Source of the DNA: Chromatiales bacterium
Lineage (GTDB): Bacteria; Pseudomonadota; Gammaproteobacteria; Steroidobacterales; GCA-2729495
Direction: 5' to 3'
NCBI GenBank assembly: GCA_020351875.1
Contig: CP070671.1
Coordinates: 1,580,887 to 1,644,886 of the forward strand
Length of the DNA: 64,000 nucleotides
Position 1 is the stretch's first letter. Each line of letters begins with the position of its first letter. The position numbers were made by a program, and so were the translations under genes. Shown piece by piece: positions 1 to 64,000 of this stretch. Under the pieces are notes generated by a model. That model saw only the letters and a list, made by a program, of their open reading frames with translations, was not told the DNA's origin and did not search any database.

Positions 1-1568
1 ATCTTGTTGCCATCGGCGTCGCGCACCAGGCCGTGGATGTAGACCTTGCGGAACGGCACCTCACCCATGAACTTGAGGGTCATCATGATCATGCGCGCGA
101 CCCAGAAGAAGATGATGTCGTGCCCCGTGACCAGCACGTCGGTCGGATGGAAGCGCTCGAGCTCGGGAGTCTGCTCCGGCCAGCCGAGCGTGCCGAACGT
201 CCACAGGGCCGACGAGAACCAGGTTTCGAGGACGTCATCGTCCTGGCGCAGCTCGAGGTCGTCGGCCAGACCGTGTTTGGCCCGCGCATCGGCCTCGTTG
301 CGGCCGACGTAGATGTTGCCGTCGGCGTCGTACCACGCCGGAATCCGGTGGCCCCACCACTGCTGGCGCGAGATACACCAGTCCTTGATGTCCCGCATCC
401 AGGCGAAGTAGAGGTTTTCGTACTGCCGCGGCACGAACTCGATGTCGCCGCGCTCGACCGCCTCGATGGCGGGCTCGGCGAGGGGCGCGATCTTGACGAA
501 CCACTGATCGGTGAGCCACGGCTCGACGACGGCCTTGGACCGTTCGGCGTGGGGCACCATCAGCGTGTGATCCTCAGTCGCGTCGAGCAGGCCCAGCGCG
601 TCCATGTCGGCGACGATCCGGGTGCGCGCCTCGAAGCGGTCCATACCGCGATAGGTCTCGGGGGCGGCATCGTTGAGCGTGGCGCGCGAGTCGAACACGT
701 TGATCAGCGGCAGGCCATGACGCTCGCCCACCTCGTAGTCGTTGAAGTCGTGCCCGGGCGTGATCTTCACGCAGCCGGTGCCGAACTCCGGGTCGACGTA
801 GTCGTCGGCGATCACCGGGATGTCGCGTTCGGCGAGCGGCAGGCGTACGGTCTTGCCGATAAGTGACTGGTAACGCTCGTCGTCCGGATGCACCGCGACG
901 GCGGTATCGCCGAGCATGGTTTCCGGTCGCGTCGTGGCCACCACCAGGTGTCCGCTGCCGTCCGTCAGCGGGTAGCGGAAGTGCCACAGGTGGCCCTGTT
1001 CTTCTTCGGACAGGACTTCCAGGTCGGACAACGCGGTGTGCAGCACCGGGTCCCAGTTCACGAGGCGTTTGCCACGGTAGATCAGGTCTTCGTCGTACAG
1101 TCGCACGAAGACTTCGGCCACGGCAGCCGACAGGCCTTCGTCCATCGTAAATCGCTCACGGGACCAGTCCACCGACGAGCCCATGCGCCGCATCTGTTCG
1201 GAGATGATGCCGCCGGAATGTGCTTTCCAGTCCCACACCCGGTCGAGGAAGGCCGCGCGTCCCAGGTCATGGCGATTCTTTCCCTCCGCCTCCAGCTGCC
1301 GCTCCACGACCATTTGCGTGGCAATGCCGGCATGGTCGGTGCCGGGCTGCCACAGCGTGTCGCGGCCCTGCATGCGGTAGTAGCGAGTCAGCGCGTCCAT
1401 GATGGTGTGCTGGAATGCGTGCCCCATGTGCAGCGTGCCGGTCACGTTGGGCGGCGGGATCATGATGCAGTAGGGCTCACCCTGCCCGGACGGTGCGAAA
1501 TAGCCGGCGTCTTCCCACTGGCGGTAAATGCGCTGTTCGATGGCTGCCGGGTCGTAGGTCTTGTCCAT
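1..1568 (-). CDS. valS: Valyl-tRNA synthetase, N-terminal 522 codons (3' part beyond window)
   Basis: Charges tRNA-Val with valine in the cytoplasm (class Ia synthetase). The protein starts [20 protein letters not shown] and carries the class I signature as [13 protein letters not shown] near residue 40. The reading frame is open to the left edge, where [11 protein letters not shown] is encoded: the first two bases of the window are two thirds of the Met codon of the KMSKS loop, so the cut falls inside the second catalytic motif. The ATG at 1568 lies 31 bases after the holC stop, in the pepA-holC-valS order known from E. coli. Only the editing and anticodon-binding parts and the end of the catalytic domain can lie outside. 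Confidence 0.97.
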
Positions 1569-1599
1569 GGCCGGGTCTGGCTGGTCCTGCAACGGGTTA

Positions 1600-2043
1600 T
1601 CAGGCAATGCGGTGGGTCTGCGGCTCGAAACCGTTGTCCCGGTAAAACCGGAAGCGTTCCCGCCCGGCGCGCCGGCCCTCGTCGCTCGCATCGATGATTT
1701 CCGCCACGCGCTCGAAACCTTCAAAACAGGCGGGCACGGTTGGCATCAGGTTGATCAATACCTCGCCGTGGCCGGGTGCCGCAGCAGCGTCGCAGCCGAT
1801 GGTGACCGGGATCTCGCCCGCCTCGTCGGGGGCCTGGATGCTGTGTGGCACGAAACTCTCGGCGCGAAAAGTCCAGAGCAGTTCGTCGAGTTCTGCGGCG
1901 GTCTGGGCATCGGTTGTCACTGCATGCACCCGGTGCTGTCGCTTCATTGCCTTCTCGGCCAGCCGGCACGCGAAGCGCAGGCGCGCCTGTGGCGAGGCCT
2001 GTTCCAGGACATAGAAATCGACGCGGAGGGGATCGCTGCTCAA
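1600..2043 (-). CDS. holC: DNA polymerase III chi subunit
   Basis: The chi subunit links the clamp loader (through psi) to single-strand-binding protein at the replication fork. The product of about 147 residues opens with [13 protein letters not shown], the family's usual first strand, and ends with an [12 protein letters not shown] region, as HolC proteins do. No ATG is available. I chose the TTG at 2043 because a GGAG sits seven bases upstream; another in-frame TTG at 2058 would add five residues and overlaps that Shine-Dalgarno sequence. The gene lies between pepA and valS, its conserved place in gammaproteobacteria. Confidence 0.9.
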
Positions 2044-2112
2044 GGACGTTCTCCACAATGCCGGGGTCGGCCCCGCAGGGTGTCGCAGGTGCCGGTTATG
2101 GCGTCCCGGTTG

Positions 2113-3597
2113 CTAACCGTTCAGCAGGTACTCCATCAACAGCGGAATGGGGCGGCCGGTGGCACCCTTGCTCGCACCCTGGCGCCACGCCGTGCCCGCA
2201 ATGTCGAGATGGGCCCACTGTGTGTCCTTGACGAAACGGGCCAGGAAACACGCGGCGGTGATCGTCCCGGCCTCGCGGCCGCCAATATTGGCCATGTCCG
2301 CGAAGTTGCTCTTCAGCTGCTGGTCGTATTCGGGCCCGATGGGCAGCCGCCAGGCTTCGTCGCCCGCCCGCGCGCCCGCCCGCAGCAGGCCGTTGGCCAG
2401 CCGGTCGGAATTCGCCAGCAAGCCGCTGCGGTGCCGGCCCAGCGCGATCAGGCAGGCGCCGGTCAGGGTTGCGATGTCGATCAGCGCCCGCGGCTTGAAA
2501 CGTTGCGCGTAGGTGAGCGCGTCACACAGGATCAAGCGGCCCTCGGCATCCGTGTTCAGGATCTCGATGGTCTGGCCCGACATCGACGTGACGATGTCGC
2601 CGGGCTTGGTGGCCGTGCCGCTCGGCAGGTTTTCGCAGCTGGGAATGATGCCGACCACGTTCATCTTCGGGCCGAGTTCGCGCAAGGCGTGAAACACGCC
2701 CAGCACGGTGGCCGCACCGCACATGTCGTATTTCATTTCGTCCATTTGCGGTGGCGGTTTCAGGGAGATACCGCCGGCGTCGAAGGTGATCCCCTTGCCG
2801 ACCAGCACGGCGGGCGCCTTGCTTTTCGCGGCGCCGCGGTAGTGCAGGACGATGAAGCGGGCCGGTTCACTCGTGCCCGCGGTGACCGAGAGCATGGCCC
2901 CCATGCCGAGTTTGCGCATCTCGGCTTCCTGCAGTACTTCGACCGTGAGTTGCTTGTCACCCTTCGCGATATCACGAGCCTGCTTGACCAGGTAGGACGG
3001 CGTGCAGACATTGCCCGGCAGGTTGCCGAGGTCTTTCGCGAGGCTCATGCCCTGACCGATCGCATCGCCGTGACTGGCGCCCTTGCGGGCCTGCGCTGCC
3101 TGTTTGGCAGTGGCTCCCAGGGTCAGCTTGCGCGGGGCGGGCTGCTTGTCGTCCTGTTTGGACTTCATCGTTGTAAAGCGGTATGCGCTGTCATGCCAGG
3201 TTTCCACGGCCAGCCGCGCGCGGTGATAGACGTCCGCACCCTTCGGGCTCTCGGTGGTCAGGTAGCAGGCGGCTCCGGCAATTTTCGTCTTGCGCCACGC
3301 CGCATAGGCGGCGCGCAGCGCGCGCTGGTAGCGCTTTCGGTCGTAATCCTTCTTGTCACCGCAGCCAGTCAGCAGTACGCGTTTGAAGGGCAGCCCGGAC
3401 GGCGCCCGCACCAGCAGGGTGTCACCCACATTGCCGCGCATATCACCGGCCGCGACGAGTTCGGCGATCTGGCCGCCGAGGGCCCGGTCAGCGGCGCGTG
3501 TCGGCGCCGGCAGGGTTGCCCCGTTCGAATAGACGGGCAGGATCAGGCAGTCGGTGCGCTGCTTGTCCGCCGTTGCCGTACTGACCTGAAACTGCAT
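2113..3597 (-). CDS. pepA: Leucyl aminopeptidase (M17 family)
   Basis: Cytosolic two-metal aminopeptidase that removes N-terminal residues; in E. coli PepA also binds DNA in Xer recombination and in carAB control. The 494-residue protein shows the M17 metal-binding signature NTDAEGRL and the GKGITFDAGGISLK segment with a catalytic lysine. The ATG at 3597 (MQFQVSTATADKQ) has AAGGGG six bases upstream, so the in-frame extension further upstream (to 3675) is probably not translated. It is divergent from lptF and followed by holC and valS, as in E. coli. Confidence 0.96.
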   Translation of the reverse strand: MQFQVSTATADKQRTDCLILPVYSNGATLPAPTRAADRALGGQIAELVAAGDMRGNVGDTLLVRAPSGLPFKRVLLTGCGDKKDYDRKRYQRALRAAYAAWRKTKIAGAACYLTTESPKGADVYHRARLAVETWHDSAYRFTTMKSKQDDKQPAPRKLTLGATAKQAAQARKGASHGDAIGQGMSLAKDLGNLPGNVCTPSYLVKQARDIAKGDKQLTVEVLQEAEMRKLGMGAMLSVTAGTSEPARFIVLHYRGAAKSKAPAVLVGKGITFDAGGISLKPPPQMDEMKYDMCGAATVLGVFHALRELGPKMNVVGIIPSCENLPSGTATKPGDIVTSMSGQTIEILNTDAEGRLILCDALTYAQRFKPRALIDIATLTGACLIALGRHRSGLLANSDRLANGLLRAGARAGDEAWRLPIGPEYDQQLKSNFADMANIGGREAGTITAACFLARFVKDTQWAHLDIAGTAWRQGASKGATGRPIPLLMEYLLNG

Positions 3598-3790
3598 GCA
3601 GAACCCCTTGCTGTCTTGCTGGCCGCACCGGGGCGGCGACCGCCCTTGACGGTCTGAAAGGCTAGCGTCGATCATGGCGACGGTCGAAGCTGAGCCGTCG
3701 CGCCCGGAATTGTACTTGATTCAGCACTGTCCGCGATTTCCTGCCCGGGCCTCTGGCGGCCGCCGGGCGCGGCGTTTCTGACGGCGGCAC

Positions 3791-4873
3791 ATGGCACGCA
3801 TTCTGCAAAACTACGTGTTGCGGGAAACCGCGCAGACGTGGTTCGTCACCACGCTCGTGTTGCTGGTCATTCTCGTGACCTACCAGTTCACGGAAGTGCT
3901 GGGAGACGCCGCGTCGGCAAAGTTGCCCCGCGACGCGATCTTTCGGGTGCTCGGGCTGACGTCCATCCAGCTGCTGGCGGTGCTGACGCCCATCAGCCTG
4001 TTCCTGTCCATTCTGCTCGCGCTTGGCCGGCTGTACCGCGACAGCGAGATGGCCGCGCTGATGGCCTGCGGCATTGGCCCCGCGCGGCTTTACCGTTCGC
4101 TGCTGGGGTTCGCGCTGCTGCTGGCCGCCGGCGTGGGCTGGCTGGCTATCGTGGTATCACCGGCAGCCACGCGGTCGATTCAGAGCATGGCGGCGGCCGC
4201 CCAGGCGAGCGTGGGCCTGGACATGCTCGAAGCGGGCCGCTTCGTGTCACTGGGCGATACCGGCGCGGTGCTGTACGCCGGTGCGGTGAACCGGGACGGC
4301 AGCCTGGCCGACGTCTTCGTGCAACGGCGCGACGGCGACAAGGTGCAGCTGATCGTCGCGCAGCGGGCCTGGGAGGGTGAGCGCGAAGCCGACGGCCGCC
4401 GCGTGCTGCGTTTCGCCGACGGCCGCCGCTACGAGGGCAAGCCCGGTAGTCCGCGCTTCAACGTGATGCGCTTCGCCGAGCACGGTATTCCCTACGAGCT
4501 GCCAACTTTCGGCCCCCCGGTGCGCGGGCCCGAGGCCAAGCCGCTCGGGGAGCTATGGGGTTCCGCCGACCTCGCGGACCAGGCGGAATTACAGTGGCGC
4601 CTGTCGTCGCCGCTCACGCTCCTGATGCTGACCCTGCTGGCCGTGCCTCTCAGCCGCAGCGCGCCGCGCCAGGGCCGTTACACCGGCATCGTCGCCGGCG
4701 TCTTTGTCTACCTGATTTACGTGAACCTGCTGTCCATTGCCCGCGTGTGGGTGGAGCAGGGCACCATCAGCCCGCGGGTCGGCGTGTGGTGGGTGCACCT
4801 GCTCTGGGGATCGGCCGGACTGCTGATGGTGGCCTACCAGCACGGCTGGCCGCGCCGGGCCCTGGCGCGCTAG
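3791..4873 (+). CDS. lptF: LPS export permease LptF
   Basis: Inner-membrane half of the LptB2FG transporter, which extracts lipopolysaccharide and passes it to LptC/LptA. The 360-residue protein has the YjgP/YjgQ layout: an N-terminal amphipathic start (MARILQNYVLRET), three transmembrane segments within the first about 130 residues, a periplasmic beta-rich domain to about residue 260, then three more transmembrane segments beginning after ELQWRLSSPL. It resembles LptF rather than LptG in the RYxxRE-type start and the final segments. LptG normally follows directly but is absent here: the next gene is a convergent RDD protein whose stop codon overlaps this one in the sequence CTAG. Confidence 0.92.
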   Translation: MARILQNYVLRETAQTWFVTTLVLLVILVTYQFTEVLGDAASAKLPRDAIFRVLGLTSIQLLAVLTPISLFLSILLALGRLYRDSEMAALMACGIGPARLYRSLLGFALLLAAGVGWLAIVVSPAATRSIQSMAAAAQASVGLDMLEAGRFVSLGDTGAVLYAGAVNRDGSLADVFVQRRDGDKVQLIVAQRAWEGEREADGRRVLRFADGRRYEGKPGSPRFNVMRFAEHGIPYELPTFGPPVRGPEAKPLGELWGSADLADQAELQWRLSSPLTLLMLTLLAVPLSRSAPRQGRYTGIVAGVFVYLIYVNLLSIARVWVEQGTISPRVGVWWVHLLWGSAGLLMVAYQHGWPRRALAR

Positions 4874-5310
4874 CGGCGGGCCGCGTCTTTGGGTAGCAGG
4901 ACCACGCGCGTGCCGGTCAGGCGGTCGTGCCAGGCGCGCCGTTGCGGGTCGACCAGGATCCACAGCAAACCGAGCCCGGCCGGCAACACGCTGAGCAGGG
5001 CGGCGGCGAAACGCAGCGTCGCGGTTGCCGGACCCAGCGGGCTGCCGTCGATCTTCTCAACCCGCAGGCGCCAGCTGCGCATGCCCAGGGTCTGGCCGCC
5101 GCGACACCAGAAACCCGCGTAGAACACCACGCAAACCAGCAACACCAGGCCCTGGAACCACAGGCTGCCCGGCGGCACGGCCTCGCCGCCCCTTAGCATT
5201 AGCACCGCGATGCCCAGCATCATCAGCAGTCCACCGAGCAGCAACAGGTCATAGGCGCCGGCCGCGAGGCGGCGCAGCAAGCTGGGAGCGACGAGGGTGG
5301 CAGCAGTCAT
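4870..5310 (-). CDS. RDD family membrane protein
   Basis: Small integral membrane protein of 146 residues. The family signature is visible: Arg and Asp in the first helix (LLRRLAAGAYDLLLLGG) and Asp with HDR in the last part (DPQRRAWHDRLTGTRVV). Three hydrophobic segments lie at roughly residues 20-42, 51-70 and 100-118. RDD proteins have no single agreed function; some act in ion or proton antiport. It is convergent with lptF (overlapping stop codons at 4870-4873) and occupies the place where lptG would be expected. It ends just short of the tRNA-Glu gene. Confidence 0.85.
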   Translation of the reverse strand: MTAATLVAPSLLRRLAAGAYDLLLLGGLLMMLGIAVLMLRGGEAVPPGSLWFQGLVLLVCVVFYAGFWCRGGQTLGMRSWRLRVEKIDGSPLGPATATLRFAAALLSVLPAGLGLLWILVDPQRRAWHDRLTGTRVVLLPKDAARR

Positions 5311-5335
5311 GCGTGAGGGGTGGGCCGGCAGGAAG

Positions 5336-5410
5336 TGGCGCTCCCTACGAGAATCGAACTCGTGTTTCAGCCTTGAGAGGGCCGCGTCCTAACCGCTAGA
5401 CGAAGGGAGC
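5336..5410 (-). tRNA. tRNA-Glu (anticodon CTC)
   Basis: The minus strand folds as a cloverleaf: acceptor GCTCCCT pairing with AGGGAGC, D arm with GTC/GAC, anticodon stem CGGCC/GGCTG enclosing loop CTCTCAA, and T arm ACGAG-TTCGATT-CTCGT. The middle three loop bases give anticodon CTC, which reads GAG. A G discriminator is followed by an encoded CCA at 5338-5336. The overall sequence follows bacterial tRNA-Glu closely. Confidence 0.95.
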
Positions 5411-5449
5411 GTAGGGTCCATACGGCTGCCCGGTGCGGGCAGCGCTGTT

Positions 5450-5477
5450 ATTATAGAGAGCGAACTCAGCCTCACAA
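5450..5477 (-). promoter_or_regulatory. Promoter of tRNA-Glu
   Basis: On the minus strand TTGTGA (5477-5472) is followed after 16 bases by a perfect TATAAT (5455-5450). Transcription would start near 5443, about 33 bases before the mature tRNA 5' end, in a GC-rich stretch typical of stringently controlled stable-RNA promoters. The leader contains an 8-bp hairpin with stem GCTGCCCG and loop GTG at 5425-5443. Confidence 0.65.
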
Positions 5478-5487
5478 GCAGGCAAAT

Positions 5488-6813
5488 TTGACAGAGATAC
5501 GGAAATCAGACGACGTTTCCCCGCCGCAGATCATTCCCCGGCCCGAGCACAACATCTCGCGGGCACACATTTCCAAACCAGCCTTAAAGGTTCTGTACCG
5601 GCTCAAGGATGCGGGCTACCAGGCGTTCCTGGTGGGCGGCAGTGTGCGCGACCTGCTGCTGGGGCACCAGCCGAAGGATTTTGATGTGGCGACGGACGCG
5701 CGCCCGGAAGAGGTGCGCGCACTGTTCGGCAACAGCCGCCTGATCGGCCGCCGCTTTCGGCTGGCCCACGTGCGCTTTGGCCGGGAAATCATCGAAGTGG
5801 CCACATTCCGCGGCACCGGTAACGGTGATCCGAGTGATGGCGAGCACGTGATTCACGAGTCAGGGCGAATCCTGAAGGACAATGCGTGGGGCAGTATCGA
5901 AGAAGACGCGATACGCCGCGACTTTACGGTCAACGCGCTCTACTACAACATTGCCGACTTCTCGATTTGGGATTTCGCCGGTGGCGTCGACGATATCGCG
6001 CACGGCTGGCTCCGGTTGATCGGCGACCCCGAGACCCGTTATCGCGAAGACCCGGTGCGCATGCTCCGGGCCGCGCGACTGGCGGCAAAACTCGGCCTGG
6101 AGTTGCATCCCGAAGCGGCCGAGCCGGTGCCGCGCCTGGCCGATCTGCTCGACGGTGTGCCGCCAGCCAGATTGTTCGACGAGTTTCTGAAGCTGTTCCA
6201 GTCGGGGCATGCGCTCGAGAGTTATCGCAAGCTCGCGCAGTTGGGTTTGTTCGAGCACCTGTTCCCGATGACGGCCCGTGTGCTGGCCGACGACTCGCAG
6301 CAGGATTTCCGTGAACTGATCGAAGCGGCGCTGGCCAATACCGACTGGCGGATCGCAGAAGAGCTGCCGGTCACGCCGATGTTCCTGTTTGCGGTGCTGT
6401 TGTGGCGACCGGTAAAAGACCGCGCGGCGACGCTGATGCAGGACGAAGGCCTGTCGCCCGGCCGCGCGCTTGCCCAGGCGGCCGCCGACATCAATGCGCA
6501 ACAGGTCGCGCGTGTCGCCCTGCCGAAGCGCTTCAGCCTGCCGATGCGCGAAGTGTTGCAGCTGCAAGGCCGTTTCGAAGACCAGCGACCGCGCCGGGTG
6601 CGCTCGCTGTTGCAGCACAAGCGATTTCGCGCGGCCTACGACCTGCTGCTGCTGCGGGCCCAGGTTGGCGAGGTACCGGGTGAACTCGCGGAGTTCTGGA
6701 CAGCCGCGCAGCAGGGCGACAGCGAGTCCGAGCCGGCGCCCGCGCAACGTGCCCGGCGTCGTCGTCGCCGCCGCCCGCGTCGCCGGCAGGGCAATTCAAC
6801 GCCCGCTCCCTGA
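5488..6813 (+). CDS. pcnB: Poly(A) polymerase I
   Basis: Adds poly(A) tails to RNA 3' ends and so promotes decay. The N-terminal part carries the nucleotidyltransferase signature LVGGSVRDLLLG (about residues 49-60) with the catalytic pair in DFDVAT, then the RNA-binding RRDFTVNALYYN segment. PEHNISRAHIS at about 19-29 is the typical PcnB entry. The C terminus is a strongly basic tail of Arg repeats before GNSTPAP, common in PcnB. The start is a TTG at 5488 with only a weak AGG upstream, because no ATG precedes the conserved region. folK follows after four bases. Confidence 0.93.
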   Translation: MTEIRKSDDVSPPQIIPRPEHNISRAHISKPALKVLYRLKDAGYQAFLVGGSVRDLLLGHQPKDFDVATDARPEEVRALFGNSRLIGRRFRLAHVRFGREIIEVATFRGTGNGDPSDGEHVIHESGRILKDNAWGSIEEDAIRRDFTVNALYYNIADFSIWDFAGGVDDIAHGWLRLIGDPETRYREDPVRMLRAARLAAKLGLELHPEAAEPVPRLADLLDGVPPARLFDEFLKLFQSGHALESYRKLAQLGLFEHLFPMTARVLADDSQQDFRELIEAALANTDWRIAEELPVTPMFLFAVLLWRPVKDRAATLMQDEGLSPGRALAQAAADINAQQVARVALPKRFSLPMREVLQLQGRFEDQRPRRVRSLLQHKRFRAAYDLLLLRAQVGEVPGELAEFWTAAQQGDSESEPAPAQRARRRRRRRPRRRQGNSTPAP

Positions 6814-6817
6814 ATTC

Positions 6818-7315
6818 ATGACGCGTGACGAGCGCAGGGTGTCGGCCTGGGTGGGTATCGGCAGTAATCTCGACGATCCCGAATACCAGGTCCGTCGCGC
6901 CTTCGTTGCGCTGGCAGAATTGCCCGACACGGAACTGCGCGTGCAGTCACCTTTGTACCGGACCGCGCCGATGGGGCCGCAGGATCAGCCGGACTACATC
7001 AACGCAGTGGCGGAACTCGACACGGGTCTCGAAGCCGACGCATTGCTCGCACAATTGCAGGCCATAGAAAAGCGGGCCGGCCGCTTGCGCGAAACCAGGT
7101 GGGGCCCACGCGTTCTCGACCTGGACTTGTTGACCTATGGTCGCGAGTGCATCAGCCGCCCGGGGCTCAAAGTGCCGCACCCGGGCATTGGCGAGCGAAA
7201 TTTTGTATTGTTGCCGCTGCTCTCCGTGGCGCCCGACCTGGAAATTCCGGGACTGGGGCCGGTGCGTCAGCTGGCGGCTGGTATCGACCGCGAGGGCGTT
7301 GAGAGGCTCGAGTAA
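6818..7315 (+). CDS. folK: 2-amino-4-hydroxy-6-hydroxymethyldihydropteridine pyrophosphokinase
   Basis: Transfers pyrophosphate from ATP to 6-hydroxymethyl-dihydropterin in folate synthesis. The 165-residue protein shows the HPPK features in order: VGIGSNLDDP near the start, SPLYRTAPMGPQDQPDYINAV, and the signature RWGPRVLDLDLLTYG around residue 90-110, then PHPGIGERNFVLLPL. The ATG at 6818 is four bases after the pcnB stop, so the two are probably co-transcribed. The pcnB-folK-kinase-panBC order is known from other gammaproteobacteria. Confidence 0.95.
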   Translation: MTRDERRVSAWVGIGSNLDDPEYQVRRAFVALAELPDTELRVQSPLYRTAPMGPQDQPDYINAVAELDTGLEADALLAQLQAIEKRAGRLRETRWGPRVLDLDLLTYGRECISRPGLKVPHPGIGERNFVLLPLLSVAPDLEIPGLGPVRQLAAGIDREGVERLE

Positions 7316-7359
7316 ACGGGCCGTCGTCGCTGGCCCGCATAGAAGAACCAGAACGCTGG

Positions 7360-8007
7360 ATGGCAGATTCCCGCTACATTGCGATCGAGGGTCCAATCGG
7401 CGTTGGCAAGACCAGTCTCGCCAAACGCCTGGCCGAAAGTCTCGACAGTGAGCTGCTGCTGGAAGACGCGGACGCCAATCCCTTCCTGCAACGGTTTTAC
7501 AAGGATCCACGCGGTCAGGCCCTGCCCACCCAGTTGTTTTTTCTGTTCCAGCGTATTAGCCAGATCGGCGAGTTGCGCCAGGCGGATATGTTCAGCGAAG
7601 TGCGGGTGGCCGATTTCCTGATGCAGAAAGACCGCCTGTTCGCAGAAATTACCCTCGACCGCGACGAACTGTTGCTGTACGACAAGGTCTACGAAACCAT
7701 GGCCGTTGAAGCCCCGGTGCCCGACCTGGTGGTTTACCTCCAGGCGCCGGTCGACACCCTGCTGTTCCGGGTGGCGCGACGGGGCATCAGTTACGAGCAA
7801 CGCATCGGTCGTCGTTACCTGGAAAGGCTGGCCGAAGCCTACGCCCGGTTCTTCCACGACTATGACGAAGCGCCGCTGCTCATCGTGAATGCTGCGACGA
7901 TCGACCCTATTAACAATGACGAGCACTACGCGATGCTGCTCGAGCAGATTCAGCGCACTCGCAGTGGCAGGCATTTCTTCAATCCGCTGGTTTCGGCCCT
8001 GGCCTGA
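7360..8007 (+). CDS. Deoxynucleoside kinase family protein
   Basis: Member of the deoxyadenosine/deoxycytidine kinase family, which phosphorylates deoxynucleosides for salvage. The 215-residue protein has a P-loop at residues 10-17 (GPIGVGKT), a D(L)VVYLQAP strand near 125 and an arginine-rich lid (RRGISYEQRIGRRY). It sits between folK and panB, where this kinase is common in gammaproteobacteria. Its precise substrate cannot be told from the sequence. The Shine-Dalgarno sequence before the ATG is weak. Confidence 0.87.
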   Translation: MADSRYIAIEGPIGVGKTSLAKRLAESLDSELLLEDADANPFLQRFYKDPRGQALPTQLFFLFQRISQIGELRQADMFSEVRVADFLMQKDRLFAEITLDRDELLLYDKVYETMAVEAPVPDLVVYLQAPVDTLLFRVARRGISYEQRIGRRYLERLAEAYARFFHDYDEAPLLIVNAATIDPINNDEHYAMLLEQIQRTRSGRHFFNPLVSALA

Positions 8008-8028
8008 TCCCCACAGCGGGAGGCAAGC

Positions 8029-8859
8029 ATGTACAAGCAACTGGAAGAGCGCGACCAGACGAGGCCGCCGGTCAATGTCTCCACGCTGATGCGCATGAAG
8101 GCCGAAGGCGAGCCGATCGCTTGTCTCACGGCCTACGATGCGAGCTTTGCCAGGCTCGTGGACGATGCGGGCACGGATGTCGTGCTGGTTGGCGATTCCC
8201 TCGGCATGGTCATCCAGGGGCACGATACGACCGTGCCGGTCACGGTTGACGACATCGTGTACCACAGCCGGGCCGTGGCCCGCAGTCTGCGCCATGCTTT
8301 CCTGATGGCCGACATGCCGTTCATGAGTTTCAGCAGTGCACAGCAGGCACTGGAAAATGCGGTGCGCCTGATGCAGGAAGGCGGGGCGATGATGGTGAAG
8401 CTGGAAGGCGGTGCCAGCCAGGTCAACATCGTCGAGCATCTCGCCGGGCACGACATACCGGTGTGTGCGCATCTGGGACTGCGCCCGCAGTCCGTGCACA
8501 AAATTGGCGGTTTCAAGGTTCAGGGTCGCGAGAACGAGCAGGCAAGGCAAATGCTCGCGGACGCCCGTGCGCTGGAAGCGGCGGGTGCCGACGTCGTGCT
8601 GCTCGAATGCGTGCCGAACGAAGTCGGCAAGGCAATTCGCGATGCGCTCAACGTGCCGGTCATCGGCATCGGCGCGGGACCCGACGTCGACGGCCAGATC
8701 CTGGTGCTCTACGACGTGCTGGGCATTACCCAGGGTCCCATGCCGCGCTTTGTGAAGAATTTCATGCTGGACTCCGCCACGCCCATCGACGCGTGCGCGG
8801 CTTATGTCAGCGCGGTCAAAGATCGCAGCTACCCGGCGCCAGAGCACTGTTTCTCGTGA
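8029..8859 (+). CDS. panB: 3-methyl-2-oxobutanoate hydroxymethyltransferase
   Basis: First committed step of pantothenate synthesis: makes ketopantoate from 2-oxoisovalerate and methylene-tetrahydrofolate. The 276-residue TIM barrel shows ITCLTAYD-like ACLTAYDASFARL, the metal-site GDSLGMVIQGHDTTVPV, VKLEGG and the HLGLRPQSVHKIGGFKVQG segment. GGGAGG lies six bases before the ATG at 8029. The stop codon overlaps the GTG start of panC (GTGA), so the two genes are translationally coupled. Confidence 0.97.
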   Translation: MYKQLEERDQTRPPVNVSTLMRMKAEGEPIACLTAYDASFARLVDDAGTDVVLVGDSLGMVIQGHDTTVPVTVDDIVYHSRAVARSLRHAFLMADMPFMSFSSAQQALENAVRLMQEGGAMMVKLEGGASQVNIVEHLAGHDIPVCAHLGLRPQSVHKIGGFKVQGRENEQARQMLADARALEAAGADVVLLECVPNEVGKAIRDALNVPVIGIGAGPDVDGQILVLYDVLGITQGPMPRFVKNFMLDSATPIDACAAYVSAVKDRSYPAPEHCFS

Positions 8860-9734
8860 GTCGTGCCACGCAACCCGTGCCGCAGCTGAAACGCGTGACC
8901 GACGTCGCGCCGCTGCGCCGCCTGGTTCGCGAGTGGCGAACCGACGGTGCGAAGATCGCGCTGGTACCCACGATGGGCAACCTGCACGAAGGCCACCTGA
9001 GCCTGGTCCGCCAGGCCCGCGAGCATGCGACGCGGGTGGTGGTGTCGGTGTTCGTGAACCCGTCGCAGTTCGGGCCGGGCGAAGATCTCGAGGCCTATCC
9101 GCGCACGCCGGAGCAGGACCGGGCAGCCCTGGAGACCGTCGGCACTGACGCGTTGTTTCTGCCCTCGGCGGACACGATCTATCCTTTCGGTGTCGACGAG
9201 ATGACCCGAGTCTCGGTCCCGGGGTTATCGGCGGTGCTGTGTGGCGCGTCGCGGCCCGGGCACTTTGACGGGGTCACGACGGTGGTGTGTCGGTTGTTCA
9301 ACATCGTGCAGCCGGACATCGCGGTATTTGGCCAGAAGGATTACCAGCAGCTGCTGATCGTGCGGCGCATGGTCGCGGACCTGCACCTGCCGGTGCGCGT
9401 GCTGTCGGCGCCTGTTCAGCGGGAGCCCGACGGCCTGGCCATGAGTTCACGCAATCGCTATCTCGACGCCGCGAGCCGGGCCCAGGCGCCGGGGCTGCAC
9501 GCGGCGCTGCAGGAAACGGCGGACGCGCTGCGCGCCGGGCGTCGCGACTTCGCCGCACTGGAAGCCGAAGGTGCGGCGCGGCTGATGGCCGCCGGCATGC
9601 GCACGGACTATTTCGCCGTGCGCCGCGCCACCGATCTCGGCTTGCCCGATGCGGCTACCGGGCCACTTGCCGTGCTGGCCGCGGCGTACTGCGGACCGGC
9701 GAGACTCATCGACAACGTGCGGGTGGATGTTTAA
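8856..9734 (+). CDS. panC: Pantothenate synthetase
   Basis: Joins pantoate and beta-alanine using ATP. The 292-residue protein has ALVPTMGNLHEGHLSLV (ATP site, HIGH-like) near residues 40-57, FVNPSQFGPGED, the FGQKDYQQLLIVRRMV segment and the KMSKS-like SSRNRYL. The chosen GTG at 8856 overlaps the panB stop by three bases; the frame continues upstream inside panB but has no better start. panD, often third in this operon, is not here: the next gene, queG, is on the opposite strand. Confidence 0.95.
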   Translation: MSRATQPVPQLKRVTDVAPLRRLVREWRTDGAKIALVPTMGNLHEGHLSLVRQAREHATRVVVSVFVNPSQFGPGEDLEAYPRTPEQDRAALETVGTDALFLPSADTIYPFGVDEMTRVSVPGLSAVLCGASRPGHFDGVTTVVCRLFNIVQPDIAVFGQKDYQQLLIVRRMVADLHLPVRVLSAPVQREPDGLAMSSRNRYLDAASRAQAPGLHAALQETADALRAGRRDFAALEAEGAARLMAAGMRTDYFAVRRATDLGLPDAATGPLAVLAAAYCGPARLIDNVRVDV

Positions 9735-9782
9735 CCCACCACGGTTGCCAGAACCTTAGCGCGACAGGGACCGCGGTGGTCC

Positions 9783-10847
9783 TTAGCCCGCCTGGCGCGC
9801 CTGCGCCCATTGCACATGTTCGCGCACCAGTTCGGATTCGTCTGTCGCGCGTCGGGCCAGCGCGTCGCGAACGGCGGGGGAGGCCGGCGCGTTGCCCAGC
9901 GCCACCGCAATGTTGCGTAACCAGCCCGTATAGCCCGGTCGGCGCAACGCGCTGCCCCGGGTGCGTTCGCGCCAGGTGCTCTCATCCCAGTTGAACAGCG
10001 CAACGAGGTCCGGCGAATCGAGGCCGTGCCGGGGCATGAAGTCGGGTTCCCGGGTCGGGCGGGCAAATTTGTTCCACGGGCAAAAGAGCTGGCAGTCGTC
10101 ACACCCGAACACGCGGTTGCCGATGGCCGGACGCAGTTCGACCGGGATCGTGCCGCGCTGTTCGATGGTCAGGTAGGAAATGCAGCGACGGGCGTCCAGT
10201 TGATAAGGCGCCACGATGGCGTTGGTCGGGCACACGTCGATGCACGCAGTGCAAGTGCCACAGTGGTCCGTAGCCGGGCCGTCGGCGGGCAGGGGCAGAT
10301 CCGTGAGGATCGTGCCGAGCAGGAACCATGAGCCGGCGTCGCGGTTGATCAGGTTCGTGTGTTTGCCCTGCCAGCCCAGCCCGGCCAGCGCGGCGAGTGG
10401 TTTCTCCATGACCGGCCCGCTGTCGACAAACACGCGATAGCCAAAAGGGCCGAAGGCAGCCGTGATGCGATCGGCCAGTTGCTGCAGCCGGCGGCGCAGT
10501 AACTTGTGGTAGTCGCGTCCGAGGCTGTAGCGTGCCAGGTAGCCCAGGCGGGCATCATTCAGTAAGTCTGCCGGCGGCCGTGACTCCGGCGGCAGATAAT
10601 CCATGCGCGCGACGATGACCCGCACGGTCCCCGGAACCAACTCGCCTGGCCGCGTTCGGCGCTGTCCGTGCCTGGCCATGTAATCCATGTCACCGTGATA
10701 ACCGGCCGCGAGCCATGCCTGCAGATCCGCTTCCGCGTTGCCAACGTCGGCTGGCGCGATGCCCACCTGCTGAAAACCCAGCGCCTGTCCCCAGGCTTTG
10801 ACCTGGTTGGCCATGGCTGCCAGCGCCGACGGTGAATGCGTGGTCAA
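9783..10847 (-). CDS. queG: Epoxyqueuosine reductase
   Basis: Cobalamin- and [4Fe-4S]-dependent enzyme that reduces epoxyqueuosine to queuosine in the wobble position of GUN tRNAs. Two ferredoxin-like clusters are visible as CGTCTACIDVCPTNAI and CDDCQLFCPWN, with the family's RYSLGRDYHKLLR and VFVDSGPVMEKPLA segments before them. I chose the TTG at 10847, which has GGAG five bases upstream; the ATG at 10814 would remove 11 residues. It is divergent from nnr, as in E. coli. Confidence 0.94.
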   Translation of the reverse strand: MTTHSPSALAAMANQVKAWGQALGFQQVGIAPADVGNAEADLQAWLAAGYHGDMDYMARHGQRRTRPGELVPGTVRVIVARMDYLPPESRPPADLLNDARLGYLARYSLGRDYHKLLRRRLQQLADRITAAFGPFGYRVFVDSGPVMEKPLAALAGLGWQGKHTNLINRDAGSWFLLGTILTDLPLPADGPATDHCGTCTACIDVCPTNAIVAPYQLDARRCISYLTIEQRGTIPVELRPAIGNRVFGCDDCQLFCPWNKFARPTREPDFMPRHGLDSPDLVALFNWDESTWRERTRGSALRRPGYTGWLRNIAVALGNAPASPAVRDALARRATDESELVREHVQWAQARQAG

Positions 10848-10890
10848 GACGTCTCCGCTGCGCCGTCGGGAGTGCGCGGCGCCCGGCAAG

Positions 10891-10896
10891 TATAAT
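10891..10896 (+). promoter_or_regulatory. Perfect -10 hexamer just before nnr
   Basis: TATAAT lies seven bases before the nnr ATG, in a local AT-rich patch in the queG-nnr gap. No clear -35 hexamer is seen at 16-18 bases. Transcription from it would begin at or next to the ATG, giving a leaderless mRNA; no Shine-Dalgarno sequence precedes the ATG, which fits. Confidence 0.45.
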
Positions 10897-10903
10897 TTTT
10901 GCC

Positions 10904-12385
10904 ATGCATACCGTCGCCAGCAGCGTTTTTACTCCCGAGGTGGTGCGCGAGCTCGATCGGCGCGCCATTGAGGATCGCGGCATTCCCGGCTACACGCTGA
11001 TGTGCCGCGCCGGTCGGGCGGCCTTCGATGCCACGCGTGACAGGTATCCGGCCGCGGCGAAATGGGTCGTGGTCTGCGGCGCCGGTAACAATGCGGGCGA
11101 CGGTTACGTCATCGCCCGCCTGGCGCGTGCCGCGGGCCTGCAAGTGCAGGTCATCGCGGTCAGTGATCCGGATGGCCTCGGTGGCGATGCGGCTCGCGCC
11201 TGGCACGACTTTCGCGATGCAGGCGGTACCGCGGCCGGGCTTGCCGACTTGGACTGCGGTGAGGCTGAGTTGCTGGTCGATGCATTGCTTGGCACCGGTC
11301 TGGATCGCCTGGTCGGCGGGAGCTATCGCGATGCGGTGGAGCAGATCAACGCGGCTGCGGCCCCGGTGCTGGCGGTAGACATCCCCAGCGGTCTGAACGG
11401 CACCACCGGCGAGATCATGGGGGTGGCGATCCAGGCCGACCTGACCGTCACCTTCGTGGGCCGCAAGCAGGGTTTGTACCTGGGCGCCGGGCCGGCGCTC
11501 TGTGGTGAAGTGCGGTTCGCGGATCTCGACGTGCCGGGCGACATGGCGGCCGGCATCGAACCCGCGCTGCGTCTGTTCGATGAACACCAGCTGGCGGAAC
11601 TGCTGCCGCAACGACACGCCAGCGCGCACAAGGGCGACTTTGGTCACGTACTCATCGTCGGTGGAAATCGCGGTATGAGCGGCGCGGTGCGCCTCGCCGG
11701 GGAAGCAGCGCTGCGCGCGGGTGCGGGGCTGGTCAGCGTGGCCACGCGGGCGGAGACGGCCGGCGCGGTGGTGGCCGGCAGGCCGGAACTGATGTGCCGG
11801 CCGGTCGACAGCGCAGACGATCTCGAGCCGTTGCTGGAGCGCGCGACGCACATCGCGGTGGGGCCGGGGCTGGGCCAGGATGCGTGGGCCAGGCAGTTGT
11901 TCGCCCGGGTGCTCGCGGCCGAGCGACCCCTGGTGCTTGATGCCGACGCGCTGAACCTGCTCGCCGCGGACCCGCACAAGCGCGACGATTGGGTGCTCAC
12001 ACCCCACCCGGGCGAGGCGGGCCGGCTGCTCGGTGGCAGCACGGCAGCGGTGCAGGCGAACCGGCTGGACGCATTGGCGCAGCTGACTACGCGCTATGGC
12101 GGCATCGCGGTACTAAAGGGCCGCGGCACGCTGGTGGGCGAGCACGGGCAGATTCCGTTCCTGATCGATCGCGGCAACCCTGGCATGGCCACGGCGGGAA
12201 TGGGTGATGTGCTGACCGGCACCTTGGCCGGGTTGCTCGCCCAGGTCCCGGCGAGCCCGCTGGCCGCGACCGCCGCTGCCGCCTGGGTGCATGCCGTTGC
12301 CGGGGACCGGGCTGCCGCCGCCGGCGAGCGCGGCCTGCTGGCCGGCGACGTACTCAACGAACTGCGCGCGTGCCTGAATCCCTGA
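10904..12385 (+). CDS. nnr: Bifunctional NAD(P)H-hydrate epimerase / ADP-dependent NAD(P)H-hydrate dehydratase
   Basis: Repairs hydrated NAD(P)H. The 493-residue protein joins an N-terminal YjeF epimerase domain (about 1-215; CGAGNNAGDGYVIARL and VDIPSGLNGTTGE) to a C-terminal ribokinase-like dehydratase domain (about 225-490; HKGDFGHVLIVGGNRGMSGA, LTPHPGEAGRLLG, and the GNPGMATAGMGDVLTG motif). The ATG at 10904 gives the expected short lead before the first helix. The last 16 bases overlap tsaE. Gene order from here to purA matches E. coli. Confidence 0.96.
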   Translation: MHTVASSVFTPEVVRELDRRAIEDRGIPGYTLMCRAGRAAFDATRDRYPAAAKWVVVCGAGNNAGDGYVIARLARAAGLQVQVIAVSDPDGLGGDAARAWHDFRDAGGTAAGLADLDCGEAELLVDALLGTGLDRLVGGSYRDAVEQINAAAAPVLAVDIPSGLNGTTGEIMGVAIQADLTVTFVGRKQGLYLGAGPALCGEVRFADLDVPGDMAAGIEPALRLFDEHQLAELLPQRHASAHKGDFGHVLIVGGNRGMSGAVRLAGEAALRAGAGLVSVATRAETAGAVVAGRPELMCRPVDSADDLEPLLERATHIAVGPGLGQDAWARQLFARVLAAERPLVLDADALNLLAADPHKRDDWVLTPHPGEAGRLLGGSTAAVQANRLDALAQLTTRYGGIAVLKGRGTLVGEHGQIPFLIDRGNPGMATAGMGDVLTGTLAGLLAQVPASPLAATAAAAWVHAVAGDRAAAAGERGLLAGDVLNELRACLNP

Positions 12386-12849
12386 CCCTGCTGTTGCCGG
12401 ATGCGGCGGCGACGGCAGACCTGGGTCGCCGCGTTGCGGCGGGCGCCAGCCCGCCGCCGCCCGACGGATTTACCGTCTGGCTCCAGGGGGAACTCGGGGC
12501 CGGCAAGACCACGCTGGTCCGGGCGTTGCTGCAGGCGCTCGGCCATGCCGGGCGCGTGCCCAGCCCCACTTATACGCTGGTGGAGCCCTACGAATTGCCG
12601 GCCGGACCCGCGCATCATGTCGATCTGTACCGGTTGCAGGATCCGGCAGAAGCGGAGTACCTGGGCCTGGCCGAGCTGCCCGCCGCGGGCGGCTGGCTGC
12701 TGGTGGAGTGGCCGGAGCGGGGTGCCGGGTTCCTGCCCGGGCCGGATCTGCGGGTTAAGCTGGCGGTGGCCGGGTCCGGGCGCGAAGCGCAGCTGGAGGC
12801 CGGCAGCGCCGCCGGGGCGGCCGCCCTGCGGTGCATCGCCAAAGCGTGA
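12370..12849 (+). CDS. tsaE: tRNA threonylcarbamoyladenosine biosynthesis ATPase TsaE
   Basis: ATPase of the TsaBDE complex that makes the t6A base on ANN-decoding tRNAs. The 159-residue protein has a Walker A motif GELGAGKTT at about residues 40-48, followed by SPTYTLVEPYE and the HVDLYRLQDPAEAEYLGL segment that is diagnostic for TsaE. It starts with GTG at 12370, inside the end of nnr, suggesting coupling. The C-terminal 25 residues are Gly/Ala-rich. Confidence 0.94.
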   Translation: MPESLTLLLPDAAATADLGRRVAAGASPPPPDGFTVWLQGELGAGKTTLVRALLQALGHAGRVPSPTYTLVEPYELPAGPAHHVDLYRLQDPAEAEYLGLAELPAAGGWLLVEWPERGAGFLPGPDLRVKLAVAGSGREAQLEAGSAAGAAALRCIAKA

Positions 12850-12860
12850 TGTAATTCCGC

Positions 12861-12888
12861 TTGTAGAAAGCAATGCTATCCATATAAT
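12861..12888 (+). promoter_or_regulatory. Candidate promoter for amiB-mutL-miaA-hfq
   Basis: TTGTAG (12861-12866) and a perfect TATAAT (12883-12888) are separated by 16 bases in an AT-rich patch between tsaE and amiB. This is the first clear gap in the cluster after nnr. Confidence 0.5.
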
Positions 12889-12910
12889 TTACATAACAAA
12901 ACGCGTATTC

Positions 12911-12930
12911 GGTTCTGGTTTGGGAGAACC
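12911..12930 (+). other. Leader hairpin upstream of amiB
   Basis: GGTTCT (12911-12916) and AGAACC (12925-12930) form a perfect 6-bp inverted repeat with an 8-base loop, 25 bases before the amiB ATG and downstream of the candidate promoter. It could be an operator or an mRNA hairpin; no function is assigned. Confidence 0.35.
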
Positions 12931-12955
12931 GTAAAGCGTGACTGGAGTTGGGGAA

Positions 12956-14281
12956 ATGCTGCGGCTGAGCGGGCTTTTGCTGGCGGTGCTTTGGTGTGCG
13001 ACGGCACTGGGCGAAGCCGTGCGCGTCCAGGACGTGCGCATCGCCGAGCGCGACGGCGCGACCCGGGTGGCGCTGGACCTCAGCGGGCCAGCGACCCACA
13101 AGCTGTTCACGCTCCGTAACCCGGACCGGGTGGTCATTGACATCAAGCCCGCCAGATTCGCCCCCGGCGCGTTGCCGTTGCCGGCCGGTGCGGGCGACGT
13201 ACGCCGCCTGCGCGGCGCCAATCGCGAAGACGGCTCGCTGCGGCTGGTCCTGGACATGCAGCGCGTCGTGCCGGTGCGCAGTTTCGATCTCGCCGCGAAT
13301 GCCGCCCATGGCAATCGGCTCGTCATCGACCTGGGCGTTGCGGCCGCGCGGCCCAGCCAGCCGGTCAAGACCGCGCCGCGCCCGCCGGCGGTGGCCCGTG
13401 ACCTCGTGATCGCGGTGGATGCCGGACACGGGGGCAAGGATCCCGGTGCCCGGGGGAGCCGCGGCACGCGCGAGAAAGATGTGACCCTCAGCATCAGCCA
13501 GCGCCTGGCCGGCGCCATTAACGCCGAACCCGGCATGCGCGCCGTGGTGACACGCGACAGCGACCGCTTCGTGCCGCTGCGGGCCCGCATGGAACTGGCC
13601 CGCGGCCAGAAGTCGGACCTGTTCCTGTCGATTCACGCCGACGCGTTCCGTGACCGCCGGGTGCGCGGTGCCACCGTCTACACGCTGTCCGAGAAGGGCG
13701 CCTCGGATGAGGCATCCCGGCGCCTGGCCGCGCGCGAAAACGCGGCGGTCACAATCGGCAACGTGCACCTGGAAGACAAGGACCCGCTGCTCGCGGGCGT
13801 GCTGATGGACCTGTCCCAGAACGCGTCGGTCAGTTCCAGCATGGACATCGGCGAGGAAATCCTGCAGGAGCTCGGCAAATTCGCGCGGGTGCGCAAGCGC
13901 CACGTCCAGCGCGCGCCGTTCCTGGTACTGAAGTCGCCCGACGTGCCGTCACTGCTGATCGAGACGGCCTTTATCTCGAACCCGGACGACGAGTCGAACC
14001 TGCGCCGTTCCGCTTACCAGGAGCGGCTGGTCGCCGCCATCCTCGACGGCATGCGGGATTATTTCTACCAGAATCCGCCGCCCGGCACCCGGGTCGCCCA
14101 GCTGGCGCAGAATCCCCGGCCGCGCGAGCGCCAGTACGTGATTCGCCGGGGCGATACGCTCAGTGAGATCGCGGATCGTTACAACGTCAGCATCAGGCGC
14201 ATCCGCAGTCACAACAGCCTGCGCAACGACCGCATTCGCGTGGGCCAGGTGCTGCGTATCCCGATTCCGCGGGACATCTGA
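12956..14281 (+). CDS. amiB: N-acetylmuramoyl-L-alanine amidase, AmiB-like
   Basis: Periplasmic zinc amidase that cleaves septal peptidoglycan for daughter-cell separation. After a signal peptide (MLRLSGLLLAVLWCATALGEA) come an AMIN domain (about 25-125) that targets the septum, an Amidase_3 catalytic domain (about 145-375; AVDAGHGGKDPGARG with the zinc His, FLSIHADAF, and LIETAFISNP with the catalytic Glu), and a C-terminal LysM (about 393-437; YVIRRGDTLSEIADRYNVS). The SSSMDIGEEILQEL stretch lies where the autoinhibitory helix sits in EnvC/NlpD-activated amidases. I chose the ATG at 12956, with GGAG eight bases upstream, over a GTG at 12938. Confidence 0.94.
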   Translation: MLRLSGLLLAVLWCATALGEAVRVQDVRIAERDGATRVALDLSGPATHKLFTLRNPDRVVIDIKPARFAPGALPLPAGAGDVRRLRGANREDGSLRLVLDMQRVVPVRSFDLAANAAHGNRLVIDLGVAAARPSQPVKTAPRPPAVARDLVIAVDAGHGGKDPGARGSRGTREKDVTLSISQRLAGAINAEPGMRAVVTRDSDRFVPLRARMELARGQKSDLFLSIHADAFRDRRVRGATVYTLSEKGASDEASRRLAARENAAVTIGNVHLEDKDPLLAGVLMDLSQNASVSSSMDIGEEILQELGKFARVRKRHVQRAPFLVLKSPDVPSLLIETAFISNPDDESNLRRSAYQERLVAAILDGMRDYFYQNPPPGTRVAQLAQNPRPRERQYVIRRGDTLSEIADRYNVSIRRIRSHNSLRNDRIRVGQVLRIPIPRDI

Positions 14282-14322
14282 CACGGATTCAAATTTGCCG
14301 GGGGTTCTGAAACAATCCCGGC

Positions 14323-16068
14323 ATGGCCATCCGCCAGCTCCCCACCCAGCTGATCAACCAGATCGCCGCCGGCGAAGTCGTCGAGCGGCCGGCCGCCATG
14401 CTGAAAGAGCTGCTCGAGAACAGCCTGGACGCGGGGGCGCGCCGTGTCGAGGTGGAACTCGAGCAGGCCGGCGTGCGCCTGTGCCGGGTGCGCGACGACG
14501 GCGTCGGCATTCCCCGCGAGGAGGTGCCGCTGGCACTGGCCCGGCACGCGACCAGCAAGATCGCCAGCCTCGACGACCTGACTTGCGTCGCCTCGCTCGG
14601 CTTTCGCGGCGAAGCGCTGCCCAGCATCGCCTCGGTCGCCAGCCTGCGCCTGGTCTCCCGGCATGTCGACGCGGATACCGCCTTCGCCGTGGAGTCGGGT
14701 TACGGCGAACAGGGTGAATTGCGCCCGGCGCCCCATCCGGGCGGCACCACGGTGGAGGTGCGCGATTTGTTTGCCCGCACGCCGGCGCGACGGCGGTTCC
14801 TGAAAACCGAGCGCACCGAGTTCATGCACGCGCAGCGGGTGGTCGAGCGCCTGGCGCTGAGCCGTTTCGGCACCGCCGTCCGGCTGATTCACAACGGCCG
14901 GCCCGTGTTGGATTTGCCCGCGGCGAGCAGTCGCGACGAGCAGGAGGCCCGGCTGGCAAAACTCTGCGGCCAAGCATTCGTCGACAATGCACTGTACGTG
15001 GAGCGCGACGCAGAGGGCATGAGCCTGCGGGGCTGGATTGCCCGGCCGACGTATTCGCGCAGCCAGCCCGACCTGCAGCACGTGGTGTTGAACGGGCGCG
15101 TGATCCGCGACCGCAGCCTGAGTCACGCGATTCGCTCGGCTTACGCCGACGTGCTCTATCACGGCCGGCACCCGGCCTGTGTGCTCTACCTGGAGATGGA
15201 TCCGGCCGAGGTTGACGTGAATGTGCACCCGTCGAAACAGGAAGTTCGATTCCGCGACGGTCGCCGCGTCCATGACTTCGTTCGCCGCACGCTGGAGGCC
15301 GCGCTGGCGGATACCCGGCCCGGGGCCGCCGTGTCCGAACCCGTCCCGGCGCCGGCGGCATTCCCGGGGGCCGGGCAGCGCGGGTTGCGGTTGTCGCCGG
15401 CCACGGTGCGCGAGGCGGCGCCGGTTTATGCGGCCCTGGCCGCCGATGCAGGAGTCGATACGGCGACGGAGGACGCCGCGCAACTGCCGTTGGGGCACGC
15501 GCTTGCGCACCTGCACGGGGCCTTCATCCTGGCGCAGAATCGCGACGGGCTCGTGATCGTCGACGCCCATGCCGCGCACGAGCGCATTACCTACGAGCGC
15601 CTGAAACAGGCCTGGTCGGCGTCTGGCATCCAGTCCCAGCCGCTGCTCGTCCCGCACAGCTTCCAGGTGTCGGCCGCCGAAGCCGATCTGGCGGAGACTC
15701 ACGCGGCGCTGCTGGGCGCACTGGGCCTGGAGGTCGATCGGGTGGGGCGGGAACAGCTGACCATTCGTGCGGTGCCGGTGCTGCTGGCAGCCGGTGACCC
15801 GGAGTCGCTGGTGCGCGACGTGCTGGCAGACCTGCAGGCCGGTGGTGCTGATGTGGCGAGGGTGCGCCGGAAAATGGATGACGTGCTCGCGTCCATGGCC
15901 TGTCACGGTTCGGTGCGCGCGAACCGCCGCCTCACCAGCGCAGAGATGAATGCGTTGTTGCGGGACATGGAGGCCACCGAACGCAGCGATCAGTGCAATC
16001 ACGGCCGGCCCACCTGGACCCTGCTCAGCCTCGCGGAACTGGATCGCCTGTTTGCCCGGGGCCGCTAG
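14323..16068 (+). CDS. mutL: DNA mismatch repair protein MutL, endonuclease type
   Basis: Couples mismatch recognition by MutS to strand incision. The 581-residue protein has the GHKL ATPase motifs (ENSLDAG, DDGVGI, HATSKI, GFRGEAL) in the first 110 residues and a C-terminal dimerisation domain from about 390. That domain carries [12 protein letters not shown], matching the DxHA-x2-E-x4-E metal motif of MutL endonucleases with Ala in place of the usual Gln or Met, together with [10 protein letters not shown] and CNHGRPT. This points to a MutL that nicks DNA itself, unlike the E. coli protein that needs MutH. miaA follows after five bases. Confidence 0.96.
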
Positions 16069-16073
16069 CGCCC

Positions 16074-17033
<960 letters not shown>

Positions 17034-17139
17034 AATCTCGGGGAAACCGGCGCGCCACGGGGGATGGCGGCGTGAGGCGTGGCGGTTTTCATTCAATAAC
17101 AAGAACACTGAAATAACAATAACGCCTCAGGAGTCGACA

Positions 17140-17379
17140 ATGTCCAAGGGTCAAGTCTTGCAGGATCCCTTCCTGAATATCCTGCGCAAGGAGAAGGTTC
17201 CGGTCTCCATTTACCTGGTAAACGGGATCAAGCTTCAGGGCACCGTCGATTCCTTCGATCAGTTCGTCGTGGTTCTGAAAAACAGCGTGAATCAGATGGT
17301 TTACAAGCACGCGATTTCTACGGTCGTACCGGCGAAGAACGTCAGAGTGCCCGGCGCGGAAGAGCACGGCGACGGGTAA
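17140..17379 (+). CDS. hfq: RNA chaperone Hfq
   Basis: Hexameric Sm-like protein that pairs small RNAs with mRNAs. The 79-residue protein begins [20 protein letters not shown] and keeps the Sm1 ([13 protein letters not shown]) and Sm2 ([10 protein letters not shown]) motifs. The tail after residue 68 is only about 10 residues, far shorter than in E. coli. AGGAG lies about seven bases before the ATG at 17140. It is preceded by miaA and followed by hflX. Confidence 0.98.
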
Positions 17380-17385
17380 CGGCTT

Positions 17386-17438
17386 GCCAGGCCTGTCAAT
17401 TCGCTGCGCGCAGGGACGGCGCCCGCGGCAGGTCTGGC
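17386..17438 (+). other. Long-range hairpin in the hfq-hflX gap
   Basis: GCCAGGCCTG (17386-17395) pairs with CAGGTCTGGC (17429-17438), ten positions with one G-T pair, enclosing 33 bases that hold a second palindrome, CTGCGCGCAG. There is no T-run after it, so it looks more like an mRNA processing or stability element than an intrinsic terminator. Confidence 0.3.
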
Positions 17439-17450
17439 CAGGGGCCCGCT

Positions 17451-18755
17451 ATGTTTGAACGGCCCCGGCGCGGGGAACTCGCGATCCTGCTGCACGTGGG
17501 CTTAGGCGAGGCGCCCGATGCAGATCAGCAACAGGAATTCCGGGCACTGGCAGATGCGGCCGAGGCCGAGATCGCGGGCGAGCTGTCGGCGCGACTGCGC
17601 GAAGTCAATCCACGCACCCTGATCGGTACCGGCAAGCTCGCCGAACTGGCCGCGCTGGCAGAACAGACCGGCGCGAGCCTGCTGCTGGTGGACCACCCAC
17701 TGACGCCCGGCCAGGAACGCAACCTCGAGCGCGAGTTGAAGCTGCGGGTGGTGAACCGGACCGGCCTGATCCTGGACATCTTTGCGCTGCGTGCCCGCAC
17801 ATTCGAGGGCAAGCTGCAGGTGGAACTGGCCCAGCTGCGGCACCTGTCCACCCGCCTGGTGCGGGGCTGGACCCACCTGGAGCGCCAGAAAGGCGGTATC
17901 GGGCTGCGGGGTCCGGGTGAGACCCAGCTGGAGACAGACCGGCGCCTGCTGGCCAGGCGCATCAAGCAGCTGCAGGCCCGGCTGGAGCGGCTGGGTAAGC
18001 GCCGCGCGCTGAGCGCCCAGCGCCGCCGCAAGCGGGACCTGGCGACGGTATCGCTGGTGGGTTACACGAATGCCGGGAAGTCGACGCTGTTCAACCGCCT
18101 GACCGAGGCCGGTGTGGTGGCCGCCGACCAGCTATTTGCGACCCTGGATCCGACCCTGCGCCGCATCGAGCTGCCGGACGGCACGCCGTGTGTGCTGGCA
18201 GATACCGTGGGCTTTATCCGCGACCTGCCGCACGAGCTGGTGGCCGCCTTCCACTCCACCCTGGAGGAGAGCCGGGGCGCCCGGCTGCTGCTGCACGTGG
18301 TGGACTGCACGGACGAGGAGGTCGAGCAGCGCATCGCCGATGTCGACGTCGTGCTGCGGCAGATCGGGGCTGACCATCTGCCCGTGGTCCAGGTCTTCAA
18401 CAAGATTGATATACTTGGCGCCGGGCCACGGGTAGACCGGGCCGAGACCGGCATGCCGAGCAGGGTCTGGGTTTCGGCAACTACCGGTGACGGAATCGAA
18501 TCCCTGCTCGGGGTTATCAGCGAATATCTCCACCAGGAGCTTGTGAGAGGCACTGTGCGCCTGGGTGTTACCCAGGCTCGCCTGCGATCGCTGCTGTATG
18601 ACGCCGGGCAGGTGCTGAACGAGCAAGAACTCAAAGACGGCGGCTGGGAGCTGGACGTAGAACTGGACCGCCAGGGCTATGAACAGCTGCGGCGGCGCGA
18701 GGACCTGAAGCTCATCGTCCCCGATGACGATGCGCGCCGGGCAGTCCTTAACTGA
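17451..18755 (+). CDS. hflX: GTPase HflX
   Basis: Ribosome-binding GTPase that splits stalled 70S ribosomes. The 434-residue protein has the N-terminal HflX domain (GRTGLILD-type NRTGLILDIFALRA and the GPGETQLETDRR loop near residue 155-170), then a coiled linker and a G domain from about 200: GYTNAGKST (G1), DTVGFIRDLPHELV (G3) and NKID (G4). It belongs to the hfq-hflX-hflK-hflC block. Confidence 0.96.
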   Translation: MFERPRRGELAILLHVGLGEAPDADQQQEFRALADAAEAEIAGELSARLREVNPRTLIGTGKLAELAALAEQTGASLLLVDHPLTPGQERNLERELKLRVVNRTGLILDIFALRARTFEGKLQVELAQLRHLSTRLVRGWTHLERQKGGIGLRGPGETQLETDRRLLARRIKQLQARLERLGKRRALSAQRRRKRDLATVSLVGYTNAGKSTLFNRLTEAGVVAADQLFATLDPTLRRIELPDGTPCVLADTVGFIRDLPHELVAAFHSTLEESRGARLLLHVVDCTDEEVEQRIADVDVVLRQIGADHLPVVQVFNKIDILGAGPRVDRAETGMPSRVWVSATTGDGIESLLGVISEYLHQELVRGTVRLGVTQARLRSLLYDAGQVLNEQELKDGGWELDVELDRQGYEQLRRREDLKLIVPDDDARRAVLN

Positions 18756-18772
18756 TATTCAAGATTAACGAG

Positions 18773-19915
18773 ATGGCGTGGAACGAGTCAGGTAACGGCA
18801 AGAATCCTTGGGATCGTGGCGGCGGCAATTCCGGCCCGCCGGACCTCGACACTATTTTGCGTGACTGGCAGCGCCGCCTCGGCGGGCTGTTCGGCGGCAG
18901 ATCCGGGCGCGACGGCGGCTCGAGCGGCAGCAGTGGCTCGATGTTGACGATCCTGTTTGCGCTGGTAGTCATAGGCTGGGCGGCCACCGGTCTTTATCGG
19001 GTGGAGGATGCAGAGCGGGCCGTCGTACTGCGCTTTGGCGAGTACACGGCAACCAACCAACCGGGCCTGCGGTGGCACATCCCGTGGCCGGTAGAAAGCG
19101 TCGAGAAGGTCAACGTCGCCGAGATCGAGACCTTCAGCAACCAGACGCGCATGTTGACCAAAGACGAGAACATTGTCGTGGTCGACATGGTGGTGCAGTT
19201 CCTGAGGCCTGACCCGGTGACCTACCTGTTCCAGGTGCGCAACCCGGAAGAAACCCTCAGTGACGTCAGCGAGAGCGCGATCCGCGAAGTGATCGGCAAG
19301 AGCGCGGTCGACTTCGTGTTGCTGGAAGGTCGCGCGGAGATCGCGCTGCAGACCCAGGCAGTGATCCAGGAAGCCCTGGACGAGTACAACACCGGTCTCG
19401 TCGTCACCAAGGTCAATTTGCAGGACACCAACTTCCCCAGCCAGGTGGAAGCTGCCGTGCAGGATGCGATCAAGGCCCGGGAAGACAAGGAACGCCTGGC
19501 TTTCGAGGCCCAGACCTATGCCAACGACATCGTGCCGAAGGCGCGCGGTGAGGCAGCGCGACGGCTGCAGGACGCCGAGGCGTACCGCGCGCGGGTCGTG
19601 GCTGATGCCGAGGGTGAAAGCTCACGCTTCGAAAAGCTGCTGGTGGAATACACAGCCGCACCGGAAGTCACCCGCGAACGCCTGTACATCGATGCAATAG
19701 AGCAGGTCTATTCGCAGGCCAGCAAGATTCTTCTCGACGCCGAGGGGAGTGGCAACTTGCTGTACCTGCCGATGGACAAACTGCTCGAGCAGCGCATGGG
19801 GACTCTGCCCGGTGGGGGTGCGTCGATGGGGCGTCTCGACGGCGGGAACAGTCGTGACGCCGAGTCGTCTCGCCTGACACCGCGCGAGACGCAACGCCTG
19901 AGGAGATCGAGATAA
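18773..19915 (+). CDS. hflK: FtsH protease modulator HflK
   Basis: SPFH/prohibitin-family membrane protein that forms a cage with HflC around the FtsH protease. The 380-residue protein has a Gly-rich cytoplasmic N terminus (about 1-55), one transmembrane segment (about 57-75), an SPFH domain (YRVEDAERAVVLRFGEY onward) and a long Glu/Ala-rich helical region from about 230. The stop overlaps the hflC start by one base (TAATG). Confidence 0.95.
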   Translation: MAWNESGNGKNPWDRGGGNSGPPDLDTILRDWQRRLGGLFGGRSGRDGGSSGSSGSMLTILFALVVIGWAATGLYRVEDAERAVVLRFGEYTATNQPGLRWHIPWPVESVEKVNVAEIETFSNQTRMLTKDENIVVVDMVVQFLRPDPVTYLFQVRNPEETLSDVSESAIREVIGKSAVDFVLLEGRAEIALQTQAVIQEALDEYNTGLVVTKVNLQDTNFPSQVEAAVQDAIKAREDKERLAFEAQTYANDIVPKARGEAARRLQDAEAYRARVVADAEGESSRFEKLLVEYTAAPEVTRERLYIDAIEQVYSQASKILLDAEGSGNLLYLPMDKLLEQRMGTLPGGGASMGRLDGGNSRDAESSRLTPRETQRLRRSR

Positions 19916-20784
19916 TGGCCGGCGGACGCCCCATACTGGTTCTGATTCTGCTGGCGCTGTTCGTTGGCAGCGCGGCTCTGTATACCGTGGACGAACGCGA
20001 GCATGCGCTGAAGCTGCGTTTCGGAGAAATCGTGGATGCCGACATTCCGCCGGGGCTGCACTTCAAGCTGCCGGTCGTCAACACGGTTAATTTCTACCCC
20101 CGTCGCTTGCTGACCATCATCAATCCGCAGGAACAATTCCTGACTTTCGAGAAGAAAAATCTCGTCGTCGACTTCTTCGTGAAGTGGCGAATCGTTGACG
20201 TGTCAAAGTACTACCGTGCCACTGGCGGTGAAGAGATCATCGCTGCCCAGCGGCTGCTTGAAATCGTGAAGGACGGTATTCGCGGTGAATTTGCCAAGCG
20301 CACTGTGCCGGAGGTGGTGTCTGCCGAGCGGCGCAACCTGATGGATAATATGCTGAACAATGCCCGGTCGGAAGCCGAGCGCTTTGGCATCGATGTTGTG
20401 GACGTCAGGGTCAAGCGAATCGAGTTTCCGGAAGAGGTCAGCGATTCGGTGTTCAACCGGATGCGTCAGGAACGCAAGCGCTTCGCTTCCAAGCTGCGCG
20501 CAGAAGGCGTGGAGACCGCGGAAGAGATTCGGGCCGATGCCGACCGCCAGGCGACGGTCATCGTCGCGGAAGCCTACCGGGACGCTGAGAAGATCCGCGG
20601 TGAAGGTGACGCGTTGGCAGCGAATGTCTACGCCCAGGCCTTCGAGCAGGATCCGGAGTTCTTCAGTTTCTATCGCAGTATCCAGGCCTACAAGACTTCG
20701 GTCGGCAGCGGTAACGATATGCTGGTGCTGGATGCGGACAGCGATTTTCTGCGCTACCTGAACAACAAGTCCCCATCGCGCTGA
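19915..20784 (+). CDS. hflC: FtsH protease modulator HflC
   Basis: Partner of HflK in the FtsH-HflKC complex. The 289-residue protein has an N-terminal transmembrane anchor (ILVLILLALFVGSAALYTV), the SPFH segment VDEREHALKLRFGEI, and the characteristic VKRIEFPEEVSDSVFNRMRQERK region. AGGAG precedes the ATG within the end of hflK. The C terminus YRSIQAYKTSVGSGNDMLVLD is typical of HflC. Confidence 0.96.
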   Translation: MAGGRPILVLILLALFVGSAALYTVDEREHALKLRFGEIVDADIPPGLHFKLPVVNTVNFYPRRLLTIINPQEQFLTFEKKNLVVDFFVKWRIVDVSKYYRATGGEEIIAAQRLLEIVKDGIRGEFAKRTVPEVVSAERRNLMDNMLNNARSEAERFGIDVVDVRVKRIEFPEEVSDSVFNRMRQERKRFASKLRAEGVETAEEIRADADRQATVIVAEAYRDAEKIRGEGDALAANVYAQAFEQDPEFFSFYRSIQAYKTSVGSGNDMLVLDADSDFLRYLNNKSPSR

Positions 20785-20852
20785 GCGACGAGCAGCGTAC
20801 GATAGACCACGAGCATTGTTAGCGGAGTTTGCGCTCCGGCGAATCAGCGACG

Positions 20853-22362
<1,510 letters not shown>

Positions 22363-22371
22363 GTCGACGCG

Positions 22372-23484
22372 ATGCGCTGTGCCGCCACGATTCGCCGGGA
22401 TGCCGCCAGCCGAGTCGGTGCTACCGCCCGCCGCCCCCGTCGCCGGCTGCGTCTTGTGACAGTGCTGGTCATCGCCGCAATCGTCGGCGGATGTATCAGC
22501 ACGCGCTTCATCTACAACCAGCTCGACTGGTTCATCACCTGGCAGCTGAGCGGTTACTTCGACCTGGAAAAGGAACAGTCGCAACAGTTGCGCGCCACTG
22601 TGAGCCGCCAACTCGAGTGGGTGCGCGTCGAGCAGTTGCCGGCCTACGCGGAACTGCTGCGGGCGATTGCCGGCGAAGCCGGTACCGGAGAACTCACGCC
22701 GAGCCGATGGGAGGCGATCTACGCACAGATGATCGCGCTGTTCGACGAGTTCCTGCGCCACGTGATTCCGGATGCCGTCGCGTTCCTGTCGACGCTGTCC
22801 GACGACCAGGTCGAGTACATGATCGAAAAACTCCAGGAAGAGAACGAGGAGCTGGCGCGCGAGTATTCCGGCAGAACCCCCGAGCAACGGCAGCGTCGCC
22901 GCGAGAAAGCCATCATCAAAGGGATGCAGCGCTTTACGGGGCGGTTGAACGGCGACCAGAAAGCGCTCGTCAGCAGTGCAGTGGCGTCGATGTACGACAA
23001 TTCGGAAGAGTGGCTGCTGGGCCGGCGCCTGTGGCAACAGGACTTCAGGCGGCTGTTGCTGGAGCGGCCGCCGACCCCCGAGTTCGAAGCCCGGTTGCTC
23101 GAGATCAGCATCGATCCGAACTACATGGACGCGCCCGAATATCGCGCGAAGGTGGAAGCCAACCAGCGCATCGTGCTGGGCATGATGGCCGATATCATCG
23201 TGTCCCTGGACGATAAGCAACGCCAGCGATTTCAGGACCGGATGAACGGTTTCGCGGATGATTTCGACAACCTGGCGATGCAGGCCGCGGCGGACCGCGA
23301 CCGGCAGGCGGCTCCGTCCGGTCCCGCGCCGCTGGCGGCCGCAGTGCCCGCTGGCTGCGCATCGGCGGCCGGGACCGGCAGCTGCGAAATGGGTCCCGCT
23401 GGGGCCATTCTTCATGGTAACTTTAGCCGCGACGCGGTTGGCGCAGCGGGGGATATCCCCGGTCCGGCGAGCTGCCGGGGCTAA
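22372..23484 (+). CDS. DUF6279-type lipoprotein
   Basis: Predicted lipoprotein of 370 residues: a basic start, a hydrophobic stretch and a lipobox ending VGGC at Cys41. The mature part is helical and charged (FIYNQLDWFITWQLSGYFDL, then Glu/Arg/Gln-rich segments) and resembles DUF6279 lipoproteins, whose role is unknown. The last 60 or so residues are Ala/Gly-rich and less constrained. The ATG at 22372 is nine bases after the purA stop, so it may be read from the purA promoter. The family call rests on memory of the pattern only. Confidence 0.65.
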   Translation: MRCAATIRRDAASRVGATARRPRRRLRLVTVLVIAAIVGGCISTRFIYNQLDWFITWQLSGYFDLEKEQSQQLRATVSRQLEWVRVEQLPAYAELLRAIAGEAGTGELTPSRWEAIYAQMIALFDEFLRHVIPDAVAFLSTLSDDQVEYMIEKLQEENEELAREYSGRTPEQRQRRREKAIIKGMQRFTGRLNGDQKALVSSAVASMYDNSEEWLLGRRLWQQDFRRLLLERPPTPEFEARLLEISIDPNYMDAPEYRAKVEANQRIVLGMMADIIVSLDDKQRQRFQDRMNGFADDFDNLAMQAAADRDRQAAPSGPAPLAAAVPAGCASAAGTGSCEMGPAGAILHGNFSRDAVGAAGDIPGPASCRG

Positions 23485-23577
23485 AGAGGCGACACAATAT
23501 CGGCCGGTGCATCCGTATTACCGGCTGTATCTCGTGCTAGGGATTAGAAACAGCGCACTGCAGGGGGGCTGAGAAAC

Positions 23578-24351
23578 ATGAAGAACCTGATGACGAAAGC
23601 ACTGACTGGCGCCACGGCCGCGCTGGTGTCGGCCATGCTGCTGGCGCCTGCCAACGTGTACGCAGTCGTCAAGAGCTTTCAGGTAATGCAGGATGGCCAG
23701 CCGGTGGCCAACACCCAGGTCACGCTGGTTTCGCCCAGCGGCAAGAGCTACACGGAAACGACGGACGCCGGCGGCAAAGTCGTCGGCTTCAATTTCAATG
23801 AAGACGGTGACTGGAAAGTCAGCTGGGCGGGCGGTGCGATGACCATCAGTGCCGGTGGCGGTATCGGCCCCTGGATCGTGGTGCCGACGGCCATTGGCGT
23901 GACCGCGGCGATCATTGCCGCCAACGACTCCGACAATGACGACAGTCGCCGCAGTTCGCCGCCGCCGGACCCGGAGGTGGTGAGTCTCGACGGCACCTAC
24001 ACGATGGACGCGACACAGGTCGTCAGTAACCCGGACAATCACCCGAATGGGTTCCAGGGTGCCAGTTGTGCGGTCACCGTGGCCGGCAGCGGCGTGACGC
24101 TCGATTGTGACGGCGACGGCATCAGCGTGACTGCCACCGGGTCGGCCAGTGGCAGCGATTTCAACGCGGCAGGCGTCGGCAGTTTCGCCGGTAACGGCGG
24201 CGTCGAGATCCAGATCAGCGGCACGCTGGGGAGTTCCTGGAACGGCAACGCGTCGGCCGGTGCGAACGGTGCGCTTCCTGATAACAATAACGACGGCAGA
24301 AACGACCCGATCGAAGTGACGTTCAGCGGGTCCGGCCCGACCGAAAATTGA
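23578..24351 (+). CDS. Secreted protein of unknown function
   Basis: Product of 257 residues with a signal peptide (MKNLMTKALTGATAALVSAM, cleavage after VYA near residue 29). Residues about 30-95 look like an immunoglobulin-like/carboxypeptidase-regulatory fold (QPVANTQVTLVSPSGKSYTE, with TTDAGGKVVGF). A hydrophobic segment follows at about 99-118, then an Asp/Ser/Pro linker and a Gly/Ser/Asn-rich beta-type C-terminal domain with two cysteines. It lies directly upstream of a tripartite exporter and may be its cargo or an accessory part; this is only a position-based guess. GGGGGG lies about 11 bases before the ATG. Confidence 0.7.
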   Translation: MKNLMTKALTGATAALVSAMLLAPANVYAVVKSFQVMQDGQPVANTQVTLVSPSGKSYTETTDAGGKVVGFNFNEDGDWKVSWAGGAMTISAGGGIGPWIVVPTAIGVTAAIIAANDSDNDDSRRSSPPPDPEVVSLDGTYTMDATQVVSNPDNHPNGFQGASCAVTVAGSGVTLDCDGDGISVTATGSASGSDFNAAGVGSFAGNGGVEIQISGTLGSSWNGNASAGANGALPDNNNDGRNDPIEVTFSGSGPTEN

Positions 24352-24358
24352 GCACAGC

Positions 24359-24384
24359 GGCGCGGCAGTTCCGGCTGTCGCGCC
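24359..24384 (+). terminator. Terminator-like hairpin before the exporter genes
   Basis: GGCGCGGCAG (24359-24368) pairs with CTGTCGCGCC (24375-24384), ten pairs with one G-T, loop TTCCGG, followed by a weak T-rich stretch ending just before the next ATG. It may partly terminate or attenuate transcription between the secreted protein and the exporter genes. Confidence 0.45.
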
Positions 24385-24397
24385 GTCATCACTTTCT

Positions 24398-25804
24398 ATG
24401 AAGGCGGTTGCAGCAGCCTTGATTCTGAGCCTGGGGGCGCCGGCGGCGGTTGCCGAGCTGGCCGAACCCGGGCCCTTCGACACGCCGGAACCCTCGGTAC
24501 TGCGCCTGCAGGACGCGATCGGCCGCGCGCTGGTTCGCAACCACGAGTACCTGGACCTGCTCAGCAGCATCGAGAGCGCCGAGCTCGACCTGGAAGATGC
24601 GCGGTCGACGTTCCGTCGCCAGTTCTATACGCGCATGGATTCCGACGCGCGCGTGGGCTCCGAACTCGGCAACACCTTTCGCTCCGGCATGTCGCAGAAA
24701 CTCGAGAGCGGCCAGCGCTGGAACGTCGAGTTCTACAATTCCGAGTTCGGCGGTGACAACCTGTCGGAGCTGCGCTTCAGCTACAGCCTGCCGATCTTCG
24801 ACGATCCGCTGGACTCCGGCGTGCTGGAGCTGCGCCGCGCGGAGCTCGACTATGAACACCGGGAGCGGCTGGCCAGGGTTGGCTCCGAAGAACTGATCGC
24901 CGAGGTCTCCCGCCATTACTACCAGGCGGTGCTGGCCCGCGACGGTGTGAAAGCTGCCGAAAGTGAGGTGCGCCTCACCGAGGCACTGGCCCATGCGACC
25001 CGTGTGCGCGAGCGAAACGGCCGGTCTTCGCAGCTGGATGTGGCGGCGGCCGAACTGCGGGTGGCGCAGGCGAATCAACGCTGGAACTCGGCGCGCGCGG
25101 CCCTGGTGTCGGCAGACAACCGGCTGAAGATCATGCTCGGCATGGGCATCGACGACCCGCTGGTGCTGGATCCGGACCTGCCCCCGGTGGACGAGTTCGG
25201 CGAGCTGGATCGTGATCCTGAAGAAGTCGAGGCGCTGGCCCTGGCCAACCGGGCGGAGCTGTTGCGCCTCGGCGAAGAAATGGATCTCGCGCGGCGCAAG
25301 CTGTCCACGGAGCCGGAGAGTCGGATGCCGGGCCTGGACGTGACCCTGCAGTACTCGCGCGTGGGTCGCGGCGAAGGGTTCAGCGACAGCATCGAGCTCG
25401 ACGAAAACCGCTTCGGCATCGGCCTGTCCATGGACATGGACGTGGACGGGCGGCGCGACATCACCTACCGGCGCATCGCGCTGTTTTACAAGTCCAAGCA
25501 GCGCGCTTACGACCGTCTCGCCGAGGACATACGCGCCGACGTCAGGCGGGCGCTGATGCACAGGCAGGAAAGCAGCAGCCAGCTGACGCTCGCGCGCAGT
25601 GGTGAGCAGCTGGCCGAACAACGCTTCAGGCAGGCGGACCTGCTGTACCGCGCGGGTCGCTCCAGCACCGAAGGTGTGCTCGAGCGCGAGCAGGCCTTGT
25701 CAGAGGCACGCAAGCAGGAACGGCAGGCGCGGGTGGACTACCTGTTGTCCGACCTGGAAGTCAGCCGGGTCAGCGGCACGCTGGCCAAGGACTGGGCGCC
25801 TTGA
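24398..25804 (+). CDS. TolC-family outer membrane efflux protein
   Basis: Outer-membrane channel of a tripartite export system. The 468-residue protein has a signal peptide (to about residue 19) and the two-fold OEP layout of long amphipathic helices: LRLQDAIGRALVRNHEYLDL near 35 begins the first repeat, and the region after about 235 the second. It is followed by the adaptor gene with a TTGA overlap, so outer-membrane, adaptor, ATPase and permease genes form one coupled operon. Confidence 0.87.
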   Translation: MKAVAAALILSLGAPAAVAELAEPGPFDTPEPSVLRLQDAIGRALVRNHEYLDLLSSIESAELDLEDARSTFRRQFYTRMDSDARVGSELGNTFRSGMSQKLESGQRWNVEFYNSEFGGDNLSELRFSYSLPIFDDPLDSGVLELRRAELDYEHRERLARVGSEELIAEVSRHYYQAVLARDGVKAAESEVRLTEALAHATRVRERNGRSSQLDVAAAELRVAQANQRWNSARAALVSADNRLKIMLGMGIDDPLVLDPDLPPVDEFGELDRDPEEVEALALANRAELLRLGEEMDLARRKLSTEPESRMPGLDVTLQYSRVGRGEGFSDSIELDENRFGIGLSMDMDVDGRRDITYRRIALFYKSKQRAYDRLAEDIRADVRRALMHRQESSSQLTLARSGEQLAEQRFRQADLLYRAGRSSTEGVLEREQALSEARKQERQARVDYLLSDLEVSRVSGTLAKDWAP

Positions 25805-27225
25805 GCGGGCTGCTTAAATGCTTTGCCGCGATGGCCGCGGTCTTGGGCAGCGCGATTGCGACAGCGGCCGACGAGCCGTATACGGTGCCGGTGGAAGCCG
25901 GGCCCTTCGAATTGCGCGTGATCGAGTCGGCGCGCCTGGATGCCGGGCAATCCATCACCGTTGCATCAGAACTGCCCAGCAACCAGGCCAAGGTAGTCTG
26001 GCTGGTGCCCGAGGGGGCGAAGGTCGAGGCCGGTGACGAGATCGTGCGCTTCGATCCGACACCCTTCGAAGCCGAGGTCCAGAAGCTGGAGCAGGAATTC
26101 GAGGAGGCGACAGCCGGACAGATCCAGGCGGAAGCCGAGCTGCAGCTGCAGGTGCAGCAGGGGCGGGAAACGCGGCGGCAGTTGCAGGAGCAGATCGAGC
26201 TGGCGCAGCTGAAGCTGCAGCGCCTGAAAGATGCGGACCAGCCGCTGCGCATTGCGGCGGCGAAAGCGGAGCTCGCGGCGGCCGAGGCGGCATGGCAGGA
26301 AGCTCGCCAGGAACTCAATTCCCAGGCGGAAATGCTGAAGGCGGGCCTCGGCAGCGAAGGGCAGCTGCAGCAGGCGAAGGCGCAGGAAAGCGAACAGCAG
26401 AATGCGAAGGCGCTGGCCTCCGAGCGGCTGCGGATCCTGCGTGAGATCGAGATCCCGTCGGAGACCCGGCAGGCGGAAATGGAACTGGCCGGGCGGCGGG
26501 CAGAACTGAAGCACGCGGTGGAGGCCGACCAGCACGGGCAGGCGCGCCAGTATGCCGCCGTGACGCGGATGTCTCACCAGGTGGAAAGAACGCGCCAGGC
26601 GCTGGAGAAGGCCCGTTCGCTGATAGAGAAGACGACGGTCACCGCGCCCGTGTCCGGCTTCGTCGTGTACAAGCAGGTGCGCGTGGCGAACGAGCGCCGC
26701 CGAGTGCAGGTCGGCGACTCGGTGTGGAATCGCCACGGCTTCATGGTGATCCCGGACATGAGCACGATGGTGGCCGATATCGATGTCCGCGAGCGCGACA
26801 TTGCGAAGCTGGCCGTCGACCAGCCCGTGATCCTGCGGCCGGACGCGTTTCCCGACATGAGCCTGGCCGGCAAGGTGGGCTTTGTCGGCACGCTGGCGAC
26901 CGAGGGCGCGGGCGGTAATGAAAACCTGTTCCGGGTCCGGATCCTGCTGGACGAACTGGATGCCCGCCTGCGACCCGGCATGCGCGCGCGCGCGTCGGTG
27001 TTGACAGAGCGTTACGCGGACGTGTTGCGGGTGCCGGTAGAAGCCGTGTTCTACGACCAGGGCGAGCCGGTTTGTTACGTGTGGTCGGGTGGTCGCGCCG
27101 TGCGGCAGGCGGTCGACATCGGGCCAAGCGACGGCAAACAGGTGATCGTGGAGGCGGGCCTGGAGGCCGGCGACCGGGTCATGCTGACCGACCCGGCAGT
27201 GGCCCTGGCCCGTAACCGGGAATGA
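25801..27225 (+). CDS. Periplasmic adaptor protein (HlyD/MacA-like)
   Basis: Membrane-fusion protein linking the inner-membrane ABC permease to the TolC-like channel. The 474-residue protein has an N-terminal signal or anchor, a split biotinyl-lipoyl domain (LPSNQAKVVWLVPEGAKVEAGDEIVRFD near 60-85, and TTVTAPVSGFVVYKQV near 280), a long coiled-coil hairpin between them (about 90-275, Gln/Glu/Ala-rich), then beta-barrel and membrane-proximal domains. The TTG start at 25801 overlaps the previous stop. The hairpin is long compared with MacA. Confidence 0.85.
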   Translation: MSGLLKCFAAMAAVLGSAIATAADEPYTVPVEAGPFELRVIESARLDAGQSITVASELPSNQAKVVWLVPEGAKVEAGDEIVRFDPTPFEAEVQKLEQEFEEATAGQIQAEAELQLQVQQGRETRRQLQEQIELAQLKLQRLKDADQPLRIAAAKAELAAAEAAWQEARQELNSQAEMLKAGLGSEGQLQQAKAQESEQQNAKALASERLRILREIEIPSETRQAEMELAGRRAELKHAVEADQHGQARQYAAVTRMSHQVERTRQALEKARSLIEKTTVTAPVSGFVVYKQVRVANERRRVQVGDSVWNRHGFMVIPDMSTMVADIDVRERDIAKLAVDQPVILRPDAFPDMSLAGKVGFVGTLATEGAGGNENLFRVRILLDELDARLRPGMRARASVLTERYADVLRVPVEAVFYDQGEPVCYVWSGGRAVRQAVDIGPSDGKQVIVEAGLEAGDRVMLTDPAVALARNRE

Positions 27226-27896
27226 TCCGCACCGCGGGCCTGCAGAAGGCCTACCGGCAGGCCGAGCGGGAGGTCCGGGTGCTGGAAGGGCTGGACCTGG
27301 AAATCCGGCGCGGCGAGTTCGTCGCGATCATGGGCAGCTCGGGCGCCGGCAAATCCACATTGCTCCAGCTGCTCGGCTGCCTCGATGTGCCGGATGCCGG
27401 CGAATACTGGCTGGACGATCGCGAGGTATCGAAACTCGGCCCGGACAACCTGGCCGAAGTCCGCAACCGCAGCATCGGTTTCGTGTTCCAGAGTGCACAC
27501 TTCGTCGATTACCTGGACCTGGTCGACAACGTGGCGCTGCCCGCGGAATATGGACCGTCAACTGACGTCGACCAGCACCGGGCCCGGGCGATCGAGCTGT
27601 TGCAGCGGGTGGGCCTGGGTCACCGCCTGGATCACCGGCCGTCCGAGCTGTCCGGTGGTGAGCGGCAACGCGCCGCGGTTGCCCGCGCGATGTTCGCCCG
27701 GCCCCGACTGATTCTTGCCGACGAACCCACCGGGAACCTCGACGAGGAGAACACGCGGCAGCTGGTCGAACTGTTCGCGGATCTGCACGAAGAAGGCATT
27801 ACGATCTTGCTGGTCACTCATGATTCGGACGTAGCTGCCATTGCCGACCGCTGCTATCGACTGCGCGGTGGTCGGCTGGAGAACCTGGCGGCATGA
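27222..27896 (+). CDS. ABC transporter ATPase, MacB/LolD type
   Basis: ATP-binding subunit of the exporter. The 224-residue protein has Walker A GSSGAGKST at residues 38-46, a Q-loop in GFVFQSAHFV, the signature LSGGERQR, Walker B LILADEPTGNLDEEN and an H-loop in LVTHDSD. The start overlaps the adaptor stop (ATGA) and the stop overlaps the permease start in the same way. In MacB the ATPase and permease are one chain; here they are separate genes. Confidence 0.93.
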   Translation: MIRTAGLQKAYRQAEREVRVLEGLDLEIRRGEFVAIMGSSGAGKSTLLQLLGCLDVPDAGEYWLDDREVSKLGPDNLAEVRNRSIGFVFQSAHFVDYLDLVDNVALPAEYGPSTDVDQHRARAIELLQRVGLGHRLDHRPSELSGGERQRAAVARAMFARPRLILADEPTGNLDEENTRQLVELFADLHEEGITILLVTHDSDVAAIADRCYRLRGGRLENLAA

Positions 27897-29080
27897 ATCG
27901 CTGGCGTGCACGGGTGCGTTCCGCGCTGCAGGTCTGGCGACATCACCGGGTGCAGGCGGTGTTAGCCGTGCTGGGTGTGGTGGCGGGCGTCAGCGGCCTG
28001 GTCACCGTGGTCGCCATCGGCGAGGGCGCGCGCCGGGAATTCAATGCAGCCATCGGGCTGATGGGTGGCGGTACGCTGGTGGTCCGCAGCAGCGGTGCCG
28101 CGCTGCCGATGGAGCGCGTCGCGGCGGTGAAACGCATTTTCGGTCGCGACCTGAACCAGGTCGTGCCCGTGGCGAGCGCACAGACCACTGCCCAATCCGG
28201 CAGCGCCCGGGTCGACGGTGTGCGCATCGTGGAAACGGCGCGCGACTACCTGGCCGCGCAACGCCTGGACATCTATGACGGGCGTTTCATCAGCTGGTAC
28301 GACCAGGAGTACGAGTCCCGCGTGTGTGTGCTGGGCTGGGAGCTGGGGCGCCAGCTGTTCCCGCGGGGCGGGGCAGTCGGGCAGCAGGTTCGCCTGGGCG
28401 ACCGGGTCTTCCTGGTGGTGGGCTGGCTGGCGCCGATGCAAAGGCCGGATATCGAACTCGGTGCGATGGAATTGCCCGAGTTGGACCAGGTTGCCTACGT
28501 GCCGTTGGCAACGGACGGCCTGGCGACGTCGCGGGCGTCACTCGATGAATTGATTTTGCGCTTCGACGACGAAGCCGACATGATTCGCGCGAGCGGGGCC
28601 GTGCAGAGAATTCTCGAGTACGACGCCGAGGGCACGACCTTCGAATACGTGGTGCCGGTGGAAATGCTGCGCCAGAAATTTCACCTGCAGACCGTAGTCG
28701 GCCTGTTGCTGATGGGGACCACCGCGGTGATGCTGGTCGTCGGTGGCATCGGCATCATGAACACGATGCTGATGACCGTGCTGCGCCGGCGTCCGGAGAT
28801 CGGCCTGCGGATGGCCTTCGGCGCGCGCCGTCGCGACATCATCGAGCAATTCGTGACCGAGTCGGCACTGGTGGCGGCTTTCGGCGGGGTCATGGGTCTG
28901 GTGGTGGGCGCCGTCATTGCCCAGGTCGTCGGCTGGCAGCTCGGCTGGCCGGTCGCGATCGGCCTGACCGCCGGCTTATCCGGATTGCTGGCAGCGCTGG
29001 CGGTGGGCGTGCTGGCCGGAGCCTACCCGGCGATCCAGGCGGCGGCGGTGCAGCCGATCAGGACGTTGAATCACGGTTAG
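27893..29080 (+). CDS. ABC transporter permease, MacB/FtsX type
   Basis: Inner-membrane subunit of the exporter, 395 residues. One transmembrane helix lies near residues 22-42, a periplasmic MacB-PCD-like domain spans about 50-255, and three helices follow in the FtsX region (about 270-385; GIGIMNTMLMTVLRRRPEIGLRMAFGARRRDI is the typical coupling segment). This is type VII ABC (mechanotransmission) architecture, which works from the periplasm with a TolC-like channel rather than by moving cargo across the inner membrane. Confidence 0.9.
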   Translation: MNRWRARVRSALQVWRHHRVQAVLAVLGVVAGVSGLVTVVAIGEGARREFNAAIGLMGGGTLVVRSSGAALPMERVAAVKRIFGRDLNQVVPVASAQTTAQSGSARVDGVRIVETARDYLAAQRLDIYDGRFISWYDQEYESRVCVLGWELGRQLFPRGGAVGQQVRLGDRVFLVVGWLAPMQRPDIELGAMELPELDQVAYVPLATDGLATSRASLDELILRFDDEADMIRASGAVQRILEYDAEGTTFEYVVPVEMLRQKFHLQTVVGLLLMGTTAVMLVVGGIGIMNTMLMTVLRRRPEIGLRMAFGARRRDIIEQFVTESALVAAFGGVMGLVVGAVIAQVVGWQLGWPVAIGLTAGLSGLLAALAVGVLAGAYPAIQAAAVQPIRTLNHG

Positions 29081-29158
29081 CGGAACGCCCCTGGCGACGC
29101 CTGTCGCTGGATGATTCCCAAGGGACGGTGGGTTGCGCGGGACAGGGCGCAGGTTGGT

Positions 29159-29192
29159 TAGCCACTGAGGCTTTCAGATACGTTGGTGGCTA
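29159..29192. terminator. Weak hairpin between convergent operons
   Basis: TAGCCAC (29159-29165) pairs with GTGGCTA (29186-29192) over a 20-base loop, in the gap between the convergent permease and oxygenase genes. On the plus strand it is followed by GAAAGCTTGCTTCTTTTT, which ends in a T-run. It may end the exporter transcript. Confidence 0.3.
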
Positions 29193-29906
29193 GAAAGCTT
29201 GCTTCTTTTTCCCGATGATGCGGTCGCGGGCTTTCCAGAACAGGCTGGCCGGATTGCAGACCACGATGAAGATGCGTCGCAGCCGGTCTTCCGGGCAGTT
29301 GATGGGCCGCACGGCGTGCCATGCGTGATCGGTGCGCTTCATGATGGCGCTGTAGTTGCCGATGCTCTGGAACGCGATCTCGCCCTTGAACTCGCTCAGT
29401 TCCGGCGCGGACTTGAAGTCCAGCTTGCCCCCGTCGTCCAGTGCCAGCGTTTCGCCACCCCAGCTGGGGTCCCAGTCGTCTTCACTGTTGAAATAGAACA
29501 GGTGCGAGCCTTTCTCCCGCGACGAGTCGGTGTGCGGTGACACCGAGCAGCCGCTCGGCGTGTAGTGCCAGTGGAAGCGGAACTCGATTTTCGGGGCCCG
29601 CAGTAACCGCGCGATATTCTCGCGATAGCGGGCGCTGCGCAGCTCGGCGATGAATTCCTGCCACGGCACGGGGACCTGCGTGTCGGGTTTGTACTCCAAA
29701 GAATACCGGTCGTGCGGCTCCTGGCCCGCGAGCCGCTCTTCGCCAAAGCGGGTATCGAAGGTCGCGATATCCGGCATGTTCTCCAGCAGGCGTTCGAAGC
29801 CCGAGTCTGTCAGCAGCCCTTTCCGGTTCGCAAAAGGGTAGGGCTTGACCGCCTCGAATTCCTCGACGGAAATCGATTCCAGTTGTTCCCAGTCGATGTA
29901 GCTCAC
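29190..29906 (-). CDS. 2-oxoglutarate/Fe(II)-dependent oxygenase-like protein
   Basis: Product of 238 residues with the jelly-roll oxygenase signature: His125-x-Asp127 in SVSPHTDSSREKGSHLFYF, a distal His in DHAWHAVRP (His197 best fits) and Arg at 208-211 for 2-oxoglutarate. It probably hydroxylates a small molecule, peptide or sugar; the substrate is unknown. The GTG at 29906 is chosen because GAGG lies five bases upstream; the frame runs on upstream into the neighbouring gene. It is third in an operon after a sulfotransferase and a glycosyltransferase. Confidence 0.78.
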   Translation of the reverse strand: MSYIDWEQLESISVEEFEAVKPYPFANRKGLLTDSGFERLLENMPDIATFDTRFGEERLAGQEPHDRYSLEYKPDTQVPVPWQEFIAELRSARYRENIARLLRAPKIEFRFHWHYTPSGCSVSPHTDSSREKGSHLFYFNSEDDWDPSWGGETLALDDGGKLDFKSAPELSEFKGEIAFQSIGNYSAIMKRTDHAWHAVRPINCPEDRLRRIFIVVCNPASLFWKARDRIIGKKKQAF

Positions 29907-29913
29907 ATTTACC

Positions 29914-30819
29914 TCAGGCTGTTGCCACCGATCGCTGTTCCACCAGTTGCAGTGCGTCGTGGCGCACGTGATTCTTTTGCATCTCATCGCGCACGACGGC
30001 CTCGTCGATCACGCCGCGGTCCAGGCACTCCCGCAGCAGGTCGAAGAAGAACTGTTCCTGGCGCTGGTCCGGGTGGGGCTGGTACTTGCCGAGCAGCGCG
30101 TACTCGCCCAGCAGGCCGGCCCGCCACTGGTTCAGCTTGTGCAGCACCGGGTACTTCTTCAGCTTGTCGGCCGGGGTGTAGTCCACCGGCAGGCCGGTCT
30201 TCCACGGCTGCGTCTTGCGCTTCGTGTTGTGCAGGAGCTTCGTGGCCCCCGTGAGCCGGTCAAAGTCGTTCCACTCGTCTTCCAGCACGCCGATGTTCTG
30301 CCGGTCTTCGTGCTCCAGCACGATCCAGTCCTTGTAGTCGCGCTCGAAATGGAACAACTCGTCGAATTCCTGTTCGGTTTGCCAGTGCTCCAGGCGCGCG
30401 CAGTCCAGCAGCATCACGCTGGTGGCAATCTGCGCGGCCTTCTCGGGCTTGTGGGACCGCCGGCGGCCCATGACCGCGGTGCCCTGCATGTCCCGGTTCA
30501 GCAGCTCGTTGATATCGCCCACCGCAAACACGTCGGGGTCGATCACCACCGCGCGGCCCTGGTAGCCCATCAGCTTGGGCGGCATGAAGCGCAGCGGTGT
30601 GAAGGACTGCAGGTCGTCCATGCGCCACACGCGCGACACGCCCCCGCGCAGGAAGGCCTGGCCTTCTTTCGCGGCCAGGAACGGGAAATCGCGCACGTGC
30701 ATGATTTCCACGTCGAAGGCGTCCGGATCGGCCGACTGGCGTTTCAGGGAATACGCGGACACCAGCGCGCCGAGCCACTGGCGTTCATTCGTCTGGATGA
30801 AGATCTTGCCACTTCTCAT
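29914..30819 (-). CDS. Glycosyltransferase-like protein (GT-A, DXD)
   Basis: Product of 301 residues. The N-terminal part has a Rossmann-like pattern (GKIFIQTNERQWLGALVSAYSL) and a DXD motif as Asp94-Pro-Asp96 in GRAVVIDPDVFAVGDINELL, as in GT8-like enzymes that bind a nucleotide sugar through a metal. The NIGVLEDEWND stretch is also of the type seen in acceptor loops. No signal peptide is evident, so it should act in the cytoplasm. The ATG overlaps the sulfotransferase stop by four bases. Family placement is tentative. Confidence 0.65.
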   Translation of the reverse strand: MRSGKIFIQTNERQWLGALVSAYSLKRQSADPDAFDVEIMHVRDFPFLAAKEGQAFLRGGVSRVWRMDDLQSFTPLRFMPPKLMGYQGRAVVIDPDVFAVGDINELLNRDMQGTAVMGRRRSHKPEKAAQIATSVMLLDCARLEHWQTEQEFDELFHFERDYKDWIVLEHEDRQNIGVLEDEWNDFDRLTGATKLLHNTKRKTQPWKTGLPVDYTPADKLKKYPVLHKLNQWRAGLLGEYALLGKYQPHPDQRQEQFFFDLLRECLDRGVIDEAVVRDEMQKNHVRHDALQLVEQRSVATA

Positions 30820-31769
30820 GCTGATGTCCCCGTGGCAGCAGTTGCCGGCGCCGGGGACTCGGTGGACGTGTAGCCGAAGCCCGGCAACAGGTCCTGGTCC
30901 ACCGTCGCGTCGATCGCGGCAATCTGCTCGTCGTCGAAATAATCGCGGTACCCACCGACCTTCGCCTTGCGTACCTTGTAGGAGTCCGGGTTGCTGGCAT
31001 CGCGCGGCTGGAGTCGGCTGCCGCTGCGCCAGAAGTGGTCTTGCGCCTCCATCTTGCGGAGGTTTTCAACGGACGCGAACTCGACCGCCTCGGCGACAAT
31101 GCCGGGGTCGACCGCCTCGCCGAGAAATTCCATCAGGCGACCGAGTTCCCGTTCCGGGTGGCTGCGCAGGTCTTCGTAACGCACGATCAGCAGCTGCTTG
31201 ATACGCGGCAGCTCTTCGGTCCACTTGTTCAGCGCGCCGATAATGCGCTGCATGCCCTGCTGTTCCTTCATCACGAAGTCGTAGATCGAGACGTCCGCGC
31301 CGTCTTCCGGGTAACGGTTCAAGGTCTTCTTGTACGGCCGCATCCGGTACTTCCACTGGAAAAACTGCGACACCGCTACGTCCTGGGGCTTGCGCACCAG
31401 CAGCACCACCTTGCGGTCGTAGAAGTCCTCCAGCGTGTCCGGGTGGCCGAGGTACCGCCGCAGGTAGTTGTCGTGCGTGAAGAAAATCTTCGGGATCGGC
31501 CGCTGCAGCTTGTGGAAATTGTCGAAGCCCATGATGATGCCTTCCGGCAGCCGGTAGGCCTGCTGGAAGTACCGGGAAATCATCACGCGCACCCAGGTGC
31601 GGCCGCTCTTGCCGTAGGACGCAAACACGTAGTCGCAGCGGCTGAACTTCCAGAAGTCTTCGCGGCCCCGGCGCCAGCGCTCGAGATCGTGGCCGGTTTC
31701 CTGCGAGACGAACAGTGAGACGAAACGCACAAACCACTTCGTCAGGCGCTTGGCAATCAGGTGAATCAT
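30816..31769 (-). CDS. Sulfotransferase family protein
   Basis: Predicted PAPS-dependent sulfotransferase of 317 residues. The 5'-phosphosulfate loop is SYGKSGRTWVRVMI (about 51-64), the 3'-phosphate region LLVRKPQDVAVSQFFQW (about 124-140), and a C-terminal KVGGYRDYF near 270 corresponds to the family's RKGxxGDWKxxF. It is the first gene of a three-gene operon with a glycosyltransferase and an oxygenase. The sulfated product, perhaps a glycan or lipid, cannot be named. Confidence 0.82.
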   Translation of the reverse strand: MIHLIAKRLTKWFVRFVSLFVSQETGHDLERWRRGREDFWKFSRCDYVFASYGKSGRTWVRVMISRYFQQAYRLPEGIIMGFDNFHKLQRPIPKIFFTHDNYLRRYLGHPDTLEDFYDRKVVLLVRKPQDVAVSQFFQWKYRMRPYKKTLNRYPEDGADVSIYDFVMKEQQGMQRIIGALNKWTEELPRIKQLLIVRYEDLRSHPERELGRLMEFLGEAVDPGIVAEAVEFASVENLRKMEAQDHFWRSGSRLQPRDASNPDSYKVRKAKVGGYRDYFDDEQIAAIDATVDQDLLPGFGYTSTESPAPATAATGTSA

Positions 31770-32048
31770 AGTTGCTGGGGGACCGGCAGCCGGGCTGCCG
31801 AGTGACGCGGCACTGGGGTTCCAGGCGCTAATTCTAATTGAACAATTGGCCGTTGCCGAGACTCGCTGCGGCCAGGCTTTCCGCCCGGGTCTCCGGTGCC
31901 CGGGCGCAGCAATACCGCGGGCGCGGCGCCGGCCGCGTGCGGGCCGCGGTCGCCGGGCTCCTGCCGTTGCGGGTCGTCGTGCCGGCGGGCGGCAATGCTA
32001 AGCTCCCGGGGCGTTTTGGCGACCGGCCAGGAGACCAGGAAACACCGC

Positions 32049-33989
32049 GTGGGGACCAGGAAGTCGTCAGCAAACCCGGGCCTGAATATTTCCCGGCGTG
32101 ATTTCCTCAACGGCGCCGCCCTGGGGGCCGGCGGTGTGTTGCTGGGTGCGGCTGCCCCGGCTGCGGCGCAGCAGGCGTTCCGGGCCCGCAGACCGTCGCT
32201 GGCGCCGGACTGGTACGGCTATGGCGGCGTCGGTGACTATCGACTGTCCCACGGCAATACCCCGGAGGTCGTCGCCGCCGCCCATCGCCTGAGAGACGGC
32301 GAGTTTCCCGCCAGCCTGGATGGCCTCGGCGACGTCGAAGACTACGACCTGGTGATCGTGGGCGGTGGCCTGGCCGGCCTGGGCGCCGCGCTGGAGTACG
32401 TGAAGACGCGACAGTCGGGCCAGACCTGCCTGCTGCTGGACAATCACCCGATCTTCGGCGGTGAAGCGAAGGAAAACGAGTTCAACGTCGACGGCACCCG
32501 CCTGCTTGCGCCGCAGGGGGCAAACGGCTTCTTCGTGCCCCCGGCGGTCAGCGACCCGGAGCGGGCATCGGGTGATGCGCGTTACTACGCCGAACTGGAC
32601 CTGCCGAGGGAATTCAAGCTGCAGGACTGGCCGGCGGACAATGAGCCGCTGAGATTCTGCGCCGACAACTACGGTTACCTGGTGCGGGGCCTGCAGGACA
32701 ACACCAGTGTCGGGCATTACTTCCGGGGCGGTGAGACGGCGCCCGGCACGTGGGCCGTCGACATGTGGCGGCAACGCCTGGCCAACGCGCCGCTGTCGGC
32801 TGCCAGTCGCAAGGGCCTGTGGCAGTGGTACCAGGCGGGCGCGACCCGGCGCTTTGACTCCGATGCGGCGGCGATCGCCTACCTGGATACGATGTCTTAC
32901 GCAGCTTTCCTGGAAAATGAACTGCAGATGCGTCCGGAGGCCGCAGCGGCCGGCGATCTGTTCATGGCTTCCGCCTGCGGGCTCGGCAGCGATGCGGTGT
33001 CCGCCTATGCCGCCTACCAGCTGCCGATGCCCGGGTTGTCGGACATGCCGCCCGCGAGCCTGAAGCGTTATTCATTCCCTGGTGGTAACTCCGGTTACGC
33101 GCGCTATTTCCTGAAGCGGCTCATTCCCGATGCGATCGCCGGACAGGTTGAGTTCGAAGACATCATCACGGGCCGCATCAACTTCGCTGCCCTCGACCGG
33201 GCCGGGCAGCCCCTGCGCATGCGGTTGAGCTCCACGGTGCTCAGAGTCGCGCACGACGGCGAACCGGGTGCCGCGGACACGGTCAGCATCGTCTATACCC
33301 GCGACGGTGAGATCCGCGGGGTCCGCGCGAAGGCGGTGGTGATGGCGACGGGCGGCTGGATGAATCGTTACGTGGTCCGGGACCTGCCGGCGGCGTACCG
33401 AGAGGCCTACGAACAGTTTCAGCACGTGCCCTTCCTGGTGGCGAATGTTGCGCTGACCAATTGGCAATTCCTGTACAAGCTGGGTATCACGGCCGCGATC
33501 TGGGATCGTGGCGAGGATGATTTCGGCTACACGTGCAACATTCGCAACCCGATGCAGGTGGGTGACTACCGGCCGCCGCTGGATCCCGGGCAGCCCATTG
33601 TGCTGTCGTTCTACACGCCCTTTTTCTATCCCGGGCTGCCCGTCAAGGCTCAGTGTGTCAGGGGCCGCACCGAGCTGTTGTCCACGACTTATGCGCAGTA
33701 CGAGGAGAAGATCCTCGCGCAGATGCAGAAGCTGTTCGGGTCAGCGGGTTTCGAGCCGCGCCGGGACGTGGCCGGGATCATCCTGAACCGCTGGGGCCAC
33801 GCGTACTCGGTGCCGTTCCCGGGCTTCTACGGTGGCGCGTCGGGTCGTGCACCGCGGGATGTGATTCGGCAACACTATGGCCGCATCGCCTTCGGGCACT
33901 CCGAACTCGACGGTCTGCAGCACTGGGGTCCGGCGGCCGACGAAGGGCGGCGGGCGTTTACCCAGGTGCGCGACGCGCTGCAGGGCTAG
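32049..33989 (+). CDS. Tat-exported FAD-dependent oxidoreductase, spermidine dehydrogenase-like
   Basis: Product of about 646 residues with a twin-arginine signal (SRRDFLNGAALGAGG, then LLGAAAPAAAQQ) and a dinucleotide-binding motif DLVIVGGGLAGLGAALEY, followed by FGGEAKENEF. The Tat signal, this FAD region and the overall length resemble bacterial spermidine dehydrogenase (SpdH), a periplasmic haem/FAD enzyme, but the substrate is not certain. I chose the GTG at 32049, with AGGA upstream and a compact Tat signal; an ATG at 31995 would add 18 residues. It stands alone, between divergent and convergent neighbours. Confidence 0.7.
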   Translation: MGTRKSSANPGLNISRRDFLNGAALGAGGVLLGAAAPAAAQQAFRARRPSLAPDWYGYGGVGDYRLSHGNTPEVVAAAHRLRDGEFPASLDGLGDVEDYDLVIVGGGLAGLGAALEYVKTRQSGQTCLLLDNHPIFGGEAKENEFNVDGTRLLAPQGANGFFVPPAVSDPERASGDARYYAELDLPREFKLQDWPADNEPLRFCADNYGYLVRGLQDNTSVGHYFRGGETAPGTWAVDMWRQRLANAPLSAASRKGLWQWYQAGATRRFDSDAAAIAYLDTMSYAAFLENELQMRPEAAAAGDLFMASACGLGSDAVSAYAAYQLPMPGLSDMPPASLKRYSFPGGNSGYARYFLKRLIPDAIAGQVEFEDIITGRINFAALDRAGQPLRMRLSSTVLRVAHDGEPGAADTVSIVYTRDGEIRGVRAKAVVMATGGWMNRYVVRDLPAAYREAYEQFQHVPFLVANVALTNWQFLYKLGITAAIWDRGEDDFGYTCNIRNPMQVGDYRPPLDPGQPIVLSFYTPFFYPGLPVKAQCVRGRTELLSTTYAQYEEKILAQMQKLFGSAGFEPRRDVAGIILNRWGHAYSVPFPGFYGGASGRAPRDVIRQHYGRIAFGHSELDGLQHWGPAADEGRRAFTQVRDALQG

Positions 33990-33993
33990 AGAA

Positions 33994-34077
33994 TTCCGGG
34001 GACAGTTGACTTATATCCGGCACAAGGCAACCCGCTGCGCTGCCGAGCGAAACGATATAAGTCAACTGTCCCCGGAA
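33994..34077. repeat. Inverted-repeat element with perfect 24-bp arms
   Basis: The arm at 33994-34017 (core CCGGGGACAGTTGACTTATA) is the exact reverse complement of 34054-34077. The 36-base centre holds a further CGGCA/TGCCG pair (34018-34022 and 34041-34045). It fills the gap between two convergent genes and ends seven bases before the stop of the next one. The layout resembles a REP/MITE-type non-autonomous element or a bidirectional terminator. A degenerate single arm occurs at 61454-61472. Confidence 0.85.
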
Positions 34078-34084
34078 ATTGCGG

Positions 34085-34633
34085 TCAGTCGGCGCCAATG
34101 CTGGCCTCCAGCGAGCTCGCGTAGCCGTCGTCCCGGATGCGGGGCCCGGCGCCGATCAGGTAGTCTGCGTCCGCTTCGATGCCCAGTGTCGACACGATGC
34201 GGTTCATGAAATTGAACAGGCAGGTCACCAGCACCGCGTCCTCGATCGCTTCGTCGTCCCAGCCGGCTGCGTACACTGCCTTGAAGTCCTCGTCCGTGAC
34301 CTTGTAGGCTGCTTCCGTGGTCTTGCGGCACAGCGCGAACAGCGGTTTGAGCTTGTCGTCGATATCGGCATTGGCCAGATCATGCTGGCAGTCCTTCGCC
34401 AGTTCGCCGGCAATGCCATAGGCCTTCACCGCTTCATTGTGCACGTCGTGGCAGTACGGGCACGCATTCAGCGCCGACACGAAGGCGCCGAGCAGTTCAC
34501 GGTCGCCGCGCGACAGCGCCGACGGCCCGCGCATGATCTGCTCGCAGGTCTGCACGAAGGGCTGGAACGTGTCCGGGCGCCGGGCGAACAGTTCGTACAC
34601 CTTGGCGTCGTCAGGCAGGGACTTCAGTCGCAT
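34085..34633 (-). CDS. Carboxymuconolactone decarboxylase/AhpD-like protein
   Basis: All-helical protein of 182 residues with the AhpD-type active site Cys58-x2-Cys61-x3-His65 (NACPYCHDVHNEAV). Members are peroxidase-related thiol-disulfide proteins; the C-x2-C-x3-H motif argues for redox activity rather than true decarboxylation of carboxymuconolactone. It is last in a minus-strand series behind an NSS transporter, a UbiD gene and an MFS carrier, and may protect against oxidative by-products. Confidence 0.82.
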   Translation of the reverse strand: MRLKSLPDDAKVYELFARRPDTFQPFVQTCEQIMRGPSALSRGDRELLGAFVSALNACPYCHDVHNEAVKAYGIAGELAKDCQHDLANADIDDKLKPLFALCRKTTEAAYKVTDEDFKAVYAAGWDDEAIEDAVLVTCLFNFMNRIVSTLGIEADADYLIGAGPRIRDDGYASSLEASIGAD

Positions 34634-34669
34634 GGTTATTCGCCTCCGGTCGATCAGGAGTCAGGATTA

Positions 34670-36052
34670 TCACACACCGAGGTTGTTCCGGATCGCGGTC
34701 ACCAGCACGATAAAAATCGCCACCGGCGCGACAAAGCGCGTCGCGAAACGCCACAGCCGGAAGGCCGGCGAGTCGGACAAGCCGAGTTCTCCCATCACGG
34801 TCTCGCGCGACATCATCCAGGCGACAAAGATGGCCATCACCAGCGCATTGGTCGGCAGCATCAGGTTCGCAATCAGGAAATCGAGCAGGTCGAAGATGCC
34901 TTTGTCGGCGAGTAACGGGATCACGGCGAGCGGCCGCACGTCGCGCCACACGTTGAAAGACAGCGCGACCACGATGCCCAGCAGCCAGGCCAGCAGGCCG
35001 GCCACCGGCGCCATCCACCGGCGTTGCCAGCCGCGTTGTTCGGACAACCACGCGACTGTGGGCTCCAGCATGCTCACGGTGCTGGTGAAGGCCGCAAACG
35101 CGAGCAGCATGAAGAACAGTGCGCCGACGACCTGGCCGCCGGGCATCGCGCCGAAGGCCACCGGCAGGGACTGGAACATCAGGCCCGGGCCGCCGTCGGC
35201 CGGAAAGCCGTAGGCAAACACGATCGGGAAGATCGCGAGGCCCGACAGCAGGGCCACGCCGGAATCGGCCAGGCAGATCGCCACGCACGCGCGGGGAATG
35301 GAAATGGAGCCCGGCAGGTAGGCGCCGTAGGTAATCAGGTAGCCGCCGCCCACACTCAGTGAGAAAAAAGCCTGCCCGAGCGCCATCAGCACCATCGGCA
35401 CGCTGACCTGCGAGAAATCCGGCTGGAACAGGAATTCGACGGCGCGACCGAACTCCGCGGTCAGCATGCCGTAGCCCACCATGATCAGCAGGATCAGGAA
35501 CAGCCCGGGCATCAGCAGTTTCGCCACCACTTCCAGCCCCCGGCGCACGCCGCGTGCGACGACGAGGGTCGTCAGGCTGATGAAGATCGTGTGCCACAGA
35601 ATCAGGCGCAGCGGTGAGGCCATCAGGCCGGCGAACACGGCGCTCGAGCGCTCCGCGTCCAGTGATTCGAACAGGCCCAGCAACGCCCGGCCGATGTACT
35701 CGAGCGACCAGCTCGCGACCACGCTGTAAAAAGACAGCGCGAGCAGCGGCATCACCACCGACATCCAGCCGATGACAACCCACCCGCGGCTCCGCTGCTC
35801 TTCCCGTGTCACGATTCGCAGCGTGTTCACCGGGCTCGCGTGACCGCGGCGCCCGAGCAGCAGTTCCGCCATGGCGATCGGGATCCCGATCACGATCACG
35901 AAGCCGAGATAGATCAGTACGAAGGCGCCGCCCCCGTTTTCACCGGCGACGAAGGAGAAACGCCAGATATTGCCGAGACCGACCGCGGCACCGATGGTGG
36001 CGAGCAGGAACGCGGTGCGGGAGGACCAGGTCTGGTGACTAGTGCCGGCCAT
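34670..36052 (-). CDS. Sodium-dependent transporter, NSS (SNF) family
   Basis: Sodium-coupled symporter of amino acids or amines in the inner membrane. The 460-residue protein begins with the family's first helix, AFLLATIGAAVGLGNIWRF and GENGGGAFVLIY, which holds sodium and substrate ligands; about 11-12 hydrophobic segments follow. GQAFFSLSVGGGYLITYGAY is the typical helix 6 region. Bacterial members carry tryptophan, leucine, tyrosine and similar substrates; this one cannot be assigned. The gap to the UbiD gene is 50 bases. Confidence 0.92.
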   Translation of the reverse strand: MAGTSHQTWSSRTAFLLATIGAAVGLGNIWRFSFVAGENGGGAFVLIYLGFVIVIGIPIAMAELLLGRRGHASPVNTLRIVTREEQRSRGWVVIGWMSVVMPLLALSFYSVVASWSLEYIGRALLGLFESLDAERSSAVFAGLMASPLRLILWHTIFISLTTLVVARGVRRGLEVVAKLLMPGLFLILLIMVGYGMLTAEFGRAVEFLFQPDFSQVSVPMVLMALGQAFFSLSVGGGYLITYGAYLPGSISIPRACVAICLADSGVALLSGLAIFPIVFAYGFPADGGPGLMFQSLPVAFGAMPGGQVVGALFFMLLAFAAFTSTVSMLEPTVAWLSEQRGWQRRWMAPVAGLLAWLLGIVVALSFNVWRDVRPLAVIPLLADKGIFDLLDFLIANLMLPTNALVMAIFVAWMMSRETVMGELGLSDSPAFRLWRFATRFVAPVAIFIVLVTAIRNNLGV

Positions 36053-36102
36053 GGGTCATCCGCGGTGCAGCGGTGTTCGACAGCCCCGGGAGCGGGGCCC
36101 GC

Positions 36103-37419
36103 TCACAGGTAGTCATCGGGATCGATGTCCTCCACGCCCGGTATGCTTTTCTTCACGAACTCGTCGCTGCGGCCGAAGGGCCGGGTGGCATCGATGCCCA
36201 CGCGCCCCCAGTGGTCCCGGTGCGGGTCGCGGTAGAAGCCCGGCACGTCGTCGATCACCATCACGCGATGGTCGACCCGGCCCCGGTTGACGAAGGCCCG
36301 GATGGCTGCAGCAATGTCCGCCGGATCGTCGTCTTCGTCCACCACGATGCACAATTTGTTGTAGTCCATGTCGGCGCTGAACGCGGCCAGCAGCACCTGG
36401 CGCGCGTGGCCTTCATAGGCCTGGCGGATCCGGATCGTGGTGTTCATGAATCCGGGCGCGCAGCTCACGTCGAGGATGCCCGGCAGGCGCGCATCGAGGT
36501 GGGCGAAGGTCTTGGCCGCATTCACGGCCTGCATCGGCACGTGGTCTTCGGCCGAGCCGCACAGGATGCTGTGAAAGACGGCATCCGGCTGCCAGTACAC
36601 CGCGGTGACTTCGAACACCGGGTTCTCTGCTTCCGGCACGTAGTAACCGAGAAACTCGCCGAAGGGGCCCTCGGACCGGCGCTCATGGGGCAGGAAGCGG
36701 CCTTCGACGACCACCTGGCTGCTGGCGGGTACCGGCAGGTCCACCGTGGTCCCCTGGTAGCTCGCGATGGCGGTGCCGGCGAGTGTCGCCGCAAGGTCCA
36801 GTTCACTGGCCCCTTCCGGGATCGACGCACACGCGCCCATGAAAATCTCGGGTGCGGCGCCGAGCAGCAGCACGGCTTCCAGCGGCTCGTCGCGGGCTTC
36901 CGCCGCGCGATAGTAAGCGGCCAGGTTGTGGGTATCGCCGAGACGGACGCGCAGTTCGCTGTCGCTGACATACATCGAGCGGTGAAAGGACAGATTCGGC
37001 GTGCCGGTATCCGGGTGCTTCGCCAGGTAGATCGCCGACGTGAAATACGGCCCCGCATCTTTCGCGTGATAGGTGAGCAGTGGCAGATCGCTCAATTTGC
37101 CGGCGACGAGCGTCGTTGGCCGCTCGACAGTGGCAATGGCGGCGCCCTGCGAGTCCGCGGCGCGGCTGACGAGTTCCGACCAGCGCCTGCAGAAGGTGTC
37201 GTCGCCGGCACCGGCAATATCGGCCACGCGCTCGCGGCTCGAATAGAGGTTCGTGACGACGGGGAGCTGTGTGCCCCGCACACTTTCGAACAGCAGGGCC
37301 GCATCACCGCGTTGCTGGAAGGCCCTGGTGACCGCCGCCAGTTAGTAGCGCGGGTCGATCTCGCGCCGGACGGTGACCAGTTCACCCCGCTGCTGCAGTT
37401 TCGCCAGGTAATCGCGCAT
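36103..37419 (-). pseudogene. UbiD-family decarboxylase interrupted by an in-frame TAA
   Basis: UbiD-type prenylated-FMN (de)carboxylase, about 438 codons. From the ATG at 37419 the frame reads MRDYLAKLQQRGELVTVRR, a standard UbiD start, and reaches codon 25 (DPRY); codon 26 is TAA (37344-37342), after which LAAVTRAFQQRGDAALLFE continues the family pattern. Glu is expected there, so one G-to-T change of GAA explains it. The ATG overlaps the MFS stop (TGATG), supporting 37419 as the original start. The rest is intact to DIDPDDYL. A GTG at 37281 could restart translation, losing 46 residues. It may be a real null allele or a sequence error. Confidence 0.82.
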
Positions 37420-38723
37420 CAGTCAGTCGCTCCGGTCAGTGCCACACTGGCGGGTGCATCGGCTTGCGCAAAATCCGGGTAGGGCGGCAGCAACAACAAG
37501 AGTAACGACGCACCCGCATTCAGCGCCGCGCACACGAACAGCACATTGATATACGACCCGCTCAGTTCATAGGCCGCACCGTAGGACACCGGCCCGAGTG
37601 ACGTACCCACCAGCAGCGCGGCGAACATCACGCCGTAAACGGTGCCGAAATGTTTCAGTCCGAAGTAGCGCGTGGTCAGGTAAGCCATCAGGTCCAGCTC
37701 GGCGCCGATACTGAGGCCGACGAGTACCGCCGCCAGGAAGGCCCATGCGCCGATGCCGCCGGCGGCCAGGATCGCGATGCCAACAGCCGATGCCAGGAAG
37801 AACAGCAGCGCGACGCGCGGGGCGAAGAAATGGTCGATCAGGTAGCCGATCACCGCGCGCGCAATCACGATCGTGATGCCGATGCTGGACGCTGCCAGCG
37901 CGGCGCGCTCGGTCGGCATGCCGCGGTCCGTGAGCATCGGCACCAGGTGGGGCAACAGGCCGTACAGGCTGAAGGCGAGTGCACCGAATACGAGCCACAG
38001 CATCCAGAATTCCGGGCGCCGCAGCGACTGCGCGAGGTTCGGGCCGGTGGCCTCCGCGGGCACTGCGCGCGTGGCCGGCGCCGGATCGCCGTCGGGCAGC
38101 AGGCCCTTGCTGCGGGGCGAATCGCGAAATACGAGCCCGACCAGCGGGGCCGCAATCACGATATTGATCGCTGCCAGCAGCAGGTAGCCGGAACGCCACC
38201 CGTAACCGTCGATCATGAACTGCACCAGCGGTGGCACATACGCAAAGCCGAAGCCTGCGCCGGCCATCGACAGCCCGATGGCGAGGCCGCGCCGGCGGTC
38301 GAACCAGGCCGAGATGGTCAGCATGTAGGGCAGGCTGTTCGCGCCGGCACCGAGGGAGCCGATCAGCAGGAAGATCGCCCACAGGTGCCAGAGTTGCGTG
38401 ACCAGCGGAATCGCGGCGAGGCAGAGCCCGCAGATGACGATGGACGGGACCACCACGCGCCGGCTGCCGATGCGGTCGACCACGCGGCCCGCCAGCGGCA
38501 GGCAAAAGGCCAGCGCCACCGTGAACACCGTCAACGCCAGGCTCAGCTGCGCCCGGTCCCAGCCAAACTCCGCGGTCAGCGGCTCCATGAACAGCCCGAG
38601 GGAGGCAAACGCGAACTGGGACGGTGCGGACGAGATCCCCACCATCGCCGCTGCGACGATCCACCACCCATAGAAGATTTTGCGCGGTGGTGATCGGCTG
38701 GCGGGCGGGCTGGTCTCAATCAT
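37419..38723 (-). CDS. MFS transporter
   Basis: Inner-membrane carrier of 434 residues with about 12 hydrophobic helices. The loop between helices 2 and 3 reads LAGRVVDRIGSRRVV, and FGWDRAQLSLALTVFTV before it resembles the oxalate/formate and monocarboxylate branch of the superfamily. With UbiD coupled downstream and a Rieske dioxygenase pair divergent, uptake of an aromatic or other carboxylic acid is plausible. The start at 38723 leaves 60 bases to the divergent gene. Confidence 0.88.
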   Translation of the reverse strand: MIETSPPASRSPPRKIFYGWWIVAAAMVGISSAPSQFAFASLGLFMEPLTAEFGWDRAQLSLALTVFTVALAFCLPLAGRVVDRIGSRRVVVPSIVICGLCLAAIPLVTQLWHLWAIFLLIGSLGAGANSLPYMLTISAWFDRRRGLAIGLSMAGAGFGFAYVPPLVQFMIDGYGWRSGYLLLAAINIVIAAPLVGLVFRDSPRSKGLLPDGDPAPATRAVPAEATGPNLAQSLRRPEFWMLWLVFGALAFSLYGLLPHLVPMLTDRGMPTERAALAASSIGITIVIARAVIGYLIDHFFAPRVALLFFLASAVGIAILAAGGIGAWAFLAAVLVGLSIGAELDLMAYLTTRYFGLKHFGTVYGVMFAALLVGTSLGPVSYGAAYELSGSYINVLFVCAALNAGASLLLLLLPPYPDFAQADAPASVALTGATD

Positions 38724-38783
38724 GTCCGGATGGGAGCCGCGTGACCCTTGCTACTATACGCACTGCAGTGACCGTTTTCGCCT

Positions 38784-40088
38784 ATGTACGCTGACAATCG
38801 CTACTCTGCCGATGCGCTGGTGCGCCCAGACGCCGTTAACGCCCGGGTGTACTCCGATGCGACGCTGTTCCGGCTCGAGATGCACCGGATCTTTACGCGC
38901 AGCTGGAACTATGTCGGTCACGCCAGCCAGGTGCCAAAGCCCGGAGACTTTTTCCAGACGGAGGTGGCCCGGCGCTCGGTGCTGATGATCCGGCAGGAGG
39001 ATGGGGAGATCTGCGTCTTGCGTAACCGTTGCGGGCATCGCGGCGCGCGCATCGTGACGGCGCGCCATGGGCATTGCGGCGTATTGCGTTGCCCTTACCA
39101 CGGCTGGACCTACCACCCGGACGGGCGACTGAAATCGATCCCATTGCCGGATGGTTATACGGGAACGGAGTTGGATGTCGATGCATCCACCGAACGCCTG
39201 CCGGCGCTGCGCAGCGCAAACTATCGGGGTTTTGTGTTTGCCAGGCTGAGCCGCACGGGTCCGGCGTTCGAGGACTGGCTCGGCGGGGCGCGCCGCGCGC
39301 TGGACAATATGGTGGACCGGGCGCCAGACGGCGAACTGGAAGTGGCCGGCGGCTGCCTGCGCGCGATCCAGCGGAACAACTGGAAGGTCTACCTGGAGAA
39401 CCTGCACGATGGCATGCATCCCGCTGTGGTGCACCAGTCATCCATCGCCGCGAGCCAGCCCCAGCAGCGCAAGGCACTGGCGGAGACCGGGACGGTGCCG
39501 CTGCCGGTGCAGATCATCCAGGGCAATGCGCAGAGCCTGCGCCAGCTCGGGTCCCTGGAGGTGACGTGCTACCCGCACGGTCACAGCGACATGCGCGGCT
39601 TCCGCGAGCCGCGCAGCGACGACGCGGTTTTCGACTCGTACCAGGCGGCGCTGGAACGGGGGCAGGGCAGGGACAACGCGCTGGCGACGCTGGACCTGAA
39701 CATTCACAATGCGAACTTCTATCCGAATTTCTCCGTCCACCCGAGCTTCATGCAGGTGCGGGTGCTGTTTCCGCTGTCGGTCAACCGGACCCTGATCGAA
39801 CACTGGACGCTGCGCCTGAAGGGCGCGCCCGACGAGTTCAATCGTCGACATATTGTTTATGCGAACACGGTGCATTCGCCATCGTCGCTGATCAAACCCG
39901 ACGACCTGGAGATGTATCACCGCGTGCAGGTCGGGGTGGAAGAGGGCAGCGGCCTGTGGATCAGTAATCACCGGCGCGCCGAGGGAGAAGAGGACGGCTC
40001 GCGAAGCAGCACTGCCCTCAGCGAACGGTTTATCCGCAACCAGTACCGCGCATGGGGCCAGTACATGAGCGCTGAAGATGCAGGGTGA
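38784..40088 (+). CDS. Rieske ring-hydroxylating dioxygenase, alpha subunit
   Basis: Catalytic subunit that adds O2 to an aromatic ring. The 434-residue protein has a Rieske [2Fe-2S] site Cys83-x-His85-x17-Cys103-x2-His106 (NRCGHRGARI and LRCPYHGWTY) and the mononuclear iron site Asp209-x2-His212-x4-His217 in LENLHDGMHPAVVHQ. It is followed by the beta subunit with an 11-base overlap. Electron-transfer partners are not in the neighbourhood. The divergent promoter region holds a 10-bp palindrome, CACTGCAGTG. Confidence 0.93.
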   Translation: MYADNRYSADALVRPDAVNARVYSDATLFRLEMHRIFTRSWNYVGHASQVPKPGDFFQTEVARRSVLMIRQEDGEICVLRNRCGHRGARIVTARHGHCGVLRCPYHGWTYHPDGRLKSIPLPDGYTGTELDVDASTERLPALRSANYRGFVFARLSRTGPAFEDWLGGARRALDNMVDRAPDGELEVAGGCLRAIQRNNWKVYLENLHDGMHPAVVHQSSIAASQPQQRKALAETGTVPLPVQIIQGNAQSLRQLGSLEVTCYPHGHSDMRGFREPRSDDAVFDSYQAALERGQGRDNALATLDLNIHNANFYPNFSVHPSFMQVRVLFPLSVNRTLIEHWTLRLKGAPDEFNRRHIVYANTVHSPSSLIKPDDLEMYHRVQVGVEEGSGLWISNHRRAEGEEDGSRSSTALSERFIRNQYRAWGQYMSAEDAG

Positions 40089-40590
40089 CCCGCAGCTGCT
40101 GGCGCAGCTCGACGACGCTGCGCGCGAGAAAATCCAGTGGCTGCTGGACCGGGAGACGGAATACCTGGACCAGGGGCGCTACCCGGAGTGGCTGGCGCTA
40201 TACGCTGCGGACTGCACCTACTGGGTGCCCGCCGTGCCGGGCCAGGTGGATGCCGTCGATCACGTGTCGCTGTTTTTCGAGGACCGCGCCCTGATGGAGA
40301 TGCGTATCGCGCGGCTGACCGGCGGCGACGCACATTCCCTGGAGCTACCGTTGCGCGTGAGCCACGTCACCGGCCCCGCACTGCTGGCGGGCATCGATTC
40401 AGAAACAGGTGAGGTCCAGGTGACGCGGCGCTTCCAGGCGACGGAGTACCAGGACCGCCGCACTCGGGATTTTGCGGGTCTGTTTACCTATTACGTGACG
40501 CCAGTAAACGACGCCTGGCGGATACGGACCAAGCGGGTCGACCTGGTCGACTGTGACGGACCCTTCGAACCGCTGCAGGTGTTTATCTAG
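40078..40590 (+). CDS. Ring-hydroxylating dioxygenase, beta subunit
   Basis: Small subunit of the alpha3beta3 dioxygenase, 170 residues, with the SnoaL/NTF2-like fold: LLDRETEYLDQGRYPEWLALYAADCTYWVP near the start and FAGLFTYYVTPVNDAWRI towards the end. It mainly supports structure and substrate range. The start lies inside the last codons of the alpha gene. The end is convergent with, and eight bases from, the lipoprotein gene. Confidence 0.92.
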   Translation: MQGDPQLLAQLDDAAREKIQWLLDRETEYLDQGRYPEWLALYAADCTYWVPAVPGQVDAVDHVSLFFEDRALMEMRIARLTGGDAHSLELPLRVSHVTGPALLAGIDSETGEVQVTRRFQATEYQDRRTRDFAGLFTYYVTPVNDAWRIRTKRVDLVDCDGPFEPLQVFI

Positions 40591-40598
40591 GCGCGCGC

Positions 40599-41546
40599 TC
40601 ATTCGTCCGCCGGGCACGCATCGCCTGGCGCCGCGTCGCCCGTCACCCGCACCGGCAGGTGGGTCGTCACGGCATAGGTGGACATGCCGACCACGCCCTG
40701 GCGCTTGTCGGTATCCAGCAGCCGCGCGTGTTCCACGTCCAGCGTGTAGTGCACGCCGGGCCGCCACGCGTCGCCCGGGATCACGACCTCGTCGTTGGCG
40801 AAGGTCAGCAACGTGGCCGACGGTTTGTCCGGCTCCAGAGGGTTCGGTGTGTCCAGTGGTCGGCCGGAGTGGAAGGCCCGCTCGCCGTGGCAGTCTTTCA
40901 TCATCACGAAGATCAGGTCATCCGCAATGCCGTTCGGATCGGCACGGCCGGTCGCAAACGGTGTCCAGGACACCACCACGTCCTCGCCGGGTGCGATACG
41001 GTCATTCGCGACCACAGCGCCGCCCTGTTCCAGGTTGATCACGGGCCCGGGTGGCAGGTTCGTTTGCCCGTCGGGATCGCTCAGCGAGATGTCGAAACCT
41101 TCCACCTCGCCCGCGGGCGTGGAGAAACGGAAGACATAGTCGCCGTTGGGCAGTTCGGCGTCCAGGGTGTCCAGGGCCTGGTGGCGGACGCCGCTCATGC
41201 CGTACAGCACTGCGCCACCGTCACCTTCGTCGTCGAAGGGAATGGGTTCTGCGTCCGGCGCATCGAGCTGCGTGAATGCCGCGCTGACTTCACCGCCGGC
41301 CGTCTTGAAGATCTCCGCGAAGTAGCCCATATCGACCAGGGCGAGTTGGCCGTCGCTGTCCTGGTCGAAGTTCCAGGATTTGCCGATCACGAAAAAGGAC
41401 ACGTGGTCGCCCGGAGAACCCACTGACACGTCAGCCTCGCCGGTTGCTGCCGGCGGCGGCGGGGGCGCGGTCGGTTCGCTGTCGTTCGCACAGGCAAACA
41501 GCCCGGCACACAGGGTCACCGTCAATAACCGGAGGTGATATGGCAT
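40599..41546 (-). CDS. Lipoprotein of unknown function
   Basis: Predicted lipoprotein of 315 residues: signal LRLLTVTLCAGLFAC with Cys19 as the lipidated residue, then a Thr/Pro-rich linker (PTAPPPPPAATGEA). The mature part is Asp-rich and beta-type (NFDQDSDGQLALVD, EF-hand-like spacing), without a family I recognise. It is second to a TonB-dependent receptor on the same strand, so a surface or periplasmic helper of that receptor is a reasonable guess. A strong hairpin separates the two genes. Confidence 0.7.
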   Translation of the reverse strand: MPYHLRLLTVTLCAGLFACANDSEPTAPPPPPAATGEADVSVGSPGDHVSFFVIGKSWNFDQDSDGQLALVDMGYFAEIFKTAGGEVSAAFTQLDAPDAEPIPFDDEGDGGAVLYGMSGVRHQALDTLDAELPNGDYVFRFSTPAGEVEGFDISLSDPDGQTNLPPGPVINLEQGGAVVANDRIAPGEDVVVSWTPFATGRADPNGIADDLIFVMMKDCHGERAFHSGRPLDTPNPLEPDKPSATLLTFANDEVVIPGDAWRPGVHYTLDVEHARLLDTDKRQGVVGMSTYAVTTHLPVRVTGDAAPGDACPADE

Positions 41547-41597
41547 GGCACTAACCGTTCCCCGGCTGTGTCGAGCCGGATGGATGGTTGGAGTGAG

Positions 41598-41633
41598 GCA
41601 CGGACTGCCGCGCTGGCGCGCGACAGTCCGTGC
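41598..41633 (-). other. Strong intercistronic hairpin between receptor and lipoprotein genes
   Basis: GCACGGACTG (41598-41607) pairs exactly with CAGTCCGTGC (41624-41633); after one mismatch a further 5-bp stem CGCGC/GCGCG closes on a four-base loop. It begins seven bases after the receptor stop. No T-run follows on the minus strand, so it looks like an RNA stability or decay barrier, or a partial terminator, that sets receptor above lipoprotein output. Confidence 0.6.
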
Positions 41634-41639
41634 AGACGA

Positions 41640-44084
41640 TCACTGGAAACGCCAGGTGACGCTTGCCCCGTAGGTGGTCGGATGTGGCCGCAGGCGGAAA
41701 CCGCTCAGGCCGAAGTTCTCGCCCGTGCCCGCGAAGTAGTCTTCGTCGAACACGTTTTCGATCCAGCCCACGAATTCCCAGCCCTGCCCCAGCAGGAAAC
41801 CTGCCCGGAGGTTCACGACGTGGTAGTCATCACCCTTGAACGGGAAGCCATTGGAACGATCGGGCACCTGGCCGAGTACCACCGCGCCCGGATCGGAACA
41901 GATCGTGTCGCAGATCGGCTGGTTGCTGGTCTGCTGGTAGGTCACGTCCTCGATGGTGCTGAACATCTCGTCGCGGAAGATCCACTCGGCGCGGAACCAG
42001 GCCTCGTTGTCGCCCAGCGGCAGCCGATATTCCGCGGTGCTGGACCAGGTCCATTCAGGTGAACGGGGCAGCTCCTCGTCTTCCAGGGAGACGAAGATAT
42101 TGCCGCTCAGGCGCGCCTGCTCGTCGCTGGTGATCTCGGTGTCCACGTAACCCAGCGCGGCGGTCACGGTGATGCGTTCCGTTGGCACCCAGATGGATTC
42201 CACCTCGAAGCCCTTCGCTTCCGCGTCGTCCACGTTGATCGTCAGCTCCACGTTGGAGGTCGGGTCGCCCGGCGTCAGGAAGAAGAAGGTTTCCAGCTGC
42301 AGGTCGCTCCACTCGAGGTAGAAGGCGGACAGGTTCAGCCGCAGCGTGTTGTCGAACCACTCGGACTTCAGGCCGATCTCGTAATTCCACAATTCTTCTT
42401 CATCGTAGTCCGTGTCAATGGCGGAGTTGTCAGAGGTATTGACACCCAGTGAGAAGCCACCGGCCTTGTACCCCTTCGACACGATGCCGTACACGTTCAC
42501 GTCGTCGTTGAAGCTGTACGTGGCACCGATGCGTGGCGAGAAGTCGTCGTAGTTCTCCTTGCGCTCCAGGGTGTCGCCTTCGGTGAAGGTCGCGCTGGGC
42601 CAACGCGGGGTGCCGTCCGCACCGATTGCGAAGAACTTCTGCTCCACGTCGTCCACCGTGTAGCGGCCACCGACGATCAGGTCCAGTTGGTCCGTCGCGT
42701 GCCAGGTGAAGTCACCGAAGAAGGCATAGCTGTCCATCTCGAAATCGTCTTCGCTGCAGGCCAGGCAGAAGGGTCGCCCGAATACACCGTTCAGGAAGGC
42801 GGGTGGCAACGAGCCGATGGCCGCGAAGTCGACGCCGTTGACCACATCATCGCCGCCGCGCTGAACTGCGTTTTCGATTTCTTTTTCGTCGTGGGAAAAC
42901 AGCACGCCGCCAATCAGGTCGAAGGCGTCCACGGACCAGTTGAAGCGGCCCTCGAAACTGTAGGACTCGCCATGTCGCTCCTGCTCGCGAAACACCAGGT
43001 TTTCCGGTACCAGGTCGTTGTCGAACAGGCGGTCGGTATTCGTGTCGATGTAGCCAGCCACAAAGTTCAGCGTGATGTCGTCATTCCATCCGTGTTCGAC
43101 GTTCAGGATGAAGGCCGTGGTGTCGTTCTGCGTGTTCTCGTTCATTGCCGAGCGGGCGTGCTCGTTCGTATTGTCGTCCCAGAAGCCCACGCCACCCGGG
43201 TTGACCGGGGTAGTGATGCCCGGGGCCACCACGTCGGGGGGATTAACGGGCTGCGGCAGGAAAAAGGTTGCGACGGAGTCCGTGTCCCACACGCCGGATG
43301 GCACGTTTTCGTCGAGGTCCTGGTCTTCGTTCGTGTACATGGCCATCAGGTCGAAAGTGGTCCGATCCGTCGGCACCCAGCGAAGCGCGCCGCGCAGCAT
43401 GTAGTAGGTGTGGTCACTATCGTTGCCGCCCGGGGTCTTGTTTTCCACCAGGCCGTCGGAGTCCTCGTAGTAGCCGACGCCGCGGAAGAAAAGGCCGTCC
43501 GTAATCGGTATGTTCACCATGCCTTCGATGTCGTACTGTTCGCCATCGCCGTCGAAGCTGCGGCCACCGACCGTCACATAGGTGTCGAACTCATCGACTG
43601 GCTTGTTGGTCACGAGGTTCAGGGCCCCGCCCACCGCGTTGCGACCGAAGAAGGTGCCCTGCGGCCCGCGCAGTACTTCGATGCGCTGCAGATCCTGCAA
43701 TTGCGGATTGATGGTGCCCTGGCCCACGGATGCGACGCTGAAGTCGTCCAGGTACACGCCGATGGACTGGATGAAGGAGCTCTCGTCCGTATTGATGTTG
43801 CTGACGCCGCGCATACCGATGCTGATGCCGCGCGAACCGACCTGGCCGTCCTGTGTGAAGCTGACGTTCGGCGTCAGGCTCAGGAACTGCGACGCCTCGG
43901 TGATGTTGGCGCGCTTCAGGGTGTCACCGTCGAAGGCGGTGATGGCGATCGGAATGTCCTGCGCGCTCTGCTCCCGCCGCTGCGCCGTGACGAGGATTTC
44001 GTCCAGCGTGCCGGCCCCCTGCGCGAGCAGTGGCCCTGGTGACAGCATGGCGGCGGACAGAAGTACCAATATCAGATAACGCAT
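41640..44084 (-). CDS. TonB-dependent outer membrane receptor
   Basis: Outer-membrane active transporter of 814 residues. A signal peptide (to about residue 22) is followed by a TonB box region LDEILVTAQRREQSAQDIP, the plug domain (LTPNVSFTQDG, SIGVYLDDFSVAS, RIEVLRGPQGTFFGRNAVGGALNLVT) and a beta-barrel to VTWRFQ. The ligand is unknown; this receptor type is often tied to uptake of aromatic or other large organic compounds. AGGGGG precedes the ATG. A palindrome matching two others in the window lies in its promoter region at 44312-44326. Confidence 0.93.
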   Translation of the reverse strand: MRYLILVLLSAAMLSPGPLLAQGAGTLDEILVTAQRREQSAQDIPIAITAFDGDTLKRANITEASQFLSLTPNVSFTQDGQVGSRGISIGMRGVSNINTDESSFIQSIGVYLDDFSVASVGQGTINPQLQDLQRIEVLRGPQGTFFGRNAVGGALNLVTNKPVDEFDTYVTVGGRSFDGDGEQYDIEGMVNIPITDGLFFRGVGYYEDSDGLVENKTPGGNDSDHTYYMLRGALRWVPTDRTTFDLMAMYTNEDQDLDENVPSGVWDTDSVATFFLPQPVNPPDVVAPGITTPVNPGGVGFWDDNTNEHARSAMNENTQNDTTAFILNVEHGWNDDITLNFVAGYIDTNTDRLFDNDLVPENLVFREQERHGESYSFEGRFNWSVDAFDLIGGVLFSHDEKEIENAVQRGGDDVVNGVDFAAIGSLPPAFLNGVFGRPFCLACSEDDFEMDSYAFFGDFTWHATDQLDLIVGGRYTVDDVEQKFFAIGADGTPRWPSATFTEGDTLERKENYDDFSPRIGATYSFNDDVNVYGIVSKGYKAGGFSLGVNTSDNSAIDTDYDEEELWNYEIGLKSEWFDNTLRLNLSAFYLEWSDLQLETFFFLTPGDPTSNVELTINVDDAEAKGFEVESIWVPTERITVTAALGYVDTEITSDEQARLSGNIFVSLEDEELPRSPEWTWSSTAEYRLPLGDNEAWFRAEWIFRDEMFSTIEDVTYQQTSNQPICDTICSDPGAVVLGQVPDRSNGFPFKGDDYHVVNLRAGFLLGQGWEFVGWIENVFDEDYFAGTGENFGLSGFRLRPHPTTYGASVTWRFQ

Positions 44085-44427
44085 GTGAACCCCCTAGTAA
44101 ACAATCCGGCCTATTGCGGAGCAGGCCGTCCCGATGCACGGAATGCAGAGACAGTGAGTGAGTCGATCGCGAGGGAAGGTGCCGGCACAGGTGCCGGCGC
44201 TGGCGGCACGACGGAATCGTGGCCGGCGCCGTGGTGGCGCGGTCGTTTCAGGCCGCCATGGTTGTTGTGGCGAACGGACAGCAATCTGCATCCCCCGATG
44301 CCGTTCGAAAATTAGTTTCCAACTAAACTACCCGTGCGTCAACCCCCCGAAAGGTTTCCCGGTGGGCTGACCGTTGGGCGGTGTGAACCAAAGCCAGCGC
44401 CGGCCCGCGTCGCGAATCTGCCACACC
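44085..44427. other. Non-coding stretch between marR and the TonB receptor gene
   Basis: No convincing gene. It holds the promoter region of the receptor: TTGACG (44342-44337, minus strand) as a -35-like element and the TTAGTT-type palindrome where a -10 is expected. A perfect palindrome GTGCCGGCAC lies around 44180 with a second GGTGCCGGC copy beside it. Short open frames here have no signal, no Shine-Dalgarno and Arg-rich, shadow-like composition. Confidence 0.7.
44312..44326. promoter_or_regulatory. Palindromic operator 1 (candidate MarR site, TonB receptor promoter)
   Basis: TTAGTTTCCAACTAA is a perfect 6-3-6 palindrome and is followed by ACTA. It lies 228 bases before the receptor ATG and overlaps the expected -10 zone downstream of TTGACG. 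The same 19-base pattern occurs at 52600 and 57103. Confidence 0.75.
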
Positions 44428-44931
44428 TTAGCCGGAAGCCGGCTCATCCACGTCCGCCCGGTCCAGCAGCTGCTGCAACTGCGCCAGGCCTGCCGTCAGC
44501 TGCCGGGACTCCGCGGCCGGCAGTTCGTCGAGCATCGTCTCCACGACTTCGCGGTAGGCAGCCTGCATCTCCTCCCAGGCGGACTTCCCGGATTTCGTAA
44601 TCACAACCTGGAGCACACGGCGATCGGTGGCCCGGCGCGTCTGGTCCACGAACCCCTGTTTGCGCAGGCCGCCCACGACGCCGGTCACGTTGCCCTTGGA
44701 CACGCCGAGCTTGCCGGCCAGTTCCGACATCGTCAGGCCATCGGGAAAAGTGACCAGCGCGGTCAGTACGTCGAACCGGGGCAGGCTCAGGTCAAAGCCG
44801 TTGCGCAGGCGGCGGCGCAACGCGCGCTCGACCGTGGTGAAACAGCCCACGAGCGTGAACCACAGGCGGATGGCCTGGTCGTCGTCCGGCAGATCGCCGA
44901 CCATCGATTCGAACAGGTTCGGTTCCTTCAT
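44428..44931 (-). CDS. MarR-family transcriptional regulator
   Basis: Product of 167 residues with the winged helix-turn-helix layout: dimer helix (WFTLVGCFTTVERALRRRL), RFDVLTALVTFPDGLTMSELAGKLGVSKGNVTGVVGGLRKQGFV as recognition region (about 52-95), and the wing DQTRRATDRRVLQVVITKSGK. MarR proteins usually repress by binding short palindromes and release on ligand binding. It is last in the operon that starts at 52515, whose promoter carries a palindrome also found at two other promoters, so autoregulation and local regulon control are likely. Confidence 0.9.
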   Translation of the reverse strand: MKEPNLFESMVGDLPDDDQAIRLWFTLVGCFTTVERALRRRLRNGFDLSLPRFDVLTALVTFPDGLTMSELAGKLGVSKGNVTGVVGGLRKQGFVDQTRRATDRRVLQVVITKSGKSAWEEMQAAYREVVETMLDELPAAESRQLTAGLAQLQQLLDRADVDEPASG

Positions 44932-44946
44932 GCGCGCCGGTCCGCG

Positions 44947-46437
44947 TTACAGCCTGGCCATCACGGACTTCAGCTCCGTGTATTCCAGCAGCCCTTCCAG
45001 GCCGTTCTCCCGCCCCCAGCCCGACTGCTTGTAGCCGCCAAAGGGCACGGCCATGTCCGGTATCGCGTGGCAATTGATCCACACCAGCCCCGCCTGCATC
45101 TCCGCCGCCAGCCGGTGGGCCTTGCCGACGTCGCGCGTCCAGATGCTGGCCGCCAGACCGTAGCGAGACTCATTTGCGAGCGCCGGGATCTGTTCGTTGT
45201 CCTCGATGCGCATCGCGGCCAGCACCGGGCCGAAAATTTCTTCTTGCACGACTTTCATCTGCTGTGTCGTGTTCGTCAGCACCGTCGGCTGCATGAAGTA
45301 ACCGCCGCCCAGGTCCACCCGCTCGCCGCCCGCCGCGACCTGCGCACCCTGGTCAACGCCGGATTCCACCATGCTGCACACGTAGTCGAGGTGCGGTGCG
45401 GAGATCACCGGGCCGATTTCCGTGGCCGGGTCGTGCCCGGGCCCCACCTTCAGGTTCTCGGCAATGCGGGCAACGCCGGCGATCACGTCGTCGTAGACCG
45501 GCGCCTCCACGTAGAGCCGCGAACCGGCGACGCAAATCTGGCCGGCATTCGGGAAGATGCCGGCGGCCACGCCGGGAATGACCTGGTCGAGATCGGCGTC
45601 CGCCAGCACCACCATCGGCGATTTGCCGCCGAGCTCCAGCGTGACCTTTTTCAGGTCTTCCGTGGCGATTCGCGCGATGGCCTTGCCCGTTGCGGTCGAG
45701 CCGGTGAAGGAAATCTTCGCGACCAGCGGGTGGCTGACCAGCGCAGCACCCGCGGCTTCGCCAGTGCCGGTCACGATGTTCACCACGCCGGGCGGCACGC
45801 CGGCCTCCAGCATCAGCTCGCCGAGGCGCAGGCTCGTTAGCGGTGTCTTCTCGTCCGGTTTCAGGATTGCGGAGCAGCCGGCCGCCAGGGCCGGTGCGAG
45901 TTTCCAGCAGGCCTGCACCAGCGGGCCGTTCGACGGCACGATCAGCGCGACCACACCGATCGGCTCGTGGCGCGTGTAGACGTGGAAGTCAGCACCCGGC
46001 ACGGTGGAGATATCCTTGGTGTGGCCTTCCAGCTTGGTGCACCAGCCGGCGTGGTAGCGGAAACACTCGGCCGCAAAGGGCACTTCACCCTGCCGGCCGG
46101 CCGCGAAGGTTTTGCCGGTGTCGAGCATTTCCAGCTCCGCCAGTTCGTCCGCGTTCGCTTCGATCAGGTCACCGACGCGCCACAGGATCGCGGCCCGGGC
46201 CGCGGGCGTGAGGCCTCGCCACGCTTTGCTGTCGAAAGCTTGTTGGGCCGCGCGCGCCGCCCGGTCGACATCGTCGGAACTACCCGCGCCGACCTCGGCA
46301 ATGACCTCCCCGGTGGACGGGTTGTCGATCTGCAGCGTGTCGCCGGCGGCAGTCACCCACTCGCCGCCGACCAGTATCTGCGCCGGGCGCTGCAGAAATT
46401 GCGCGACCTTTGCCGATATTTCGAGCTGTGCACTCAT
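44947..46437 (-). CDS. NAD(P)-dependent aldehyde dehydrogenase
   Basis: Oxidises an aldehyde to its acid. The 496-residue protein has the ALDH signatures: SFTGSTATGKAIA (cofactor site), LELGGKSPMVV (catalytic Glu) and FPNAGQICVAGSRLYV (nucleophilic Cys), plus PFGGYKQSGWGRENG at the C terminus. The NAGQIC context and length resemble phenylacetaldehyde-type dehydrogenases, but substrate calls in this family are unsafe. AGGTGA lies five bases before the ATG. It sits between an aminotransferase and marR. Confidence 0.92.
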   Translation of the reverse strand: MSAQLEISAKVAQFLQRPAQILVGGEWVTAAGDTLQIDNPSTGEVIAEVGAGSSDDVDRAARAAQQAFDSKAWRGLTPAARAAILWRVGDLIEANADELAELEMLDTGKTFAAGRQGEVPFAAECFRYHAGWCTKLEGHTKDISTVPGADFHVYTRHEPIGVVALIVPSNGPLVQACWKLAPALAAGCSAILKPDEKTPLTSLRLGELMLEAGVPPGVVNIVTGTGEAAGAALVSHPLVAKISFTGSTATGKAIARIATEDLKKVTLELGGKSPMVVLADADLDQVIPGVAAGIFPNAGQICVAGSRLYVEAPVYDDVIAGVARIAENLKVGPGHDPATEIGPVISAPHLDYVCSMVESGVDQGAQVAAGGERVDLGGGYFMQPTVLTNTTQQMKVVQEEIFGPVLAAMRIEDNEQIPALANESRYGLAASIWTRDVGKAHRLAAEMQAGLVWINCHAIPDMAVPFGGYKQSGWGRENGLEGLLEYTELKSVMARL

Positions 46438-46450
46438 GGCTTCACCTGGA

Positions 46451-47584
46451 CTAGGCCGTCAAATAGTTTCGCAGCACGTTCAGCGCGGCGTCGTTTTCTG
46501 CATCGTTACCCACCGTGATGCGCAGCACGTCGTGATCAGTGCCTGCAGCACCGCCCACCGGGCGCGGAATGATGCCGTTGGCTTCCAGTGCAGCGGCGGC
46601 TTCTTTTGCAGTCTTGCCCGGGCAGTCGTCGAACACCAGCAGGTAGAAATTGGCTTCGCTCGGCACCACGTGCAGGCCCAGTGACGTCAGGTCCCCGGCA
46701 ATCCTTGCCTGCCAGCGCGCGTTGTGTTCCCGGGCGTGCGTGAGCCAAGCGCTATCGCGCACCGCGGCGGCTGCGGCGGCCATCGCCGCGGCGTTGGCGT
46801 TGAACGGCACACGGATTCTCTGCAGCGCATCGACGAGCCACTGCGAGCCATAGGCCCAGCCGATGCGCAGGCCGGCCAGTCCGTACAGCTTGGAGAAGGA
46901 GCGCGTCATCACGACATTGTCATTCTCGTCAACCAGCGACGCGCCGGCTTCGAAATCATCGGCGGTCACGTATTCGGCGTAGGCACCGTCGAGCAGCAGC
47001 ACCACGTCGGCGGGCAATGCCTGGTGCAGCCGCCGGATTTCCTGCGCATTCACATAGGTGCCGGTGGGGTTGTTCGGGTTTGCGAGGGCCACCACGCGCG
47101 TGTGCGGGCCGACCCGTTCGAGCAGCGCGTCCACGTCCGTGACGAAGTCTTTTTCCGGTGCGGTCACGACCTGGCCGCCGACCGACAGCGCGTAGTTGCG
47201 GCAGATCTCGAAATGATTCTCCGACAGCAGTAATTCGTCGCCGTCGGCCATGAAACAGCGGATCACGAAACCGATCAGCTCCTCGGAACCGTTGCCGCAG
47301 AGAATCCGCTCCGGATCCAGCTCCCAGGTGTCGGCTATCGCTGCCCGCAATTCCGTCTGCGCGCCGTCCGGGTAGCGGTGCAGGCGGTCCTGCACGCTGG
47401 TGAAGGCGGCGATCGCCGCCGGGGAGGTGCCCAGGGCCGATTCATTGCTGGACAGTTTGATCGGTGACGCATGGTCGTCGAGCTGACTCTTGCCCATTTT
47501 GTACAGCGCGAGCTGCGCGACACCGGGCACCATCTGCGGGCGTGTCGTGTTTTCCTGGCGGGGTGTATTGGTGGACTCCGTCAC
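46451..47584 (-). CDS. Class I/II PLP aminotransferase, HisC-like
   Basis: PLP enzyme of 377 residues related to histidinol-phosphate aminotransferases: KLSSNESALGTSP, CGNGSEELIGFVIRCF, ANPNNPTGTYV, LDGAYAEY and the PLP-lysine motif SFSKLYGLAGLRIGWAYG. Its place among amino-acid uptake, TPP and aldehyde dehydrogenase genes, away from other his genes, suggests an aromatic or other amino acid as substrate in catabolism rather than histidine synthesis. The GTG start at 47584 has GGAG eight bases upstream. Confidence 0.87.
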   Translation of the reverse strand: MTESTNTPRQENTTRPQMVPGVAQLALYKMGKSQLDDHASPIKLSSNESALGTSPAAIAAFTSVQDRLHRYPDGAQTELRAAIADTWELDPERILCGNGSEELIGFVIRCFMADGDELLLSENHFEICRNYALSVGGQVVTAPEKDFVTDVDALLERVGPHTRVVALANPNNPTGTYVNAQEIRRLHQALPADVVLLLDGAYAEYVTADDFEAGASLVDENDNVVMTRSFSKLYGLAGLRIGWAYGSQWLVDALQRIRVPFNANAAAMAAAAAAVRDSAWLTHAREHNARWQARIAGDLTSLGLHVVPSEANFYLLVFDDCPGKTAKEAAAALEANGIIPRPVGGAAGTDHDVLRITVGNDAENDAALNVLRNYLTA

Positions 47585-47608
47585 AAAGTCGTCTCCATTG
47601 ATCGGTGC

Positions 47609-48724
47609 CTACAGTTCCATCTGGCGCTGACCCTGTGTGGTCTTGCGCTCCAGGTAGGCTGTGTAGCGAGAAAAAGAAAAACAGAAGATCCAGAAAAACA
47701 CCGCCGCGAACACGTAACCGGTCGCGGTGGTGCCGATGCTGAGCCACTGGGGGTCCGACGCGGCCGTCGTCACCATGCCGAGCAGGTCGAACAGCCCGAT
47801 GATCAGCAGCACCGTGGTCTCCTTGAACAGCCCGATGAAGTTGCTGGTGATTTGCGGCAGGGCCACCGGCAGCGCCTGCGGCAGGATCACCAGCCGGGTA
47901 CGCTGCCAGTAGCTCATCCCCAGTGCATCGGCAGCTTCGTACTGGCCCTTCGGGATGCTCTGCAGCGCCCCGCGTATCGCTTCGGCGAGATAGGAAGACA
48001 TCAGGATGGTCAGCGCGATCAGCGCGCGCAGCAGCTTGTCGATTTCCACACCCGGCGGCATGAACAGCGGAAACATCACGATCGCGACGAACAGCAGCAC
48101 CAGGGCCGGCACACTGCGCCACAGTTCGATCCACAGCGCGCACACACTGCGTACCAGCGGCGCCTCTGCCTGGCGCCCGAGCGCCAGCAGCACGGCCACC
48201 GGCAGCGCGGTGCCCAGCACGAACACCGCGGCAACGATGGTCAGGAAGAAGCCGCCCCACAGGCTGGTCTCGATAGTCGGCAACCCGAAGAAGCCACCAC
48301 GGAACAGCAGCACGCCGATTGCGAGCCAGGCAATCGCGAGTCCCAGCGCGAGCCAGCCTTTGTGACGGACGCGTGGCAGGAACATCGGCACTGCGAGCAA
48401 CAAGCCCAGCCCCACGCCGAGGTTCAGCCGCCAGCGCTGGTCGGCCGGGTACAGGCCGTACATGAACTGGTCGAAGCGGGCGCGGATGAAGGGCCAGCAG
48501 AAGGCGCCTTTGTCGGGGCACGCCTCGGGTCCCGTGCCGCGCCACTGGCCGTCGACGGCGAGCCACTGGAACACAGCCGACCCGGCTCCGTAGATCAGCG
48601 CGGCAGCGAGCAGGGTCAGCCCGATGTTCAGCGGGGTCGAAAAAAGGTTGGCGCGCAGCCACGCGATGGTGCGGGAGCCGCCGGCGTGGCGGGGCGGGGG
48701 CCGGGATGTGATCAGCGTGCTCAT
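47609..48724 (-). CDS. Polar amino acid ABC transporter permease, AapM-like
   Basis: Second inner-membrane subunit of an amino-acid ABC importer. The 371-residue protein has a long N-terminal extension with extra helices, as in the general amino acid permease AapM, and the EAA loop EAADALGMSYWQRTRLVILPQALP near 270-293. Its ATG overlaps the stop of the other permease (ATGA). Confidence 0.9.
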   Translation of the reverse strand: MSTLITSRPPPRHAGGSRTIAWLRANLFSTPLNIGLTLLAAALIYGAGSAVFQWLAVDGQWRGTGPEACPDKGAFCWPFIRARFDQFMYGLYPADQRWRLNLGVGLGLLLAVPMFLPRVRHKGWLALGLAIAWLAIGVLLFRGGFFGLPTIETSLWGGFFLTIVAAVFVLGTALPVAVLLALGRQAEAPLVRSVCALWIELWRSVPALVLLFVAIVMFPLFMPPGVEIDKLLRALIALTILMSSYLAEAIRGALQSIPKGQYEAADALGMSYWQRTRLVILPQALPVALPQITSNFIGLFKETTVLLIIGLFDLLGMVTTAASDPQWLSIGTTATGYVFAAVFFWIFCFSFSRYTAYLERKTTQGQRQMEL

Positions 48725-49851
48725 GCGCGCGTCAGCGCAATGCGCCGGTTGTACCAGTTCATGAACACCGCGATCGCGAGCGACACCAGCACGTAGATGA
48801 TCAGGGTGATGCCCATGATGATCACCGGCTGCCCCACCAGGTTGTTGACGGTGCCGACGAACACGGACACGATTTCCGGGTACGCAATCGCGGCGGCCAG
48901 CGACGTGGCCTTGAACAGGTTCAGGTAAACGGTCGTCAGTGGCGGAATGATGACCCGCAGCGCCTGCGGGAACAGCACCAGCCGGAAGCTGAGCCAGCGG
49001 GACAGGCCCAGCGCGTCCGCGGCCTCCACCTGGCCGCGCGGAATCGCCGCAAACCCTGAGCGCACGATTTCGCCGATGTAGGTCGCGTTGTAGACGGACA
49101 GGCCGGCCACCAGGGCCATGAACTCGGGCATGATCACGATGCCGCCTTCGTAACCGAAGCGCCCCGCCTGCGGGACGTCCCAGTCAAGTGCTGCACCGCC
49201 CAGCAGCGCGGCCAGCCACGGTACCGCGACCAGCAGCGCGATGGCGGTGACCGTCACCGGGAATGCCCGCCCGGAGACCAGGCGTCGGTGCCGGGCCCAG
49301 CGGGCCAGGCCGATGATTGCCGCGATTGCGACGACGAAGCCCGCGGCAATCCAGCCGCCGCCCGTCATGATCTCCGGCGCCGCGAGGTACAAGCCGCGGT
49401 TGTTCAGCCGCGCCGCTTCACCCAGCGACAGGCTGTCCCGGAACCCGGGCAGTGAGCGCAGCACCACGAGATACCAGAAAAAGATCTGCAGCAGCGACGG
49501 AATGTTCCGGAACAGCTCGACATAGGTCGTTGCCAGCTGCGACACGAGCCAGTTGCGGGACAGCCGCGCGGTGCCGACGATCAGCCCCAGCACACTGGCG
49601 CCCACGATCGCCGCGGCGGCCAATACCAGCGTGTTCAGCAACGCGACGACGAAGGCCCGGGCGATGGTCGAGTTGGCATTGAACGGGATCAGGCTCTGGC
49701 TGATTTCAAAACCCGCGCGGCGCCACAGGAAGTCGATGCTGGTTTCGACACCCAGCCGCGAAAGGTTCGCGTTGGTCGCCGACACGATCAGCCCCAGCGC
49801 CGCCACGATCGCGGCGAGCAACAGGGCCTGGTAGATCCACGTGCGACGCAT
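48721..49851 (-). CDS. Polar amino acid ABC transporter permease, AapQ-like
   Basis: First inner-membrane subunit of the importer, 376 residues. It begins MRRTWIYQALLLAAIVAALG, has the expected long loop and several helices, and carries the EAA motif EAADALGLSRWLSFRLVLFPQALR. The ATG at 49851 is preferred; the frame runs upstream into the binding-protein gene. It lies 17 bases after the binding-protein stop. Confidence 0.9.
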   Translation of the reverse strand: MRRTWIYQALLLAAIVAALGLIVSATNANLSRLGVETSIDFLWRRAGFEISQSLIPFNANSTIARAFVVALLNTLVLAAAAIVGASVLGLIVGTARLSRNWLVSQLATTYVELFRNIPSLLQIFFWYLVVLRSLPGFRDSLSLGEAARLNNRGLYLAAPEIMTGGGWIAAGFVVAIAAIIGLARWARHRRLVSGRAFPVTVTAIALLVAVPWLAALLGGAALDWDVPQAGRFGYEGGIVIMPEFMALVAGLSVYNATYIGEIVRSGFAAIPRGQVEAADALGLSRWLSFRLVLFPQALRVIIPPLTTVYLNLFKATSLAAAIAYPEIVSVFVGTVNNLVGQPVIIMGITLIIYVLVSLAIAVFMNWYNRRIALTRA

Positions 49852-49868
49852 GCTGATGAAAGGCAGGT

Positions 49869-50888
49869 TTAACGGAACGGCAGCGCGGACATCAGGCCGC
49901 CGTCGCGCCAGGTCCGGTTCAGGCCGCGGCTCACGCCCAGCGGTGCGAAGTGCCGGTTCCACATGTCCTCGGAGTTCCCGACGATGCGAATGATGTCGTA
50001 GGCCCAGTCGTTTGACAGCCCCAGTCTTTCACCGAAACTGCCCTGCACGCCGAGCAGGCGCCGCACTTCCTGGTTGTCTGATTCGTCGCGCATCCGGCTC
50101 ACGTTGGCTTGGTTGATGCCGAGTTCTTCGGCCGCAATGCGCACGTTGAACGACCACAGCGCGATATCCCGCCAGCGCGGGTCGTCCTGGCGCACCAGTG
50201 CCGCCATCGGTTCCTTGGAAATCACTTCGTCCAGGATTACGTGGTCTTCACGATCGGGCCACACGCTGATGCGGCCGGCGGTAGAGACCCGTTCGTTCGT
50301 GAATGCGTCGCAGCGATCGGCCCGGTAGGCCTGCAGGCCCTTGTCGATGTCGGCAAAGGTGATCGCGGTGTAGCGCAGGCCGTTCGCGTCGAAGTAATCG
50401 GCGAGGTTCTGCTCCAGGGTGGTGCCCTGTGCGACGCAGATCGTCGCGCCATCCAGCTCCGCGACCCGACTCACGCCCAGGGCCTTGTGAACCACGAAGC
50501 CCTGGCCAGCCCACATGTACACGCCGGTGAAATCCAGGCCCATGGTGGTGTCGCGGGTGAAGGACCAGGTCGCGCCGCCCGGGAAGATGTCGATGCCGCC
50601 CGACTGCAACAGCGTGAACACCGTGTTGGGTGTGATCGGCACGAACTCGATGCTGACCTTGCCGAACACCGCGGCAGAAATCGTCTTGCAGTGATCGATA
50701 TCGAAACCGACCCTTTCGCCCTTGTCGTTCAGCGTGCTGTAGCCCGGGCTGCCCTCGATGACCCCGCACCGCAGGAAGCCGCGTTCACGCACGTCGGCCA
50801 GCGTGTCCGCGCGGGCCGTCGCGATGGCAAAGACGGCCACCGGCAGCACCAGCAGGTACCCCCAACGCCGCGCGCCGCCGCCGTGCAT
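49869..50888 (-). CDS. Periplasmic amino acid-binding protein (SBP family 3, AapJ-like)
   Basis: Periplasmic receptor of the ABC importer, 339 residues, with a signal peptide ending ATARA near residue 27. DTLADVRERGFLRCGVIEGSPGYSTLNDKGERVGFDID is the usual N-terminal lobe of AapJ/BztA proteins, and TTLEQNLADYF lies in the hinge region. Length and internal features match general polar amino acid binders rather than small GlnH types. It follows the TPP enzyme by four bases. Confidence 0.9.
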   Translation of the reverse strand: MHGGGARRWGYLLVLPVAVFAIATARADTLADVRERGFLRCGVIEGSPGYSTLNDKGERVGFDIDHCKTISAAVFGKVSIEFVPITPNTVFTLLQSGGIDIFPGGATWSFTRDTTMGLDFTGVYMWAGQGFVVHKALGVSRVAELDGATICVAQGTTLEQNLADYFDANGLRYTAITFADIDKGLQAYRADRCDAFTNERVSTAGRISVWPDREDHVILDEVISKEPMAALVRQDDPRWRDIALWSFNVRIAAEELGINQANVSRMRDESDNQEVRRLLGVQGSFGERLGLSNDWAYDIIRIVGNSEDMWNRHFAPLGVSRGLNRTWRDGGLMSALPFR

Positions 50889-50892
50889 GGCC

Positions 50893-52515
50893 TCAGCTCC
50901 GCGCCGCCGGCAGCATGATGAACTCCCACGGGCTGGTCATTTCGTCCACCGGAACCTCGATCAGCACCGGCCCGTCGGCGGCGAAGCCTTTGCGCAGCGC
51001 ACCGCGCAGTTCTTCGGGCGTGGTCGCACGCAGGCCCAGCGCGCCGAAGCTCTCGGCCAGGGCCACGAAGTCCGGGTTGCGCAGCTCCGCGCCGAGATTG
51101 TCGTCGCCGAAGCGATCGCGCAGGTCCCGGTGCACGTTGCCGAAGCGGTTGTCGCGAAAGATGACCGTCACCAGCTTTATGCCTTCCGCGACCGCAGTGG
51201 CCACTTCCTGCACGTTGTACATGAACCCGCCGTCACCACTGATCTGCAACACGGGTTTGTCCGGGTGCGCGACTTTCACGCCCAGCGCCGTGGCGTAGCC
51301 GTAGCCCAGCGTGCCCTGGTAACCGCTGGAGATGAAATGCCGGGGCAGGTAGGACGGGAAACCGAACCAGGACGCGAAGCCGGTTTGCGTCACCTCGTCG
51401 ACGAAGTAGCCGTCGTCCGGCAGCTCTTCACGCATCACTTGCAGGTAGCTCAGCTGGGGCTGGATGCGTTCATATTCAGCCGCCATGCCCCCCTTGAGCG
51501 TTTCCAGTTCATCCTGGCGAGAGGCGCGGGTGGCCATGTGTTTCGGCAGCTCGTCGATCAGCGCGGCCAGCGTGCAGCGCGCGTCTGCTACCAGGCCCAC
51601 CGCCGGTGCCTGCACCCGCGCGACTTCCTCCGGGTCGATGTCCACGCGAATGATGTTCAGCCCCTTGGTGCCCCAGTACATCAGCGGGTACTTCAGGCGG
51701 GTACCGACGGCGAGCACCACGTCGGCGTCGCGCCACAGGCGGTGCCCGGCCGGATAGGTCTGGCTGAGGTAGTGACGGTCGCTGACCACACCCTTGCCCT
51801 GGCGGTGCGATACCACCGGGGCCTGCAACATGTCGGCGACCGCGAGCAGCTCTTCGCCCGCGTCCCGCGCGCCGCCGCCGACCATGATCAGCGGGCGCTT
51901 CGCCGCGCCCAGCAGCTGCGCGGCCGCGGTCACCGCATCGGGATCGGGCTCGGCGGCCGGGTATTGCCTGACCGCATCCAAGAGTTGAACTTCTTGTTCT
52001 AACTCCATGATATCCGGCGCCATTTCCAGCTCGACGGGCCGTGGCCTGCCGGTCTGCAGCTGGCGGAAGGCCTCGGCCACGAGGGCGGGGGCGTCGGCGG
52101 GCTGCTCGATCCGTTCGGCCCACTTCGTGAGCCGGCGCATGATGCCGAGCTGGTCGGGGAGTTCGTGCAGGTAGCCGGCACCCGAGCCGATGCCGACCGT
52201 CGGCACCTGGCCGGTCAGGCACAGCACCGGGGCGTTGCAGGCCCAGGCCGTGCACAGCGCGGTGGTTGTATTCAGTACGCCGGGGCCGGGCACCACGTCG
52301 TAAACACCCACCCGGCCGGTGGACTGGGCATAGCCAAGAGCCATGTAGGCCGCGCCCTGTTCGTGGCGCGACGTGATGATGCGCAGCTGATCGCGTTGCC
52401 GGTAGAACGCGTCGTACAGGTAGTACAGCTGGCCGCCGGGCAGGCCGAATATCGTGTCGACACCGTGGTTCACCACGGAGCGTACGATCGCTTGCGCGCC
52501 GGTCATCCGAGTCAT
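50893..52515 (-). CDS. Thiamine diphosphate-dependent enzyme, acetolactate synthase-like
   Basis: TPP enzyme of 540 residues with the three-domain POX/ALS layout: Glu52 in SRHEQGAAYMALGYAQ (cofactor activation), a central domain (about 190-320), and a C-terminal TPP-binding segment ISGDGGFMYNVQEVATAV ending in FRDN. It could form acetolactate-type products or decarboxylate a 2-oxo acid, for example the product of the downstream aminotransferase; sequence alone does not decide. It is the first gene of a seven-gene operon with operator 2 upstream, and it lacks a small regulatory subunit gene. Confidence 0.85.
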   Translation of the reverse strand: MTRMTGAQAIVRSVVNHGVDTIFGLPGGQLYYLYDAFYRQRDQLRIITSRHEQGAAYMALGYAQSTGRVGVYDVVPGPGVLNTTTALCTAWACNAPVLCLTGQVPTVGIGSGAGYLHELPDQLGIMRRLTKWAERIEQPADAPALVAEAFRQLQTGRPRPVELEMAPDIMELEQEVQLLDAVRQYPAAEPDPDAVTAAAQLLGAAKRPLIMVGGGARDAGEELLAVADMLQAPVVSHRQGKGVVSDRHYLSQTYPAGHRLWRDADVVLAVGTRLKYPLMYWGTKGLNIIRVDIDPEEVARVQAPAVGLVADARCTLAALIDELPKHMATRASRQDELETLKGGMAAEYERIQPQLSYLQVMREELPDDGYFVDEVTQTGFASWFGFPSYLPRHFISSGYQGTLGYGYATALGVKVAHPDKPVLQISGDGGFMYNVQEVATAVAEGIKLVTVIFRDNRFGNVHRDLRDRFGDDNLGAELRNPDFVALAESFGALGLRATTPEELRGALRKGFAADGPVLIEVPVDEMTSPWEFIMLPAARS

Positions 52516-52599
52516 GAATCGCCTATCCTGTAACGCGCCCGGTGGTCGCCCGACCGCTACCCCACGGGGTGTCGGACCGCACCGGAGCGTCTTTCGATA

Positions 52600-52614
52600 T
52601 TAGTTTATTACTAA
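52600..52614. promoter_or_regulatory. Palindromic operator 2 (candidate MarR site, divergent promoter)
   Basis: TTAGTTTATTACTAA, followed by ACTA, lies in the 128-base gap between the divergent TPP-enzyme operon and the SDR gene. It is the TTAGTT-N3-AACTAA pattern with one mismatch. For the minus strand TGGACA (52626-52621) and ACTAAT (52604-52599), 16 bases apart, form a likely promoter whose -10 is covered by the palindrome. Confidence 0.75.
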
Positions 52615-52643
52615 ACTATTTGTCCATCTGCGAGGGGCCACGC

Positions 52644-53501
52644 ATGGCAACAATTCTGATCACTGGTTGCGGCAGCGGTTTCGGCAAGCTGTCCGCCGTC
52701 GAACTGGCCCGCCGGGGTCACCGGGTCTTCGCGAGTTGCCGCACCTTGGCCGCCGCGGACCAGCTGGGGGCGGAGACCGCCGGCCGCGACGGGATCGTGC
52801 CCCTGGCACTGGACGTGACGGACCAGGCCTCCGTGGATGCGGCGATGCGCCGCATCGGTGACGCCGCCGGCGCCATCGACGTGCTGGTGAACAACGCGGG
52901 CATTGCGCGGCTCGGCGCGCTGGAAGATCTCGACGCCGACGCGTTGCGCGGGGTGATGGAAACGAATTTTTTCGGCGCCTTGCGCGTGACTCGCGCGGTG
53001 CTGGCGGGCATGCGCACGCAGGGCGAGGGGCGGATCATCATGGTCTCGTCGCTGTCGGCCCTGGTGGGCCTGCCAGGCGAGGGTATCTACGCCGCGAGCA
53101 AGGCCGCGCTGGAGGCCGCCGCCGAAAGCCTGCGCTACGAAGTGGACCGGTTTGGCATCCACGTGTCAGTGGTCGAGCCCGGTGCCTTCGACACCGCCAT
53201 GCCGGCGAAACTGGCGGCGGGCGACGCGGTCCCCGCGGCCTCGCCGTATCGCCCGCTGCTCAGTTACCTGACGGCACGCGCGCAGCGCCAGCTGGGCACC
53301 GGCGACGATCCGCAGCGGGTCGCGACGCTGATCGCGGACATTGCCGAGACCGACGAACCGGGCTTCCGCTACGCGGCCGGGCGCCAGGCGGAACAGGTCG
53401 TGCAGAGGCTGCGCGCGCTCGACGAATCGGCGCGCGCCGATTTCATTCGCGGGGTCAACGACACGCAGTGGTGGTCGGCGGGGGCCGACCGACCGGAATG
53501 A
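52644..53501 (+). CDS. Short-chain dehydrogenase/reductase
   Basis: NAD(P)-dependent oxidoreductase of 285 residues. It has the cofactor motif TGCGSGFGK (TGxxxGxG, residues 7-14), NNAG at about 90, and the Ser/Tyr/Lys triad in VSSLSALVGLPGEGIYAASKAALE. The substrate is unknown. GAGGGG precedes the ATG at 52644. It is divergent from the TPP-enzyme operon across operator 2 and is followed within eight bases by a dnaJ-like gene. Confidence 0.92.
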   Translation: MATILITGCGSGFGKLSAVELARRGHRVFASCRTLAAADQLGAETAGRDGIVPLALDVTDQASVDAAMRRIGDAAGAIDVLVNNAGIARLGALEDLDADALRGVMETNFFGALRVTRAVLAGMRTQGEGRIIMVSSLSALVGLPGEGIYAASKAALEAAAESLRYEVDRFGIHVSVVEPGAFDTAMPAKLAAGDAVPAASPYRPLLSYLTARAQRQLGTGDDPQRVATLIADIAETDEPGFRYAAGRQAEQVVQRLRALDESARADFIRGVNDTQWWSAGADRPE

Positions 53502-53509
53502 CGGCTCGC

Positions 53510-54607
53510 ATGGCTGAGCGTGACTACTACAAAGTGCTGGGCGTACCGCGGGATGCGGACCGCAAGGCGATCAAGGACGCCTATCACCGGCTGGCGATGC
53601 AGTGGCACCCGGATCGCAATTCGTCGCCCGAGGCGGAGGGGCGCTTCAAGGAAATCGCCAAGGCCTATGCGGTGTTGTCCGATCCGAAGAAGCGGGCGAG
53701 TTACGACGCGCACGGTTTCGAGGGCGTCGCGCATTTTTCCCCGGACGAGCTGTACCGGGGTGTCGACCTGGGGAGCCTGTTCGGGGATCTCGGCTTCGGC
53801 TTCGGCCCGGGCGGGCAGAGTATTTTCGATCGGTTCTTCGGCGGACCGCGGGCGCCCGGGCGGGGTGCCGATCTGCAGGTGCGCCTGGACGTGCCGCTGG
53901 AGCGCATCGCGACCGGGGGCAAGGAAACCGTGCACGTCAGCCGGCCGGTGGCCTGCGGTAAATGCCACGGGCATGGCACGCGCTCGGGTCAGCCGCCGCC
54001 GGTTTGCGAGGCCTGCGGCGGCACAGGCCACAAGGTCGTGACCCGGCAAGCCGACGGAAAAGACCATCGCGAAATCCATTTCCAGCAAATTCTCCGCTGC
54101 ACGAAATGTGACGGTGCCGGCACGATCATCGACAAGTCCTGCACGAAATGCGGCGGTACCGGCCAGGTAGAAAAAGTCGAAACCCTGAAGGTCAAGATCC
54201 CGGCCGGCATCGAGGACGGCATGGTGCTGCGGGTGGCGGGCCACGGGCTGCCCGGCGCGGCGGGTGAAGCGCCTGGTGACCTGCATGTCGCCGTGTTCAC
54301 CAGTCCCGATGCCCGCTTTCAACGGCGCGACGCGGACCTGTGGCGAGGCATCACGATCGACGTGGCCGATGCGGTGCTGGGTACCCAGGTGCAGGTGCCG
54401 ACGCTGAGCGGTGAGGTGGAGGTGAAGGTGCCGGCCGGCACGCAGCCGAATGAAGTGCTGCGCCTGCGGGGCCAGGGCCTGCCGCGCCTGGGGACCGCCG
54501 ATCGCGGTGACCTGAAGCTGCGGGTGCAGGTGCACGTGCCCACGGAGCCGTCGGCAGACGAGCGGAATCTCTACGAGCGGCTGCAGGGACTGCGCCGGCG
54601 GACCTGA
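53510..54607 (+). CDS. DnaJ-type co-chaperone (class A) paralogue
   Basis: Co-chaperone of 365 residues that would stimulate an Hsp70 ATPase. It has a J domain with HPD (MAERDYYKVLG to about 70), a short Gly/Phe region, four CxxCxGxG zinc motifs (CGKCHGHG, CEACGGTG, CTKCDGAG, CTKCGGTG), and two C-terminal substrate-binding domains. It is not next to dnaK or grpE; it is coupled to an SDR gene behind operator 2. I chose the ATG at 53510, giving the usual MAxRDYYxVLG start; an ATG at 53498 overlapping the SDR stop is also possible. Confidence 0.88.
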   Translation: MAERDYYKVLGVPRDADRKAIKDAYHRLAMQWHPDRNSSPEAEGRFKEIAKAYAVLSDPKKRASYDAHGFEGVAHFSPDELYRGVDLGSLFGDLGFGFGPGGQSIFDRFFGGPRAPGRGADLQVRLDVPLERIATGGKETVHVSRPVACGKCHGHGTRSGQPPPVCEACGGTGHKVVTRQADGKDHREIHFQQILRCTKCDGAGTIIDKSCTKCGGTGQVEKVETLKVKIPAGIEDGMVLRVAGHGLPGAAGEAPGDLHVAVFTSPDARFQRRDADLWRGITIDVADAVLGTQVQVPTLSGEVEVKVPAGTQPNEVLRLRGQGLPRLGTADRGDLKLRVQVHVPTEPSADERNLYERLQGLRRRT

Positions 54608-54613
54608 GCCGGT

Positions 54614-55366
54614 TCAGTGCTTCAGGATCTGCCCGAGGAAGGTCCGGGCCCGTTCGGTCGTCGGGTGGTTAAAGAAGGTGTCCGGGTCGTTCGCCTCGAT
54701 GATCTGGCCTTCGTCCATGAACACGATCCGGTTCGCGACCTGGCGCGCAAACCCCATCTCGTGGGTCACACACAGCATCGTGATGCCGGAGTCCGCGAGA
54801 CCGATCATCGTGTCGAGCACTTCGTGAATCATCTCCGGGTCGAGGGCCGACGTGGGTTCGTCGAACAGCATGATGCGCGGTTCCATGCACAGTGCGCGCG
54901 CAATGGCCACGCGCTGCTGCTGACCGCCGGACAGCTGTGCCGGGTACTTTTCTGCGTGCTCGGTCAGCTTGACCCGGTCCAGGTAATTCAGCGCCAGTTC
55001 GCGGGCCCTGGCTTCCGGCAACTTGCGCACCCGCATCGGGGCGAGTTCCAGGTTCTCGAGCACCGTCAGGTGCGGAAACAGGTTGAACTGCTGGAAGACC
55101 ATGCCGACTTCCCGCCGCACCGCTTCGATATCGCGCACCTTCTTCAGCACCGTGTTCTCGACGCGAATGGAACCTTCCTGGTAGTCCTCCAGTGCATTGA
55201 TGCAACGGATCAGCGTGGACTTGCCGGACCCGGATGGCCCGCAGATCACGATCTTTTCGCCCGGCGCGACCGCCAGGTCGATGTCGCGCAGTGCGTGGTA
55301 GTCGCCGTACCACTTGTTCAGCGACTCGATTGCGATGATCGGTTCGGGGCTGCCCGGTGCGTTCAT
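54614..55366 (-). CDS. Amino acid ABC transporter ATPase (GlnQ/AapP-like)
   Basis: ATP-binding subunit of a polar amino acid importer, 250 residues: Walker A CGPSGSGKSTLIRCIN, FQQFNLFPHLTVLENL, signature LSGGQQQRVAIARAL, Walker B IMLFDEPTSALDPEM, and VTHEMGFARQVANR. It very likely serves the AapJQM-like proteins encoded at 47.6-50.9 kb, whose operon lacks an ATPase. It is downstream of eda, four bases away, on the same strand. The ATG at 55366 is the first Met before the conserved domain. Confidence 0.93.
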   Translation of the reverse strand: MNAPGSPEPIIAIESLNKWYGDYHALRDIDLAVAPGEKIVICGPSGSGKSTLIRCINALEDYQEGSIRVENTVLKKVRDIEAVRREVGMVFQQFNLFPHLTVLENLELAPMRVRKLPEARARELALNYLDRVKLTEHAEKYPAQLSGGQQQRVAIARALCMEPRIMLFDEPTSALDPEMIHEVLDTMIGLADSGITMLCVTHEMGFARQVANRIVFMDEGQIIEANDPDTFFNHPTTERARTFLGQILKH

Positions 55367-55370
55367 CGCG

Positions 55371-56027
55371 TCACGACCCGGCGCCGCCGGCCCGACGGTG
55401 CAGGCAGATGTCTGCCGCCTGCTGTGCCCGCGCGAGGATGCCCGGCCAGTCGCGCGCGGCGATGTCGGCGGCGGGCGCCAGCCAGGTACCGCCGGCGGCG
55501 AACACGGCCGGCACCGAGAGGTAGTCAGCCAGCGTGGTGTCCCGGACGCCACCACTCGGGCAGAAGCGCATGTGCGGGAACACGTCACTGAACTGCCGGA
55601 TCATTGCGGTGCCGCCGAGGCGCTCGGCAGGAAAGACTTTCACCGCGTGATAGCCAAAGTCGGCGGCCGTCATCAGTTCGCTCGCGGTCGCGATGCCAGG
55701 CAGGTAGGCGATGTCGAGTTCGCGCCCGGCGTGAGCGAGACTGTCGGTCAGTCCCGGGCTGACGGCAAACTGGGCGCCGATTTCCACCGCCCGTTCCAGG
55801 TGGTTCGCGTGCGTCACGGTGCCGATGCCCAGCAAGATATCGGGAAACGCCGCACGCACTGCTGCCGCCGCTTCCCATGCCCCCGGCTTGCGCAGCGTCA
55901 GTTCGATGCTGCGCAGCCCGCCGTCCTGCAGGGCCGAAGCCACCGCCACCGCATCATCCGCCTTGTCGACGGTGACGACCGGAATGACCGTGGGTTCGGG
56001 AAACAGTTCGAGCAACGTGAGGGGCAT
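55371..56027 (-). CDS. eda: 2-dehydro-3-deoxy-6-phosphogluconate (KDPG) aldolase
   Basis: Cleaves KDPG to pyruvate and glyceraldehyde 3-phosphate. The 218-residue TIM barrel keeps the catalytic Glu42 (SIELTLRKP), the GIGTV strand, and the Schiff-base Lys130 in YHAVKVFPAE, positions close to those of E. coli Eda. It is divergent from the KDG kinase gene and followed by an ABC ATPase. With ManD and KdgK it completes a sugar-acid route. Confidence 0.94.
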   Translation of the reverse strand: MPLTLLELFPEPTVIPVVTVDKADDAVAVASALQDGGLRSIELTLRKPGAWEAAAAVRAAFPDILLGIGTVTHANHLERAVEIGAQFAVSPGLTDSLAHAGRELDIAYLPGIATASELMTAADFGYHAVKVFPAERLGGTAMIRQFSDVFPHMRFCPSGGVRDTTLADYLSVPAVFAAGGTWLAPAADIAARDWPGILARAQQAADICLHRRAGGAGS

Positions 56028-56094
56028 CGCGCGGTTCGTGTCGCAACACTCGGCTCATGGCATCATGATCGCCAGAACATACCACGAAGTTTCA

Positions 56095-57048
56095 GTGCCC
56101 CGAGAATCATCCAACGCGCTGCGTGTCGCCTGCATCGGCGAATGCATGATCGAACTGAGTCTGCGCGCCGACGGCAGCCTGCACCAGGGCTTTGCGGGTG
56201 ATACCGCCAATCTCGCGGTGTACCTGGCGAGACTGTTGCCAGCGGCGCAGATCGCCTATGTCACGGCGCTGGGCAAGGATCCGTTCAGCGACCGGATGCT
56301 GGCCGGCTGGCAGGACGACCACATCGATACCCGCCTGGTGCGTCGGCTGGCCGACCGCTTGCCCGGCCTGTACTGGATCGACACGGACGCGAGCGGTGAG
56401 CGCAGTTTCTATTACTGGCGAGAGCAGTCCGCCGCGCGGGCCATGTTCAGTGATGCTTATTTGAGTGACGTGCAGGCGAGCCTCGCCGGTTTCGACCTCG
56501 TGTGCCTGAGCGGTATCACGCTCGCGATCCTGCCGGCCGATGACCGGGCAGAGCTGCTGGCAACGCTCGGCAGTCTGCGCCGGGCCGGCAGCCGGATTGT
56601 GTTCGACAGCAATTACCGCCCGCGGCTCTGGCCAGTGGTGCGCGACGCCCAGGCCTGCCATCGGGACGCGATGGCCGTCGCGGACATCGTGATTGCGAGC
56701 TTTGACGACGAGCGTGCGCTGTTCGGTGACGAATCAGCGGCGGCTACCCGGGCGCGGATCAGCGCGGCGGGTCTCGCCGAGGTGGTGGTGCGGCAGGGGC
56801 ACGGTGACTCCCTGTTACTGGCCGACGGGCAGAGCGAATCCGTGCCGCCGGCCGTGGCGGGCCAAGTGGTGGACACGACCGGGGCCGGCGACGCGTTCGA
56901 CGCGGCCTATCTTGCGGCGCGGCTGAGCGGGCAGCCAGGGGCCGCCGCAGCCCGGGCGGGCCACCGCCTGGCAGCCCAGGTCGTCGCGGTGCCCGGTGCG
57001 ATCCTGCTCCGCGCGACCACGCCGGCACTGGAGGCACTGCTGGCCTGA
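56095..57048 (+). CDS. kdgK: 2-keto-3-deoxygluconate kinase (PfkB family)
   Basis: Phosphorylates KDG to KDPG. The 317-residue protein begins VACIGECMIELS after a short lead, has FAGDTANLAVYLARLLP (sugar site), FDSNYRPRLWP, and the anion-hole/catalytic motif DTTGAGDAFDAAYL. The pairing with eda and manD supports the KDG assignment over fructokinase. The start is uncertain: GTG at 56095 (chosen) or ATG at 56065. An imperfect dyad around ATCATGAT at 56058-56074 lies in the shared eda-kdgK promoter region and covers the ATG option. Confidence 0.88.
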   Translation: MPRESSNALRVACIGECMIELSLRADGSLHQGFAGDTANLAVYLARLLPAAQIAYVTALGKDPFSDRMLAGWQDDHIDTRLVRRLADRLPGLYWIDTDASGERSFYYWREQSAARAMFSDAYLSDVQASLAGFDLVCLSGITLAILPADDRAELLATLGSLRRAGSRIVFDSNYRPRLWPVVRDAQACHRDAMAVADIVIASFDDERALFGDESAAATRARISAAGLAEVVVRQGHGDSLLLADGQSESVPPAVAGQVVDTTGAGDAFDAAYLAARLSGQPGAAAARAGHRLAAQVVAVPGAILLRATTPALEALLA

Positions 57049-57059
57049 CGCGCTCCGCC

Positions 57060-57078
57060 CAAAGGCCCGCGGCCTTTG
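57060..57078. other. Palindrome overlapping the manD -35 element
   Basis: CAAAGGCC and GGCCTTTG form a perfect 8-bp inverted repeat around CGC, 12 bases after the kdgK stop. It could be a weak terminator for kdgK, but no T-run follows outside the stem. Because its right arm enters the -35 hexamer of the manD promoter, a second operator is also possible. Confidence 0.45.
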
Positions 57079-57104
57079 ACAGACCCGCGGCCCGGGCCTA
57101 AGAT
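57076..57104 (+). promoter_or_regulatory. manD operon promoter
   Basis: A consensus TTGACA (57076-57081) and TAAGAT (57099-57104, four of six) are 17 bases apart. The predicted start site, near 57111, falls inside operator 3. It is one of the clearest sigma-70 promoters in the window. Confidence 0.7.
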
Positions 57105-57117
57105 AGTTCATAACTAA
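57103..57117. promoter_or_regulatory. Palindromic operator 3 (candidate MarR site, manD promoter)
   Basis: ATAGTTCATAACTAA, followed by ACTA, matches operators 1 and 2 (one mismatch from TTAGTT-N3-AACTAA, at the outermost base). It begins at the end of the -10 and spans the expected transcription start, a position that would block RNA polymerase. Confidence 0.75.
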
Positions 57118-57171
57118 ACTAATGGCCCCGTATACCCCTTTGGAGTCATTGCGGATGGACGAGCGGGCGGT

Positions 57172-58380
57172 ATGAAAATCACCGAGGCCCGGGTGATCGT
57201 GACCTCGCCCGGTCGCAATTTCGTCACGCTGAAGATCCTGACCGACGACGGTGTCTACGGCATCGGCGATGCGACCCTGAACGGCCGTGAGCAGGCCGTG
57301 GTCGCGTACCTGCAAGAGCACCTGGTGCCGTTGCTGATCGGCCGGGACCCGCACCAGATCGAAGACACCTGGCAGTACCTGTACCGCGGTGCGTACTGGC
57401 GGCGCGGGCCGGTGACGATGGCGGCGATCAGCGCGGTGGACGTCGCGCTGTGGGACATCAAGGCGAAAGTCGCCGGCCTGCCGCTCTACGAATTGCTGGG
57501 TGGCCGCTCGCGCGACGGGGTGATGGTCTACGGCCATGCCAATGGTCGGGACATCGAAGAGACCGCGAATGAAGTCGCGCGCTATCTCGACATGGGTTAT
57601 CGGGCGGTACGCGCGCAGTGCGGCATACCGGGCCTGCAGAGCACCTACGGTGTCTCCGGCGACAAGCTCTATTACGAGCCGGCCGATGCCGACCTGCCGA
57701 CGGAAAACCTGTGGTCGACCGAACGCTACCTGGATCACGTGCCGCAGCTGTTCGCGACGCTGCGCGAACGCTTCGGTTTCGAACCGCACCTGCTGCACGA
57801 CGTGCATCACCGGCTGACGCCGATCGAGGCGGCACGTCTTGGCAAGTCGCTGGAAGACTACCGGCTGTTCTGGCTGGAAGACGCGGTGCCGGCCGAAAAC
57901 CAGGCCGGTTTCGAACTGATCCGCCAGCACACGGTCACGCCGCTGGCGGTGGGCGAAGTGTTCAACACCATCTGGGACTGCAAGGAACTGATCGAAAGCC
58001 AGCTGATCGACTACATCCGCGCGACGGTGGTGCATGCCGGCGGCATCACACACCTGCGGCGTATTGCCGATCTTGCCGCGCTGTACCACGTGCGCACGGG
58101 CTGTCACGGTGCCACCGACCTGTCGCCGATCTGCATGGGTGCGGCGCTGCATTTCGACACCTGGGTACCGAACTTCGGGATCCAGGAATACATGCGGCAT
58201 ACGGCGGAAACGGATGCGGTATTTCCCCACGCCTACTTTTTCAAGGACGGCGCGCTGTATCCGGGCCAGGAACCAGGGCACGGCGTGGACATCGACGAGA
58301 AGCTGGCGGCGAAGTATCCGTACCAGCGCGCCTACCTGCCGGTGAACCGACTGGCCGACGGCACGGTGTGGCACTGGTAA
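57172..58380 (+). CDS. manD: D-mannonate dehydratase (ManD/RspA, enolase superfamily)
   Basis: Dehydrates D-mannonate (or D-gluconate in some members) to 2-keto-3-deoxygluconate. The 402-residue protein keeps the residues known from characterised ManD at the same numbers: Arg147, Tyr159, metal ligands Asp210, Glu236 and Glu262, and the base His212 in [11 protein letters not shown]. The C terminus [12 protein letters not shown] is typical. Some members of this subgroup have very low activity, so the substrate is not proven. It leads a seven-gene operon and lies 54 bases after operator 3; kdgK and eda are adjacent. Confidence 0.93.
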
Positions 58381-58402
58381 GACGGGCGCGGGAGCGAGAT
58401 CA

Positions 58403-59983
58403 ATGGCCGACTACGACGTGATCATTGCCGGGGGCGGGCACAACGGCCTGGCCGCCGGCGCGCTGCTGGCCAGGTACGGGCTCAAGGTGCTGGTCGCCGA
58501 GCGCAACGAATACGTGGGTGGCGGCACGGTGACGAAGGAAGTCACGCTGCCGGGCTTCCAGCACGACCTGTACGGCTCTTCCCACGTCTGGATCCACCTG
58601 AATCCCACCTTTGCCGAAGAACTGATGCCGGAACTCCCGGCGCACGGGCTGAAATACCTGTGGTCCGACGACCACATCACCGGGCACCCGAATCGCCTCG
58701 AAGGGCAGGGCATCATCGTCTACAAGGACGTGGACAAGACCTGCGACACGATCGCGGAGTATTCGAAGCAAGACGCGCAGCGCTACCGGGAGATCTACGA
58801 CGAGTTCGGCGAAATCCAGGACGGCGTGATCAAGGGCATGTTTTCACCCCCGGCGCCGCCCAGCTACATGTACCAGGCGATGGAGAACAGTCCGGAGGGA
58901 CTGAAGCGGCTGCGCGATTACCAGCTGAGTTCGAAGGCCTTCACGCTGCAGAACTTCGAAAATCCGCATGTGCGGGCCTTCATTCTCGGCTGGGCCACCG
59001 CGCCCCAGACCCTGCCGGACCAGGAAGGCACGGCCGCGGGCTTTTACGTGATGATCCCGAGCATTCATTACTTCGGCCAGTCCATCCCGGAAGGCGGCAG
59101 CCAGATGCTGTCCATCGCGTTACAGCGCTACCTGGAAAGCCTGGGCGGTACGGTGATGACCGGGGCCACCGTGGACGAGTTCCTGGTCCGCGGCGGCGAG
59201 TGCGTGGGTATCCGGCTCGCCGATGGGTCCGAGATCGACGCCGCCCGGGCGGTGATTACCGCGCTGGATCCGCAGCAGACCTTCCTGCGCTGCATGCAGC
59301 CCGAACACCTGGACCCCGGCTTTCTCGACATGGTGCGCAATTTCGCGTGGGGCAACGTGACGATTGCGCGCGTGCATTACGCGCTGAACGAAGCGCCGGC
59401 GTTCATCAACGGCGCGGAGATGTCGAAGACACCGTTCCAGCGGATCTTCGGTACGGTGGCGGACATCGACCAGCAGTACCTGGAGATCGCTGGCGGCATC
59501 GCGCCGACCAACCCGTTCCTGTGGACCGCCGCGTGGACGACGATGGATCCGACGCGCGCGCCGGACGGCAAGCACACGCTGATCTGCGACACCTTCGTGC
59601 CGGTGGAACTCGCCAATGGCGCCGACTGGGAGGAGATCGGGCCGGACTACTGCGACAATGTGCTGCTGAAACAATTGCAGCGCTACACCACCAACATGGA
59701 GCGGGACAACATCCTGGGGCAGTACGTAGACACGGGCCCGAGCCTTGCCCGCGCGAACTGGTCGTTCGCGAACGGCGTGACGAACGGCGGAGAACGCACG
59801 CTGGGGCAAATGGGGGCGTTTCGACCGTTCCCCGGTTACGCCGAGTACCGGTCGCCGATTGACCGGTTGTACATGGCCGGGCCCTCCTGCCATCCCGGCG
59901 GCGGCATCTGCGCGATGGGTACCAACACGGCCAACGTGCTGCTGGAGGACCTGGGCCTGAAAGAGCCGGAAGACGATTTCTGA
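58403..59983 (+). CDS. FAD-dependent oxidoreductase, phytoene desaturase (CrtI)/PYROXD2-like
   Basis: Flavoprotein of 526 residues with DVIIAGGGHNGLAAGALLARYG at the N terminus, ERNEYVGGG, and the C-terminal FAD signature LYMAGPSCHPGGGICAMGTN. This branch includes carotenoid desaturases and amine- or pyridine-type oxidoreductases; no carotenoid genes are nearby, so a catabolic oxidation or desaturation is more likely. GGAG lies eight bases before the ATG. It is second in the manD operon. Confidence 0.85.
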   Translation: MADYDVIIAGGGHNGLAAGALLARYGLKVLVAERNEYVGGGTVTKEVTLPGFQHDLYGSSHVWIHLNPTFAEELMPELPAHGLKYLWSDDHITGHPNRLEGQGIIVYKDVDKTCDTIAEYSKQDAQRYREIYDEFGEIQDGVIKGMFSPPAPPSYMYQAMENSPEGLKRLRDYQLSSKAFTLQNFENPHVRAFILGWATAPQTLPDQEGTAAGFYVMIPSIHYFGQSIPEGGSQMLSIALQRYLESLGGTVMTGATVDEFLVRGGECVGIRLADGSEIDAARAVITALDPQQTFLRCMQPEHLDPGFLDMVRNFAWGNVTIARVHYALNEAPAFINGAEMSKTPFQRIFGTVADIDQQYLEIAGGIAPTNPFLWTAAWTTMDPTRAPDGKHTLICDTFVPVELANGADWEEIGPDYCDNVLLKQLQRYTTNMERDNILGQYVDTGPSLARANWSFANGVTNGGERTLGQMGAFRPFPGYAEYRSPIDRLYMAGPSCHPGGGICAMGTNTANVLLEDLGLKEPEDDF

Positions 59984-60014
59984 CGGATCGATCCTGACAA
60001 AGGGATAGAGCGAT

Positions 60015-61169
60015 ATGAGCAAGCGAATCGAAAAATACACCGGCATGGTGATTCAGCCCGCGGTGAAGGTGGCCGAAGACAAGGCCGGTATAGAACAGAA
60101 CCTGGAGCGCGTCTGCAACATGATCGACTTCGGGGTCGGTTATTTCTGGGAGATCCCGGTGCGGCTGATCGTGCTGCCCGAGTATTTCCTGCAGGGTGTC
60201 ACGACGCCGGGCAAGGGCGAGCACGGCATCGAGTCCTTCATGAAGAAGGCGATCACGATTCCCGGGCCGGAAATGGACGTGCTCGGCGCAAAGGCGAAGG
60301 AGTACGGGCTGTACATCGCCGGTGGCGGCGTGATCGAACAGGTGCCCGAATTCCCGGACCGCTGGTTCAATACCGCCTTCATCATTGGCCCGGACGGCAG
60401 TTGCATCCTGCGCTACCACAAGTGGCACGTGCCGGCGTCCATCGGCCTGGGCACCAGCCCGCACGACATTTTCGACGAGTACTCGGAGAAACTCGGCGGC
60501 GATATCAAGAACCTGTTCCCCGTGGTGGACACGGAAATCGGCAAGCTGGGCACCATGACCTGCCATGACGGCTGCACGCCGGAGGTCTCCCGGGCGCTGG
60601 GCTACAACGGCGCGGAGGTGATCTGCCATCCCACCGCGTTGCAGGAAGTGGAGGGCGTGTCGGAGCCGTGGGACTTCTGGCGTTTCACGCGGCGCACCCG
60701 CGCGCACGACAACATGTGCTACCTGCTGGGCTCCAACTGGGGGCGGGTGGACTACGACTTCTACCCGCAGGCCTTCTGTCCCGGCGGGTCTTTCGTGATC
60801 GACTACACCGGCATGATCCTGCGCGAGGCACCGTACCCGGAAGAACAGGTCATCGGCGCGACCATCGACATCGAGGCGCTGCGCGAACACCGCGCGCGCA
60901 TCAACCACAACTGCTGGGTCGACGTGCGCACCGAGGGGTTTCGGCAGATCTACGAAAACCCGATCTACCCGGCCAACCGCTTCCCGTCTGGCACGCCGCC
61001 GCGCACGCTGTCGGACAAGATGGAGGTGTGCCGGGATGCGATCGACGACCTATACGAACGCGGCCAGTTCGTGCCGCCACACGGCTGCGACGCCGGCGAA
61101 ATGTCCGGCAAGCTGATGGAGCGGATCGAGTTCGCGCAGTCGACCGGCCGCCTGCGTAAACCCGATTAA
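60015..61169 (+). CDS. Carbon-nitrogen hydrolase (nitrilase superfamily)
   Basis: Hydrolase of 384 residues acting on a nitrile, amide or carbamoyl group. The catalytic triad is visible: Glu56 in VLPEYFLQG, Lys136 in RYHKWHVP and Cys183 in MTCHDGCTPE. A C-terminal extension of about 80 residues follows the usual domain (from INHNCWVDVRTEGFRQIY), which resembles larger amidase or N-carbamoyl hydrolase types. The substrate is unknown. It follows the flavoenzyme by 31 bases. Confidence 0.87.
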   Translation: MSKRIEKYTGMVIQPAVKVAEDKAGIEQNLERVCNMIDFGVGYFWEIPVRLIVLPEYFLQGVTTPGKGEHGIESFMKKAITIPGPEMDVLGAKAKEYGLYIAGGGVIEQVPEFPDRWFNTAFIIGPDGSCILRYHKWHVPASIGLGTSPHDIFDEYSEKLGGDIKNLFPVVDTEIGKLGTMTCHDGCTPEVSRALGYNGAEVICHPTALQEVEGVSEPWDFWRFTRRTRAHDNMCYLLGSNWGRVDYDFYPQAFCPGGSFVIDYTGMILREAPYPEEQVIGATIDIEALREHRARINHNCWVDVRTEGFRQIYENPIYPANRFPSGTPPRTLSDKMEVCRDAIDDLYERGQFVPPHGCDAGEMSGKLMERIEFAQSTGRLRKPD

Positions 61170-61187
61170 CGGGCGCGAGACGAGCTG

Positions 61188-61454
61188 ATGCAGGTCAAGA
61201 GCAAGCTGGCCAACGTGGAGTTCCAGTTGGGCGATATCGAGCGGAAGGGCAACACGCTGGTGATTTCGAGCCATCCGTCGCAGACCATGAAGAGCAAGGT
61301 GTACATCAGCCCGGCGGATGTCGTGGCCTTCCTCGGCCGGCTGGTGCGCAGCCCGTCTGCACTGCTGTTCGTGCTGGGCCTGCCGGTGTTCTACTTCCGC
61401 GCCCGGGGTGACAAGCAGCCAGACAAGAAAGCCGGGCCGCGTCCCAGGCAATAG
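61188..61454 (+). CDS. Small protein of unknown function (88 aa)
   Basis: Short protein within the manD operon. Residues 1-40 are polar beta-type (NVEFQLGDIERKGNTLVISS), residues about 44-70 form one possible membrane helix (VVAFLGRLVRSPSALLFVLG), and the tail is basic (RARGDKQPDKKAGPRPRQ). It matches no family I recognise. It keeps the operon's strand and close spacing (18 bases after the hydrolase), which supports a real gene, but its Shine-Dalgarno sequence is weak. Its stop overlaps a repeat arm. Confidence 0.6.
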   Translation: MQVKSKLANVEFQLGDIERKGNTLVISSHPSQTMKSKVYISPADVVAFLGRLVRSPSALLFVLGLPVFYFRARGDKQPDKKAGPRPRQ

Positions 61455-61472
61455 GTCAACGGTCCCCGGAAT
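61454..61472. repeat. Degenerate single arm of the 34-kb inverted repeat
   Basis: GGTCAACGGTCCCCGGAAT matches the right arm at 34060-34078 with two base differences over the stretch from GTCAAC to CCGGAA and its edge. No partner arm is seen nearby. It lies in the 22-base gap between two genes of the manD operon. Confidence 0.7.
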
Positions 61473-61476
61473 CAAG

Positions 61477-62166
61477 ATGCACGACGTCGAGCTGCCCGCA
61501 GAACTATTAGAACAGCTCAAGGCCAGGCGCGGCCGGCTGCACGTGTTCGACCATCTCGATCCGGCCCGCACCGCGCTGCTGGTCATCGACATGCAGAATG
61601 CCTTCGTGCATCCGGATGGCTTCGCGCACGTTGAAAAGGCCGCCGGTATCGTGCCAAACATCAACCGCCTGGCCGGCGCGCTGCGCGGTGCCGGTGGCAC
61701 GGTCATCTGGATACGCGTGTCGCTGACCGACTCCGGGCGCGGCGCCTGGGCGATGTATTTCGATCACTTCACACCCGAAGCCGAGCGCGCAGACTGGCAC
61801 GCACAGCTCAGCCCCGGGCATGTTTCCCACGAATTCTGCGCGGGGCTCGACATTCAGCCCGACGACTGGATTGTCGACAAGGACCGCTTCAGCGCATTCA
61901 TCCAGGATGCGTCGCCGCTGGAGGGCCGGCTGCGGGAAGCGTCGATCGACACCGTACTGATAACCGGCACCCTCACGAACTGCTGCTGCGAGTCCACGGC
62001 CCGTGATGCGATGATGCGCGACTTTCGCACGCTGATGATCGCCGACGCCAACGCTGCAAAGACCGACGACGACCACCTCGCCGGCCTGCGCACCTTCGTG
62101 CAGGTGTTCGGCGACGTGATCAGCACGGACGCGGCGATCGAAATGATCGGGAAGACGGCCAAATGA
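61477..62166 (+). CDS. Isochorismatase-family cysteine hydrolase
   Basis: Hydrolase of 229 residues with the family triad: Asp38 in LLVIDMQNAFVHP, Lys135 in VDKDRFSAF, and Cys170 in GTLTNCCCESTARDAMM. Members hydrolyse isochorismate, amides and carbamates; RutB-like ureidoacrylate or related amidohydrolase activity is possible, but three adjacent cysteines make the exact type unclear. The ATG at 61477 follows the repeat arm; the stop overlaps the decarboxylase start (ATGA). Confidence 0.88.
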   Translation: MHDVELPAELLEQLKARRGRLHVFDHLDPARTALLVIDMQNAFVHPDGFAHVEKAAGIVPNINRLAGALRGAGGTVIWIRVSLTDSGRGAWAMYFDHFTPEAERADWHAQLSPGHVSHEFCAGLDIQPDDWIVDKDRFSAFIQDASPLEGRLREASIDTVLITGTLTNCCCESTARDAMMRDFRTLMIADANAAKTDDDHLAGLRTFVQVFGDVISTDAAIEMIGKTAK

Positions 62167-63611
62167 ACGATAAGGACCAGCCTTCGTATCACATGGACCT
62201 GGAGGAGTTCCGACAGAACGCTTACCGGACCATCGACTGGGTGGTGGATTACCTGGCCAACGTGGAATCCTACCCGGTGTTGTCGCAGGCGGAGCCGAAC
62301 GAGGTTCGCCGGCAGTTGCCAGCGGAGCCGCCGGAGAAGGGCGAGGGCTACGACGCGATGCTGCGCGACATGACCGAGATCGTGTTGCCCGGCATCACCC
62401 ACTGGCAATCACCGAATTTCTTCGCGTTCTTTCCGGCCAACAGCTCGCCGCCGGCGATACTCGGTGAGATCCTGTCCGCCGGGCTCGGCGTGCAGGGCAT
62501 GTCGTGGGCTACGAGTCCCGCGTGCACCGAACTGGAAACCCACATGATGGACTGGCTGGTGCAGATGCTGGGTCTGCCCGAGCGCTACGCGTCGCATACC
62601 GACGGCGGCGGCGTGATACAGCATTCAGCCTCCGACGCGACACTGTGTGCACTGCTGGCGGCGCGGGAGCGGACCACCGGCGGGGGGTCGAACAAGGCGG
62701 GCTGCGACGGCCAGCTTGTTGCCTACACGTCGGCCCAGGCGCACTCCTCGATCGAGAAGGCCTGCATGATCGCCGGTATCGGCACGGAGAACCTGCGACT
62801 CGTTGACGTGGACGAGAACTTCGCGATGCGCCCGGAAGCCCTCGATGCGCAAATCCGGGCTGACAAGGCTGCGGGCCTGGTGCCGTTTTTCGTCTGCACC
62901 TGTGTCGGGACGACGTCTTCCCTGGCGCTGGACCCGGTGGCAGAGGTTGCCAAGGTCACCAGCGCGCACGAGCTCTGGCTGCACGTGGATGCCGCGATGG
63001 CCGGGACCGCCGCCATCTGCCCGGAATTCCGCTTTATCAATGACGGGGTGGAAAGTGCCGACAGCTACACCTTCAACCCCCACAAGTGGATGTTCACGAA
63101 CTTCGATTGCAACGCGTTCTTCGTGGCCGACCGGGCGGCGCTGATCAGCGCGCTGAGCATCCTGCCCGAGTACCTGCGCAATCAGGCGACGGATTCGGGC
63201 GCGGTGTTCGACTACCGCGACTGGCACGTGCCGCTGGGTCGCCGTTTCCGCGCAATCAAGTTGTGGTTCGTGATCCGTTACTACGGCGTGCAGGGGCTGC
63301 AGCACCACATCCGCGAGCACGTGGCCCTCGCGCAGGAATTCAAGCAGTGGGTCATCCACAGTGATGACTTCGAGCTCGGGGTGGACACGCCGCTGAACCT
63401 GGTCTGCTTCCGGCACCGAGACGGCGACGCGGTCACCGAACAGATCATGCACACCGTGAACCGCGGCGGTGACATGTACCTGACGCACACGCGCCTGGAT
63501 GATCATTTCACGCTGCGCATGTCCATCGGTCAGACCAACACGCAGCGCCGCCACGTCACGAGTGCGTGGGAACAGCTCCAGGCGGTCGCAAGCGCGGTTA
63601 CCGGTAGTTGA
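62163..63611 (+). CDS. Aromatic-L-amino-acid decarboxylase (group II, PLP)
   Basis: Decarboxylates an aromatic amino acid to the amine. The 482-residue protein has the group II pattern: ITHWQSPNFFAFFPANSS, His194 in SAQAHSSIEKA (ring stacking on PLP), Asp276 in LHVDAAMAG, and Lys308 in FNPHKWMFTNFDC. It resembles the DOPA/tryptophan/tyrosine decarboxylase branch rather than glutamate decarboxylase. Which amino acid it uses is unknown. It overlaps its neighbours by ATGA upstream and TTGA downstream, so all three are coupled. Confidence 0.92.
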   Translation: MNDKDQPSYHMDLEEFRQNAYRTIDWVVDYLANVESYPVLSQAEPNEVRRQLPAEPPEKGEGYDAMLRDMTEIVLPGITHWQSPNFFAFFPANSSPPAILGEILSAGLGVQGMSWATSPACTELETHMMDWLVQMLGLPERYASHTDGGGVIQHSASDATLCALLAARERTTGGGSNKAGCDGQLVAYTSAQAHSSIEKACMIAGIGTENLRLVDVDENFAMRPEALDAQIRADKAAGLVPFFVCTCVGTTSSLALDPVAEVAKVTSAHELWLHVDAAMAGTAAICPEFRFINDGVESADSYTFNPHKWMFTNFDCNAFFVADRAALISALSILPEYLRNQATDSGAVFDYRDWHVPLGRRFRAIKLWFVIRYYGVQGLQHHIREHVALAQEFKQWVIHSDDFELGVDTPLNLVCFRHRDGDAVTEQIMHTVNRGGDMYLTHTRLDDHFTLRMSIGQTNTQRRHVTSAWEQLQAVASAVTGS

Positions 63612-64000
63612 ACGGTTACCAGTCGGAAGCCCCGACTTTGCAGTGGGAGCTGGCCCAGCTGAATATCGCGCAGATGCAGGCGCCGATCGATTCGCCGCAA
63701 CTGGCCGATTTCGTGGCTGACCTAGACCGGATCAACGGCCTGGCAGACGAGGCCGAGGGCTTCGTGTGGCGGCTGCAGTCGGAGGAAGGAGACGCGACCG
63801 AGGTACCGCATGATTTCGGGCCGGACATGCTGGTGAATATGTCGGTCTGGGCATCGGCGGATCACCTGCACCAGTTCATTTACCGCACGGCACACGCCCA
63901 GGTGATGAGCCGACGGAGAGAGTGGTTCGAACGCATGACGGATACCTACCAGGTACTCTGGTGGGTGCCGGCAGGGCACAGGCCGACGGTCGTCGAGGCC
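63608..64000 (+). CDS. DUF3291-type protein (5' part, runs off the window)
   Basis: 131 codons are open to the right edge. After a short lead the product reads LQWELAQLNIAQMQAPIDSP and VWASADHLHQFIYRTAHAQVM, then QVLWWVPAGHRPTVVEA, the pattern of DUF3291 proteins, which are dimeric alpha-beta barrel-like proteins of unknown role. The TTG at 63608 overlaps the decarboxylase stop (TTGA); a TTG at 63638 is another option. Only a few tens of residues should be missing. Confidence 0.78.
   Translation, partial: MNGYQSEAPTLQWELAQLNIAQMQAPIDSPQLADFVADLDRINGLADEAEGFVWRLQSEEGDATEVPHDFGPDMLVNMSVWASADHLHQFIYRTAHAQVMSRRREWFERMTDTYQVLWWVPAGHRPTVVEA

Follow-up and report, generated by a model that had tools for sequence, protein, structure and literature searches.

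Gene content of the locus

The window, i.e., the whole stretch of 64,000 nucleotides that was analysed, contains three groups of genes, each placed behind one copy of a palindrome (Table 1). The first comprises a TonB-dependent receptor and a lipoprotein-like protein that matched no Pfam family and has a relative inside an operon of G117. The second palindrome separates an SDR-dnaJ pair from a divergent operon on the minus strand, which starts with a thiamine-pyrophosphate (TPP) enzyme, a probable 2-keto-acid decarboxylase. The third group starts with manD, whose product retains the residues that we take to be catalytic. In the window, 16 genes lie behind the palindromes, or 18 if two small following genes (DUF3291 and DM13) are co-transcribed. 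A preliminary description of this DNA had assigned outer-membrane uptake, ABC import, and about 18 catabolic genes to one regulon. The transporter is only partly included, because the gene of its ATPase is not behind a site.

Two open reading frames of this region were rejected, entirely or in part, by comparison with G004: unk54617 (54617-55591, plus strand), which is antisense to the ABC ATPase, and the first approximately 100 residues of the frame of the KDG kinase (55819-57048, plus strand), which are antisense to Eda. Hence, the matches to these two frames are partly antisense.

Table 1. Genes, operators, and predicted promoters of the cluster (positions in the window).
Feature	Position	Strand	Remarks
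Conserved lipoprotein-like protein	40599..41546	-	Lipoprotein signal judged by eye
TonB-dependent receptor	41640..44084	-	Behind operator 1
Operator 1, TAGTTTCCAACTAAACTA	44313..44330	.	Upstream of the receptor, between the marR 3' end and the receptor start; matrix score 22.8
marR, winged-helix regulator, 167 aa	44428..44931	-	Ends the operon that follows operator 2
Aldehyde dehydrogenase	44947..46437	-	Nearest model phenylacetaldehyde dehydrogenase StyD, under its cut-off
HisC-like aminotransferase	46451..47584	-	Top PDB match a putative phenylalanine aminotransferase
ABC permease, polar amino acid type	47609..48724	-	
ABC permease, polar amino acid type	48721..49962	-	Start uncertain; overlaps the binding-protein gene
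ABC solute-binding protein, family 3	49869..50888	-	
TPP enzyme	50893..52515	-	PRK08266 family, over cut-off; heads the operon that follows operator 2
Sigma-70-like promoter TGGACA-18-TAATAT	52597..52626	-	9/12; shuffles mean 0.0, sd 0.1
Operator 2, TAGTTTATTACTAAACTA	52601..52618	.	Perfect 7-4-7 inverted repeat between the divergent TPP-enzyme operon and SDR; matrix score 32.0
SDR oxidoreductase	52644..53501	+	Divergent from the TPP enzyme
DnaJ-type chaperone	53468..54607	+	All three DnaJ domains
ABC ATPase, GlnQ-like	54614..55588	-	Domain from residue 85; no operator in front
KDPG aldolase Eda	55371..56027	-	No operator in front
KDG kinase	56107..57048	+	Upstream of operator 3, outside its unit
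Sigma-70-like promoter TTGACA-17-TAAGAT	57076..57104	+	10/12; shuffles mean 0.0, sd 0.2
Operator 3, TAGTTCATAACTAAACTA	57104..57121	.	Upstream of manD; matrix score 28.1
ManD, D-mannonate dehydratase	57172..58380	+	Equivalog, score above cut-off; heads the operon that follows operator 3
FAD oxidoreductase, CrtO/amine-oxidase-like	58403..59983	+	
Carbon-nitrogen hydrolase, formamidase/amidase-like	60015..61169	+	
Isochorismatase-fold hydrolase	61318..62166	+	Domain from residue 85; true start may be later
PLP decarboxylase	62163..63611	+	Nearest: tyrosine/aromatic-L-amino-acid decarboxylases

The product of marR exceeds the Pfam cut-offs of MarR_2 (PF12802, 49.9 bits for a cut-off of 27) and MarR (PF01047, 40.3 bits for 24.6). 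An AlphaFold2 monomer model predicts the MarR fold (mean pLDDT 85.5, pTM 0.71), and the best 50 of 265 Foldseek matches (E ≤ 0.001) are MarR-type regulators by name, several of them in DNA complexes. The protein stays below the cut-off of all 14 NCBIfam families found at E ≤ 0.001, and so of every MarR-type equivalog named there (FabT, BilQ, MprA, OhrR, HpaR, SlyA, and others); the best, FabT, scores 52.6 bits against a cut-off of 200. The genome has 15 matches to PF12802, 12 of them over the cut-off, and this gene is the only one within the window. It was therefore rightly described as the sole MarR gene there, and it does end the minus-strand run of genes read from the second palindrome.

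A palindrome confined to the cluster

The three near-identical palindromes were originally placed at 44312, 52600, and 57103, where all are present, each followed by ACTA. The dyad of 15 bp proposed for them, TTAGTT-N3-AACTAA, is perfect at the first position but has one mismatch at each of the other two. The ACTA, then regarded as a flank, is the end of the second half-site of an 18-bp inverted repeat, TAGTTTA-N4-TAAACTA, which overlaps the dyad and has a different centre. The mismatches to this 18-mer (of 14) are one, none, and one for operators 1 to 3. We adopted it as the conserved operator, rejecting the 15-bp register, because it gives fewer mismatches across 20 sites of other genomes (averages of 1.15/14 and 2.25/12, respectively), even if this comparison is biased to the 18-mer because those sites were found with it. 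The genes following the sites are as previously described: the TonB receptor, the divergent TPP enzyme and SDR, and manD.

With up to three mismatches, the 18-mer has three matches in the window, against a mean of 0.06 and a maximum of 1 in 100 shuffles. We then searched the genome (one contig, 3,488,936 bases or 3.49 Mb, completeness given as 95.57) with patterns derived from the three sites themselves: the 18-mer at up to two mismatches was found in three places, all in this cluster (backwards-pattern control: 1), the relaxed TANTTTANNNNTAAANTA at up to one mismatch again in only these three (control: 0), and WTAGTTNNNNACTAAACTA without mismatches in these sites alone. This confirms genome-wide that the motif is confined to the three sites; the dozens of unrelated matches that the preliminary description had named as an objection were not seen. 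The genome also has a match with three mismatches (L008).

A scoring matrix built from the 20 sites of other genomes, the weakest of which scores 22.2, was scanned over the window and L009. In the window, it puts exactly the three operators on top, and the next score is 3.6. A candidate at L009:4054 (equivalent to position 66667 of the window) was left uncounted since its score, 13.7, is below that of the weakest training site. Several sites were kept out of the matrix because the gene behind them is unidentified or different, or because the match is weak. These sites, all of which match the 18-mer at up to two mismatches, are L120:19032, L121:10494, L122:18262, L123:3677, 4970, and 12317, L124:8172, L125:7168 and 14162, L126:16328, L132:3948, L133:8864, L076:19207, and the betaproteobacterial sites.

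Conservation with the MarR lineage

Two members of the same genus have comparable arrangements. In G003, the three matches at up to two mismatches are all on the contig of its MarR (62% identical) and precede manD, the TPP operon, and the receptor. The frames from the decarboxylase through the receptor are contiguous there, and MarR is the sole regulator among them. In G004, sites are found before manD and between SDR and the TPP enzyme. The theme is repeated in G021, G117, G275, G102, G265, G150, and L080. In G265, a site with two mismatches precedes a gene like an indolepyruvate ferredoxin oxidoreductase subunit (under the cut-off of that model), in line with an aromatic pathway. The core is kept in other genera, with variable spacer and flanks, and the palindrome at the promoter of marR's own operon is conserved along with the protein. 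The consensus of the relatives is partly seeded, because their sites were sought with the motif first seen here.

Across the order, sites with at most one mismatch occur in 10 of the 19 MarR-bearing genomes (9 have none at this threshold) vs 16 of the 277 others. Outside G000, 12 of 38 sites are within 17 kb of MarR. L127 and L128 have no site at up to two mismatches, and one match with a single mismatch (G016:C10:34633) lies inside a frame of 513 aa and was judged to be there by chance. The raw counts at two mismatches are often no greater than those of the backwards-pattern control, so the signal is one of location, not of number.

Relatives of this MarR also accompany other genes. The 21 betaproteobacterial loci (L081-L101) share a MarR 35%-40% identical to that of the window. 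The receptor, ManD, TPP enzyme, aminotransferase, and aldehyde dehydrogenase of the window have no match in any of the 21; generic SDR matches are the sole likeness of these loci to its catabolic genes. A relaxed form of the operator lies 22-134 bp before a salicylyl-CoA 5-hydroxylase in all 18 loci in which the start of this gene is included. These are not 18 independent events because the loci are homologous, and the control is noisy (60 permuted half-sites matched on average 1.8 of the 18 upstream regions, one reaching 14). A diverged form of the site is present in 6 of 6 receptor loci of the f13 type, and three alphaproteobacterial plasmid loci have matches only at three to four mismatches. 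The motif is thus tied to MarR and not to the pathway, since the site persists beside MarR where the catabolic genes of the window are missing. The betaproteobacterial proteins resemble the system described here in having a related MarR and a relaxed version of the same operator before the operon, and differ in their target, an aryl-CoA pathway (L100). To our knowledge, they have no published name.

Regulatory model and its alternatives

MarR proteins have a winged helix between helical ends. Near their own operon, they bind as dimers to a palindrome some 16-20 bp long, from which a small-molecule ligand releases them. We adopt repression and ligand response from this general knowledge of the family. 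Very probably, one autoregulated repressor, the MarR of this cluster, acts at all three palindromes. Its dimer would bind TAGTTTA-N4-TAAACTA at or within the promoters of three regions. It would thereby control the receptor and lipoprotein; the operon of TPP enzyme, binding protein, two permeases, aminotransferase, aldehyde dehydrogenase, and marR, with the divergent SDR-dnaJ; and the operon of manD, FAD oxidoreductase, amidase, isochorismatase, and decarboxylase. All units would be repressed, including MarR itself because its gene is the last of the second operon. An aromatic acid or another pathway intermediate might release MarR, and uptake and catabolism would therefore be switched on together.

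That MarR activates, or does both, at the three sites is unlikely. Some MarR proteins do so, and the majority of those characterised are repressors, according to one paper (PMC9613470). In favour of activation, a scan of 44080-44430 gave no sigma-70-like promoter around operator 1. However, the greater part of the spacer of the promoter at 52597-52626 lies within operator 2, as do two bases of its -10 box, and operator 3 starts on the final base of the -10 box of the other promoter; a dimer bound there would block the polymerase.

The palindromes could also be operators of a regulator encoded elsewhere, with MarR in the cluster by chance or with other targets. The other PF12802 matches of the genome, the family covered by our count of regulators, leave room for this. 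Yet the motif follows the MarR lineage as the genes change (18/18 betaproteobacterial and 6/6 f13-type loci), and the contiguous cluster of G003 has no regulator other than MarR, which makes this explanation very improbable. That the sequences are copies of a mobile element or of duplicated promoter DNA, with no part in regulation, is scarcely credible despite their near-identical cores: outside the 18-mer, no similarity between the flanks is visible by eye, the copies precede co-conserved genes, and the conservation of the core across genera, with varying spacer and flanks, contradicts it.

The sites, their confinement, and their recurrence with MarR are computed observations. The comparison strongly favours the single local MarR regulon proposed at the outset: its sites are confined to the cluster, the same genes follow them in relatives, and they stay with MarR when the genes differ.

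Pathway and possible substrate

The gene content suggests that the regulated route is the breakdown of aromatic amino acids or aryl-pyruvates, because it combines a transaminase, a 2-keto-acid decarboxylase, an arylacetaldehyde dehydrogenase, and an aromatic amino acid decarboxylase. D-mannonate dehydratase stays in the regulon across genera. We offer as a speculation, with considerable doubt, that MarR joins the aromatic-amino-acid route to ManD, that the substrate is an aromatic amino acid conjugated to a sugar acid or to a hexose, an unrecorded marine nutrient taken up by the dedicated TonB receptor, and that sister MarRs re-used the operator grammar for the betaproteobacterial aryl-CoA operons. 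The boundary of the regulon unites the receptor, an importer, and enzymes whose annotations taken alone point to separate pathways, and this grouping is the best clue to their common substrate. An uncharacterised cluster of uncultured Gammaproteobacteria becomes a circuit that can be tested, with its operator, regulator, and genes specified; an operator is also proposed for a MarR subfamily of gamma- and betaproteobacteria.

Comparison with known systems

We searched the open-licence literature and found no paper on a MarR operator palindrome with TTAGTT. Among the matches listed, those for MarR with TAGTTTA are unrelated by title, no title concerns such a regulon in Woeseia, and the papers on MarR regulators do not mention salicylyl-CoA 5-hydroxylase.

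Three systems described in the literature share traits with this one. PheR of Sphingobium SHPJ-2 (PMC13273656) resembles the model in that a single repressor affects both aromatic catabolism and TonB-dependent receptors, the latter altered in the transcriptome, but it is an IclR-type protein with the core GCAACG. IadR (MarR_73) of Variovorax (PMC9613470) has the MarR fold and was matched to our protein by both Foldseek and phmmer (22%-23% identical in the structural matches). IadR represses a catabolic locus for an aromatic acid, indole-3-acetate; its own site, between iadR and iadA, has 24 bp, and its gene set is different. DesR of Sphingobium sp. SYK-6 (PMC6888825) is a MarR protein that represses aromatic catabolism. 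Short, similar inverted repeats are present at several separate promoters, that of DesR among them, and its effectors, vanillate and syringate, are both substrates of the pathway. Its repeats of 15 bp (GTTTGTGTCACATAC and GTTTGTGTAACATAC) are unlike TAGTTTA-N4-TAAACTA, the gene set differs, and the main text of that paper does not contain the word "TonB". A MarR regulon of aromatic catabolism is a known kind of circuit, of which the present one is very probably a further member: real but ordinary in kind, because related bacteria retain the same arrangement.

Three palindromes as putative operators of a local MarR regulon

Three palindromes in the window (operators 1 to 3, Table) are very probably operators of the MarR encoded there, which would repress uptake and catabolic units. 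The preliminary description had proposed one local MarR regulon, and was right in substance: the sites are confined within the genome and recur with MarR in relatives. It had placed the palindromes at 44312, 52600 and 57103, where we found them, each directly followed by ACTA. The 18-mer TAGTTTA-N4-TAAACTA matches the window three times (at most 3 mismatches), against a mean of 0.06 and a largest count of 1 in 100 dinucleotide shuffles. In the whole genome, a single contig of 3,488,936 bases, the three operators are the only zero-mismatch fits to WTAGTTNNNNACTAAACTA, a pattern derived from these very sites, the only matches to the 18-mer at up to 2 mismatches (backwards control: 1), and the only matches to the relaxed TANTTTANNNNTAAANTA at up to 1 mismatch (control: 0).

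Two symmetries overlap at the sites, a 15-bp dyad and an 18-bp repeat. The dyad and the common ACTA described earlier are present, but they were mis-registered: relatives keep the 18-bp repeat, and ACTA is part of its right half. Twenty sites outside the window have a mean of 1.15 mismatches in 14 positions to the 18-mer vs 2.25 in 12 to the 15-mer (TTAGTT-N3-AACTAA), a comparison that favours the 18-mer, with which these sites were retrieved. The centres of its half-sites are 11 bp apart, close to one helical turn, the spacing expected for a dimeric winged-helix protein.

A weight matrix of 20 sites from other genomes, none from that of the window, was run over the window. The operators took its three highest scores (Table), and the fourth place scored 3.6; the training sites score 22.2-38.8. 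This test is only partly independent: the relatives' sites came from a search seeded with the motif of the window and of G003, a genome of the same genus. The positions of these sites are what the seeded search could not impose.

Features of the window and of related loci
Feature	Coordinates	Strand	Remarks
Operator 1	44313-44330		Before receptor, lipoprotein-like protein; matrix score 22.8
Operator 2	52601-52618		Before TPP enzyme, binding protein, two permeases, aminotransferase, aldehyde dehydrogenase, marR; divergently, SDR, DnaJ; matrix score 32.0
Operator 3	57104-57121		Before ManD, FAD oxidoreductase, amidase-type hydrolase, isochorismatase-fold hydrolase, PLP decarboxylase; matrix score 28.1
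Lipoprotein-like protein	40599-41546	-	No Pfam family
Receptor	41640-44084	-
marR	44428-44931	-	167 aa
ABC binding protein, permeases	47609-50888
TPP enzyme	50893-52515	-
SDR	from 52644	+
DnaJ	53468-54607	+
manD	from 57172	+
Stretch resembling ordinary chromosome	3791-22362		10 ORFs scanned, among them LptF/G-type permease, MutL, HflX, two Band 7 proteins (HflK/C-like), adenylosuccinate synthetase
Relative of lipoprotein-like protein, G117	L120:12993-14429
Palindromes by weakly related MarR genes	G039:C223:5175; G053:C131:10994; G052:C99:14511
Further sites, G150	L123:3677, 4970
TACTTTATGCTTAAACTA sites, G099 and G114	L124:8172; L125:7168
Overlapping site matches (example)	L100:6652 + 6667

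Regulated genes and probable substrates

With operon membership assigned from strand and spacing, 16 genes lie behind the sites; the count is 18 if the genes for a DUF3291 protein, which overlaps the last stop and extends past the window edge, and for a DM13 protein farther on are included. ABC import had also been placed under the regulon. This would hold for the binding protein and both permeases, but not for the transporter ATPase, which, with Eda and KDG kinase, is in the cluster and behind no site. The DnaJ in the SDR unit of this catabolic regulon is full (J, zinc-finger and C-terminal domains).

The nearest match of the PLP decarboxylase is a tyrosine decarboxylase (488 bits), that of the aminotransferase a putative phenylalanine aminotransferase, and that of the aldehyde dehydrogenase StyD (under cut-off); a site in G265, another genome of the order, precedes an indolepyruvate ferredoxin oxidoreductase-like subunit (under cut-off). 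These matches make aromatic amino acids or aryl-pyruvates the likeliest theme of the regulon. ManD exceeds its equivalog cut-off, can be aligned end to end with a solved ManD, and retains R147, Y159, D210, H212, E236, E262 and H312, which we take to be the catalytic residues.

Conservation in gammaproteobacteria

The MarR of G003 is 62% identical, and the three 18-mer matches in that genome (at most 2 mismatches) are all on the MarR contig, preceding manD, the TPP operon and the receptor. The 40 kb examined of this contig showed no counterpart of the ABC genes or the FAD oxidoreductase, nor of dnaJ, which was also unmatched in the examined stretch of G004; the SDR has only a 30% match, elsewhere. 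G004, also of the same genus, has one site some 12 bp upstream of manD and another between SDR and TPP genes; its contig stops after the latter, and for MarR its best match reaches only 34%. In G021, a 2-mismatch site precedes the receptor, and a second precedes a DUF819-manD-FAD oxidoreductase-amidase-TPP-aminotransferase run (the manD match being partial). The theme is repeated in G117, G275, G102, G265 and G150, the last three having separate sites, 99, 98 and 79 bp apart, for the divergent aminotransferase and manD units. In 12 gammaproteobacterial MarR loci (195,166 bases), the 18-mer with 2 mismatches or fewer has 13 sites, spread over 6 loci, against a mean of 0.225 and a largest count of 1 for 40 permuted-half-site palindromes.

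The inner-membrane importer seems to vary by genome: the window encodes an ABC binding protein with permeases, and the regulons of G275, G117, G021 and locus L080 include a DUF819 membrane protein. The lipoprotein-like protein, after the receptor, is conserved; its G117 relative is inside the catabolic operon, and the frame continues into a stretch resembling, by eye, a glyoxalase-type domain.

Association of the motif with MarR

Judged by the sequences compared, the motif follows MarR rather than the pathway. In a set of 296 genomes from the order, MarR (E <= 1e-25) is present in 19 and a site with no more than 1 mismatch in 26 (41 sites); 10 have both (Fisher P = 2.5e-7, or 1.5e-6 without the window's genome, for related genomes whose counts are not independent). 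Twelve of the 38 sites outside the window's genome are within 17 kb of MarR, and 9 of the 19 genomes with MarR lack any site within 1 mismatch. Six loci combine MarR with a distant receptor (28-29%), two in family f13 (L074, L131) and four similar (L075, L077-L079); of the window genes searched, they otherwise share just a far-off DnaJ, in L074 only. In all six, a diverged version of the site (AGGTTTAGYTGTAAAGTG or AGGTTTAGTTGTAAAATA) stands roughly 100-165 bp ahead of the receptor match.

The MarR of 21 betaproteobacterial loci, all Burkholderiales where named, is 35-40% identical, and the other window genes have no match except the SDR (30-36%, 19 loci) and an MFS protein (one). A salicylyl-CoA 5-hydroxylase lies near MarR in all 21 (tblastn; PRK08255 over cut-off in L100). 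Upstream of it, at a distance of 22-134 bp, TANTTTANNNNTAAANTA is matched with no more than 2 mismatches in 18/18 loci holding the gene start, the other three contigs starting inside the gene. This relaxed pattern has a noisy control (permuted half-sites, 60 in all, match a mean of 1.8 of the 18 upstream regions, and one matches 14), which slightly lowers our confidence in the main reading. The strict 18-mer at up to 2 mismatches gives a site in 10/21 loci (control mean 0.2, largest 2). Among three alphaproteobacterial plasmid loci examined from 124 matched records, 3-mismatch matches start 68 and 110 bp before the hydroxylase genes of L066 and L068, and the sole match in L067 has 4 mismatches.

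In nine betaproteobacterial loci (L085-L087, L090, L092, L094, L095, L097, L100), the first match is followed at 15 bp, start to start, by a second, weaker one that shares 3 bases with it; a tandem operator before the hydroxylase is possible there. TAGTTT-N6-AAACTA palindromes also lie about 100-290 bp from further MarR genes of the order that are only weakly related, and the operator grammar may be common to further MarR branches. Two further sites in G150 flank an acyl-CoA dehydrogenase gene adjoining a second MarR (38% identical), possibly a paralogue regulon with the same operator. G099 and G114 each have TACTTTATGCTTAAACTA some 100 bp upstream of a further TonB receptor (27%), on a different contig from their MarR.

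Proposed control and known systems

Operator 3 begins at the last -10 box base of TTGACA-17-TAAGAT, and operator 2 overlies most of the spacer and two -10 bases of TGGACA-18-TAATAT on the minus strand; a simple scan gave no promoter at operator 1. A MarR dimer on operators 2 and 3 would block polymerase and, since marR ends operon 2, would limit its own production. The protein exceeds the Pfam MarR cut-offs, and the fold predicted for it (mean pLDDT 85.5) matches MarR structures, including DNA complexes and aromatic-ligand complexes; no named NCBIfam equivalog matches it over cut-off.

MarR control of aromatic catabolism is already known, for several promoters with DesR (PMC6888825) and for one locus with IadR (PMC9613470). 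What appears to be new is the window's regulon, its operator and its spread.
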